NCBI GenBank assembly: GCA_903827245.1
Contig: CAIKHO010000009.1
Span: forward strand, 1 to 44,435
DNA from: an uncultured Opitutia bacterium
GTDB lineage: Bacteria > Verrucomicrobiota > Verrucomicrobiia > Opitutales > Opitutaceae
DNA: 44,435 nt
Direction of reading: 5' to 3'
How positions within the stretch are numbered: the first letter of the stretch is position 1; every line of letters begins with the position of its first letter. The position numbers and the translations under genes are program-made. Below, one piece after another: positions 1 through 44,435 of this stretch. The notes beneath the pieces are model-generated. The model did not search any database. It worked only from the letters and a program-made list of their open reading frames with translations, and was not told the DNA's origin.

Positions 1-637
1 CAACCTCCCACCAACTCAAACGGGGAGCGGGGGAGGAGCTTCGCCCCTCCCCCTGCACCCCCTCCCTTAAATCTAACTTAATTTACCCGATCCGCTGTCC
101 AACGGACGGGGTCCACCTCAATCCGTTCTCGGCATCTCCGAACTTAATACTGCAATGCATAACTCAAGGTTAGGACCATGGGCGGCAATTGAGTATGATC
201 CCGCCCTGTAGCGAGAGGTACATGTCTGAGTTAGCCTCGGCGTGAAATCTGGAAAAAAATCAATTTTCGCGCGAATACACCCTAGCTAGATTCCCCGCTC
301 ATTTCCCCCCTCCCCACCCCCTTTTCTATAGGCTATCTGCCGAGCAGACGCTCGACGGCGCAAAGGACGTCTAACCTTACGGCGAACATCTACACCGAGA
401 TGGCCAGCGAGACCATCGATTCAGAGCTAAAAAAGCTCCCGTGGATCACCAAGGACGGAATCCAAAGTACCCCAGTCGACCACGCACCAAAACACGCACT
501 AAAATCCGGCGCTCCCGGTCATTCGTTGTCAGACCCTGTCAAAGTGGAAGATGACGCCGACGCACCTAAGTACCTCAATTCACCAATGAAGCGGCGCATC
601 CTGGCATCACTGGACACGATCCGTCAAAATCTCGAAA
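1..637. other. Gene-poor, AT-richer left edge next to a tRNA 3' end
   Basis: I see no convincing gene here. The first 70 bases are a G/C-skewed stretch with complementary G-rich and C-rich runs (about 19-68) that could fold. The remainder is richer in A and T than the rest of the window. An open frame of 93 codons at 400-681 runs into the antisense of the tRNA and has no recognisable motif. The region lies directly downstream of the tRNA 3' end, which is the usual side for an integrated element, but no integrase or second attachment site is visible. Confidence 0.4.
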
Positions 638-714
638 TGGTGGACGCTACAGGACTCGAACCTGTGACCCCGTGCGTGTGAAGCACGTGCTCTAACCAAC
701 TGAGCTAAGCGTCC
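638..714 (-). tRNA. tRNA-Val (anticodon CAC), CCA encoded
   Basis: Read on the minus strand, the sequence folds as a complete cloverleaf: acceptor GGACGCT/AGCGTCC, D arm GCTC/GAGC, anticodon stem CGTGC/GCACG with loop TTCACAC, and T arm ACAGG/CCTGT with loop TTCGAGT. The anticodon CAC reads the valine codon GTG. The discriminator base is A and the 3' CCA is encoded at 640-638, giving 77 nt in all. The next gene on this strand is nth, upstream. Confidence 0.95.
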
Positions 715-780
715 AAAATGGAGGGGCGAACGTGAAGCGCCGACGAGGACGAATCAATCCTGTTTTCAGGCCTCGGATTA

Positions 781-899
781 TTGGCCACGAAAAGACACGA
801 AATGATACGAAAAAAGGCCCTGGAGGTTTGGTTTCGAACTCTCAATTCCTTCCGAGCGGTTCCTTTCGCGTCATTTCGTGCCTCTTTGTGGCAAAAAAA
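781..899. repeat. Intergenic inverted repeat, family A copy 1
   Basis: The left arm (about 781-815, GGCCACGAAAAGACACGA...) is complementary to the right arm (about 864-899, ...TCGTGCCTCTTTGTGGC) with a few mismatches. Both the arms and the central spacer resemble the copy at 1624-1740 in the same orientation, so the two copies are direct repeats on either side of nth. I saw no coding capacity. Confidence 0.8.
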
Positions 900-918
900 T
901 GCCGAACTTCTGGGTCTG

Positions 919-1569
919 CTATTTTCGGGTAACGACCGGCTTCTTCCGGCGGGGGAAGAGTGTCCGGCAGATTTCGCACGCCGTGCCGTCGCAGCAGTGG
1001 GCGGTGCAGTGCTCGCGGCCGTAGTAGATGATCCGCAGATGCAGCTGGTTCCAGTGCTCGCGCGGAAAAAGTTTTTTCAAGTCGCGCTCGGTCTCCACGA
1101 CGCTGCGGCCGCTCGTGAGCTTCCAGCGCTGGGCGAGGCGGTGGATGTGCGTGTCCACCGGGAACGCCGGCACGCCGAAGGCCTGCGCCATCACCACACT
1201 CGCCGTCTTGTGTCCCACCCCGGGCAGCGCCTCCAGCTCCGCGAACGTCCGCGGCACCGCGCCGCCATGGCGCTCCAGCAGCAGGCGCGACAGCCCGGCG
1301 ATCGCCTTCGCCTTCTGCGGTGACAGCCCGCAGGGGCGGATGATGCGCTGGATCTCCGCCACCGGCACCTGCGTCATCTTTTCCGGCGTGTCCGCGCGGG
1401 CGAATAGCTCCGGCGTCACCAGGTTGACGCGTTTGTCCGTGCACTGCGCCGACAGCAACACCGACACGAGGAGCGTATACGCGTCCTTGTGGTCCAGCGG
1501 CACCGGGGTCTCCGGGTAGAGTTCCGCCAGCCGCCGGTCGATGGTGGCGGCGCGTTCGGTCTTGGTCAT
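919..1569 (-). CDS. nth: Endonuclease III (DNA glycosylase/AP lyase)
   Basis: Base-excision repair enzyme of the HhH-GPD superfamily that removes oxidised pyrimidines and nicks abasic sites. The 216-residue length fits the family. The helix-hairpin-helix LPGVGHKTASVV carries the catalytic lysine K121, and VDTHIHR carries the catalytic aspartate D139. The C-terminal Fe-S region holds cysteines 188, 192, 193, 198 and 201 but lacks the fourth cysteine of the usual C-X6-C-X2-C-X5-C pattern, so the cluster ligands must be shifted or the cluster altered. The open frame continues upstream to 1644, but that extension runs through an inverted repeat, so I start at the ATG giving MTKTERAA. Repeats flank the gene on both sides and it has no operon partner. 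Confidence 0.93.
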   Translation of the reverse strand: MTKTERAATIDRRLAELYPETPVPLDHKDAYTLLVSVLLSAQCTDKRVNLVTPELFARADTPEKMTQVPVAEIQRIIRPCGLSPQKAKAIAGLSRLLLERHGGAVPRTFAELEALPGVGHKTASVVMAQAFGVPAFPVDTHIHRLAQRWKLTSGRSVVETERDLKKLFPREHWNQLHLRIIYYGREHCTAHCCDGTACEICRTLFPRRKKPVVTRK

Positions 1570-1579
1570 GCCAGGAATT

Positions 1580-1776
1580 GTTTCGTGCAGAGGCGCAGGG
1601 GCGCAAAGCAGAAACCACGGGGTTTTGGCCACCAAAAGGCACAAGATGACACGAAAAAATCCGGATGTTTTGGATTCAAACCCTCAATCCTTCCGAACGG
1701 TTCCTATCGTGTCGTTTTGTGCCTTTTCTCGGCTAAAAATTCCGAATCTTTGCGCCTCGGTGCCTCGGCACGAAAC
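1580..1776. repeat. Nested inverted repeat (family A copy 2 inside another hairpin)
   Basis: Outer arms 1580-1608 (GTTTCGTGCAGAGGCGCAGG...) and 1749-1776 (...TGCCTCGGCACGAAAC) are complementary. Inside them sits a second inverted repeat with arms near 1624-1659 and 1709-1740, which matches the copy at 781-899. It fills the gap between the divergent starts of nth and gcvP, so promoters for both genes must overlap it or lie very close. No glycine riboswitch was recognised here. Confidence 0.75.
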
Positions 1777-1838
1777 CTTTCCGAGGTCTTAAATCGCGGT
1801 TGCGCGCCTTCCGTCCTCACCTACCGTTGTCGCCAAAC

Positions 1839-4739
1839 ATGTCCACGCTTCGCGACCTTCTCGCCCCGTCCGACACCTTTGCCCGCCGCCACACCGGCGA
1901 CAGCGCCGCCGACACCGCTGCCCTGCTCGCCTTGCTGGGCTACCCGTCGCTCGACGCCCTGATCGACACCGCCGTGCCGCCCCAGATCCGCCGCGGCGCG
2001 CTCAACCTGCCCGCTGCCGCCAGTGAGAGCACCGCCTTGGCCGAGCTGCGCGGCCTCGCCAGCCAGAATCAGGTTTTCCGGAGCGTCATCGGGCTGGGCT
2101 ACTACGACACGTTCACCCCCGGCGTCATCCAGCGCACCATCCTGGAGAACCCGGGCTGGTACACCGCCTATACGCCCTACCAAGCCGAGATTTCCCAGGG
2201 CCGTCTCGAGGCGCTGCTCAACTTCCAGACGCTCGTCACCGACCTCACCGGACTCGAGATTGCCAACGCCTCCATGCTCGACGAGGGCACCGCCGCCGCC
2301 GAGGCCATGATGATGTGCCACCGCCTCAAGGAGGGCGACACCGACGCCCATCGCGTGTTCTTCGTCTCCGAACAATGCCACCCGCAGACCATCGACATCG
2401 TCCGGACGCGCGCCAAGCCGCTCGGCATCGAGGTCGTCACCGGCGACCACCGCTCCTGGCAGCCCGTCGCCAACTGCTTCGGCGTGCTCGTGCAGTATCC
2501 CGACACCACCGGCTCGATCCACGATTTCGAAAAATTCTTCGCCGCCGCCCATGCCGCGGGCGCGTTCACCATCGTCGCCACCGACCTGCTCGCGCTCACG
2601 CTGCTGCGTGCCCCGGGTGAGTTCGGCGCCGACGTCGCCGTCGGCTCCGCCCAGCGTTTCGGCGTGCCCCTCGGCTTCGGCGGCCCGCACGCCGGCTTCC
2701 TCGCCACCAAGGACGCCTTCAAGCGCCAGATGCCCGGACGCCTCGTGGGGGTTTCCAAAGACGCCCAAGGTGACCCCGCGATGCGCCTCGCCCTCGGCAC
2801 CCGCGAGCAGCACATCCGCCGCGACAAGGCCACCTCCAACATCTGCACGGCCCAGGTGCTCCTCGCCGTCATGGCCTCGATGTACGCTGTCTACCACGGC
2901 CCCGAGGGCCTCAAGCGCATTGCCCGCCGCATCCACGCGCTCACCAGTCTCCTCGCCCAAGCCCTCGCCGCGACCGGCGCCAAGGTCAATGGCGAGCCGG
3001 TCTTCGATACGCTCACCATTGGCAACGTCGCCGCCGCCCGCGTCCACGCCGCCGCCGAGGCGAAAAAATTCAACCTCCGCCGTATCGACGACTACACCGT
3101 CGCCCTCTCCCTGGATGAAACGACCCGTGTCGAGGACGTGCAGACCATCCTTTCCTTCTTCAGCGAATCGGCGACGCTCACTTCCCAGCTCTCGACTCTC
3201 GACGCTCAGCTCTCGACTTTCCCCGCGCCCCACGCGCGGAAATCCTCTTTCCTCGCTGCCGCCGTCTTCAACAAATACCATACCGAGCACGAGATGCTCC
3301 GCTACATCAAGCGGCTCGAGGCGAAGGACCTTTCGCTCTGCCACTCGATGATCTCCCTCGGCTCGTGCACGATGAAGCTCAACGCCACGAGCGAGATGTT
3401 CCCGGTGTCCTGGCCCGAGTTCGGCCGGCTCCATCCTTTCGCGCCATCGGAACAAACGCGCGGCTACCTGAAGTTGTTCAAGGACCTCGAGACCTGGCTC
3501 GGCGAGATCACCGGCTTTGCCGCCGTCTCCCTCCAGCCCAACGCCGGCTCGCAGGGCGAATACGCCGGCCTGCTCGTCATCCGCGCCTTCCACGAGTCGC
3601 GCGGCGAGGGCCGGCGCAATGTCTGCCTCATCCCGACCAGCGCCCACGGCACCAATCCCGCCAGCGCCGCGATGTGCGGCTTCAAGGTCGTCCCCGTCGC
3701 CTGCGACACCAACGGCAACATCGACGTCGCCGACCTCACCGCCAAGACCGCCGCCCATGCGACCGACCTCGCCGCGCTCATGGTGACCTACCCGTCCACC
3801 CACGGCGTGTTCGAGAGCACGATCAAGAACATCTGCGCCACGATCCACACCCACGGCGGGCAAGTCTACATGGATGGCGCCAACATGAACGCGCAGGTCG
3901 GCCTCACGTCACCCGGCCACATCGGCGCGGACGTCTGCCACCTCAACCTGCACAAGACCTTCTGCATTCCCCACGGCGGCGGCGGCCCCGGCATGGGCCC
4001 GATTGGCGTAGCCGCGCACCTCGCCCCCTTCCTCCCCGGACATCCAATCGTCCGACCCGTCAACCTGTCCCCCGTCGCTGGTCACCTGGGCGCCGTCTCG
4101 GCGGCGCCGTACGGCAGCGCTAGCATCCTCCTCATCTCCTGGATGTACATCCGCATGATGGGCCCCGACGGCCTCACCGAGGCCACGAAAGTCGCCATCC
4201 TCAACGCCAACTACGTCGCCAAGCGCCTGGAAAAGTTCTTCCCCGTGCTCTACCGCGGCAACGCGGGGCTCATCGCCCACGAGTGCATCGTGGATCTCCG
4301 CGGCTGGAAGAAGCACGGCGTCGAGGTCGAGGATGCCGCCAAGCGCCTGATGGACTATAACTATCACGCGCCGACCATGTCGTTCCCCGTCCCCGGCACG
4401 TTCATGATCGAGCCGACCGAGAGCGAGGCGAAGAGCGAGCTCGACCGTTTCTGCGACGCGCTGATCTCGATCCACGGCGAGATGCAGGCGGTCGCCCACG
4501 GCGAGGCCGACAAGGCCAACAACCCGCTCAAGCACGCCCCGCACACCGCCAAGGTCGTGTGCCGCGACGACTGGGACCGCCCCTACTCGCGCGAGCTCGC
4601 CGCCTTCCCCTCCCCCGCCACCCGCGCCAGCAAGTTCTGGCCCGCCGTCGGCCGCGTCGACAACGTCTACGGCGACCGCAACCTCGTCTGCTCCTGCGTC
4701 GGGATGGAAGCGTACGCGGAGCCGAGCTCCGCGAGTTGA
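1839..4739 (+). CDS. gcvP: Glycine dehydrogenase (decarboxylating), P-protein of the glycine cleavage system
   Basis: PLP enzyme that decarboxylates glycine and passes the aminomethyl group to the lipoyl arm of GcvH. This is the long single-chain form, 966 residues, with an N-terminal GcvPA-like half and a C-terminal GcvPB-like catalytic half. The PLP lysine is K706 in [20 protein letters not shown]. The start chosen is the ATG giving [10 protein letters not shown]; 13 further in-frame codons upstream look non-homologous. Residues about 443-470, at the junction of the halves, contain a serine/threonine/leucine-rich insert ([13 protein letters not shown]) encoded by a CTCTCGACT-type repeat also seen elsewhere in the window. 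The genes gcvT and gcvH are not in the window. Confidence 0.96.
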
Positions 4740-4880
4740 AAGTTTCCGGTTGAAGGTTGAAAGAAGCCCTGGCCGCAGGGGTTCGGATTTTGGCCACAGA
4801 TGGCGCAGACCGATCCCAAATAAAAGCTCCCGGTATCCGTACCCATCATTGTCATCCGTGGCTAAAAAATCCGTGGTTTG
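4733..4880. repeat. Intergenic repeat, mirrored by the one at 5871-5950
   Basis: It begins at the gcvP stop with GTTGAAAGTTTCCGGTTGAA, followed by an imperfect hairpin with arms near 4787-4810 (TTGGCCACAGATGGC) and 4851-4872 (CATCCGTGGCTAAAA). The order of elements recurs inverted at 5871-5950, so the two repeat blocks face each other across the decayed BNR gene. Confidence 0.65.
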
Positions 4881-4891
4881 TGCTTCGCAGC

Positions 4892-5693
4892 CTAAACCAG
4901 CCACGTCTTTAGCGTGGTGATTCGCGGAAACGACGCCGGCAGCTTCTTCCAGCTGTCTCCGTCGTCCTTCGAGTAAAAAATCTCCCCGCCGGTCGTGCCC
5001 ATGTAAATGCCGGCCGGCGTAAGCGGGTCGGACGTCATCGCGTCGCGCAGCACGCCGACATAGTGCTCCTTCTGCGGCAGCCCCTTCGTCAGCGCCCGCC
5101 ACGTGCGCCCGAGGTCGCGCGAGCGCCACACTTTCAGCGCGCCGCCGGGCACGATGCGGTTGTCGCCACCGATCAGCGGCACCACGAATAGGCCGCCGCC
5201 CGTCGTCGCCGCCAGCGGGAAACCAAAGTCATGCGGCAGCCCCGCCGAGATCCGCGTCCACGCATCGCCGGCGTTCTCCGAAACGAACACGCCGCCGTGG
5301 AACTGCATCGCCAGCCGGCCGGGCCGCGCCGGGTCGAGCACCAGCTTGTGCACGCAGCGGCCCATGTCGGGATCCTTGATGAACTCGGGCGCGACATTGG
5401 GCAGGCCTTCGTTGCAAAGCTTCCACGTCTCGCCAGCGTCATCGCTGCGGAACACGCCGACCGCCGAGATGCGGCCCCGTCAGCTTCCACGCGGAGCGCT
5501 TTTCGTCCGTATGATAGAGAAACACGCCCTTCACCGTGCCGATCAGCAGCACGAGTTTCTTGCGCGCGGGGACTTTCTTCTTCGCAGGCACTGCCGGCTT
5601 TATGATTCCGGCCGATTTCCCGGTCGAGACGGAATTCGAGCCGGTTTCACACGGAGGCACAAAGAACACGGAGAATGATGAAATGTCTGCCAA
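4892..5693 (-). pseudogene. Broken BNR/sortilin-like beta-propeller protein
   Basis: The 3' part (5455-4892) encodes Asp-box propeller repeats such as FRSDDAGETWK, YSKDDGDSWKK and WRSRDLGRTWR, typical of BNR/glycosyl-hydrolase-like proteins. The 5' part lies in a different frame (up to 5439) and encodes the family's N-terminal strand, LVLLIGTVKGVFLYHTDEKR followed by GPHLGG. The two frames meet at about 5463-5471, where CATCTCGGCGG can be read either as the end of GPHLGG or as the start of ISAVGVFRSDD. About 150 residues present between these points in intact relatives are missing. The extreme N-terminus (MADISSFSVFF...) comes from the neighbouring repeat, so the original start may also be lost. 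A separate short protein from 5455 is possible but unlikely. Confidence 0.75.
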
Positions 5694-5950
5694 ACCCGGA
5701 AATTGGGCTTTCTCGGCGATCTCTGCGTCTCTGCGTGAAAATCCGGATGGCTCGATTCGTTTTACAGGAGGAATACCGAGGTCGGTCCGAGATCGGATCC
5801 AAACCCTCGGATCAACTTCGGTATTCCTCCTGTGGAAAAGGCTGTAATCGAACCCCGAAGGTCGGCATCCGTGCCCATCCGTGCAATCAGTGGCAAAAAT
5901 TCCGGGGTTTTCCGGCTTTCAACTTTCCGCCTTCAACCTTCAACTCCGGT
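5645..5950. repeat. Cluster of three intergenic repeats
   Basis: Three repeats lie here in series. At about 5645-5755 there is an imperfect hairpin (CACGGAGGCACAAAGAACAC... with ...CTCTGCGTCTCTGCGTG). At 5765-5832 there is an inverted repeat with 15-base arms (CAGGAGGAATACCGA and its complement). At 5871-5950 a block ends with CTTTCAACTTTCCGCCTTC. The last is the mirror of the block after gcvP. No gene is visible apart from the pseudogene remnant. Confidence 0.7.
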
Positions 5951-5954
5951 CCCC

Positions 5955-6758
5955 ATGAAGCTCATCCGCCACCTTACGCCCAGCGGCCCTGCCTATGCCG
6001 CGCTCCAGCCCGACGGCTCCGCCCGTGAGATCACCGGCGACATCCTCGGCGCCTTCGCCATCACCGACCGCGTGGTCCAGCCGGGCAAGCTCCTCGCGCC
6101 GCTCGCGCCCGTGAATATTTTCTGCATCGGCCTGAACTACCGGAAGCACGCCGAGGAGGGCGGCAAGGGTCCGCCCGAGCGGCCCGTCGTATTTATCAAG
6201 CCCACCAGCACCGTCCAGAATCCCGGCGACCCCATCGAGCTTCCGCAAAAGCTCGCCAGCACCGAGGTCGACTACGAGTGCGAGCTCGCCGTCGTCATCG
6301 GCAAGCGCTGCAAGAACGCCACCAAGGCCAACGCCCTCGACTTCGTCCTCGGCTACACCTGCGCCAACGACGTCTCCGCCCGCGACTGGCAGAACCGCTT
6401 CGGCGGCAGCCAGTGGTGCCAGGGCAAGGGCTTCGATACCTTCTGCCCGCTCGGGCCTGTGCTCGTCACGCGCGACGAGATCCCCAATCCCAACGCGCTC
6501 GCGATCAAGACCGTGCTCAACGGCCAGGTCATGCAGGACTGGAACACGAGCGACATGATCTTCGATGTGCGCACCCTCATCGAGTTCCTCAGCGGCAGCA
6601 AAACCCTCCTGCCCGGCACGGTCATACTCACCGGCACGCCCCACGGCGTCGGCTTCGCCCGCAAGCCGCCGGTCTTCCTGAAACCCGGCGACAGCGTGAG
6701 CATCGAGATCGAAAAGATCGGGACCCTCACGAATCCGGTCGTGAACGAAAAGCCGTAG
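5955..6758 (+). CDS. Fumarylacetoacetate hydrolase (FAH) family protein
   Basis: Metal-dependent C-C hydrolase, decarboxylase or isomerase of the FAH fold, 267 residues, probably cytosolic. After a short N-terminal domain, the fold begins with IFCIGLNYRKHAEE. Metal-binding acidic residues are expected in VDYECELAVVIG, and NDVSARDWQ and LTGTPHGVGF are family signatures. Relatives act on acylpyruvates, 2-hydroxyhepta-2,4-diene-1,7-dioate or oxaloacetate, or in sugar pathways such as 2-keto-3-deoxy-L-fuconate cleavage, so the substrate cannot be assigned. The ATG giving MKLIRHLTPSG is preferred; the longer frame from 5832 runs through repeat sequence. Confidence 0.88.
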   Translation: MKLIRHLTPSGPAYAALQPDGSAREITGDILGAFAITDRVVQPGKLLAPLAPVNIFCIGLNYRKHAEEGGKGPPERPVVFIKPTSTVQNPGDPIELPQKLASTEVDYECELAVVIGKRCKNATKANALDFVLGYTCANDVSARDWQNRFGGSQWCQGKGFDTFCPLGPVLVTRDEIPNPNALAIKTVLNGQVMQDWNTSDMIFDVRTLIEFLSGSKTLLPGTVILTGTPHGVGFARKPPVFLKPGDSVSIEIEKIGTLTNPVVNEKP

Positions 6759-7147
6759 GCAGAGCCGCACAGCAGCCGGTGTCCCGTTGGGGCGGCGACC
6801 TCCCGGACGCCGTCCGACGCGACGGGGACGTCGCATCCCCAACCGCGACCCGCATCAGAGCCGGGTATTACAAAGCGAATGGGTTGCTCACGCGTGAGTC
6901 TTGTTCAGCCGGAACGATGCCGTTGAACCGTAGCGATCGGCGTAGCAGTCGAGGTAATGAGGCTGGGTCTGGTGACTCACCTCAAACCAGCCTCCTCACG
7001 TCGGCTGCTACAGAGAACGGCATCGTTCCGGTTAAGCGGGAGCAAAGGTGCCGATCCTCGTGTCAGGCGAAGACCCCATTCCTCCCGCTCTGGCGTCCGG
7101 CCATAGTCATCCTCCGTTTCTTCACGCGGCTCAGCCCACCCCCCATC
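6759..7147. other. Gene-free stretch with a nested repeat
   Basis: The only structure I see is the nested inverted repeat at 6909-7031, described separately. The rest, including 7050-7147, shows no coding signal. Confidence 0.6.
6909..7031. repeat. 70-bp palindromic element inside a second inverted repeat (copy 1)
   Basis: The outer arms CCGGAACGATGCCGTT (6909-6924) and AACGGCATCGTTCCGG (7016-7031) are exactly complementary. Inside is a 70-bp element, 6942-7011, that begins GTAGCAG and ends CTGCTAC. The same 70-bp element recurs at 11934-12003 inside a different outer pair. Confidence 0.85.
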
Positions 7148-7318
7148 ATGAAAAATCACCATCATAACCATCCCATCCACCCCCACGCCAATGCCCCGAA
7201 GCATGAGGATATCGCCCTCTGCGCCTACCTGCAGTGGATCGACCGGGGCCAGCCCGAGAACCTGCACGAGGCCATCTGGCTCGAAGCCGAGAGGCGGCTG
7301 ATCGCCAAGGGCACCTGA
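7148..7318 (+). CDS. Small DUF2934-like protein
   Basis: A 56-residue protein, histidine-rich at the N-terminus (MKNHHHNHPIHPH), with a core ALCAYLQWIDRGQPENLHEA followed by IWLEAERRLI. The core pattern (helix, W..RG.P....A.W..AE..L) resembles DUF2934, a short domain of unknown function. A clear paralogue lies at 8863-9027, which supports both being real genes. The likely role is unknown. Confidence 0.65.
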   Translation: MKNHHHNHPIHPHANAPKHEDIALCAYLQWIDRGQPENLHEAIWLEAERRLIAKGT

Positions 7319-7344
7319 CCGGATTCGATTCCCCAGGAGCGCAT

Positions 7345-7413
7345 GGGGTAGCGCGGTGCTTCAGCCCGCGTCTTTTTGCCGTGGGAGTGCGGGCTAAAGC
7401 ACCGCACTACTCC
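7345..7413. repeat. Inverted repeat, 25-base arms
   Basis: The arms 7345-7369 (GGGGTAGCGCGGTGCTTCAG...) and 7389-7413 are complementary with few mismatches around a T-rich loop. It lies just after the small DUF2934-like gene and could act as a transcript end, although no clear T-run follows the second arm. Confidence 0.75.
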
Positions 7414-7511
7414 ATGCCTTCGACGTCTCTGCTGTGGGTAGGGCTCCGTAATGACGTGAAACTGCCATAATGGCCTTCACCTCCCCGGGGTCGCTCCGGT
7501 AAACCAAGACG

Positions 7512-8321
7512 ATGTCTCACCTGAAGTACGGTCTGATTTTCCTGCTGATGGCGTTCGTCGCCGCGTCTTCGCATGCGGCCGACGCCCCGTCGGCCACGGC
7601 CAGTCTTCCCCCCCCAAGTTCCCCTTCCCGCCAGCATACGTATGTTTTCGTCCATGGCGCCTGGGGCGGCGGCTGGCAGTGGAAAAAGGTCGACGCCCTG
7701 CTGACGGCCGACGGCCAGAAGGTCTACCGGCCCACCCTCACCGGGCTCGGCGAGCGGGTGCATCTCGCGAGCCCTGACATCAACCTCACGACGCACATCA
7801 ACGACATCGTGAACTTCATCCTCTGGGAGGACCTGCATGACATCATCCTCGTCGGCCACAGCTACGGCGGGATGGTGATCGCGGGCGTGATGGACCGCGT
7901 GCCCGACCGGATCGCGCGGGCGATCTTCGTCGACGCCGTCGCGCCGAACGACGGCGAGAGCCTGAACGACGCCTTCGGCGGCGCCGTGCAGCTGGGCGCG
8001 GTCAAGGACGGTTTCATCGCCGCCAGCTGGGTGAAGCCCGGCAAACCCATCCCCTACGACGTCCCGCACCCGGCAAAAACCCTCAGCGAGCCCGTGTCGT
8101 ACAAAAACCCGGACGCCCTGAAACTCCCGGTCACCTATCTTCTCACCGTCGATCCCGGCAAGAAGCCCGCTGACGACGACTTCTATAAATTCTACGAACG
8201 CGCCAGGGCCCGCGGTTGGTCCACGCTCATCATGGAAGCCGACCACAATCCCGAGTGGTTCAAGCCGAAGGAGCTCACGGGACTGCTCGAGCAGGCCGTG
8301 GATCATCCCGAAGCCCGTTAG
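7512..8321 (+). CDS. Exported alpha/beta hydrolase
   Basis: A 269-residue serine hydrolase with a Sec signal peptide (MSHLKYGLIFLLMAFVAASS, likely cleaved near HAADA), so it acts in the periplasm or outside. The oxyanion region is FVHGAWGGGWQW, the nucleophile is S117 in GHSYGG, and the probable catalytic histidine is H245 in EADHNPEWF. The best match in style is the EstC / plant methyl-ester-hydrolase branch of the superfamily, so ester hydrolysis is likely but the substrate is unknown. It is a single gene between repeats with no operon partner. Confidence 0.88.
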   Translation: MSHLKYGLIFLLMAFVAASSHAADAPSATASLPPPSSPSRQHTYVFVHGAWGGGWQWKKVDALLTADGQKVYRPTLTGLGERVHLASPDINLTTHINDIVNFILWEDLHDIILVGHSYGGMVIAGVMDRVPDRIARAIFVDAVAPNDGESLNDAFGGAVQLGAVKDGFIAASWVKPGKPIPYDVPHPAKTLSEPVSYKNPDALKLPVTYLLTVDPGKKPADDDFYKFYERARARGWSTLIMEADHNPEWFKPKELTGLLEQAVDHPEAR

Positions 8322-8862
8322 GGACCGGGCTCGTCGGTGGCAGCGGTGGTACGATTTCGCGCAGGGGCGCAGGGAACGCAGTCCAATACCAACGTCCCGT
8401 TGGTATTGGACTTATGTCTTGCAGGGTGGCCGCCGACCTCCCGCCGTCGCTCAAGCTATGGCGGGCTGCAATGGCTTCGCGAGGGCGCCGTAGCCTTGGC
8501 GAAGGCGGCCGGGCCGCGGTGTGGCGCATCCGCCACCCGGCATCCGCCGCCCGAAGGTCGGCGGCCACCTGGGCCTACTGGCACGAATTGGCCAGTAGGC
8601 TAAAGTACAAAACCTCGCGGACGTTGGGATAAGGCATCCGACTCGATCTTTGTGTCCCCCATGCCTCCGTGTGAAATTCCAGATTCCGCGCCCAACTTCC
8701 TGCCTTGCTCCGCGACTTTGCTTCTCTGCGCGAAACCGGCCTGGAAGGATTGGCCGCCTGAAAGCGGGGCGAAGCAGGCATAAACCCCATACTCCGGCTC
8801 CGGGTTGAGGCGTAAACTTTCCACTTCAAGTTCAAGCCCACTCCCTTCCCTTTCGCCGCCCC
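8322..8862. other. Gene-free stretch packed with repeats
   Basis: I see no gene in these 541 bases. They hold a perfect 14-base palindrome (8381-8411), a GC-rich block (about 8440-8550) containing GCCTTGGCGAAGGCGGCC, and a repeat at about 8645-8750 that matches the right half of the one at 20800-20892 in the same orientation (shared TCTGCGCGAAACC end). Several short frames cross it but none looks like a protein. Confidence 0.65.
8381..8411. repeat. Perfect hairpin, 14-base arms, 3-base loop
   Basis: GTCCAATACCAACG and its exact complement CGTTGGTATTGGAC are separated by only TCC, 60 bases after the alpha/beta hydrolase stop. This would be a very stable stem. It may end or stabilise the hydrolase transcript, but no T-run follows. 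Confidence 0.75.
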
Positions 8863-9027
8863 ATGAAATCGCTCCTCCGTGACACCGCCATCAGCGCCAC
8901 CGCCCCTTCTCCCTCCGCCATCGCCCTGTGCGCTTTCACGCTGTGGGTTGACCACGGACGGCCGAAAAATACCAATGAGGCGATCTGGCTCGAAGCCGAA
9001 AAGCAGCTGATAGCGCGAAAGGCGTGA
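8863..9027 (+). CDS. Small DUF2934-like protein, paralogue of 7148-7318
   Basis: A 54-residue protein. Its core IALCAFTLWVDHGRPKN, then EAIWLEAEKQLIA, aligns with the core of the first copy (IALCAYLQWIDRGQPEN, EAIWLEAERRLIA), while the N-terminal 18 residues differ. Conservation of the same short core with a different leader argues for selection on the protein. The function is unknown. Confidence 0.62.
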   Translation: MKSLLRDTAISATAPSPSAIALCAFTLWVDHGRPKNTNEAIWLEAEKQLIARKA

Positions 9028-9154
9028 GGCAGGCCGCGGTGGCTCACCCGGGCAGTAAAGCGATCGGCCGCGAGCGAGGCCGGCCAATTCGTCCGAATTG
9101 GCGTCGGCGGCCACCTTGCATGGCATCATTCATAAACCCAACGGGACGCTGGCA

Positions 9155-10012
9155 TCACCCGTAGGCACCCGCGCGAGCCTTGAGGTGCCGGGTGGTTTTG
9201 GCCCGCACGCGGCGCCAGGCTTCCCAGCCGTTCGCCAAGAGCAGCCCGGCGAGCAGGAAATAGGCGGCGCCCACCAGCTCGAATACCGCGTAACTCGCAA
9301 CCGCCGTGATGACCCCGAACACCAGCTGGTCGCGGGCCCGCGGCGGCGAGGTCGGCGGATCCGTCACCATGAAGAATCCGAAGAAAAGCACGGCCTGCAG
9401 ATCGGGCGTGCGATAGATCTCGGCCACCCGCGCCGGGTCGCTGAAAAAAGCGGTGAGCGTGAACAACAGGAAATACGCGCCGAGAAAGGCCAGGACCGCC
9501 GGCAGCTTGTTCACCCGGTCGGTGATGAAAATCCCGGTCGCGATCAGCACCACCAGCGCGTAGGGCGGCATGTCGGGCATCGCGCCCCACCAGTTCTGCC
9601 CCGGGCTGAAAACATAAAAGGTCGCGACCAGCGCCAGCGCCGCGGGGTTGAAGATGTTCGCGCTATGGGTTCGGAGGACGACCTTGCTCACAATGCCCAC
9701 CACCGAGGTCACGGCCGCCACATGCCACGGCTCCCGCGGGCTCAGGATCATGCCCACAATCATGCCGGTGAGCAGCGCTCCGTCGGGAAAGCACCATTCA
9801 TCGTCCATGTACCGGATGAGCAGCACATCCGTCGCCGCCGCCGCGATCATCGCCGCGGCCAGGCCCGGCGCCACGAGGGCGAGGCCGTTGCCGAGGCCGG
9901 CGAGCAGCGCGAGCAGGACAAAAATCAGGATCAGGAGGCTCTTGGGCTTCCGGAAAAATTTCGCGATGGCGGTCGAGGGCGTCCGCAGCGCCAGGGTCGC
10001 CGCCTTATTCAT
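9155..10012 (-). CDS. RnfD/NqrB-like membrane protein
   Basis: A 285-residue polytopic inner-membrane protein with about eight to nine hydrophobic segments, related to the RnfD/NqrB subunits of ion-pumping redox complexes. Family-like stretches are GALLTGMIVGMILSP, ANIFNPAALALV and FFMVTDPPTSPP. I do not see the S(T)GAT flavin-attachment motif used in RnfD and NqrB, so it may hold flavin non-covalently or only carry electrons across the membrane. It is the last gene of a three-gene unit and its ATG overlaps the apbE stop by 8 bases. No other Rnf or Nqr subunit is in the window, so it is probably part of a reduced flavin relay rather than a full complex. Confidence 0.82.
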   Translation of the reverse strand: MNKAATLALRTPSTAIAKFFRKPKSLLILIFVLLALLAGLGNGLALVAPGLAAAMIAAAATDVLLIRYMDDEWCFPDGALLTGMIVGMILSPREPWHVAAVTSVVGIVSKVVLRTHSANIFNPAALALVATFYVFSPGQNWWGAMPDMPPYALVVLIATGIFITDRVNKLPAVLAFLGAYFLLFTLTAFFSDPARVAEIYRTPDLQAVLFFGFFMVTDPPTSPPRARDQLVFGVITAVASYAVFELVGAAYFLLAGLLLANGWEAWRRVRAKTTRHLKARAGAYG

Positions 10013-10925
10013 CCTGCATCCCCCCGGTCGCAAAGCGTTCCAGCGCGGGCGTAATGATCAGTCCGTCCACGTCGTGCCGCTCGAACAGGCGCAGGCCTTC
10101 CACGGGGCCCAGCACGAATGCCGCCGTCGCCAGGGCGTCCGCCACCATCGCCGCCGGGGCGACCACCGTCACGCTGGCACAGGCCGCGGCGGAGTTCCCC
10201 GTGCGCGGATCCATGAGATGGTGGCTGGAGCCGTCGCCCGGCGTGCGTCGTTCGTAGTCCCCGGAGGTGCAGACCGCGGCGTCGGATACCAGCACGGTTT
10301 CGATCAACTCCCCGGGATCGCGTGGATGCCGAATACCGACCGACCACGGCTCGCCCGCAGGATTGTTTCCGCCGAGATAGAGATCGCCCCCGGCGTAGAT
10401 GGCGAAATTTTCGAACGGCTGCAGCTCGCGCGCGGCCAGGTCGATCGCAAGTCCCTTGGCCACGGCCCCAAGGTCCAGCAGGAGTGGGCGCAGCAGCGTG
10501 ACCGTCCGCGCGGCCGGATCGAGACGGACATCCCGGAAGCTGACAGGCCCGGCCGCAACGACCGAGGTGTGCGAGGCCACGCCGGTGCGGTAATCGCGGT
10601 TGAAACCTGCCGCCTCCATGCGCAGCCCGACCGTCGGGTCAAAGGCGCCGTCGGTTTCCGCCGCCACGGCCAGGGCAAACTGCACGGCCTCGTACAACAG
10701 CCCGCTGACCGCTGTCGGCGTCCCGATCCGCGTGGAGAGACGGCGCAGTTCGCTGGTCTCGTCGAACCGGCTGCAGGCGCCCTCAATCCGGCGGAACCAG
10801 TCGAACGCCCGCTCCATCGCGGCTTCGCGTGCCGGGTCATCGGGCGGCTGGTCCCGGCGGCCGGGCACCTCGATGGCGACCAGGGTGCCCATCAGGGCAA
10901 CGGTGTGGGCTCCCGCGGCGTTCAC
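10005..10925 (-). CDS. apbE: FAD:protein FMN transferase (ApbE)
   Basis: The enzyme attaches FMN covalently to threonine in S(T)GAT motifs of target proteins, using FAD and Mg. It has 306 residues. Family signatures are GGDLYLGG, SHHLMDPRTG and, towards the C-terminus, ADALATAAFVLG, which carries Mg ligands. No signal peptide or lipobox is visible although ApbE normally works outside the cytoplasmic membrane; either the true start is further upstream inside the neighbouring gene or this copy acts in the cytosol. It starts with GTG and overlaps the upstream gene by GTGA, showing tight coupling. Its likely target is the neighbour carrying VSGATES. Confidence 0.92.
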   Translation of the reverse strand: MNAAGAHTVALMGTLVAIEVPGRRDQPPDDPAREAAMERAFDWFRRIEGACSRFDETSELRRLSTRIGTPTAVSGLLYEAVQFALAVAAETDGAFDPTVGLRMEAAGFNRDYRTGVASHTSVVAAGPVSFRDVRLDPAARTVTLLRPLLLDLGAVAKGLAIDLAARELQPFENFAIYAGGDLYLGGNNPAGEPWSVGIRHPRDPGELIETVLVSDAAVCTSGDYERRTPGDGSSHHLMDPRTGNSAAACASVTVVAPAAMVADALATAAFVLGPVEGLRLFERHDVDGLIITPALERFATGGMQDE

Positions 10926-11695
10926 TTGGCCTGCTTCAGGGCCTCGCCCACCGCGTAGAAAAAGGCGTCAGAGCTTTCCGTCGCGCCGGAGACCCAATCG
11001 ACGTTGTTGCTCTGGCGTTCCACCACCTCGGGCGGCAGCGCGGCGATCACGTTCTGCGAGTAGCGGGTGAAGCACTGGGCAATCGCGGAAGCCACGATCC
11101 TGCCGCCCTTGATTTCCACCGAGGCCTGCAGGTCGCCATGGCGGCAGTGGCCCCAGCCAAAGAAGATTCCGTCCTTGAAGGTGGGCGCGGCGGGTTTCGC
11201 CGCCACGGCCGGTGCAACCGGAGCTGGGGCCGCTACGACGACCGACACCGGCGGGGCCAAGGGAGCGGACGCAGCCGGGGACTCGGCCGGCACGGGCGTG
11301 GGGGCTGCCGGGACGGCCGCGACCTCAACGGGGACCACTGCCGCGGCCACCACTGGAGCGGGTTTTGAAACCGGCGGGACAATCGCCACCGCGGGCGCCG
11401 GCGCAGCGGGAGCAGGCTCGGCGGGCGGGACAACGGCGGGCGGCTGGCCCGAGCGCAACTTCGCCGGGGCGGTCGCCACTGCGGGGGCCAAGGCGACACG
11501 CGGTACCGCCGGCCGCTTCCGCTCGGAGGCAGCCAGCCGACTGGCCGCCGAGGCCGTGCGCAAAAATCCCGCGGCATACACGGCGAGCACGGCGGCCGAG
11601 CCGAGCGCGACCAAGTTGCGCCGGGCCCGCTTGCCAGGAAGATGCGCCGCCTTGGAGGCTGCGGAAGGTTCGGTCGGGTGACCTTTGGAATTCAC
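10922..11695 (-). CDS. Membrane-anchored FMN-binding domain protein
   Basis: A 257-residue protein with an N-terminal basic segment and one membrane helix (about 28-48), then a long proline/alanine/valine-rich linker (about 55-170), then a C-terminal FMN-binding domain (about 172-257). VDWVSGATES near the end is the ApbE target motif, with T239 as the expected FMN attachment site. The linker would let the flavin domain reach away from the membrane. It starts at GTG and is followed directly by apbE and the RnfD-like gene. The linker is of low complexity, so homology rests on the last 85 residues. Confidence 0.85.
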   Translation of the reverse strand: MNSKGHPTEPSAASKAAHLPGKRARRNLVALGSAAVLAVYAAGFLRTASAASRLAASERKRPAVPRVALAPAVATAPAKLRSGQPPAVVPPAEPAPAAPAPAVAIVPPVSKPAPVVAAAVVPVEVAAVPAAPTPVPAESPAASAPLAPPVSVVVAAPAPVAPAVAAKPAAPTFKDGIFFGWGHCRHGDLQASVEIKGGRIVASAIAQCFTRYSQNVIAALPPEVVERQSNNVDWVSGATESSDAFFYAVGEALKQAK

Positions 11696-12049
11696 GTGGG
11701 TGGTATCCTGGAATTGCCGGGGTTCCGGACGGCACGCACTTCAAGTGCGCACCGCGAATGAAACGGGTGACTCAGGAGGGGGATTGGGGTCGGGGAAAGC
11801 CGTTGGGCGGGGAGTAATATTTCACAAGCCAAATGCCCTTGCAGGCACACCCAAGATGACGGCCCTGCCGGCCGGGAGTTGCGCCGGAATCGTTCACCAC
11901 CGAGGGACCATGCAGTTGGATCGCTTCCGGCATGTAGCAGCCGAGGTCACGAGGCTGGGTTTGGTGACTCACTTCAATCCAGCCTCCTCACGTCGGCTGC
12001 TACGTTCAACTGCATGAGTCCGGCTGAGGGTCTCCGTGGTTCAACCCGC
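11696..12049. other. Gap with a nested repeat
   Basis: These 354 bases separate the FMN-binding gene from the small hypothetical gene at 12050. The only recognisable element is the nested inverted repeat at 11909-12016. Any promoter for the flavin unit must lie here. Confidence 0.55.
11909..12016. repeat. 70-bp palindromic element inside a second inverted repeat (copy 2)
   Basis: The outer arms CATGCAGTTGGA (11909-11920) and GTTCAACTGCATG (12004-12016) surround a 70-bp element (11934-12003) that begins GTAGCAG, contains GAGGCTGGG and ends CTGCTAC. It matches 6942-7011 at most positions and has exactly the same length, but the outer arms are unrelated to those of copy 1. Confidence 0.85.
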
Positions 12050-12445
12050 CTAGACCGGGCGCTGGAACGACTGTGGATTCTCCCCGGCGCGCAGGGAAAT
12101 CGACGCGCCCTCGAGGCCGAGTTCGAGGCACTCGAAGAAGTTGCGGACGCATTGGCCGAGCCGGTCGTCGCCGAGTCCGCCGTGCTCGACGTGGTCCACG
12201 AGCTTCCGGCCGAGGACCGCGGCACGGCTGCGCAGGATGGCAGCGGCCGGCCCGGGCGGGTTGTCATCCGAGTCCATGCAAGGCGCCAGCAACGTCACGA
12301 TCTCCCCGGCAATCCGGTGCGCCTCCCCTGCGTCCGGACCCTCGCCCGGCACCGGCTCCTCCAGCAGCAGCAAGATGCGACGGGCCACCCGCCCGGCATG
12401 GGAGAGATTCAGCGGAACGTGAAAATACGGCGTGGGCTGGACCAT
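12050..12445 (-). CDS. Hypothetical protein downstream of the oxidoreductase genes
   Basis: A 131-residue protein beginning MVQPTPYFHVPLNLSHAG. It is predicted mostly helical, has two cysteines and no signal peptide or membrane segment. I do not recognise a family. It is on the same strand as the 2-oxoacid:ferredoxin oxidoreductase genes and follows them by 157 bases that contain a repeat, so it may be co-transcribed. Shadow frames overlap it, and the call rests on ordinary amino-acid composition. Confidence 0.5.
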   Translation of the reverse strand: MVQPTPYFHVPLNLSHAGRVARRILLLLEEPVPGEGPDAGEAHRIAGEIVTLLAPCMDSDDNPPGPAAAILRSRAAVLGRKLVDHVEHGGLGDDRLGQCVRNFFECLELGLEGASISLRAGENPQSFQRPV

Positions 12446-12602
12446 GGGAGCCGGACGGATCCGGCGCCGGAATCCAGCCGCATCCAGCCGGTTTTGTGAA
12501 GCCCCGACCGAACCAAAACGCCTTCCCCTTGCCTCCCGCACGCGGGAGGAGTCAGACACCCGGCTCCTGACCCGGTCCGCCCGTACCTCTCGGGCGTCCG
12601 AG

Positions 12603-13493
12603 TCAATGGCCCGGGGCCTGACTCCTTTCGCGCGCGGGCTGCAACTGGTCCTGCAATTCCCGGACCTGCCGGTCGAACGTCGGCGGCGGGTTCGGGTTGC
12701 GGTAGAAAACACCGGTGTAAAGGGTCTGGCCGTACTCCTGCGCCAGCTCCATCGCGCGAATCCGGTTGGCCGAGTCGTGCCCCTCCGCCGCGAGCTTCCG
12801 CATCCGGACTTTCTGCGACTTCACCTGGTTCTCCGCATCGCCGAAGCTCACGCAGGGCGACTGGATGTTGACGAACGAGAAGCCGGGGTACCGGATCGCT
12901 TCCTCGATGATCGCGGTGAGCCCGTCGAGGTCGGCCGGCACGCCCTGCGCCACGAAGCCCGCGCCGTAGGCCAGCGTATAGAGCAGCGGATTCACCGGTT
13001 CCTCCATGCTGCCGTAAACGGAGGTCGGCGTCTTCGTACCGCGCGCCGAGGTCGGGGAAACCTGTCCCTTGGTGAGGCCGTAGATCTGGTTGTCCATCAC
13101 GATGTAGGTGAGGTCGATGTTCCGGCGCACCGCGTGCGGAACGTGGCCGCCCCCGATGGAAAAGCCGTCGCCATCGCCGCCGGCGACCAGCACCAGGAGC
13201 TCCGGACGGGCCAGCTTGATCCCCTGCGCGATGGGCAGTGCCCGGCCGTGCACGGAATTGAAGCCGTACGCCGTGGTGTAGCCCGGGATGCGGCTGGAGC
13301 AGCCGATGCCCGACACGAAGGCGATCTCGTGCGGCGGGCGCCCGATCGCCGCCAGCGCACGGTAGATCGCGGCGGCGACCCCATAGTCGCCGCAGCCGGG
13401 ACACCAGATCGGCTTCAGGTTGCTCCGGAAATCCTTCGCGGTGTAGGCCGCAGGCGCCGGTCCGCAGGTGCAGGCTTGCTCGGGGGAGATCAT
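12603..13493 (-). CDS. korB: 2-oxoacid:ferredoxin oxidoreductase, beta subunit
   Basis: Thiamine-diphosphate-binding subunit, 296 residues, of a CoA-dependent 2-oxoacid:ferredoxin oxidoreductase. The TPP/Mg motif is GGDGDGFSIGGGH (about 105-117) with N135 downstream. Cysteines 31 and 34 (WCPGCGDYG), 65 (GIGCSSRIPGY) and one in SPCVSF are placed to bind a 4Fe-4S cluster. ATG overlaps the alpha-subunit stop (ATGA), so the two are translationally coupled. The alpha subunit is of the KorA type and 2-oxoglutarate is the likeliest substrate, but pyruvate cannot be excluded. Confidence 0.9.
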   Translation of the reverse strand: MISPEQACTCGPAPAAYTAKDFRSNLKPIWCPGCGDYGVAAAIYRALAAIGRPPHEIAFVSGIGCSSRIPGYTTAYGFNSVHGRALPIAQGIKLARPELLVLVAGGDGDGFSIGGGHVPHAVRRNIDLTYIVMDNQIYGLTKGQVSPTSARGTKTPTSVYGSMEEPVNPLLYTLAYGAGFVAQGVPADLDGLTAIIEEAIRYPGFSFVNIQSPCVSFGDAENQVKSQKVRMRKLAAEGHDSANRIRAMELAQEYGQTLYTGVFYRNPNPPPTFDRQVRELQDQLQPARERSQAPGH

Positions 13494-15286
13494 AGCGTGT
13501 TCATCAGGTCGTTCGGGTGCCGCCGCGATGTCCTGACCGGCTGCCGCGCCATCCCGCGAATCCGCGCCACCACGTCGGACGGTGCGATCGGATTCGCCCC
13601 GCTTTGCGCCAGGGACGCGAAATTGTCCGGCACGTCCACCCACATGCGGATGAGGCGGTGGAGCTGGCCCTGGTGCGATTGCTCGATGACCAGGCATTGC
13701 CGGAGCGACGCGAAAAACTCCCGGTAAATCTCCTCCGCCACCGGATAGATCAGCGTGGGCACCAGGAGCTTCACCTCGAGTCCTTCCGACCGGGCCGTGC
13801 GCAGGGCCTCGAGCGCAATGCCCGCCACGCTGCCCCAGCTGATCAGCCCGATGGTCGCATCCGCATCGCCCTCGATCATGAACAGGTCGCGGCGGTCCTT
13901 CAGCGGGTTAAGCTTGTTCAGCCGCTTGTCGTTCATCCGCGCATGCATCCCGCCGCTTGCGGTCGGCGCGCCATGCTCGTCGTGCTCGATCCCCGCGGCC
14001 AGGTAGTTGCCGCCCTTCATCCCCGGGTGGCTGATCGGGCTGATGCCCGAGTCGGTCAGCCGGAAACGCGTGTAGCCTTCGAGTTCCGCCGCGGTCGGGA
14101 CCAGGCGGTCGAGCACCTCAAATCGCGTGAGATCGACGGCCTCGATCACTTCCTTGCGCTGGGCGATCTCCTGGTCGGAAAGCACGATGACAGGGGTCTG
14201 ATAGCGCTCGGCGATGTTGAAGGCCTCGACGGTGACCGCAAAGGTGTCGGCCACACCGGTCGGTGCGAGGATCGGCCGGACGCTGTCGCCGTGTGCCGAG
14301 AACGCCGCCGCGAACAGATCCGCCTGCTCGCGCTTGGTCGGCATGCCGGTTGAAGGGCCGCCGCGCTGAACGTCGACGCACACGAGCGGCAGCTCGGCCA
14401 CGCTGGCCAGGCCGAGCACCTCGGTCTTGAGTGAAAGTCCCGGGCCCGACGTGGCGGTCATCGCCTTCTTCCCGGCGAAGGACGCCCCGACGGCGGCCGC
14501 GATGCTGGCAATCTCATCCTCACCCTGCAGCACGACGCCGCCGTGCTTCCAGATGTCGCGCTGCAAGTGCTGCATGATCTCCGTAGCCGGCGTGATCGGG
14601 TAGCCGCCAAAGAACGTGCAGCCCGCGAACAGCGCCGCCTGCGCGCACATCTCGTTCCCGTCGGTGACAATCCGCCGGGTGGCCGTCGCGTGCGGCGGAT
14701 CGAGCCGGTATTCCGAACCGAGCGGCTGCGCAGCAGCATAGTCGAGGCCGGCGGCAAACGCGCGCTCGTTGCCCTGCAGGACCGCGTCGCCCTTGGCGGC
14801 GAGCTTCCTGCGCAGGCCGGCGAGGATGCCTTCCCGCGGAAGGCCGAACCAGCCGGCCAGCAACCCCAGCACGACGGAGTTCTTCGCCTGCTGTGTGCCG
14901 GCCGTCTTCCGGGCCAGTTCCTCGATCGGGACCGCGAGGGACACCGCGGGCTCCACGGACCCCAGCGGCAGGGCGTCGGGCGCGACACCGGTCTTCTGCT
15001 CGTAAATCACCACGGTCCTTTCCCCGACGGGCAGTTCGCCGCCGAAGCGCAGGAAGTCGTCCCAATTGAGGGCCACCGCCACGTCGAGCACGCCACCGGG
15101 GTTGGCCACCGGGACGGTCGCGACGCGCAGACGGCAGGACGATTCGCCGCCGCGGATCTGCGAGCCGAAGCTCTTGGTCAGGATCGCAAAATATCCCTCC
15201 TTGGCCAAGGCGCCGATCAATGACTCACCGGCGGAGACGATACCGTCGCCGCCGGCGCCCGCCATGCCGATGACCAGGTCGTTCAC
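13490..15286 (-). CDS. korA: 2-oxoacid:ferredoxin oxidoreductase, fused gamma-alpha subunit
   Basis: A 598-residue fusion. Residues 1 to about 185 are the gamma domain (GMAGAGGDGIVSAG, SFGSQIRGGESS). From about 210 onward is the alpha pyrimidine-binding domain (GGYPITPATEIM, QGEDEIASIAAAVGASFAG, TSGPGLSLKTE). With KorB it converts a 2-oxoacid and CoA to acyl-CoA, CO2 and reduced ferredoxin. It starts at GTG, overlapping the ferredoxin stop as GTGA, and ends overlapping korB. The gamma-alpha order is common in 2-oxoglutarate enzymes of this class. Reduced ferredoxin made here may be relevant to the nearby flavin redox unit, but that is inference. Confidence 0.92.
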   Translation of the reverse strand: MNDLVIGMAGAGGDGIVSAGESLIGALAKEGYFAILTKSFGSQIRGGESSCRLRVATVPVANPGGVLDVAVALNWDDFLRFGGELPVGERTVVIYEQKTGVAPDALPLGSVEPAVSLAVPIEELARKTAGTQQAKNSVVLGLLAGWFGLPREGILAGLRRKLAAKGDAVLQGNERAFAAGLDYAAAQPLGSEYRLDPPHATATRRIVTDGNEMCAQAALFAGCTFFGGYPITPATEIMQHLQRDIWKHGGVVLQGEDEIASIAAAVGASFAGKKAMTATSGPGLSLKTEVLGLASVAELPLVCVDVQRGGPSTGMPTKREQADLFAAAFSAHGDSVRPILAPTGVADTFAVTVEAFNIAERYQTPVIVLSDQEIAQRKEVIEAVDLTRFEVLDRLVPTAAELEGYTRFRLTDSGISPISHPGMKGGNYLAAGIEHDEHGAPTASGGMHARMNDKRLNKLNPLKDRRDLFMIEGDADATIGLISWGSVAGIALEALRTARSEGLEVKLLVPTLIYPVAEEIYREFFASLRQCLVIEQSHQGQLHRLIRMWVDVPDNFASLAQSGANPIAPSDVVARIRGMARQPVRTSRRHPNDLMNTL

Positions 15287-15528
15287 GACTCAGGACTCCC
15301 CCCATCGTCGCCGATGGATCCGGTCGCGCAACCCGCCATGATTTCCTCGACCTGCGCGATCTCATCGGCGGTCCGGGGCTGGCGGCAGAGGACCGACATG
15401 CCGGTCTCTTCGTTGCGGGAGAAGAATTGCGGTGAGGTCGCGCGGCACTGGTCGCAGTCGATGCAGGTCGCATCGACGTAAAACAGGCCGGGGGCGTTGT
15501 CGGGGAGCCGTTCAGTGAGGGTCGCCAT
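15283..15528 (-). CDS. Small single-cluster ferredoxin
   Basis: An 81-residue ferredoxin with one 4Fe-4S cluster motif, C22-X2-C25-X2-C28 (TCIDCDQC) plus C67 (AGCATGSI). C48 is extra. It resembles the short monocluster ferredoxins that often precede korAB and is the probable electron acceptor of that enzyme. GTGA overlap with korA shows one operon. The 214-base gap upstream holds an inverted repeat at 15546-15582. Confidence 0.88.
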   Translation of the reverse strand: MATLTERLPDNAPGLFYVDATCIDCDQCRATSPQFFSRNEETGMSVLCRQPRTADEIAQVEEIMAGCATGSIGDDGGSPES

Positions 15529-15545
15529 GGTGGTTGGGGAGGGTT

Positions 15546-15582
15546 GAGCAAAGCCAATCTAGCCTCACCGCGGCTTTGCTAC
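15546..15582. repeat. Short inverted repeat
   Basis: GAGCAAAGCC and GGCTTTGCT face each other. Read on the minus strand it begins GTAGCAAAGCCGCGGTGAGG, resembling the start of the 70-bp element. It lies upstream of the ferredoxin start. Confidence 0.55.
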
Positions 15583-15742
15583 TCACCACATCTTGGCCAA
15601 CACTGTTCATTTGTTGGCCGGGATCGACGATGGCGGCATCGCCGCGCCCCAAGGTGTCACGGCCTGGCGTGATCGCGGCTGTGCCGCCGCAGGAAGGGCG
15701 ATCGCTTGCGGTCCTCGTTGGTGCCACCCCAGTGTCCCTCGC

Positions 15743-16219
15743 ATGAAGAAGACCCATGTCCCTTCGCTGCCCGAGGAATGTCTGGCGTCGCCCAAGGGCA
15801 AGTATCGCTCGTTCGTGAAGAACATCTCGCTCGCGCTCGGCGGCAAGAAGGACATCGGCGCATGGGGCGGCGGCCATCCCTTCGACCTGCAGTGGCGCCG
15901 GGTGCCGCCCGGCGCGGCGGTCTGCCCGCTCCATGCCCACACCGTGCAGTGGGAGCTGTTCGTCGTCCTGTCCGGCACCGCCACCGTGCGGATCGGACGC
16001 CAGAAAACCATCGTGCGGGCGGGCGACGCCTTCGTCCAACCGCCCGGCACCGCGCACCAGATCATCAACACCGGGAAGCGCGACTTTGTCTTCCAGGTGA
16101 TTGCGGACAACCCGCCGGCCGACAGCACGTGGTACCCGGACTCGAAAAAGTGGATGATGAAGCCGCAACGCCGGGTCTTCCGCATGGCCGAGGTGGACTA
16201 CAACGACGGCGAGGAGTGA
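15743..16219 (+). CDS. Cupin-domain protein
   Basis: A 158-residue single-domain cupin. Motif 1 is PLHAHTVQWELFVVLSG with metal-binding His/Glu, and motif 2 is GDAFVQPPGTAHQIINTG. Such proteins bind a metal and may be isomerases, dioxygenases or ligand sensors, so the function is open. The start is the ATG giving MKKTHVPSLP; the longer frame from 15593 is not convincing. It converges with the lutC gene. Confidence 0.82.
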   Translation: MKKTHVPSLPEECLASPKGKYRSFVKNISLALGGKKDIGAWGGGHPFDLQWRRVPPGAAVCPLHAHTVQWELFVVLSGTATVRIGRQKTIVRAGDAFVQPPGTAHQIINTGKRDFVFQVIADNPPADSTWYPDSKKWMMKPQRRVFRMAEVDYNDGEE

Positions 16220-16269
16220 GCACTCCGTCGACGGTTGCCAAGGCTATGGCTGATGGTCGGCGGCCACCA

Positions 16270-16884
16270 CTAGTCCAGCACGAGTGCAATCTGCACGCCC
16301 GGGCCGTGCACCCCCTCGATCAGGATGCCCTCGACATCGGCGGTCTTCGAGGGACCCGTGCACCAGATGATGTTCGGGTCGTCGCCCAGGGCGGCAATCG
16401 CCTGCGGCAGGTCGACGAAAAGTTCGGCCCGCGAAAACACCGCCACGTGCACCCACGGCGTGAGGGCCGCGAGGCGGTGCGAGGTCGAACGGTCCTTCAG
16501 GATGACCGTGCCCAATTCCGCGATGCCGCCGGCCGCGCGGGTAATGCCAAAGGCGTAGTCGTCGACCCGCGTGCGGTCGTACACCGTCTCGACCTCGAAC
16601 TCCGGGCCGAAATGCGGCGCGAGCCGGGGCCAGAGCGCGGGGTCGCAGTAGCCGTGCAGCCATTTCCCTTCGCGCAGCTGTTTCACCAGCGCGGGAATGT
16701 CGGTGAGCGCCGTTCCGTTCACGCCGCGCAGGCGGTCGGCGAACACCGCGAGCGGGTCACGGTTGGCCAGCAGCTGCCGGAGCACGGCGATCTCGGTGTC
16801 GTAGGCGGGCAGCGCGGCCCGCTCGGTCAGCGGCGCGAGCGCGGAGCGCACGCGGCCGAGGATGGCTTCACGGTCGTCACTCAT
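16270..16884 (-). CDS. lutC: Lactate utilization protein C (LUD domain)
   Basis: A 204-residue LUD-domain protein and third subunit of the LutABC L-lactate oxidation complex, which converts L-lactate to pyruvate. Family features include a helical N-terminus, AFGITRAAGGIAELGT and HVAVFSRAELFVDL. Its ATG overlaps the lutB stop (16881-16884, ATGA). The precise catalytic role of LutC is not settled in the family. Its presence next to a lactate-producing sugar pathway supports the assignment. Confidence 0.9.
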   Translation of the reverse strand: MSDDREAILGRVRSALAPLTERAALPAYDTEIAVLRQLLANRDPLAVFADRLRGVNGTALTDIPALVKQLREGKWLHGYCDPALWPRLAPHFGPEFEVETVYDRTRVDDYAFGITRAAGGIAELGTVILKDRSTSHRLAALTPWVHVAVFSRAELFVDLPQAIAALGDDPNIIWCTGPSKTADVEGILIEGVHGPGVQIALVLD

Positions 16885-18272
16885 GTCTTGGGCGGGCGGT
16901 TATGCAGCCATTTGCGGAATTCGCCCCCGCGCCACGGCGGCAGGGTGCGCTTGGCCTCCCAGGCCCGGAGCGCGGGCACGGGCACCAGCTTCGTCGGCAG
17001 GTAATTCATGAGCCGGCCGCCGATCAGCGAGGCCTTCCAGGCCAGTGGCTGTGACGCCAGCAGGGCCCACGCGCCCATCGGCGGCGTGCCGGGGGACGAC
17101 AGGCCCTCCTGCTTGCCCTTGTCGCGAAGGCGCAGCAGCAGGTCGGGAATGGGAATGTTGACCGGGCAGACTTCCTGGCACGCGCCGCAGAGGCTCGAGG
17201 CCTTCGGCAGGTCCGCCTTTTCCTTGAAACGGTCGCCCATCAGCAGCGGCGACAGCACCGCCCCGACCGGGCCCGGGTACACGCTGCGATAGGCATGGCC
17301 GCTTGCCTGGCGGTAAACGGGGCAGACATTGAGGCACGCGCCGCAGCGGATGCAACGGAGGATGTCACGGCAGTCGCTCGCGAGCACTTCCGTGCGGCCG
17401 TTGTCGACGAGGATGACATGCATCTCCTCGGGGCCGTCGGGCTGGGTCGCGGACTTCGGCCCGCTGATGAACTCGGTGTAGACCGTGAGGTCCTGCGCGG
17501 TGCCGCTGCGTGCGAGCAGGTTCAGGAGCAGCGCGAGGTCGCGATCGCGCGGCACGATCTTCTCGATGCCGACCATCGCGATGTGGCACTTCGTGGCGGC
17601 GAGGCAAAAGCGGGAGTTGCCCTCGTTCGTCACGAGCACGAGGCGTCCGCTCTCGGCGGAAATGAAGTTGCCGCCCGTGAGGCCGACATCGGCCTCAAGG
17701 TACTTGTGGCGGAGGAACTGCCGCGCGCGGCGGGTGATCGTCTGCGGGTCGTCGTTGTAGGCCCCGAGGCCGTTCTTCTCGAAAGAGGTCGCGATCTCGC
17801 GGCGATTCTTGTGGATGATCGGCTTGACGATGTGCGAGGGGTGGTCGTGGTCGATCTGGACGATGAACTCGCCGAGGTCGGTCTCGAGCGCCTCCATCCC
17901 GTGCTTCTCGAGGAAATGCGCCAACTCGGTCTCCTCGCTGACCATGGTCTTGGCCTTGACCATCTTCGTCGCCCCGCGCGCCCGCATGATCTTCAGCACG
18001 GTTTCGTTGGCGGCGTCGGCGGTCGCGGCCCAATGGACGATCACGCCATTCGCCTTCAGCTTCGCCTCCACGGCGGGCAGGTAGGTGTCGAGGTTCTCGA
18101 TGACGTGCTGCTTCACCTGGCCGGCCAGCACCCGGAGGCGGTTCGGGTCGGGATACTCGTCGAACAGCAGCTTGGTGCGCTTCTCGTGGCCCTTCTTCGA
18201 GCCGTCATAGACCGCAGCCCGCGTGTCGGCGCGGAGCTCGGCGGCAAACTGGTCGATCTGTTGAAACTTCAT
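16881..18272 (-). CDS. lutB: Lactate utilization iron-sulfur protein B
   Basis: A 463-residue iron-sulfur subunit of LutABC. It has an N-terminal LUD domain (about 60-300) and a two-cluster ferredoxin domain with C307, C310, C313, C317 (CIRCGACLNVCP) and C362, C365, C369 (CGACQEVCPVN) plus a C-terminal tail. It passes electrons from lactate towards LutA or the quinone pool. It lies downstream of lutA across a 79-base gap that contains a perfect hairpin, and is coupled to lutC. Confidence 0.93.
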   Translation of the reverse strand: MKFQQIDQFAAELRADTRAAVYDGSKKGHEKRTKLLFDEYPDPNRLRVLAGQVKQHVIENLDTYLPAVEAKLKANGVIVHWAATADAANETVLKIMRARGATKMVKAKTMVSEETELAHFLEKHGMEALETDLGEFIVQIDHDHPSHIVKPIIHKNRREIATSFEKNGLGAYNDDPQTITRRARQFLRHKYLEADVGLTGGNFISAESGRLVLVTNEGNSRFCLAATKCHIAMVGIEKIVPRDRDLALLLNLLARSGTAQDLTVYTEFISGPKSATQPDGPEEMHVILVDNGRTEVLASDCRDILRCIRCGACLNVCPVYRQASGHAYRSVYPGPVGAVLSPLLMGDRFKEKADLPKASSLCGACQEVCPVNIPIPDLLLRLRDKGKQEGLSSPGTPPMGAWALLASQPLAWKASLIGGRLMNYLPTKLVPVPALRAWEAKRTLPPWRGGEFRKWLHNRPPKT

Positions 18273-18282
18273 TGGTGTTACT

Positions 18283-18343
18283 TGTAGGAGCGGCTTTACG
18301 CCGCGAATGGCGTTGCTGATCGCGGCGTAAAGCCGCTCCTACA
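18283..18343. repeat. Perfect hairpin between lutA and lutB, 24-base arms
   Basis: TGTAGGAGCGGCTTTACGCC... (18283-18306) is exactly complementary to 18320-18343, with a 13-base loop. It fills almost the whole lutA-lutB gap. Within a transcript this would be a strong internal stem that could lower or uncouple lutBC expression, or protect the lutA message. Confidence 0.88.
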
Positions 18344-18351
18344 GCTAAAGG

Positions 18352-19119
18352 TCAGATCAGCCCCCCGTTTTTCAAGGCGTCGCGCAGCACCTGGGCGAGG
18401 TGCATGTTCTTGAGCGGCTGCCCTTCCTTCTCGGCCAGCCCTCCCATGTGCATGAGGCAGCTCATGTCGCCCGACACGAGGATGTCCGGCTTCGCCGCGC
18501 GCACGTGATCGAGCTTCAGGTTGCCCATGGCGGTGGAGATGTTCGGGAACGACACGGAGAACGTGCCGCCGAAGCCGCAGCACTGTTCGCCCTCGCCGAA
18601 TTCGACGACCTTCAGCCCGGCGATCGAGGCGAACAGGGTGGAGGCGGCCGCGCTGCTCGCCGTGCCCCGCGTATGGCACGAGCGGTGGAAAGCGATGGTC
18701 GAGTCGAACCGGCCCGGCCAGGTCTTCACGCCGAGGCCATTGACGATGAAGTCGCCCAGCTCCCAGGCACGTTTGCCGAGGGACTCGACCGCAGGGAGAT
18801 CAGGCTCCTTTTCAAATTCCAGCGGTGCGCCGTGGAACAGCATCGCCGCGCAGGAGCCGGAGGGGACGATCACCGGCTCGTCGCCGGCAAAGGTCTTCAC
18901 GGTGTGGCGCACGACCTTGCGCGACGCCGGCCAGTCGCCACCGTTGAAGGCCGGCTGGCCGCAGCAGGTCTGGGCCTCCGGAAAGCCGACGGTGCAGCCG
19001 AGGTGCTCCAGCACCTGGACGGTGGCCTTGGCCACGTCGTCGTAAAAGGCGTCGCAAAGGCAGGTCGCCATGAGCTGTACGCGCCGGCCGGTGAGGGGAA
19101 GTCGCTCGGTGTTGAGCAT
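18352..19119 (-). CDS. lutA: Lactate utilization protein A (CCG domain)
   Basis: A 255-residue protein with two cysteine-rich CCG (DUF224) modules, as in heterodisulfide reductase HdrB and GlpC. The motifs are TCCGQPAFNGGDWP and QCCGFGGTFSV with supporting SGSCAAM and HRSCHTRG. It is a redox subunit of the LutABC complex. It is the first gene of lutABC and divergent from rhaB with 117 bases between starts, so the two sugar/lactate units may share control sequences. Confidence 0.92.
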   Translation of the reverse strand: MLNTERLPLTGRRVQLMATCLCDAFYDDVAKATVQVLEHLGCTVGFPEAQTCCGQPAFNGGDWPASRKVVRHTVKTFAGDEPVIVPSGSCAAMLFHGAPLEFEKEPDLPAVESLGKRAWELGDFIVNGLGVKTWPGRFDSTIAFHRSCHTRGTASSAAASTLFASIAGLKVVEFGEGEQCCGFGGTFSVSFPNISTAMGNLKLDHVRAAKPDILVSGDMSCLMHMGGLAEKEGQPLKNMHLAQVLRDALKNGGLI

Positions 19120-19236
19120 GGTGAGGATCGCGATTCAACGCTGCGTCGCCCCCCAAGGCTTGCAAACGAAAACACCGGATCATGAAAATTTGGTAGATTT
19201 CACCCCGCCCCGTTTTCATCCTGCCTCTCCCCCGCC

Positions 19237-20670
19237 ATGCCCTCCACCGTTTACTCCGCCGCCATCGACCTCGGCGCAACCAGCGGCCGCGTCATCCTCG
19301 GCGCCTGGTCCAAAAACCGCCTCACCCTCACCGAGGCGCACCGTTTCCCCAACGCCTTCCGCTCCCTCGGCACCCACGACTATTGGGAGATCGGCACGCT
19401 CTGGCACGAGGTGCAGACCGGCCTGCGCAAGGCCGCTGCCGCCCTGCCGCGCGGCGCGCGGCTCGCCTCCGTCGGTGTCGACACCTGGGGCGTGGACTAC
19501 GCACTGGTCAATGACACCGGCCGGCTGGTCTTTCCGGTGCACGCCTACCGGGACGCCCGCACCCAGCCGGGCCTCAAGCACCTCGCCAACACCCGCGCCG
19601 CGCTCGAGCGCATCTACGCGGCCACCGGCATCCCGAATGTTTTCTACAACACCAGCCTGCAGCTCGAGGAGGTCGTGGCCCACTGCCCGGCCGTCGCCGA
19701 CCTCGCCACCCGCTGCCTTTTCCTGCCGGACTACCTGAATTTCCTCCTCTCCGGCCGGATGGAGAACGAGCTCACCGTCGCCAGCACGTCGCAGCTGCTC
19801 GATGTGCACACAACCGACTGGTCACGCCCGACCCTCGATCACTTCCACCTGCCGCCGCAGTGGTTCACGAAGCCCGTCCTCACCGGCACCAAGCTGGGCC
19901 GCGTGCGCGGCCTGCCCGAGCTCGCCGGCACGCAGGTGATCGTGGTGCCCGGCCACGACACCGCGTGCGCCTACGATGCGATGCCGGCGTCGCCCGACGG
20001 CACCGACCTGTACATCAGCTCCGGCACCTGGTCGCTCGTCGGGTTTGAAAGCGACAAACCCCTGCTCGGACCCGAGGCGCTTGCCGCCCGCATCGCCAAC
20101 GAACGCATCGGCGACGGCCGCTACCGGCCGCTCACGAATGTGATCGGCCTCTGGATGCTCGAGGGCCTCATGAAGGATTTCAGCGCGCGTCCGCAGAGCG
20201 ACCGTGAATGGGCTGCGCTCATCGCCGCCGCCGAGAAGCTGCCGGCGGCCAAGGCCCCGCTCGACATGGCCGACCCGGCTTTTGCCAACCCTCCGTCGAT
20301 GAAGGCCGCGGTCGACGCCCAGTTGAAAAAACGAAAGCTCCCCGCGCCCAAAAATCTCGCGGCCTATACCCGTCTGGTCTGCGACTCGCTGGGCCACGGC
20401 CACGCCGGCGCGATGCGGGCGTTCGAGCGCATGTCCGGGCGCACGTTCCAGCGTATCCTCATGGTTGGCGGCGGCTCGAAGAACCGCCTCCTCTGCCAGG
20501 CCACGGCGGACGCCGCCGGCATCCCGGTCGTATCGTTCAACCTCGAGGGCACCGCCGTGGGCAACCTCGCCCGCCAGCTCATTGCCCTCGGCGCGGTGAA
20601 GGATCTCGCGACCTTCCGCTCCCACCTGGGCGCGACCCTGCAGCAGAAAATCTATACCCCGCGTTCGTAG
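19237..20670 (+). CDS. rhaB: Rhamnulokinase (FGGY family)
   Basis: A 477-residue FGGY carbohydrate kinase that phosphorylates L-rhamnulose to L-rhamnulose 1-phosphate with ATP. The N-terminal phosphate motif is AIDLGATSGRVILG; RhaB-like stretches are GVDTWGVDYALV, GHDTACAYDAMP, YISSGTWSLVG and MVGGGSKNRLLCQATAD. Fuculokinase activity is a possible alternative, but DLGATSGR and the SGTWSLVG region fit RhaB. Its product feeds RhaEW and possibly the microcompartment aldolase. Its TAG stop is part of a repeat fragment that begins GTAGCAGCCGAGGT. The isomerase RhaA and a transporter are not in the window. Confidence 0.92.
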   Translation: MPSTVYSAAIDLGATSGRVILGAWSKNRLTLTEAHRFPNAFRSLGTHDYWEIGTLWHEVQTGLRKAAAALPRGARLASVGVDTWGVDYALVNDTGRLVFPVHAYRDARTQPGLKHLANTRAALERIYAATGIPNVFYNTSLQLEEVVAHCPAVADLATRCLFLPDYLNFLLSGRMENELTVASTSQLLDVHTTDWSRPTLDHFHLPPQWFTKPVLTGTKLGRVRGLPELAGTQVIVVPGHDTACAYDAMPASPDGTDLYISSGTWSLVGFESDKPLLGPEALAARIANERIGDGRYRPLTNVIGLWMLEGLMKDFSARPQSDREWAALIAAAEKLPAAKAPLDMADPAFANPPSMKAAVDAQLKKRKLPAPKNLAAYTRLVCDSLGHGHAGAMRAFERMSGRTFQRILMVGGGSKNRLLCQATADAAGIPVVSFNLEGTAVGNLARQLIALGAVKDLATFRSHLGATLQQKIYTPRS

Positions 20671-20892
20671 CAGCCGAGGTGACTAGGCTGTGATGGGGGC
20701 CATCGTTTGCGATGGGCCAATTCGAATCGGTTTCGCGCAGAGGCGCAGGGACGCGGAGAAAGGCAATTGGGCAACAAGCACAGAGTGATTCGCCGATTGA
20801 TCTCTGCGTCCTCCGTGCCTCTGAGTGAAATTCCGGGTTCCGAGTCCAACCTCCTGCCCTGCTCTGCGGCTTCGCGCCTCTGCGCGAACCAT
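20667..20892. repeat. Truncated 70-bp element followed by a second repeat
   Basis: 20667-20692 matches the first third of the 70-bp element (GTAGCAGCCGAGGT) and includes the rhaB stop. About 20730-20892 is an inverted repeat with arms beginning TTTCGCGCAGAGGCGCAGGG and ending CGCGCCTCTGCGCGAACC. Its right half matches 8645-8750. It may end both convergent transcripts. Confidence 0.7.
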
Positions 20893-20896
20893 CCCC

Positions 20897-21811
20897 TCAC
20901 CGGGCCGTCAGTTCCTTCAGCCGCGCATAAAGCCGTCCCAGCCGCGGCATCGCCAATCCCGCCGCCTGCGCGCGACGCAGCGGCTCGCCCCAGATCGCCT
21001 CGACCTCGACTTCGCGGCCCGCGAGATGATCCACGGCGCTCGACGGCCGGTACGGACCCATGGGGCGCGTCACATCGATCTGCGACTGGATGAACTTTTC
21101 CGGGATGAAAAAGCCCAGTCGCCCGGCGGCTCCGGCCACCTCGTCCATCAAGCCGCGCAGCTCGGCCGTCAGCGCGGCATCGGCCAGCACGTCCTCGACC
21201 GTGATCCCATGCTCGAGCGTGAGGCCATTAAAGGGGATGTTCCAGACCAGCTTCCGCCAGCGCGCCTCGGCCAGGCTGTCCACCGGCCGGCAGTCCACGC
21301 CGGCACCGGTGAAAAGCGCCGCCAGCGCCCGCGTGCGGTCCAGCACCGGCCGCCCGAATTCACCGAGCGTGAGCACGCCCGGCGAGTGATAGCCAGTGAC
21401 CTCACCCGGCGCCGTGCGCATGATCGAGATGAAGCACAGCCCGCCCAGCACGCGCTCCGCGCCGACCAGTGCCGCCATGAACTCGTCGCTGCCCAGGCCG
21501 TTCTGCAGCGTGAGGACCATCGTGTCCGGCCCGAGCAGGGGCGGCAGCAGCCGTGCGAGTTCGCCGTTGGCCGTGGTCTTGAGGGTGATGACCACAACAT
21601 CGACCGGACCGATTTCCCCGGTGGTTGCGAAGGCCGCGACCTGCGGCAGCCGCCGCACCCCGTCCTTCTCCCGCAGCGTCAGCCCGTGCGAACGCACCGC
21701 GGCCAAGTCGCCGCGCATGAGGAAGCGCACATCCGCGCCCGCCAGCGCCAGCCGGGCCCCATAGTAAGTGCCGATCGCACCCGAGCCGACGATGGCGATC
21801 GAGGGATTCAT
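20897..21811 (-). CDS. panE: 2-dehydropantoate 2-reductase
   Basis: A 304-residue ketopantoate reductase that makes pantoate with NADPH for CoA synthesis. The Rossmann motif is IVGSGAIGTYYGARLALAG at the N-terminus; the catalytic lysine lies in EARWRKLVWNIPFNGLT, and a conserved acidic stretch is VEVEAIWGEP. Some PanE-like proteins act on other 2-ketoacids, so the physiological role is probable rather than sure. It follows rhaEW after an 82-base gap holding a repeat. Another pantoate gene, panC, lies at 34116. Confidence 0.87.
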   Translation of the reverse strand: MNPSIAIVGSGAIGTYYGARLALAGADVRFLMRGDLAAVRSHGLTLREKDGVRRLPQVAAFATTGEIGPVDVVVITLKTTANGELARLLPPLLGPDTMVLTLQNGLGSDEFMAALVGAERVLGGLCFISIMRTAPGEVTGYHSPGVLTLGEFGRPVLDRTRALAALFTGAGVDCRPVDSLAEARWRKLVWNIPFNGLTLEHGITVEDVLADAALTAELRGLMDEVAGAAGRLGFFIPEKFIQSQIDVTRPMGPYRPSSAVDHLAGREVEVEAIWGEPLRRAQAAGLAMPRLGRLYARLKELTAR

Positions 21812-21824
21812 TTCCCCGCGGATT

Positions 21825-21890
21825 ACGCGGATTGGCGCGGATGGGGAAACATAAATCCGCGTTTATCCGCGCAATCCGCGGGGAGGATCG
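21825..21890. repeat. Inverted repeat between rhaEW and panE
   Basis: The arms CGCGGATTACGCGGATTGGC and GCGCAATCCGCGGGG... are partly complementary, with internal ATCCGCG units repeated several times. It occupies most of the gap. Confidence 0.65.
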
Positions 21891-21892
21891 GC

Positions 21893-24085
21893 TCAGCGCA
21901 GGAAGGCGTCGTGCAGGCCGCCGTCGACGGCGAGGACCTGGCCGCAGGTCTTGCTGAGGCGGTCGCTCACGAGGACAAAGTACGCCTCGGCCTGGTCGGC
22001 GGGCGTGATCGGCGACTTCGTCAGCGTGCGGTCGGCATAGAACTGCGCGAGCTTGTTCACCAGCGAAGCCGTCTCCTCCTTCTCGGTGTAGGGGATGTTG
22101 TATTTCGCCAGCGAACCGATGACGCGGTCGCGCGGGAACATCGCGCTGCCGTGGACCACCGTGGCGGGCGCGACGCCGTTGACGCGGATGAGCGGGGCGA
22201 GCTCGATCGCCATTTCGCCCACGAGGTGGTTGGCCGCAGCCTTGGAGGCGTCGTACGCCATGGAGCCTTTTTTCGCCACCGTCGCATTCGCCGAGGTGGT
22301 GAGGACGTAGGTGCCCTTGAGGCCCTGCTCGCGCCAGGTCCTGGCCGCCTCGTCGCCGACGAGGTAACCGCCGGTGACGTTGATCGCAAAGGTGAGCGCC
22401 CACTTGTCGTCCGGGATGTGACCGGTCGTGTCGGTCGGCACGAAGATGCCGGCGGTGACGCAGATCGAGTCAAAGCCGCCATAGGCCAGGGCGACGTCGT
22501 CGAGCATGCGCCGGATGCTGGCACGGTCGGTGATGTTGGCGGCGAGCCCGAGCGCCGGGCCGCAGGCGGACAGGCCGGTGCCAGCCACGCCGATGCCGAC
22601 ACCATATTTGTCGGTGATTTCCTTGGCAGTGGCCTTAGCCGCGGCCTCGTTGAGATCGACGCACACGAGGTGAGCGCCCTCCTTCACCAGCCGGTGGGCC
22701 GTTTCCTTGCCGATGCCCGAGCCAGCGCCGATCACGATGACGACCTGGCGCGCGAGCTCCTTCTCGGCCGGCATGCGCTTGAGCTTCGCCTCCTCCAGCA
22801 GCCAGTACTCGATGTCGAAGGCCTCCTGCTGCGGGAGCGCGATGTACTTGTCGATGGCCTCGGCGCCGCGCATGACCTCGACGGCGCAGTTGTAGAACTC
22901 GGCGGTGACGCGCGACTCGGACTTGTCCTTGCCCCAGGCGATCATGCCGAGGCCGGGGATGAGCACGACCGTCGGGTTCGGGTCGCGCATCGCGGGCGAG
23001 TTTGGGTGTTTGCACTTGGCGTAGTAGTCCGCGTAGTCCTTGCGGTAGGCCTTGAGGCCGGCGGCCAGTTTCTTCTTCAGCGCCGCGGCATCCTCGGACT
23101 GCGGATTCCATTCGACGTAGAGCGGCTTGATCTTGGTGCGGAGGAAATGGTCGGGGCACGAGGTGCCGAGCTCGGCGAGGCGGGGGGCGTCCTTCGAGTT
23201 CACGAAGCGCAGGATCTTCTCGTCGTCCTGCACGGTGCCGATGAAGCGCTTCTGCTGGGAAACCTGGCCGCGCAGCCACGGAAGGATCGCGGCGAGGGCG
23301 GCGCGGCGCTCGGTGGGGGCGAGCGTCTGGTATTTTGCCCCGCCGAAGGCCGCGGCGTCGCCGCCCTTCGCGGCGTACTTCTCCTCGATGTAGGCGGAGG
23401 CCCGCTCGATGAAGTCGAGCGTGGCAGCGTAGCACTCCTTTTCATCGTCCGCCCACGAGATGAAACCATGCTGGCCCATCATGATGGCGCGGATCTTCGG
23501 GTTCTTTTTCTCGATCTTCTCCATGGCGAGCCCGAGCTCGAAGCCCGGCCGCATCCACGGCACGTAGGCCATCTCGCCACCGAAGATCTGCTTCGTGAGC
23601 TTTTCGCAGTTGGCCGACGCCGCGATCGCGATGATCGCGTTCGGGTGCATGTGGTCGACGTGCTTGCCGGTGAGAAACGAGTGGAGCGGCGTGTCGATCG
23701 AGGAGGCGCGAGGATTGAGGTTGAACGTGGTGTGGAAATACATGCCCACCATGTCGTCCTCGGCCGGGGACTTCAGGCCCTTGTCCTTGCGCGAAGCGTA
23801 GAGCTTCTGGAGGGCAAGGAGCTTGTCCTGGTAGAGCGACGAAAAGTTTTCGCGCAGGCTCGTGCGCAGGTCGCCGCCGGAGCCCTTGACCCACAGGACC
23901 TCGGTCTTCTCGCCGGTGAGCGGATCCTTCTCGACGATCTTCGCCGATGTATTGCCGCCGCCGGTGTTGGTGATGCGCTGGTCGCTGCCGAGCAGATTGG
24001 AGCGGTAGATGAGCCGGGCGACCGGGTCGAGCGACTTGGCCTTGGCGTCATCCCAGAGGAAATTTACGTAGCGGTAGGTTTTCAT
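21893..24085 (-). CDS. rhaEW: Bifunctional rhamnulose-1-phosphate aldolase/lactaldehyde dehydrogenase
   Basis: A 730-residue fusion. Residues 1 to about 430 are a class II (zinc) aldolase domain: TGGGNTSAKI, H145 and H147 in HVDHMHPNA, and H206 in GQHGF. Residues about 445-730 are a short-chain dehydrogenase with GAGSGIG at 453-459 and the catalytic Y611/K615 in YDASK. It cleaves rhamnulose 1-phosphate to DHAP and L-lactaldehyde and oxidises the aldehyde to L-lactate with NAD. No targeting helix is obvious at either end, so it is probably cytosolic. Its lactate would be the substrate of LutABC. It lies downstream of the microcompartment genes, separated by a quinone oxidoreductase gene. Confidence 0.93.
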   Translation of the reverse strand: MKTYRYVNFLWDDAKAKSLDPVARLIYRSNLLGSDQRITNTGGGNTSAKIVEKDPLTGEKTEVLWVKGSGGDLRTSLRENFSSLYQDKLLALQKLYASRKDKGLKSPAEDDMVGMYFHTTFNLNPRASSIDTPLHSFLTGKHVDHMHPNAIIAIAASANCEKLTKQIFGGEMAYVPWMRPGFELGLAMEKIEKKNPKIRAIMMGQHGFISWADDEKECYAATLDFIERASAYIEEKYAAKGGDAAAFGGAKYQTLAPTERRAALAAILPWLRGQVSQQKRFIGTVQDDEKILRFVNSKDAPRLAELGTSCPDHFLRTKIKPLYVEWNPQSEDAAALKKKLAAGLKAYRKDYADYYAKCKHPNSPAMRDPNPTVVLIPGLGMIAWGKDKSESRVTAEFYNCAVEVMRGAEAIDKYIALPQQEAFDIEYWLLEEAKLKRMPAEKELARQVVIVIGAGSGIGKETAHRLVKEGAHLVCVDLNEAAAKATAKEITDKYGVGIGVAGTGLSACGPALGLAANITDRASIRRMLDDVALAYGGFDSICVTAGIFVPTDTTGHIPDDKWALTFAINVTGGYLVGDEAARTWREQGLKGTYVLTTSANATVAKKGSMAYDASKAAANHLVGEMAIELAPLIRVNGVAPATVVHGSAMFPRDRVIGSLAKYNIPYTEKEETASLVNKLAQFYADRTLTKSPITPADQAEAYFVLVSDRLSKTCGQVLAVDGGLHDAFLR

Positions 24086-24184
24086 GAAAGAGTTCGGCCA
24101 CGGATTGGGCGGCGCGGAAGATAACTAATCACAGCGGATGCAGGCCGCAAATCCAACCTCATATTGCCCCCCGGCGGGCACCGT

Positions 24185-25153
24185 TCAGGGCAGCAGTAGC
24201 ACCTTGCCGGTCGTGGCGCGGCCCTCGAGGGCGCGGTGCGCATCAGCCGCCGCGGAGAGCGGAAAGGTGGCCCCGATGCGGACGCGCAGTCCGCCCGTCC
24301 CCACCCACCGGAAGAGTTCGCCCGCGCGCGCCTGCAGCTCCGCCGCGGTCGCGGCGTAATGGTTCAGCGTAGGACGCGTGAAATAGAGCGAGCCCTTCTG
24401 CATCAGGAGCAGCGGGGCGAATGGCGGCACCGGGCCGCTCGAGTTGCCGTAGGAAACCAACATCCCGCGCGGCCGGAGGCTGTCGAGGCTGCCGGTAAAG
24501 GTGTCCTTGCCCACCGCGTCGTAGACCACGTCCACGCCGCGACCGCCGGTGAATTGCCGCGCGGCGGTGCTGAAATTGTCGCGGGTATAAATACAAACCT
24601 CGTCCGCCCCGGCTTCACGCGCGAGCCGCGCCTTTTCGTCGGTACCCACAGTTGCGAGCACGCGAGCCCCGCGGCGTTTCGCGATCTGCACCAGCAGCAG
24701 CCCGACGCCACCCGCCGCCGCGTGTACCAGCGCCGTGTCGCCCGGCTTCAAGGGAAAGGTATCACAGGCGAGGTAATGCGCGGTCATGCCCTGCAGCAGC
24801 AAGGCCGCGGCGATGCGGGACTCCACGCCGTCCGGCACGCGCACAAGTTGGACGGCAGAAACGAGTGCCTCCGTCGCATAGGCTCCCGCAACCCTGGCCG
24901 ACGCCACCTGGTCGCCGACCCGGAATTCGGTCACGCCCGAACCCACCTCAGTGATGACCCCGGCAGCCTCCGCGCCCAGGGTATACGGCAGCGTCACAGG
25001 ATAGAGCCCGCTACGCTGATAGGTATCGATGAAGTTTATGCCCGCCGCCTCGACCCGCAGGCGGACCTCACCGGCGCCTGGCACCGGCAGCGGCACCTCG
25101 TCCACGCGCAGTTTTTCCGGCCCGCCCGTCTCATGGATGCGAATCGCCTGCAT
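24185..25153 (-). CDS. Zinc-free quinone oxidoreductase (MDR family)
   Basis: A 322-residue medium-chain reductase of the QorA type that reduces quinones or activated alkenes with NADPH. It has an N-terminal GroES-like domain (VRLRVEAAGINFIDTYQRSG) and a Rossmann domain with HAAAGGVGLLLVQIAKRRG. The structural and catalytic zinc ligands of alcohol dehydrogenases are missing, as expected. It sits between the malate dehydrogenase-like gene and rhaEW, but with a repeat upstream, so membership in the sugar operon is uncertain. Confidence 0.88.
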   Translation of the reverse strand: MQAIRIHETGGPEKLRVDEVPLPVPGAGEVRLRVEAAGINFIDTYQRSGLYPVTLPYTLGAEAAGVITEVGSGVTEFRVGDQVASARVAGAYATEALVSAVQLVRVPDGVESRIAAALLLQGMTAHYLACDTFPLKPGDTALVHAAAGGVGLLLVQIAKRRGARVLATVGTDEKARLAREAGADEVCIYTRDNFSTAARQFTGGRGVDVVYDAVGKDTFTGSLDSLRPRGMLVSYGNSSGPVPPFAPLLLMQKGSLYFTRPTLNHYAATAAELQARAGELFRWVGTGGLRVRIGATFPLSAAADAHRALEGRATTGKVLLLP

Positions 25154-25201
25154 GGCTCAACGGGTAGCGATGCGTTTCACCGCGTCAAGGGGACGAGCCG
25201 C

Positions 25202-25310
25202 CGGATTTTTTAGCCACTGATTCCACAGATAGTCACCGATATCCGACCGGCCGGAATTTTCTGATCCGTCATATTTGTGCCATCGGTGGAATCAGTGGTC
25301 AAAAAATCCG
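25202..25310. repeat. Inverted repeat between the dehydrogenase and quinone oxidoreductase genes
   Basis: The arms 25202-25230 (CGGATTTTTTAGCCACTGAT...) and 25282-25310 (...AATCAGTGGTCAAAAAATCC) are nearly complementary. It belongs to the same style as 43485-43590. It may mark the end of the microcompartment transcript. Confidence 0.78.
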
Positions 25311-25427
25311 ATGGCCGTGGGGTCCGCGATAGCCTGTTTCTAACAGACCCCTCAAGCTCACCTTGGCTGAGACCTGAAACTCGATGTTCCAACCTGGAAC
25401 ATCAAGTTCGAGGTCCGGGATAACAGG

Positions 25428-26360
25428 TCACCCCGCCTTGACCACCTTGGCGTAGGTCTCCTGCAGCGCGCGGGCGGAGGATTGCAGGGCCTGCGCCTCC
25501 TTTGGCCATAGTTCCACTTCGACGTGGGCGAGTGCGCCGGCGCGACCGACGATCGTGGGGACGCTGATCGCGACGTTTTTCAGGCCGTAGGCGCCCTGCT
25601 GGACAGTGGAAACGGGGAGGACCTGCTTGCGGTCGAGCACGATGGCGTGGACGACCTCGGCGATGGTGAGGCCGACGGCCCAGCCGGCGCCGCCCTTGCG
25701 GCGGATGACCTCGGCGCCGCTGCCCTTGGTGCGTTCGAAAATCTGGGACTGGAAGGTCGGTGTGCAGCCGGCAACTTTCACCAGCGGCAGGCCGGCGTAG
25801 GCGGCGGACGACCACACGGGGAACATCGTGTCGCCGTGTTCGCCCAGGATAAGCGCGGTCACCTGCGTCGGAGCGAGTTTGAGCTCCTGCGCAATCAGTG
25901 AGCGGAAGCGGGCGGTGTCGAGCATCGTGCCGAGGCCGAGCACCTGTTGCCACGGTAGATTGAGCTTCGCGGCGGCGAGCTGCGTGAGGATGTCGACGGG
26001 ATTGGACACCACGAACACGAGTGCGTCCTTCTTCAGGCCGGCGGCCTTGATGCTGTCGAGGATGCCGGCGAAGAGCGAAACGTTGCGGTTGATCAGGTCG
26101 AGGCGCGACTCGTCGGGCTTGCGGCGCAGGCCGGCGGTGATGACGAAGATGTCGCTGTCCTTGGCCCGCGCGTAATCGCCGGCATAGATGCGCGCGCCGC
26201 CGACCGCAGAGCTGCCGTGCATGAGGTCGAGCGCCTCGCCCTCGGCGAGGTCGGCGTTCGCATCGAGGATCTGGATTTCAGCGACGAGGCCCGCGCACTG
26301 GAGGGCGAACGCCGCGTTGGAACCGACGCGGCCGCCGCCGCCGATGATGGAGACTTTCAT
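25428..26360 (-). CDS. Malate/lactate dehydrogenase, microcompartment-associated
   Basis: A 310-residue NAD-dependent 2-hydroxyacid dehydrogenase of the LDH/MDH family. It has a Rossmann motif IIGGGGRVGS, D33 choosing NAD, catalytic R86, D148, R151 and H175 (GEHGD). The position that decides substrate is R80 in AGLRRKP; arginine here is typical of malate dehydrogenases, glutamine of lactate dehydrogenases. Homologues are found in this compartment type and have been suggested to recycle NADH; whether it uses oxaloacetate, pyruvate or another carbonyl is unclear. No targeting helix is obvious. It is probably the last gene of the shell operon, 75 bases after the aldolase. Confidence 0.88.
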   Translation of the reverse strand: MKVSIIGGGGRVGSNAAFALQCAGLVAEIQILDANADLAEGEALDLMHGSSAVGGARIYAGDYARAKDSDIFVITAGLRRKPDESRLDLINRNVSLFAGILDSIKAAGLKKDALVFVVSNPVDILTQLAAAKLNLPWQQVLGLGTMLDTARFRSLIAQELKLAPTQVTALILGEHGDTMFPVWSSAAYAGLPLVKVAGCTPTFQSQIFERTKGSGAEVIRRKGGAGWAVGLTIAEVVHAIVLDRKQVLPVSTVQQGAYGLKNVAISVPTIVGRAGALAHVEVELWPKEAQALQSSARALQETYAKVVKAG

Positions 26361-26435
26361 GTGGGACGGAATTGGGAGTTGGTAATTGGTATTTTAGTAG
26401 AGCCGGTCTTTGACCGGCCCTTGCCGAGGGCGGCC

Positions 26436-27512
26436 CTACTTGACGCCGAGTTGTTTCAGGATCATCCCGGCGATCTGCTGGACGACGGCCTCGACCTGCG
26501 GGTCGGCCGCGGGGGCGGATGAGCCGCCAGAGGGGGCGGGCTGGGTGACGCCGCGGGGGCGGAAATCGTTCGTGTCGCAGAGCTCGCACTCCTTCAGGCC
26601 GGAGCGCGGATCGGGCATGCCGAGCTTCTGGCGGAGGTCGATGAGCTCCTTCGCCTGGCCGCCGCTGAACCGGTGCAGGCCGCCGCCGAGGCCGGCGGCG
26701 ATCCAGACGGTACGGCAGTAGGAATCGATGTTCTCCATCTTCCAGTAGGCGTCCTCGACGTCCTTGCCCCAGACGATGACGCCGTGGTTCTGCATGAGCA
26801 CGGCTTGGTGCGTCTTGCCGACCTCGCCGACCTCGTCGGCGTTGGCGGGCGTGCCGGGTGTCTGGTACTTCGCGACGCCGATCTTGCCGAGGAACACCTC
26901 GGCCTCGGGGATGAGGCAGGAAGGGATGTCGACATTGGCGATGGCAAAAGCGGTCGCATGCGGCGGATGCGCGTGCACGCAGGCCTTGGCGTTCGGCTGG
27001 CGCTTCATGATGCCGAAATGCGTCTTGGCCTCGCTCGTGCGCACGCGGGCGCCGGCGAGCTGGTTGCCGTCAAGGTCGACCAGGCACATGTCCTCGGGCT
27101 TCATGAAGCCCTTGCAGATCAGCGTGGGCGTGCAGAGCGCGAGGTTGTCGCCGACGCGGATGGTGATGTTGCCGCCGTTGCCGTCGGTGTAGTCACGCTG
27201 CCAGAGGCGCCGGCCCATGTCGCAGATGCGTTCCTTCAGGACCTGCAGCGCGGGTGAGTTGAAGAACTTCTCAATCTCGGCGGGCGTCTTTGCATCGGTG
27301 CCGGGCGTCCACTTGAACTCGTAGTCGGGGATGCTGGGCGCGACGGATTTCTTGCCGCCGGACGGGGACGACGTGGCGGCCGGGCTCTTGAAGGCCGGCT
27401 TGCCGCCGCCGAAGACGTCGCGGGCGGAGGGCGTGAGGATGGCGCCGGCGGGAGGTTTTTCGCCCTTGCGGACGAGTTCCTCGGCTTCGCGGGCGGTGAT
27501 GACGTTGGGCAT
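26436..27512 (-). CDS. Class II aldolase with targeting extensions, microcompartment core enzyme
   Basis: A 358-residue fuculose/rhamnulose-1-phosphate aldolase-like enzyme that would give DHAP and L-lactaldehyde inside the shell. The aldolase domain spans about 85-310, with zinc histidines H180 and H182 (HAHPPH) and H243 (NHGVIVWG) and E161. The C-terminus is a proline/serine/glycine/alanine linker (about 321-337) followed by an amphipathic helix PQVEAVVQQIAGMILKQLG, a typical encapsulation peptide. An N-terminal section (1-40) with ILTPSARDVFG resembles a motif seen in other microcompartment proteins. It lies between the BMC-P genes and the dehydrogenase. Confidence 0.92.
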   Translation of the reverse strand: MPNVITAREAEELVRKGEKPPAGAILTPSARDVFGGGKPAFKSPAATSSPSGGKKSVAPSIPDYEFKWTPGTDAKTPAEIEKFFNSPALQVLKERICDMGRRLWQRDYTDGNGGNITIRVGDNLALCTPTLICKGFMKPEDMCLVDLDGNQLAGARVRTSEAKTHFGIMKRQPNAKACVHAHPPHATAFAIANVDIPSCLIPEAEVFLGKIGVAKYQTPGTPANADEVGEVGKTHQAVLMQNHGVIVWGKDVEDAYWKMENIDSYCRTVWIAAGLGGGLHRFSGGQAKELIDLRQKLGMPDPRSGLKECELCDTNDFRPRGVTQPAPSGGSSAPAADPQVEAVVQQIAGMILKQLGVK

Positions 27513-27560
27513 GATGAAAGTGAGAGTGAAGGTGAGGGTGAAAGTGGCGATGCAGGCCCA

Positions 27561-27857
27561 CTAGGCGGGCGGAGTGTAGAAAATCTCGTCGATGATCGCG
27601 GTGTTGAACGCGTCCACCGGCGTGGGGTTGTCAAAGGGCGCCGTCGCCTCCGCGCCCTCGGTGAAGCCGATGATGTGGCCCAGGTCCGCGCCGAGGTTGT
27701 CGTAGACCACGAGACTGTTGCCCTTGGCCAGCGGCAGCATGGGGGCGCCGGCGAACTGGGCCTTGCCAAACGGCTGCACGAGCAGGAAGCGGCCGCCCTT
27801 GTAGGCGGGATCCTGCTGGGAGAGGGTGACTTTCCCGATGACGTGGCCGAGGCGCAT
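27561..27857 (-). CDS. BMC-P shell vertex protein (EutN/CcmL family), copy 3
   Basis: A 98-residue pentamer-forming shell protein that caps vertices of the compartment. The EutN/CcmL pattern is MRLGHVIGKVTLSQQDPAYK, then LLVQPF, VVYDNLGADLGHIIGFTEG and NTAIIDEIF. The start is fixed by the ATG at 27857, two bases after the previous BMC-P stop; a longer frame upstream is only antisense shadow. One of three different BMC-P genes in the operon. Confidence 0.92.
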   Translation of the reverse strand: MRLGHVIGKVTLSQQDPAYKGGRFLLVQPFGKAQFAGAPMLPLAKGNSLVVYDNLGADLGHIIGFTEGAEATAPFDNPTPVDAFNTAIIDEIFYTPPA

Positions 27858-27859
27858 GG

Positions 27860-28129
27860 TCAGGCGGTCTCCTTCTCGTCGACGATCGCGAGGATCAGGT
27901 TGCGGAGCGGCGATTTCTGGTCCTTCACGTAGTTGCGCGTGTTGGAGCCATCGGTCGAGATGAGCACGCGCTGGTGCTGGCCGGCGCTCAGCGGGTCGAC
28001 TGCAAGTACCGGTGCGCCCTCTTCCCGGCCCTGCTCGTCCAGCGGCTGGCAGATGACCGTGCGGCAGCCGTGCATGCTCGGATGGCACACGGTCGAGACG
28101 ATCACTCCGTCGATGCGGGCAAGGATCAT
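27860..28129 (-). CDS. BMC-P shell vertex protein (EutN/CcmL family), copy 2
   Basis: An 89-residue pentameric shell protein: MILARIDGVIVSTVCHPSMH, then TVICQPLDEQG, GAPVLAVDPLSAG and RNLILAIVDEKE. It is the most compact of the three. Two bases separate it from the next BMC-P gene and 65 purine-rich bases separate it from the aldehyde dehydrogenase stop. Confidence 0.92.
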   Translation of the reverse strand: MILARIDGVIVSTVCHPSMHGCRTVICQPLDEQGREEGAPVLAVDPLSAGQHQRVLISTDGSNTRNYVKDQKSPLRNLILAIVDEKETA

Positions 28130-28194
28130 TTTGAGGGCAGAAGGCGGAAGGGGGAAAGATTAAGAGAAAGAGGAACGAGAAGGATTTCCCGGGC

Positions 28195-29697
28195 TCAGTA
28201 GATGCGGAGGTTGTCGACCATCACGCAGCGGCGGGTGCGGGTGAAGGTGCCAGGGTTCGTGATGCCCTCACCGGTCGTCGTGGCGATTGAGTAGCTGAGG
28301 TAGCCCTCGCCGCCGAGGCCGAGGCCGGCGACGGACGGGCCGTTCTTGACGAAGAGCGTGGTGTCGAGCGCGCGGGCCATGATTGTCATGTGGTCGACGT
28401 TGAGCGAGTGGATGATCGCGGAGTGCTTGTAGCCGTGCTCGGACTTCTTCGCGTACTCGATCGCCTGCTCGATGCTCTTCACCCGGATGACCGGCAGCAT
28501 CGGCATCATCTGCTCCTCCATCACGAACTCGTGGTCCACGTCGGTCTCGGCGAAGAGCATCGGCGTGGCCGCGGGGGCGCTGGTGCCGGCGTGCTGGGCG
28601 AGGACGGAGGCGTCGGCGCCGACGAGCTTGCGGTTGACCGCCGCATGCGAGCAGCCGCCGGCGTCCTTGGAGAAGGTGAACGCGGCCGCGGTGAGCTTGG
28701 CGAGCTGGGCGGCGTTGAGCTGCACGGCGCCGGCGAGCTTGAGGCCGTCGATGAACTTGTCGGCGAACTGCTCGAGGACGAAGACCTGCTTCTCGCCGAT
28801 GCAGAGGAGGTTGTTGTCGTAGCCGCCGCCCTGGAGGACGTCGCGCGCGGCCTTCTTCAGGCAGCCGGTGCCGTCGACGATCACGGGCGGGTTGCCCGGG
28901 CCGGCGCAGATGGCGCGCTTGCCGGACTTCATCGCGGCGTTGACGACCGCGGGGCCGCCGGTGACGCAGAGGAGACGGACGAACTCGTTCTTCGTGAGCG
29001 CGTCGAACGACTCGAGCGTCGGCTTCTCCACGGTGCAGACGAGATTCTCAATGCCGAGCGCGGCGAAGATGGCCTCGTTGTAGGCGCGAACCGCGAGCGC
29101 GGCGGAGCGGGCGCCGCCCGGGTGCGGGTTGAAGACGACGGAATTGCCGGCGGCGACGATGTTGACGATGTTGCCGCTGAGGGTCGGGACTGAGTGCGTG
29201 ACCGGCAGGATGGCGCCGACGACGCCGAAGGGCGTGTGCTCCTCCATGGTGATGCCGTGGTCGCCGCTGAGACCGTAGGGCTTGATCCACTCGACGCCGG
29301 GCACGAGCTTAACGATCTGGAGCTTCTCGATCTTGTGCTCGAGGCGGCCGATCTTGGTCTCCTCGAACTCGAACTTGCCCCACTCGACCGCCTTGGCGGT
29401 GACCATCTCCTTGACGATCTCGATGACCTTGGCACGGCCGGCCATGCCCTTTTCCTTCAACTGATCGAAAGCGACGCTGGCAGCGGCGCACGCGTCCTTC
29501 ACGTCCTCGAACACACCGAAGCGCGGGCCCTTGTGGGCCGGGCGCGGGGCGCTGGCGGCCGGGACGGAGGATTTCGGGGCCGGAGCCGGCGTGGGCGCAG
29601 AAGCGGGCGCAGCGACCGCGCGGCCGCCGAGACCGCGCATGACCTCTTCGACCACGGCGCGCAGCGCTGACTCATCGAGCTGAAGTGGGTTGCTCAT
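28195..29697 (-). CDS. CoA-acylating aldehyde dehydrogenase, microcompartment-targeted
   Basis: A 500-residue PduP/EutE-like enzyme, expected to convert L-lactaldehyde, NAD and CoA to lactoyl-CoA. The N-terminal helix DESALRAVVEEVMRGLG (8-24) is an encapsulation peptide, followed by an alanine/proline linker to about 55. The catalytic cysteine is C299 in NNLLCIGEKQ; ICAGPGNPPV precedes it. It is the core NADH-producing enzyme of the pathway. The C-terminal TRTRRCVMVDNLRIY is well preserved in the family. It lies between BMC-P copies 1 and 2. Confidence 0.94.
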   Translation of the reverse strand: MSNPLQLDESALRAVVEEVMRGLGGRAVAAPASAPTPAPAPKSSVPAASAPRPAHKGPRFGVFEDVKDACAAASVAFDQLKEKGMAGRAKVIEIVKEMVTAKAVEWGKFEFEETKIGRLEHKIEKLQIVKLVPGVEWIKPYGLSGDHGITMEEHTPFGVVGAILPVTHSVPTLSGNIVNIVAAGNSVVFNPHPGGARSAALAVRAYNEAIFAALGIENLVCTVEKPTLESFDALTKNEFVRLLCVTGGPAVVNAAMKSGKRAICAGPGNPPVIVDGTGCLKKAARDVLQGGGYDNNLLCIGEKQVFVLEQFADKFIDGLKLAGAVQLNAAQLAKLTAAAFTFSKDAGGCSHAAVNRKLVGADASVLAQHAGTSAPAATPMLFAETDVDHEFVMEEQMMPMLPVIRVKSIEQAIEYAKKSEHGYKHSAIIHSLNVDHMTIMARALDTTLFVKNGPSVAGLGLGGEGYLSYSIATTTGEGITNPGTFTRTRRCVMVDNLRIY

Positions 29698-29717
29698 GGA
29701 GATGGGTTTCGGATCGG

Positions 29718-29780
29718 GCTGGAGCTGCGACGGCCTCGTCGCTTCAGAACCGCGACGGGGACGTCGCGGCTCCAGCCTTC
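29718..29780. repeat. Inverted repeat within the shell operon
   Basis: GGCTGGAGCTGCGACGGC and GACGTCGCGGCTCCAGCC are complementary with few mismatches. It fills the gap between BMC-P copy 1 and the aldehyde dehydrogenase and may tune downstream expression or stabilise message segments. Confidence 0.72.
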
Positions 29781-29784
29781 AGCG

Positions 29785-30096
29785 TCATTTCTTGGCGGGA
29801 TAGATTTTGTGGTTCAGAACGTCGACGGTATCGACCAGGCCCACGACGACGGCATCGACGGGCAGGCTTTTCATGCCGGTGGCCTGCCGGGCGGAGCTGC
29901 CCTGGCAGAACAGGACGACCTCATCCAAGCCGGCGCCGAGGGTATCGACGGCGACGATCGTGTTGGCGCCCGGCCGCAACTGCGCGGGATTGGCCTCGTC
30001 AACGAGGAGCGGACGCAGCACCAGCAGCTTGCGGCCCTTCATTGCCTCGTCCTTTTTGGACGAGACGACGGAGCCGATGACACGAGCGATGAACAT
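29785..30096 (-). CDS. BMC-P shell vertex protein (EutN/CcmL family), copy 1
   Basis: A 103-residue pentameric shell protein: MFIARVIGSVVSSKKDEAMK, then LLVLRPLLVDE, IVAVDTLGAGLDEVVLFCQG and VVVGLVDTVDV. The start at the MFIARVIG methionine matches the family; upstream in-frame codons are repeat-derived and proline-rich. It follows the third BMC-H gene. Confidence 0.92.
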   Translation of the reverse strand: MFIARVIGSVVSSKKDEAMKGRKLLVLRPLLVDEANPAQLRPGANTIVAVDTLGAGLDEVVLFCQGSSARQATGMKSLPVDAVVVGLVDTVDVLNHKIYPAKK

Positions 30097-30199
30097 GGGA
30101 GACGAGGGACGAGGGGGAGGGACGAGGACCGGATCCAAGGGCGCCGCGGAGCGGGCCCCGGAGGGCGTCGGCGAGGAACGCCCCTACGATAACGGCAGG

Positions 30200-30502
30200 T
30201 TATTTCTTGGCGGGCGCGGCGACGGGGGCCTTGGGCAGGATGATCGCGACGTCCTCGTGCGGGCGCGGGATGACCTGCACGCTGACGACTTCACCGACCG
30301 TGCGGGCGGCCTGCGCACCGGCGTCGGTGGCGGCTTTGACGGCGGCGACGTCACCGATCACCACGGCGGTGACGAGCGCGTTGCCGACCTGTTTCATGGG
30401 ACCGGCGAGGGTGACGTTGGCTGACTTCAGCATGGCGTCGACGCCGGTGACGAGCGCGGTGAGACCGCGGGTTTCGAGGAGGCCGAGGGCTTTGGAGGGC
30501 AT
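30200..30502 (-). CDS. BMC-H shell protein with a GNA pore loop
   Basis: A 100-residue hexamer-forming shell protein: [20 protein letters not shown], then [33 protein letters not shown] and VIPRPHED. The pore loop reads V-G-N-A-L where most BMC-H proteins have G-S-G. It has a short alanine/proline/lysine tail. It lies downstream of the acetate kinase gene and is one of three BMC-H genes in the operon. Confidence 0.94.
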
Positions 30503-30534
30503 AATGATTAGGATGGAGGGTTGCGGTTGAAAGT

Positions 30535-31722
30535 TCAGTTGCGCGCCGCGATGCAGCGGACGGTTTCGCGGGCGACGACGAGTTCCTCGTTCGCGGGGAT
30601 CACGAAAATCTTCGCGCGCGAGCCGGCAGTGGAAATCTCGCCCTCGGCACCGCGCAGGGCATTGTTCTTCGCGGGATCGATCACGAGGCCGAGTTCCTCG
30701 AGCTGGGCGCAGAACGCGGCGCGCAGGTCGGGGTTGTTCTCGCCGATGCCGGCGGTGAACACGAGGGCGTCACAGCCGCCAAGCTCGAGCAGGAAGGCGC
30801 CGATCCAATGACGCGCCGAGTGGACCAGCACATCGAGTGCGAGCTGGGCGCGGGCGTTGCCGGTGTCGGCGGCGGCGCGGATGTCGCGCAGGTCGTTGCT
30901 GACACCGGAAAGGCCGAGCAGGCCGCTTTCCTTCGTCATCTGTCGCTCCACCTCGGCGATGGACAGGCCGAAGGTCTTCATCACGAAGGGCACCGCGGCG
31001 GAATCGAGGTCACCGACGCGGTTGTTCTGCGGGAGCCCGGACTGCGGGCTGAGGCCCATGCTGGTGCCGACCGCAACGCCGTCGCGGATGCCGGTGACGG
31101 AGCTGCTGCCCCCCAGATGGCAGGAGATGACGCGCAAGGGCCGGCCTTTGACGGATGTCGGCCCGGCCTGGTAGAGCTGACGGACGCGCTCGGCGATATC
31201 CTGGCGGCCGAGCAACTCGGCCGAGCGCTCGGCGACGAATTTGTGGCTCGCGCCATGGAAGCCGTAACGGCGCACCCCGGCCTCATGCCAAGCCTGCGGC
31301 ACAGCATAACGCGTGGCAGCCTCGGGCATCCACTGGTAGAACGCCGTCTCGAACAGCGCGACGAGCGGCACGCCGGGCAGCTTCTCGCGGAAACGCTGGA
31401 TGCCGGCGGCGTAGGGCGGGTTGTGGGCGGGAGCGATTTCCTTGAAGCCCTCGAGCGCGGCGATGACGCGCTCGTCGGCCGGCACGCAACCCGTGAGGTT
31501 CTTGCCGAGCACGGTCTTGAAACCCACGCCATGGAGATCGGCCGGCGTGCGGACGTGGCCCGCGGCCTTGAGTTCCGCAAGGCAGTCGTCGATCGCCTTG
31601 CCATAGTCCGTGACACGCTCGTAGCCGCCCTTCGCGAGCAACGCCGCGCCGCCGGCGCCGTCGAAACGGAACAGGCGGAACTTCAGCGAGGTCGAGCCGA
31701 GGTTGGCGACGAGGATGTTCAT
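30535..31722 (-). CDS. ackA: Acetate kinase homologue, microcompartment type
   Basis: A 395-residue ASKHA acyl-phosphate kinase. With PduL it should turn lactoyl-phosphate and ADP into lactate and ATP. Conserved parts include [28 protein letters not shown] (H156), [23 protein letters not shown] and ANEEL. By eye alignment with the Methanosarcina enzyme, the HRVVHGGE motif is GFKTVLGKN (R91 to K69) and the catalytic FDTAFH is FETAFY (D148 to E125). Such changes suggest a shifted acyl-phosphate specificity or altered rate. It lies between two BMC-H genes. No targeting helix is obvious. Confidence 0.9.
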
Positions 31723-31727
31723 CGGTG

Positions 31728-31785
31728 AGGCCCGTAGCGGAGTCGCTTCCGGCTCCGGGCGGAACGGAAAGCCGTTCCGCTACGG
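31728..31785. repeat. Inverted repeat upstream of ackA
   Basis: CCCGTAGCGGAGTCGCTTCC and GCCGTTCCGCTACGG face each other. It is in the gap between the second BMC-H gene and ackA, another hairpin between shell-operon genes. Confidence 0.7.
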
Positions 31786-31811
31786 ATGGACGGAGACGCC
31801 CGGACGGAGAA

Positions 31812-32105
<294 letters not shown>

Positions 32106-32129
32106 ATAGAAAAGGTGTTGGGGTTAGGA

Positions 32130-32399
32130 TTAGAGACCGACGTTGCGGAGCAGGTCGGGGTGCGGACGCGCGATGATGTGCGAGCAGATGAGCTCGCCGA
32201 CGCGCTTGGCGGCCTCGGAGCCGGCCTCGACGGCCGCCTTGACGCTGCCGACGTCGCCTTTGACAACGACGGTCACAAGACCGCCGCCGATCTGAATCTG
32301 GCGAACGAGGGAAACGTTCGCCGCCTTGACCATGGCGTCGCTGGCTTCGACGCTGCCTACATAGCCTTTGGTTTCTACCATGCCGATGGAATCACTCAT
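32130..32399 (-). CDS. BMC-H shell protein with a GGG pore loop
   Basis: An 89-residue hexameric shell protein: SIGMVETKGYVGSVEASDAM, then ANVSLVRQIQIGGGLVTVVV, GDVGSVKAAVEAG and HIIARPHPD. It is the shortest BMC-H and first shell gene of the operon, 38 bases after pduL. No tandem BMC-T gene is present in the window. Confidence 0.95.
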   Translation of the reverse strand: MSDSIGMVETKGYVGSVEASDAMVKAANVSLVRQIQIGGGLVTVVVKGDVGSVKAAVEAGSEAAKRVGELICSHIIARPHPDLLRNVGL

Positions 32400-32437
32400 G
32401 ATGTATTTGGTGGGTGAGGGTTAAGGGTGAGGAAATT

Positions 32438-33115
32438 TTATTTCAGGAGCTCGACAGGCGTATCAGGCTGCAGCGCGCAGGCATTGCCCTCGTCGGTGTC
32501 GATGTGCACCTCGAGCTTGAAGTCGGCATGCACACGCACGAGCAGGCGGTCGAAAGTCGTCGCGCACGGGCCGCCGACCTTGAGGCGCATGAAGTCGCCG
32601 CCCTTCACGCCGTAGAACGCGGCGTCGTCCGGATGCATGTGCACATGGGGCGCGGCGCGGATCACGCCCTCCTTCATCTCGAAAAATCCGTTCGGGCCCA
32701 TCAGCATGCAGCCCGGCGTGCCGGCGATGTTGCCGGACTGGCGGATCGGGATGTCGAAGCCGAGGGCGATGGAATCGGTCAGCGCGAGCTCGATCTGGTT
32801 GAGGTCGCGGCACGGGCCGAGGATGCGGAGATTGGAAATGACCCGGCTGCGCGGCCCGATGAGCGTGACGGTCTCCTTCGCGGCAAACTGGTCTTTCTGG
32901 TACAGCCACTTCATCGGCGTGAGCTTGGCCCCCTTGCCGAAAAGCGCCTCGACCGCCTGCGGCGTGAGATGGCAGTGGCGCGCGCTGATATTCACCAGCA
33001 GCGGATTCGGCGCCTGGGCCGTGACCGGAAGATTCTTCCCGAGGCGCTGGTAAAGCGCCCGTCGCACGAGATGCTCGATCTCGACACGGTGAGGCAGGGG
33101 CGGGGGCAAAGACAT
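32438..33115 (-). CDS. pduL: PduL-type phosphate acyltransferase
   Basis: A 225-residue zinc enzyme that exchanges CoA and phosphate on the acyl group; here lactoyl-CoA to lactoyl-phosphate, returning CoA inside the shell. Zinc ligand motifs are SARHCHLT (H47, H49), PHVHMHPDDAAFYGV (H157, H159) and H204. The N-terminal helix VEIEHLVRRALYQRLG (11-26) is probably an encapsulation peptide. The start is the ATG giving MSLPPPLP; the longer frame runs into the control region. It is the first gene of the microcompartment operon and divergent from the DeoR-family regulator. Confidence 0.93.
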   Translation of the reverse strand: MSLPPPLPHRVEIEHLVRRALYQRLGKNLPVTAQAPNPLLVNISARHCHLTPQAVEALFGKGAKLTPMKWLYQKDQFAAKETVTLIGPRSRVISNLRILGPCRDLNQIELALTDSIALGFDIPIRQSGNIAGTPGCMLMGPNGFFEMKEGVIRAAPHVHMHPDDAAFYGVKGGDFMRLKVGGPCATTFDRLLVRVHADFKLEVHIDTDEGNACALQPDTPVELLK

Positions 33116-33219
33116 GGCTCGATTTGGGGAGATTCGGGCTAATTGACTCCAAAAATCTTCCAAGATGTCAAGGTAGCCGTTGCATTTTATTCCAGAATCT
33201 TCCAAGTTCTTCCACAGTG
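33116..33219. promoter_or_regulatory. Shared control region of the shell operon and its DeoR-family regulator
   Basis: 104 bases between divergent starts. AATCTTCCAAG occurs twice in the same orientation, at 33154-33164 and 33196-33206, 42 bases apart (about four helical turns), and a third partial copy TTCTTCCAC follows at 33207-33215. These are candidate operators for the adjacent DeoR-family repressor, with a loop or side-by-side binding possible. The region is AT-richer than its surroundings, as promoters should be, but I cannot place -10/-35 boxes with confidence. Confidence 0.6.
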
Positions 33220-33984
33220 ATGCACCCCGAGGAACGCCAGGCCAAAATCGAAGCGTATCTTCAAAAGGCGGAATTCGCTTCCTTGGAAGAGCTTGCACAG
33301 CAGGTGGGCGTGTCGGTCTCGACCGTCCGGCGGGATGTCGCCGCCTTGGAAACCAACAAGGTGGTTCGCCGCACGCATGGCGGCGCCCGCACGCTTCAGC
33401 CGAAGACCGATGAGTTCGTTTTTAATGTCCGCGACACCCATCAGGTCGGCGAAAAGGAAGCCATCGGCGAGGCCTGCGCCGCACTGGTCGAGCCGGGCCA
33501 GAACGTGATCATCGACAGCGGCACGACGTGCTTCCACGTCGCGAAGCGGCTCGGCGACAAGGTCGCGCAGATCATTACCAACTCCCTGCCGGTCGCGAAT
33601 TTCTTCTCCGCCTCCAACCGCCACGAGGTGCACCTCTCCGGCGGTGTCATCTACCCGCGCCTCGGCGTGCTGGTCGGGCCGCACGCGGTCGACACGTTTT
33701 CGCGCATGCACGCCGACGTCGCCATCCTCAGCGGCAGCGGGATCTCCGAGGACGGCATCTACAACTCGCACGCCCTGCTCGTGGACATCCAGCGGGCCAT
33801 GATCGGCGGGGCCGCAAAGGTGATCTTTTGCCTCGACCACACGAAGTTCGACCGGCGCTCGACGTTTTTCCTGTCGGATTTCTCGGCGGTGGACGTGGTC
33901 GTCACCGACTCGCTCGCCCCCGAACCGGTCGTGGCCGCCCTGCGCGCCAAGGGCCTCGAGGTCGTCGTGGCGCCGGCCGGGTGA
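33220..33984 (+). CDS. DeoR-family transcriptional regulator
   Basis: A 254-residue regulator. The N-terminal helix-turn-helix (about 5-60) contains SLEELAQQVGVSVSTVRRDV and RRTHGGA, a DeoR signature. The C-terminal sugar-phosphate sensor domain has DSGTT (99-103), ITNSLPVANFF, LSGGVIYPRLG and a C-terminal FLSDFSAVDVVVTD. Inducers in this family are phosphorylated sugars or trioses; here rhamnulose 1-phosphate, fuculose 1-phosphate or DHAP would fit. Probably represses the divergent shell operon. ATG at 33220 chosen, since earlier frame codons lie in the control region. Confidence 0.93.
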   Translation: MHPEERQAKIEAYLQKAEFASLEELAQQVGVSVSTVRRDVAALETNKVVRRTHGGARTLQPKTDEFVFNVRDTHQVGEKEAIGEACAALVEPGQNVIIDSGTTCFHVAKRLGDKVAQIITNSLPVANFFSASNRHEVHLSGGVIYPRLGVLVGPHAVDTFSRMHADVAILSGSGISEDGIYNSHALLVDIQRAMIGGAAKVIFCLDHTKFDRRSTFFLSDFSAVDVVVTDSLAPEPVVAALRAKGLEVVVAPAG

Positions 33985-33987
33985 TGG

Positions 33988-34107
33988 TAGGGCGTGGACT
34001 TCCACCTTCGCCGAGGCTACCGTGGACAGGCCGTCCGCGCCGGGCTTAAGAACAAATTCCCGACTCAAAGGACATTCCCGGCGGTGACGGAGTCACCGCC
34101 CTACCGG
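33988..34107. repeat. Inverted repeat between regulator and panC
   Basis: GTAGGGCGTGGACTTCCACC near 33989 and GGCGGTGACGGAGTCACCGC near 34080 (ending CCCTACCGG) are imperfectly complementary. Probable transcript end for the two convergent genes. Confidence 0.55.
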
Positions 34108-34115
34108 TTCGGGCC

Positions 34116-34958
34116 TCATAGCACCAAATTGTCAACCAGCCGCACCTCGTCGACCCACACGGCGATCATGAGCAGGCTCTTTCCCGGCACGATCTCGCGC
34201 ATCGCCTCCATCGTGACGCTGTCGACGATCGAAACATAGATCACGCGCACGCGGCGGCGCTGGCCGATGATGTGCGTCACCTCCGCAATGAGCCGGTCCG
34301 TGCTGCGGACGCCGGAGTCCACCATCTCCTTCGCCTTGGCCAGCGCCTGCTGGACCACCGTGGCCTCTTGCCGCTGGCTGGCGGTGAGCCCGCGGGTTCG
34401 CACCCCGCAGGCGAGTCCATCGGCCTCCCGCACCGTCGGGACGAGCACCACGTCCACGCCAAACTGCAGGTCGGCGATCATCTTCCGCGCCACCGCGGCC
34501 TGCTGCACGTCCTTCTGCCCCATCACGAGGCAGTCGGGCCGGACGATATTCATCAGTTTCGCCAGGATCGTCGTCACCCCGCGGAAATGCGAGGGGCGCG
34601 AAACCCCGCACAGCGGCTTCGAATAGGCCTCCTCCGTCACGTAGCTGGAGTAGCCCCGGGGATAGATTTCCTCGACCGTCGGCAGGAACACCACGTCAAC
34701 CTGGGCATCCGTGCAGACCCCGAGATCGGCCTCAGGCGTGCGCGGATAGGAGGCGACGTCCTCGCTGGGACCGAACTGAAGCGGGTTCACAAAAATCGAC
34801 ACCACGACGGCATCGGCGGATTTTCTGGCCTCCTGGATGAGGGCGGCATGGCCGGCGTGGAGCGCGCCCATGGTCGGCACGAGGGCGATCCGCCCGCCCT
34901 TGGCCCGGAGTTCGCGGGCGATCTGCCGCATCTCGGAAACAGTCGCGATTTTTTGCAT
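34116..34958 (-). CDS. panC: Pantoate-beta-alanine ligase (pantothenate synthetase)
   Basis: A 280-residue ATP-dependent ligase that joins pantoate and beta-alanine for CoA synthesis. The HIGH-like motif PTMGALHAGH is present. Two usual motifs are altered: GEKDYQQ reads GQKDVQQ, and the KMSKS-like stretch after DGLA, usually (M/L)SSRN, reads CGVRT. Overall length and the remaining motifs (SIFVNPLQFGP, RGVTTILAKL) are normal, so it is probably a true homologue, but activity should not be taken for granted. It is a single gene. Confidence 0.88.
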   Translation of the reverse strand: MQKIATVSEMRQIARELRAKGGRIALVPTMGALHAGHAALIQEARKSADAVVVSIFVNPLQFGPSEDVASYPRTPEADLGVCTDAQVDVVFLPTVEEIYPRGYSSYVTEEAYSKPLCGVSRPSHFRGVTTILAKLMNIVRPDCLVMGQKDVQQAAVARKMIADLQFGVDVVLVPTVREADGLACGVRTRGLTASQRQEATVVQQALAKAKEMVDSGVRSTDRLIAEVTHIIGQRRRVRVIYVSIVDSVTMEAMREIVPGKSLLMIAVWVDEVRLVDNLVL

Positions 34959-35176
34959 GGGGTGCAGCGACGCGGGTCAACGTCGGGCTTGAACTAAGCC
35001 AGCCGGCCCGGCTCACTTCAAGATTTACGTCGTAAATTGTCCTTAAAGAAACCCTCGCTTCGCCTCAGCTCCGCTGAGGACGAACCCGCCACAGCCCAAC
35101 GGGCGACGGCGGGTCTTTCGCTCCGCAATTCTCCACAGCGCCATTTCCCTCCTCATTTTCTCCTGACCTTACGCCC

Positions 35177-36400
35177 ATGATCCGCATCAACGAAAACTAC
35201 ACCAAGCTCAAGGCTTCCTACCTCTTCAGCGACATCGCCAAGCGCGTCACCGCGTTCCAGCAGGCGAACCCGTCCAAGCCGGTCATCCGCCTGGGCATCG
35301 GCGACGTGACCGAGCCGCTGCCGCCTGTCTGCATCGAGGCGCTGCATGCCGCCACGGATGAGATGGCGAACCGTGCCACCTTCAAGGGCTACGGCCCCGA
35401 GCAGGGCTATGCCTTCCTCCGCGAGGCCATCGCCCAGCATGACTACGCGGCGCGGGGCTGCGCGATCGAGGCGGACGAGATCTTCGTCTCGGATGGCGCG
35501 AAGTGCGACTGCGGCAACATCCAGGAGATCTTCGCGACCGACATCCGCCTCGCCATTCCCGACCCGGTCTACCCGGTCTACGTCGACACCAACGTCATGG
35601 CCGGCCGCACCAGTGCGAACGTCAACGGCCGCTACGAGGGCATCACCTACCTCGAGAGCACCCCCGCCAACGGCTACGTGCCCGCCGTGCCCTCGGTCGC
35701 CACCGACCTGATCTACCTCTGCTTCCCGAACAACCCCACCGGTGCCGTCGCCACCAAGGCCCAGCTTACCGCGTGGGTGGAGTATGCGAAAAAGAACAAG
35801 GCCATCATCCTGTTCGACTCCGCCTACGAGGCCTACATCCGCGATCCGGCTATCCCCCACTCCATCTACGAGATTCCCGGCGCGCGGGATGTCGCGATCG
35901 AGTTCCGCAGCTTCTCGAAGACCGCCGGCTTCACCGGCACGCGCTGCGCCTACACCGTCGTGCCGAAGACGCTCATGGCGGCCGACGCCGCTGGCAACCC
36001 GACCCCCGTGTACGCACTCTGGAACCGCCGCCACACGACCAAGTTCAACGGCGTCGCCTATCCCATCCAGAAGGCCGCCGCCGCCATCTTCACCGCCGCC
36101 GGGCAGAAGCAGGTGAAGGACATGACGGACTTCTACCTCGGCAACGCCGCGCTCATCCGCGCCGCCATCACCAAGCTCGGCTTCTCCTGCATCGGCGGGG
36201 ACAACGCCCCCTACATCTGGATCAACACGGGCCGCGACTCGTGGGAGTTCTTCGACTTGCTGCTGAGCAAGGCCAACGTCGTCTGCACGCCCGGCGCCGG
36301 CTTCGGCAAGTGCGGCGAGGGCCACGTGCGCATCAGCGCGTTCAACAGCCGCGAGAACGTCGTGACCGCACTCGACCGCATTGCCGCCGCGCTGAAGTAG
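35177..36400 (+). CDS. dapL: LL-diaminopimelate aminotransferase
   Basis: A 407-residue class I aminotransferase that makes LL-diaminopimelate from tetrahydrodipicolinate in one step, for lysine and peptidoglycan synthesis. The PLP lysine is K248 in [12 protein letters not shown]. DapL-type features are an N-terminal [29 protein letters not shown] and FPNNPTGA. This route is known in Verrucomicrobiota, Chlamydiae and plants, which supports the taxonomic guess. It is a single gene. Confidence 0.95.
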
Positions 36401-36481
36401 GCGCGGTTTGCGTAGGGGCGTTCCTCGCGGACGCCCGATTCGCGGTCGTGAAACCGGGCGTCGTCAAGCAACGCCACTACA

Positions 36482-37126
36482 CTATTTCTTGTCCGGCACG
36501 GCCGCCAGCACCGCGTCGCCCAAGTCGGCCGCCGCGCCGCTCAGCATCTGCGCGAGCGCCCCATAGTCCTTGCCATCCCACGCCGTTTCCCTGGCGGTGA
36601 AACTGCCATGGGCGGCGACCTCGGGCAGGGCCCCCGCTTTGTACACGTCGAACTCGGCCGCAAAACGCACCGTGCCCTTTGCCCCGCGGGTTTCCCCCTC
36701 GCAATGCACCAGCCGGATCACGACTTCGTAATCGTGGGCCGTCTCGCGCGATTCCAGGCCGTAAACCCCGGTCAGCGTCGCCAGCCGGGCGCGCAGCACG
36801 CGCCCGACTCCGAGGTCGAGCGGCTCCGCCCAGCGCACTTCGTCGATGAACTTCAATTCGTTCTGCCCGAGTCGCGTGACGAACGGCTTGTTCTGCAGAT
36901 AGGCCGGCACCTCGACCCGGCGGATCATCAGTCGTGGCGCGGGCGCAATCGGCGCGGACGGTGCAGCGTCCGGGGCCGAGAGCGCATAATAGTGGATCGG
37001 GTCGACCTGGGCCGGCTGGATCGGCAGCAGCGAACAACCCGCCACCAGGAAGGCGGCGGCCAGCGACAGCAGGGCCGGACCGCGGGTGACTGCAGCGTTC
37101 AGGGAAAAATGGGCGTCCGTTTTCAT
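36482..37126 (-). CDS. ABC-type transport auxiliary lipoprotein
   Basis: A 214-residue periplasmic lipoprotein with a signal peptide ending in the lipobox LVAGC (lipidated C31). The rest resembles the ABC_trans_aux/PqiC group: HYYALSAPDA near the N-terminus, RLMIRRVEVPAYLQNKPFVT and a C-terminal amphipathic helix. It would anchor or cap the MCE-protein channel. It is the last gene of the Mla-type unit, 19 bases after the MCE gene. Confidence 0.82.
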   Translation of the reverse strand: MKTDAHFSLNAAVTRGPALLSLAAAFLVAGCSLLPIQPAQVDPIHYYALSAPDAAPSAPIAPAPRLMIRRVEVPAYLQNKPFVTRLGQNELKFIDEVRWAEPLDLGVGRVLRARLATLTGVYGLESRETAHDYEVVIRLVHCEGETRGAKGTVRFAAEFDVYKAGALPEVAAHGSFTARETAWDGKDYGALAQMLSGAAADLGDAVLAAVPDKK

Positions 37127-37145
37127 GTCATCGGTCCGGTTCGAT

Positions 37146-38147
37146 TCATTCGGGCCGCTTCTTGCCCACGAGCAGCGCGTTGGGATTGCGTTCGAGGAAA
37201 TCCGCCAGCTGCTGCACCGCGGCGGCCGCGGCCGCCACTTGGCGCAGCGCGGTCGTCACCTCGTCGTTCAGCCCGTGCTGGGCCTGGATGAAGTTCTGCG
37301 CGGAGGCCGCCGCGCCGCTGAATGATTTCATCGCGGCCTCCGCCTCCTTCAGCGTCGCCTGCAGCCGCTCGCCACCGGTGTCCACCTGGGTGTCCAACTT
37401 GGCCAGCGTCACGCGCAGGGCGACGGCCGCATCATCCAGGTGCACAAAGGTCGACTTGATTTCGGGCGAGTTCGCCAGCCCGTCAATCGCCGCGCCGGTT
37501 TTCTGCCATTGCGCGACGAGCCCCTTGAGGTCGATGCCGTCGAGCTGGCGATGGGCGTCGGTCAGCACCTGCTGCGCCTGGCGGCCGAGGCCCTCGAAAT
37601 CGACCTTCTTGATGTCGTTCAGGATCCCCGTGAGGTTGGTCTGGAACTCGGAGATGGCCGAGGGCACGTAGGGCACCACCAGGTATTTCGGGTCGCTGAT
37701 CCGGCTGTCCGCCGGGTAATCCTTCACGCTGAGGAAATCGAGCTCCACGAACAGCAGGCCCGTCGCGAGCCCCTGCACGCCGAGCTGGGCGCGCAGCCCG
37801 CGGTCCACGAGCGTCTGCAGCTCGGCGCGGTCGGTGACATCGATGGGCGTGCCGCTCGTATCCGTGACCTTGTTCTTGCTGAATTCGCACAGCACCGCGA
37901 CGACCGAGCGGTTGGTCTTCTCGTCGTAGCGCACGTTGAGGTCGGCCACGCGGCCCACGGGCACGCCGCGCAGCTTGACCGGCGCGCCGAGCGTGAGGCC
38001 GTGCACCGACTCGTCGAAATAAACCACGAACCGCTGCGGCTTGGTGAAAATATGCACTCCGCCGAAGGTCAGGATCGCGATGATCGCCAGCGCGAACGCC
38101 CCGATCACAAACATGCCGACAATGGCTGGGCTGACCTTGGTTTTCAC
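37146..38147 (-). CDS. MCE-domain lipid transport protein (MlaD-like)
   Basis: A 333-residue inner-membrane-anchored periplasmic protein with one N-terminal helix (about 9-30) and an MCE domain at about 38-115 (FVVYFDESVHGLTLGAPVKL, GVPVGRV). A long helical C-terminal region (about 170-333) follows and may form a tube or needle as in longer MCE proteins. It binds phospholipids as part of the transporter with the upstream ATPase and permease. Confidence 0.9.
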   Translation of the reverse strand: MKTKVSPAIVGMFVIGAFALAIIAILTFGGVHIFTKPQRFVVYFDESVHGLTLGAPVKLRGVPVGRVADLNVRYDEKTNRSVVAVLCEFSKNKVTDTSGTPIDVTDRAELQTLVDRGLRAQLGVQGLATGLLFVELDFLSVKDYPADSRISDPKYLVVPYVPSAISEFQTNLTGILNDIKKVDFEGLGRQAQQVLTDAHRQLDGIDLKGLVAQWQKTGAAIDGLANSPEIKSTFVHLDDAAVALRVTLAKLDTQVDTGGERLQATLKEAEAAMKSFSGAAASAQNFIQAQHGLNDEVTTALRQVAAAAAAVQQLADFLERNPNALLVGKKRPE

Positions 38148-38184
38148 TGGGATGGGGTTTTAGACAGAATGGATGGAATGGACA

Positions 38185-38222
38185 GGCCCAAAGTGGGCCG
38201 GGTCAAAGACCCGCCCTACCGT
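38185..38222. repeat. Short inverted repeats between the ATPase and MCE genes
   Basis: GGCCCAAAGTGGGCC and GGGTCAAAGACCC are adjacent hairpins followed by GCCCTACC. They lie within the transporter operon. Confidence 0.6.
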
Positions 38223-38247
38223 GATTCCGTAAATTTTGTTCATGCTG

Positions 38248-39024
38248 TCAAAGCGGCTTGTCCTCCCGGCGCAGGAACTCCGACACGCGCGGGTCGCGGC
38301 TGTTCGCCGCCAGGTCGCGCGGCCGGCCTTCCGCGATGATGCCCTGCTGGGCGCTGTCGAGCATGATCACGCGGTCGGCGATGCTGAAGATCGAGGCGAG
38401 CTCGTGCGACACCACCACGATGGTGGTGCCGAAATTCTCGCGGACCTGCAGGATCAGTTCGTCGAGCTTGCGCGAGGTCACCGGGTCGAGGCCCGCCGAC
38501 GGCTCGTCGAAAAAAACGATCGCCGGGTCAAGCGCGAGGGCGCGCGCAAGTCCCGCGCGCTTTTTCATGCCGCCGCTGATCTCCGCGGGAAAGTAATCCT
38601 CGAATCCGCCCAGCCCGACCTGCCCGAGCTTCAGGGCCGCCACCTCGTCGATCTCCGCGCTGGAGAGCGAGGTGTACTCCTCGAGCGGCAACGCCACGTT
38701 CTGCCGCAGCGTGAGCGAGCTCCAGAGGGCGCCGCTCTGGAACAGCATCCCGAAGGTCTTCAGCATCCCGCGCCGCGCCACCGGGTCCGCGTCGGTGAAG
38801 GACCGCCCGAGAAACTTCACCGTGCCCGCCGTCGGCGTGTTCAGGCCCACGAGGTGGCGGAGGAGCGTGCTCTTGCCGCAGCCGGAGCCGCCGATGATGA
38901 AGAAAATCTCCCCGCGCCGGACGGTGAACGAGACGTTCTTCAGCACGACCTTGCCGTTATAGCCGCACTCGAGGTTGTTCACCTCGATGGCCGGCGCCGG
39001 ATCGGAAGGGGTGGCGTCGTTCAT
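38248..39024 (-). CDS. ABC transporter ATPase (MlaF-like)
   Basis: A 258-residue ATP-binding subunit. Walker A is GGSGCGKST, signature ISGGMKKRAGLARAL, Walker B IVFFDEPSAGLDP, and the switch histidine lies in VVSHELASI. MKKR after the signature is typical of the MlaF/MKL lipid-transport branch. It starts at ATG four bases after the permease stop. Confidence 0.93.
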   Translation of the reverse strand: MNDATPSDPAPAIEVNNLECGYNGKVVLKNVSFTVRRGEIFFIIGGSGCGKSTLLRHLVGLNTPTAGTVKFLGRSFTDADPVARRGMLKTFGMLFQSGALWSSLTLRQNVALPLEEYTSLSSAEIDEVAALKLGQVGLGGFEDYFPAEISGGMKKRAGLARALALDPAIVFFDEPSAGLDPVTSRKLDELILQVRENFGTTIVVVSHELASIFSIADRVIMLDSAQQGIIAEGRPRDLAANSRDPRVSEFLRREDKPL

Positions 39025-39028
39025 GGCT

Positions 39029-40156
39029 TCAGATTCCCAGCGCGTTGAAGAGCACCGCAAAAATCGCGTCGGCGACGATCATGAGCAGGATGGCCGTGAC
39101 GACCGCCGAGGTCGCCGCACGGCCCACGCCCGCCGCGCTGCGCTCGGCCTGAAGGCCCCTGAGGCAGCCCGACAGGCCGACGATCAACCCGAAGGCCACG
39201 GCCTTGATCACGCCCGCGGAGACGTCGGTGAGGTCCACCGTCGCCAGCATTTCCGCCCAGAAGGCCGTCGGCGGGATCGCCAGGAGCCCGTACGCCACGC
39301 TCATGCCGCCGAGGATGCCGAGCGCGTTCGCATAGAGCGCCAGGAGCGGCATCATCACGGCCAGCGCCAGCAACCGCGGCAGGACGAGAAACTGCACCGC
39401 CGGGATACCCAGCGTCTCGAGGGCGTCGATCTCCTCGTTCGCCTTCATGTTGCCCAGCGTCGCCGCAAATGCCGCGCCCGTGCGCCCGGCCAGCACCACC
39501 GCCGTCATCACCGCGCCCATCTCCCGCACCATCGAGAGGCCGATCAGGTCCGCCAGGTAGATGTCGCCGCCGTACTGCCGCAGCACGATCGCCCCGGTAT
39601 AGGCCAGCGTGACCCCGACGAGCAGGCTGACAAGGCTCACGATCGGCAGCGCCATCGCGCCGCACTGCTGCATTTCCTCGATGCAGTCGCGCCAGCGGAA
39701 CCGCCGCGGGCTCCGCACCAGCTGCACCGTGCTCAGCACGCAATCGCCGACGAAGTGGGAGATCTCCCGGGCCTTCACCAGCGTGTCCAGCGTCGCCCGC
39801 CCGACGCTGTTGAGGAAACTCTCCGACCGGTCGAAGGGCACGCTCGTCTCGTGCGACGCCGTCATCTGCGCCAGCAACGCGCGGATTTTTTCGGGCAGGG
39901 GGGAGACATCGCAATAGGCCCCGCACACGCGGCACCACTCTTGCACGGCAAAGAGGTAGAGCAGCAGCGAGGTGTCCCACACCTCGACCGCCTCCAGGCG
40001 CAGCCGCACCCGCGCGGGAGTCCGCCCGCCCAGCAGGTCCGGCCACGACGGCTGCGGCTCGGTGATCCGCCAGGCGCCCGCCAGCGTCACCTCGAGCGTG
40101 TCGCCGTCGACCGTGGCCGACGCGCGCGCGTTCCGGGTCTCGGGTTTGGCGGACAT
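39029..40156 (-). CDS. ABC transporter permease with N-terminal STAS domain (MlaE-like)
   Basis: A 375-residue protein. Residues about 10-110 are a STAS-like domain (VDGDTLEVTLAGAWRITEP, VRLRLEAVEVWDTSLLLYLF), and about 150-375 the MlaE permease with five to six membrane segments (LVSLLVGVTLAYTGAIVLRQ, EIDALETLGIPAVQFLVLPR). The fused STAS domain takes the place of a separate MlaB. First gene of the lipid-transport unit; starts at the ATG giving MSAKPETR. It is divergent from the HAD phosphatase. Confidence 0.92.
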   Translation of the reverse strand: MSAKPETRNARASATVDGDTLEVTLAGAWRITEPQPSWPDLLGGRTPARVRLRLEAVEVWDTSLLLYLFAVQEWCRVCGAYCDVSPLPEKIRALLAQMTASHETSVPFDRSESFLNSVGRATLDTLVKAREISHFVGDCVLSTVQLVRSPRRFRWRDCIEEMQQCGAMALPIVSLVSLLVGVTLAYTGAIVLRQYGGDIYLADLIGLSMVREMGAVMTAVVLAGRTGAAFAATLGNMKANEEIDALETLGIPAVQFLVLPRLLALAVMMPLLALYANALGILGGMSVAYGLLAIPPTAFWAEMLATVDLTDVSAGVIKAVAFGLIVGLSGCLRGLQAERSAAGVGRAATSAVVTAILLMIVADAIFAVLFNALGI

Positions 40157-40218
40157 CACGCACACTTCACTCGTGACAGCGCCCGCCGCCAAACCAAATC
40201 TCCACGCCCGCCTCGCCC

Positions 40219-40866
40219 ATGCTCCCTTTCCGCACCTTCCTCTTCGATCTCGACGGCACGCTCGTCGATCATTTCGCCGCGATCCACCGCAGCCACCGCC
40301 ACACGATGATCCAGCTCGGCCTGCCGGCGCCAACCATGGCGGAGGTCCGCGCGGCCGTCGGCGGCGGGCTGGAGAACGCCATCGCCCGCCTCGCCGGCCC
40401 CGCGCTCGTCGCCCGGGCGCTGCCGATTTACCGGGAATACTGGGACCGGACCATGCTCGACGACGTGGCCCTGCTCCCGGGCGCGATGGAATTGCTCGCT
40501 GCGCTTAAGCAGCGCGGCCTCCAGTCCGCGGTCTTCACCAACAAGCACGGCCCCTCCGCCCGTCTGATTTGCACGCACCTCGGCATTGACCGCCTGCTCG
40601 ACGGTGTGTTCGGCGCCATTGACACCCCTTGGTTGAAGCCCGACCGCCGGTTCACCGACTATGTGCTCGCCCAGCTCAAGGCTGACGCGAAAACCACCCT
40701 CTTCGTCGGCGACTCCCCCTACGACATCCAAGCCGCGCACAACGCCGGCCTCCCCTGCTGGTGCGTCAGCACCGGCACCCACACCGCCGCCGAGCTCCAC
40801 GCCGCCGGCGCCGAGGCCGTGTATGCCAGTCTCGCCGAGATCGGCGCAGCGCTCGACATGGTTTGA
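40219..40866 (+). CDS. HAD-superfamily phosphatase, phosphoglycolate-phosphatase-like
   Basis: A 215-residue HAD hydrolase with a helical cap. Motif I FLFDLDGTLVD (nucleophile Asp), motif II VFTNKHG, motif III lysine in WLKPDRR, and motif IV FVGDSPYDIQAA. The cap type and length fit the Gph/PGP-like subgroup, but substrate cannot be told from sequence. It is a single gene, followed by a large inverted repeat. Confidence 0.88.
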   Translation: MLPFRTFLFDLDGTLVDHFAAIHRSHRHTMIQLGLPAPTMAEVRAAVGGGLENAIARLAGPALVARALPIYREYWDRTMLDDVALLPGAMELLAALKQRGLQSAVFTNKHGPSARLICTHLGIDRLLDGVFGAIDTPWLKPDRRFTDYVLAQLKADAKTTLFVGDSPYDIQAAHNAGLPCWCVSTGTHTAAELHAAGAEAVYASLAEIGAALDMV

Positions 40867-40875
40867 AATCGACGC

Positions 40876-41021
40876 GAGGGGAAATCACCAAATTCCAACC
40901 TCCAAGCTCCAGTGAATTTTCAAAAACGGAAAACTCCAAAAGCCGGCGTTAGTGCTTAGCGGGTTGGCTCGATTTGAAGTTTCATTGGAGCTTGGAGGTT
41001 GGAATTTGGTGATTTCCCCTC
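40876..41021. repeat. Large inverted repeat, 41-base arms with one mismatch
   Basis: The arms 40876-40916 (GAGGGGAAATCACCAAATTC...) and 40981-41021 are complementary at 40 of 41 positions by eye, with a 64-base AT-rich loop. It sits between the HAD gene and recD2. The near-identity of the arms suggests recent insertion or ongoing gene conversion. Confidence 0.9.
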
Positions 41022-41040
41022 CGATCCGCCGTCCTTATTC

Positions 41041-43446
41041 GTGTCATCCGTGGTTAATTCCTCCCAGCCATCGGCGACGCTCACCGGCGTAGTCGAGCGC
41101 ATCATTTTCCTCAACGAGGAGAATCACTACACCATCGCGGAGTTCCGCCCGGACCCAGCCTCCGCCAAGGCTTCCACCGGCGCCAAGGCTATGGTGGACA
41201 AGACGGCGGACAAACGTCCGGCCATGGTCACCATCACGGGCGCGCTGCCTGGCGTGGAATGCGGCGAGACCCTGCATCTCTCGGGCGAGTGGACGCGGCA
41301 CGCGCAGCACGGCGATCAATTCAAGGTCGCGGGATTCAAGAGCGAGTTGCCCTCGAGCGTCTACGGCATCCGCAAGTATCTCGGCAGCGGACTCGTGCCG
41401 GGCATCGGCAAGGTCTACGCCAACAAGATCGTCGATGCCTTCGGCACCGAGACCTTCCGCATCCTGAGCGAGGAATCGGCCAAACTGCGCGACGTCCCCG
41501 GCATCGGCCGGAAGCGCGCCGGCGCCATTAAGCTGGCCTGGGATGAGAAGCGCACCGAGCGCGAGCTCTACATCTTTCTCCAGACCTACGGCGTTACGCC
41601 CGGCCAGTGCGTGAAGCTCGTCACGAAATACGGCGCCCAGGCGAGGCAGGTCCTGCTGAACGAGCCCTACCGCGCGGCGCGCGAGATTGACGGCATCGGC
41701 TTCAAGACCGCCGACCGCATCGCCATTAACCTCGGCTTCGCGAACGACGCCCCGCCCCGGCTCGACGCCGGGATCATCTACGCGCTTGAGACGCTGCAGG
41801 AGGAAGGCCACACCGCCTTTCCCGAGGGCGATTTGATCGACCACTCGGCCGCCCAGCTCGAGACCGAGGCAAAGCTCGTCGCCGCGCGGATCGAGGCGCT
41901 CGTGGAAGCCAAGGCGCTGGTACGGCACCGTCCGGTTGTAGCCGGGGTCGCTGACCCCGACCCGGGCTCAGCGAGCCCGGCTACACCCCTGACCGGCTCC
42001 GCCCTCATCCAGCTCCCCCACAACGACCGCGCCGAGCAGAAGATCGCCGCGGCCGTCGCCCGGCTCAACCGCGTCGCCAGCGGTCTCCCGCCGATCAAGG
42101 CCGGCGCTGCCGTCGAGTGGGCCGAGAAAAAAGCCGGCTTTGCGTTTCACGAGCTGCAGCGCGCCGCCGTGAAAAACGCCCTCACGCACAAGCTCACGAT
42201 CCTCACCGGCGGTCCCGGCACGGGCAAGACCACCATCCTCCGCGCGCTCGTCGACATCCTGAAGGCGAAGAAGGCGCGCGTTCATCTCGCCGCCCCCACC
42301 GGCCGCGCCGCGCAGCGCCTGGCCGAGACCACGGGCGGCTTCGCCTCGACGATCCACCGGCTCCTCAAGTACGACCCCGCCGGCGGCGGTTTCGTCGCCA
42401 ACGAATCCTCCCCGCTCGCCACGGATTTCCTCATTCTCGACGAGGCCTCGATGCTCGACACCCGCCTCGCCGCCGCGCTCATGTCCGCCGTCCCGTCCAG
42501 GGCCCACCTCCTTCTCGTCGGCGACACCGACCAGCTCCCCAGCGTCGGCGCCGGCAACGTGTTGAAGGATCTCATCGCCTCCGGCTCTTCACTCTCGACC
42601 CTCGAGTCTCGACCCTCAATCCCTGTCACCCGTCTCTCCGTCATCTACCGCCAGAAGGACCAGAGCGGCATCGTGACGACTGCCCATGCCATCAACGCCG
42701 GCGACCCGTCGCTGCCGCCCGCGGTGAACGACGTCGCCAGCGTGCAGGTGTGGAACGACCTCACGTTTGTCGTCGCCGCCGATGCCGCCGACTGCGTCGA
42801 CAAGGTCATCCAGCTCTGCACGGACTTCATCCCGCGCAAGCTCAAGTGGCCCGATCGCATCCATGATGTGCAGGTCCTCGCGCCCATGCACAAGGGCGTC
42901 GCCGGCGTGGCCAACTTCAACACCCAGCTGCAGGGCGCGTTGAATTCCGCGGCGGCCGATCGCGAGGCCGCGCCGTCGCCCAAACCCTGGACCAAGGCCC
43001 GGCCGGCTCCCGCCCTCAAGACGATTTCCGGCGAGTTCCGCGCGGGCGACAAGGTCATCCAGCTGCGCAACAACTATGACAAGAACCTCTTCAACGGCGA
43101 CATCGGCACCGTGACCGCGGTGCACGCCGCCGCCGGAACGCTCGACGCCGAGTTCGACGGCGAGCGGCACGCGTTCGGCCGCGGGGACTTCGGCGACCTC
43201 GCCCTCGCCTACTGCATCAGCATCCACAAGTCGCAGGGCAGCGAATATCCCGTGGTCATCATCCCGCTGCTCAAGGCCCACTTCATGATGCTGCAGCGCA
43301 ACCTGCTCTACACCGCGATCACGCGGGGCCGGAAAAAAGTCTTCCTCGTCGGCGAGCCCGCCGCCTACGCCATGGCCGTGCGCAACAGCGAATCGAAACT
43401 CCGTTGCACCCATCTGCAGGAGAAAATCCTTTCCGCGCGGCCGTAG
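41041..43446 (+). CDS. recD2: ATP-dependent DNA helicase, RecD2 family
   Basis: About 801 residues; superfamily 1B 5'-3' helicase. N-terminal OB-like region, helix-hairpin-helix (VPGIGRKRAGAIKLAWDEK), Walker A LTGGPGTGKTT (lysine about 396), ATP-site FLILDEASMLD, LLVGDTDQLPSVGAG, and C-terminal SIHKSQGSEYPVV and YTAITRGRKKVFLVG. No RecB/RecC partner is nearby, as expected for RecD2. The start is uncertain: GTG at 41041 or 41050 fit; the ATG at 40999 is inside the large repeat. Three in-frame insert-like segments (about residues 40-60, 299-316 and 516-529) are encoded by repeat-like DNA. Confidence 0.9.
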   Translation: MSSVVNSSQPSATLTGVVERIIFLNEENHYTIAEFRPDPASAKASTGAKAMVDKTADKRPAMVTITGALPGVECGETLHLSGEWTRHAQHGDQFKVAGFKSELPSSVYGIRKYLGSGLVPGIGKVYANKIVDAFGTETFRILSEESAKLRDVPGIGRKRAGAIKLAWDEKRTERELYIFLQTYGVTPGQCVKLVTKYGAQARQVLLNEPYRAAREIDGIGFKTADRIAINLGFANDAPPRLDAGIIYALETLQEEGHTAFPEGDLIDHSAAQLETEAKLVAARIEALVEAKALVRHRPVVAGVADPDPGSASPATPLTGSALIQLPHNDRAEQKIAAAVARLNRVASGLPPIKAGAAVEWAEKKAGFAFHELQRAAVKNALTHKLTILTGGPGTGKTTILRALVDILKAKKARVHLAAPTGRAAQRLAETTGGFASTIHRLLKYDPAGGGFVANESSPLATDFLILDEASMLDTRLAAALMSAVPSRAHLLLVGDTDQLPSVGAGNVLKDLIASGSSLSTLESRPSIPVTRLSVIYRQKDQSGIVTTAHAINAGDPSLPPAVNDVASVQVWNDLTFVVAADAADCVDKVIQLCTDFIPRKLKWPDRIHDVQVLAPMHKGVAGVANFNTQLQGALNSAAADREAAPSPKPWTKARPAPALKTISGEFRAGDKVIQLRNNYDKNLFNGDIGTVTAVHAAAGTLDAEFDGERHAFGRGDFGDLALAYCISIHKSQGSEYPVVIIPLLKAHFMMLQRNLLYTAITRGRKKVFLVGEPAAYAMAVRNSESKLRCTHLQEKILSARP
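41937..41985. repeat. Hairpin repeat inside the recD2 coding sequence
   Basis: TGTAGCCGGGGTCGCTGACC and its near complement ...GCGAGCCCGGCTACA form an inverted repeat of about 49 bases within recD2. It is read in frame as VAGVADPDPGSASPAT. Its layout is that of the intergenic hairpins of this genome. Confidence 0.8.
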
Positions 43447-43802
43447 GACATGGCTCGATGGCCGGACCGCCCCTCGGAAAACAGTTTTGGCCACTGATTT
43501 CACGGATGGGCACAAATGACCGACCTGGATCAATTCCCCTTCTCTGCAGCGTTCTGCATCCGTGCAATCTGTGCCATCAGTGGCTAAAAATCCTGAATTC
43601 CGCAGTCGGATTTGAACCACGGAGACGCAAAGGGCACCCAGCGGATATTTTACGATGCCGATCCGGCCGAAGAGATTTTCACCTGTGAGGCGAAGTACGT
43701 TTTTACCCTGGTTGCTGCCTAGCCTCTGTGCTCTTGGTGCCTTTGTGGTTTAACCAAGATAGCACTGGTCTCGGGAATCGTTTGTGCTTCTATGCCCGCG
43801 CC
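43447..43802. other. Gap with two intergenic repeats
   Basis: Two imperfect inverted repeats lie here: 43485-43590 (TTTTGGCCACTGATTTCACG... with ...GCCATCAGTGGCTAAAAA) and about 43616-43755 (AACCACGGAGACGCAAAGGG... with ...GGTGCCTTTGTGGTT). No gene is visible. The sigma factor promoter should be near its right end. Confidence 0.65.
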
Positions 43803-44435
43803 ATGGTTATCCAAGAACAAGGATCCGCCGCCGGCCAGGGCGCCCGGGTGTTTGCGACCACGCGCTGGACGGTGGTGCTCCAGGCCGGTGGCTCAACTTC
43901 TCCCGGCAGCGCGGCGGCCCTCGATAAATTGTGCCGGGCCTATTGGTATCCGTTGTATTCGTTCGCCCGCCGCCGCGGCCTCGCGCCCCATGACGCGGAG
44001 GATCTCATCCAGTCGTTCTTTGCCTTCCTGCTGGAAAAGGACGTGATCGCGCGTGCGGACCGGGAACGCGGGCGGTTTCGCACCTTTTTGCTCAGCGCCC
44101 TGCAGAATTTCCATGCGAACGAATGCGCGCGGGCCGGCACCCAGAAACGCGGGGGCGGCCACAGCCTCGTGTCGTTCGACGAGCTCCAGGCCGAGGCCAG
44201 CTACCAGAGCGAGCCTGCCACCAACCTGACGCCCGAGCGCCTCTACGACCAGAAATGGGCGGCCAGCCTGCTCGAGCAGGTGATGCAAATCCTGCGACGG
44301 GAATATGCGGCCGCCGGCAAGGAACCCCTCTTCGAGGAGCTGCGGGGCCTGCTCTGGGGCGGCCGCGGCGACGTCAGCTACGAGGCCATCGGCCGGAAGC
44401 TCGGTACCTCCGAGGGCGCCATCAAGGTCGCGGTC
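43803..44435 (+). CDS. RNA polymerase sigma factor, ECF-like (partial, runs off the window)
   Basis: The first 211 codons are open to the window end without a stop. The protein begins MVIQEQGSAAGQGARV, then FATTRWTVVLQAG, a region 2-like segment LCRAYWYPLYSFARRRGLAP with HDAEDLIQSFFAFLLEKD, RGRFRTFLLSALQNFHANE, and a region 4-like end VSYEAIGRKLGTSEGAIKVAV. This arrangement fits the sigma factors frequent in Planctomycetes and Verrucomicrobia that often sit next to protein kinase genes. The target genes are unknown. Confidence 0.85.
   Translation, partial: MVIQEQGSAAGQGARVFATTRWTVVLQAGGSTSPGSAAALDKLCRAYWYPLYSFARRRGLAPHDAEDLIQSFFAFLLEKDVIARADRERGRFRTFLLSALQNFHANECARAGTQKRGGGHSLVSFDELQAEASYQSEPATNLTPERLYDQKWAASLLEQVMQILRREYAAAGKEPLFEELRGLLWGGRGDVSYEAIGRKLGTSEGAIKVAV

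Follow-up and report, generated by a model that had tools for sequence, protein, structure and literature searches.

A shell-linked acetate kinase homologue with exchanged hallmark residues as a candidate lactate kinase of PVM microcompartments in Verrucomicrobiota

Introduction

Among acyl kinases, acetate kinase is the textbook case, with Arg91, Asp148 and Asn211 regarded as its hallmark residues. Another acyl-phosphate kinase, PduW, is tied to the Pdu microcompartment. The PVM organelle was first characterised in Planctomycetota. PVM loci (Erbilgin et al. 2014) are described in the accessible text of PMC4207490 and PMC8857213, and the pathway of rhamnose and fucose compartments is likewise in print (available sections of PMC8857213, PMC4207490 and PMC6620236). 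The accessible part of PMC8857213 already draws the conversion of lactyl-phosphate to lactate as the last step of the organelle. In Escherichia coli, an oxamic transcarbamylase that produces carbamoyl phosphate is encoded by allFGH, and the carbamate kinase by allK within that operon (PMC11326118, accessible part).

Here we describe a PVM locus within a 44,435-nucleotide stretch of DNA from an uncultured Opitutia bacterium, referred to as the window, whose acetate kinase homologue has exchanged these hallmarks.

Results

A PVM locus next to rhamnose and lactate genes

Judged by its gene content, the locus is that of a PVM microcompartment. On the minus strand the order of transcription is PduL, BMC-H, BMC-H, kinase, BMC-H, EutN, aldehyde dehydrogenase, EutN, EutN, class II aldolase, LDH homologue and zinc-type dehydrogenase. 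The PduL-type phosphotransacylase (32438..33298; PF06130, NF011652 over cut-off) has a long N-terminal stretch and precedes two BMC-H shell proteins (32130..32399 and 31812..32105), the kinase, a further BMC-H protein (30200..30502) and a EutN/CcmL (BMC-P) shell protein (29785..30138), all four shell proteins being recognised by profile. The aldehyde dehydrogenase (28195..29697; NF011927/PRK15398 over cut-off) is presumably of the EutE/PduP type, that is, CoA-acylating. It is followed by a second EutN/CcmL (BMC-P) protein (27860..28129, by profile) and a third (27561..27857), which has an inferred start and whose domain spans residues 78-167 of the frame 27561-28088. The class II aldolase (26436..27512; PF00596) belongs to the signature enzyme family of PVM loci; the lactate/malate dehydrogenase homologue (25428..26360) scores below the NCBIfam L-LDH cut-off, and the last gene (24185..25153) resembles zinc-type alcohol dehydrogenases/quinone reductases by profile. 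A DeoR-family regulator, also identified by profile, is transcribed divergently (33124..33984, plus strand). The BMC proteins of the PVM locus have one domain each, whereas a separate contig of the same genome (G000:C22:83181-83762) has a frame of 231 residues that carries two BMC domains (BMC-T type).

Profile searches revealed no acyl kinase in the operon besides the AckA homologue. Flanks of 5 kb or more on either side were available for 32 loci. All 32 have the aldolase, the aldehyde dehydrogenase and PduL, and 21 also have the LDH homologue.

Further genes of the window connect the locus to deoxy sugars and lactate. On the minus strand, a rhamnulose-1-phosphate aldolase/short-chain dehydrogenase fusion (21893..24085; TIGR02632 over cut-off) is accompanied by a LutA-like cysteine-rich (CCG) protein (18352..19119) and a LutC-like LUD-domain protein (16270..16884), both identified by profile, and by LutB, the iron-sulphur protein of L-lactate oxidation (16881..18272; TIGR00273, 448.2 bits against a cut-off of 444.8). 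The plus strand encodes a rhamnulokinase-like FGGY kinase (19237..20670), whose 366.7 bits are below the TIGR02627 cut-off of 527.95. Because the aldolase fusion and the LutABC-type genes are present, the window is expected to make L-lactaldehyde and to burn L-lactate. This agrees with the initial annotation, which had named lactoyl-phosphate as the acyl phosphate to be expected in the pathway. No glycyl radical enzyme was found in the genome of the window by a search whose controls matched. For B12 diol dehydratase, the same genome gave zero matches and so did the controls, which makes that search uninformative.

In the accessible part of PMC4784909, Tyr or Phe at position 77 of rPduL is proposed to confer a preference for lactyl-CoA and is ascribed to the majority of PVM PduLs. 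The PduL of the window has Gln137 at this position, as counted from the zinc ligands, and among the 79 PduL rows with a letter there, 75 have Gln and four Tyr. A nearby tyrosine (Tyr133 in the window) is present in 79 of 79 rows, and may or may not matter. About 95 residues precede the enzyme domain in the PduL frame (32438-33298, minus strand). Within this stretch VEIEHLVRRALYQRLG resembles, by eye, an encapsulation peptide, for which reason translation may in fact begin at a Met near residue 62.

The kinase has a predicted acetate kinase fold and an exchanged acyl-phosphate site

The shell-linked acetate kinase homologue, our main finding, is encoded at 30535..31722 on the minus strand and has 395 residues. 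These limits match those first annotated; in the open-frame list, the plus strand at 30535-31722 is also free of stops. The protein matches PF00871 with 317.4 bits (cut-off 22) and exceeds the TIGR00016 ackA cut-off (312.1 against 293.4 bits), and its 228.2 bits against the propionate kinase profile NF009045 are below the cut-off of 580. Its closest named records come from Opitutae/Opitutaceae and other Verrucomicrobiota. The predicted model (pLDDT 83.8) has the acetate kinase fold, with a Z score of 40.1 and an rmsd of 2.7 over 345 residues relative to 1g99. The pLDDT falls below 50 in loop 224-237, the site of Asn233 and Arg235, and we therefore make no claim about the geometry of this loop. 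The whole protein is covered by the alignment with M. thermophila acetate kinase and carries no extra encapsulation tail, from which we infer that it may act in the cytosol or at the outer face of the shell.

Alignment to the M. thermophila enzyme (1tuu), whose residue numbers are used throughout, shows that R91, L122, D148, N211 and G239 are absent and replaced by K, A, E, G and N. The two changes reported in the initial annotation hold in this alignment: Arg91 of VGHRVVHGGE is opposite a lysine, and the FDTAFH aspartate, Asp148, is a glutamate (FETAFY), LFETAFYQ being the counterpart of VFDTAFHQ. Counted from the gene start at 31722, the lysine is Lys69 (codon AAG, 31516..31518, minus strand, as are all codons given here); the glutamate is Glu125 (GAG, 31348..31350), within the FETAFY codons at 31336-31353. 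The counterparts of Asn211 and Gly239 are, by counting, Gly205 (GGC, 31108..31110) and Asn233 (AAC, 31024..31026). Beyond the changes first noted, the protein has H90F, L122A, H152Y, N211G, G212S, G239N and T240N; N7, S10, S12, K14, H123, H180, H208, R241, R285, G331 and E384 are kept.

The lysine is shorter than Arg91 and the glutamate longer than Asp148, and the charge is unchanged at both positions. In M. thermophila, Asn211 contacts the beta phosphate and bonds to Gly239; in the variants N211A, N211S, N211T, G239A and G239S, the acetate Km increases from 14 to 94-470 mM and activity drops 6- to 200-fold (PMC4390882, available text). Since Asn211 and Gly239 touch in that enzyme, the window kinase has in effect shifted the asparagine from 211 to the facing loop at 239. 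We infer that L122A empties the acyl pocket and leaves space beside the acyl group. Together, the Lys/Glu and Asn changes would re-seat an acyl phosphate that is bulkier or more polar than acetyl phosphate, an arrangement that fits lactoyl and carbamoyl phosphate alike.

Selection on the shell kinase is purifying, with dN/dS between 0.073 and 0.180 in 11 of 11 pairs with relatives. The shell-type variant is thus conserved and, as far as its sequence tells, looks functional rather than a product of drift.

Shell-linked and canonical kinases of Verrucomicrobiota differ at the same positions

We surveyed Verrucomicrobiota and obtained 113 distinct AckAs from 144 frames, repeats being dropped by shared internal stretches; the set includes the window gene and two incomplete frames. 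Shell genes adjoin 83 of them, with the nearest shell frame starting at most 383 bases from one end of the AckA frame in 83/83, and the other 30 have no adjoining shell genes. All 83 shell-linked sequences carry K91, 82 carry E148 and 82 carry A122. Position 211 is Gly in all 81 complete rows; position 239 is Asn in 74 of these and Ser in 7. At position 152, one row keeps His and the other 82 have Tyr or Phe. Read at 90/91/122/148/211/212/239/240, the string is FKAEGSNN in 72 of 83, FKAEGSSN in six, and FKAAGSNN, FKAEGSST and FKSEGSNN in one each, the remaining two being incomplete. All but the two incomplete frames, 81 of 83, retain H123, H180, H208, R241, D283, R285, G331 and E384. The signature positions stay fixed down to 48 percent identity with the window protein. 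Because all 83 sequences form one branch, they do not count as 83 independent events. The exception at position 148 is Ala (FATAFYQ) in L011 (206-1417, minus strand), the sole shell-type AckA without an acid there; it comes from one assembly and may be an error.

Of the 30 AckAs without shell genes, 28 have R91 and D148, and the other two have K/E and are of the oxamate-operon type described below. The alignment of shell-associated with housekeeping AckAs that had been proposed as a check therefore separates them, with K91 in 83/83 on one side and R91 plus D148 in the 28 canonical proteins on the other. A housekeeping AckA with the shell-type residues had been named beforehand as evidence against a dedicated kinase, and none was found among these 28. 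More than 200 canonical-like AckA matches came up in the genome survey, and residues were read in a minority of them. In eight genomes both copies were read, and in 8/8 the shell copy is K/E and the second copy R/D. Two other loci are unusual. L145 (6418-8924, plus strand) holds a tandem AckA pair; in the first member the PHOSPHATE1 motif is altered (NSGVSFVEF) and position 211 is Lys, on account of which this member is possibly an inactive partner to the second. In L143 (7873-9834, minus strand), a frame of unusual length encodes a canonical-type AckA; the stretch also has a PduL-like frame but no detected shell gene.

The genome of the window itself encodes a canonical AckA with R91, D148, N211 and G239. 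This gene and the phosphoketolase domains, about 2.5 kb apart and separated by a P-type-ATPase frame, form one group in L033 (3837-9423, minus strand; contig C74), and the proximity suggests a nearby source of acetyl phosphate. The Pta-type acyltransferase of the genome is elsewhere on C74. When all candidates were scored, a canonical AckA was kept in 8 of 31 shell-type genomes and not found in 23. In a second survey, limited to the best four candidates per genome and counting two rows of G008 as one gene, it was not found in 29 of 39. Given the 23 of 31 genomes, some use of acetate by the shell kinase is possible.

A codon pattern for FETAF[YH], run over 387 genomes, matched in 80, and a reversed control pattern also matched several. 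The 30 loci opened from these matches contained six signature AckAs and 24 non-AckA frames, several of the latter resembling, by eye, one family of frames of about 950-1000 residues. Five of the six are of shell type by their residues (shells were checked for three), and one belongs to an oxamate operon. The pattern misses G405, G056, G051, G039, G216, G418 and G203, all seven of which are found by protein search. Because members with other letters escape it, the pattern is no census. No relatives of the kinase were confirmed on viral contigs. On plasmids, 383 records have AckA homologues, and the best 40, which were listed, are at most 41 percent identical; an oxamate-operon query gave 381 matches, of which the best 25 were listed. 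Nine plasmid records were read for residues, and none has the signature.

Sister kinases occur in AllFGH operons

The full shell-type residue set recurs in three relatives without shell genes, and this sister group is the most surprising part of the analysis. All three AckA homologues lie between AllG and AllH in oxamate-type operons: L126 (genome G135; 7868-9445, minus strand), L129 (G405; 7823-8995, plus strand) and L146 (G435; 1383-2603, minus strand). AllF adjoins AllG in each, as seen for G435 in the longer stretch L207. At position 152 the three kinases have His, as opposed to the Tyr or Phe of the shell arm. G135 has a second AllF-AllG pair that lacks the signature kinase (L204).

Their position in the operon suggests that these three proteins are perhaps carbamate kinases of the acetate kinase fold. 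The carbamate kinase gene arcC gave no match in G135 and G435 and 33.6 bits against a cut-off of 358.25 in G405, the three assemblies being 94, 85 and 88 percent complete. In 14 of 14 genomes with an AllG above 330 bits adjoining AllF, arcC is over the cut-off. G307, which forms one genus with G135 and G435, has AllG and an arcC over the cut-off and gave no match for the signature kinase. Against this pattern, G079, G375 and G211 have AllG, no arcC over the cut-off and no signature kinase. These comparisons cover 20 of 28 AllG genomes, with small numbers and incomplete assemblies. Where present, arcC is on a different contig from AllG or, in G110, 58 kb away.

Because the oxamate-operon kinases carry the same set, the signature is not readable as an adaptation to lactate alone. 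What it marks is a subfamily that serves two or more pathways, not lactate per se.

The signature kinases form one branch

A tree was built by a quick method, unrooted and with SH-aLRT only, from an alignment in which twelve columns, the signature columns among them, were omitted. It places 45 shell rows and the three oxamate-operon rows on one side of a branch of length 0.55 with an SH-aLRT of 100. Within this side, the three oxamate-operon rows have a value of 100 and the 45 shell rows one of 86. All 11 outgroup rows have R91 and D148, and nine of them have Asn at 211, where Limosilactobacillus has Ala. A Nonomuraea sequence on a long, doubtful branch combines Gly211 and Ser239 with R91/D148. 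PduW (7fj7) groups with the Anoxybacillus and Limosilactobacillus AckAs, outside the signature branch. The tree and the residues support a distinct acyl kinase branch, and, on the simplest reading, the residue set had a single origin that predates the split between the two operon types.

Discussion

Proposed function and alternatives

We consider it probable that the window kinase is the acyl-phosphate kinase of the PVM microcompartment and that, as a member of a branch with a rebuilt site, it converts L-lactoyl phosphate and ADP to ATP and L-lactate. L-rhamnose, and perhaps L-fucose, would be cut to dihydroxyacetone phosphate and L-lactaldehyde, which the aldehyde dehydrogenase would convert to L-lactoyl-CoA and PduL in turn to L-lactoyl phosphate. 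The kinase would pass the phosphate of this compound to ADP, giving ATP and L-lactate, and LutABC, perhaps also the LDH homologue, would then oxidise the lactate. The rebuilt acyl-phosphate site would consist of Lys91, Glu148, the pocket opened by Leu122Ala and an asparagine moved from PHOSPHATE2 (211) to the facing LOOP3 (239). The direct basis of this proposal is gene content, linkage, shared residues, purifying selection, the predicted fold and the tree, from which substrate and direction of reaction are deduced. Lactate is the likely substrate because of the pathway, the residues alone pointing to a wider class; L-lactoyl phosphate is accordingly the likely partner on genomic grounds. Gln137 of PduL, the LDH homologue in just 21 of 32 loci, the rhamnulokinase score below its cut-off and the canonical AckA not found in 23 of 31 genomes count against the lactate explanation. 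The initial annotation had suggested a dedicated lactate kinase. Pathway, linkage and distinct residues speak for that suggestion; K91/E148 as a mark of lactate does not stand, as the three AllFGH-operon kinases share both.

A broad short-chain acyl kinase that still works well with acetyl and propionyl phosphate, to which lactoyl phosphate is merely supplied and whose residue changes are neutral or stabilising, seems to us unlikely. The sister group in another operon does show that the signature need not concern lactate, the genomes in which no canonical AckA was found (23 of 31, or 29 of 39 with the best four candidates each) would be consistent with it, and Salmonella AckA accepts formate, acetate and propionate (PMC3475010, available text). 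However, where canonical AckAs have fixed residues, this branch has different fixed residues down to 48 percent identity with the window protein, the pocket is altered by L122A, and 8 of 31 genomes keep a canonical AckA alongside; single changes at 211 and 239 moreover greatly weaken acetate binding in M. thermophila (PMC4390882, accessible part). Far less probable is an inactive or catalytically weakened paralogue with a structural or regulatory role alongside the shell, which we give very little credence. Two supposedly essential residues are changed, and R91A leaves residual activities of 0.3 and 0.6 percent in two acetate kinases (PMC6461089, accessible part), but the K and E changes preserve charge, the catalytic and nucleotide residues that were checked are kept in 81 of 81 complete rows, dN/dS is 0.07-0.18, and the operon showed no second acyl kinase. 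Class II aldolases of PVM loci could release glycolaldehyde from other sugar phosphates. The acyl phosphate would then be glycoloyl phosphate or, starting from 1,2-propanediol, propionyl phosphate, the signature being one of non-acetate acyl phosphates generally. A propionaldehyde route is discussed for fucose/rhamnose compartments (PMC6620236, in its available sections), but the RhaD fusion, the rhamnulokinase-like kinase and the LutABC-type genes within the window count against this reading, and the genome has no glycyl radical enzyme by a search with matching controls; we regard another aldehyde product as improbable.

Returning to the lactate kinase reading, a wider proposal can be attached to it tentatively, and we would sooner doubt than defend it at present: Lys91/Glu148/Gly211/Asn239 would define an overlooked non-acetyl subfamily with two arms, a PVM lactate kinase and an AllFGH carbamate kinase that replaces AllK/ArcC in some Verrucomicrobiota. 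The asparagine shift would be the solution common to both, and changes of the His152Tyr type would separate the arms. Hallmarks that are swapped jointly, under purifying selection and in two operon types, would show how the fold changes its acyl group. The kinase would also supply the last enzyme of rhamnose/fucose organelles in Verrucomicrobiota living on sugars from plants and algae. Family profiles call these kinases and housekeeping AckA alike acetate kinase, and the signature would serve as a sequence mark separating them in metagenomes.

Comparison with known systems

The changed residues and an AckA-type kinase in an oxamate operon were not met in the open-licence literature searched, which was available mostly as listings and abstracts; the accessible portions of PMC4207490 and PMC8857213 make no mention of a changed active site in the PVM acetate kinase. 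In gene kinds the locus is the same as the PVM locus of the literature, with BMC-H, EutN/BMC-P, PduL, aldehyde dehydrogenase, class II aldolase, LDH-like protein, DeoR regulator and acetate kinase. With M. thermophila AckA (1g99/1tuu) the window kinase has in common the fold, the nucleotide-site residues, H180, R241 and E384, and it differs by R91K, D148E, L122A, N211G, G212S, G239N and T240N. Klebsiella PduW (7fj7) and the window kinase both have Pro-Gln-Ser at 232-234, but PduW retains R91, D148, N211 and G239. E. coli AllK belongs to a different fold family from acetate kinase, unlike the sister kinases, which are acetate kinase homologues. Both belong to AllFGH-type operons, the sister kinases lying between AllG and AllH, and AllK being the carbamate kinase of E. 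coli allFGHK (PMC11326118 and PMC9843812, available text).
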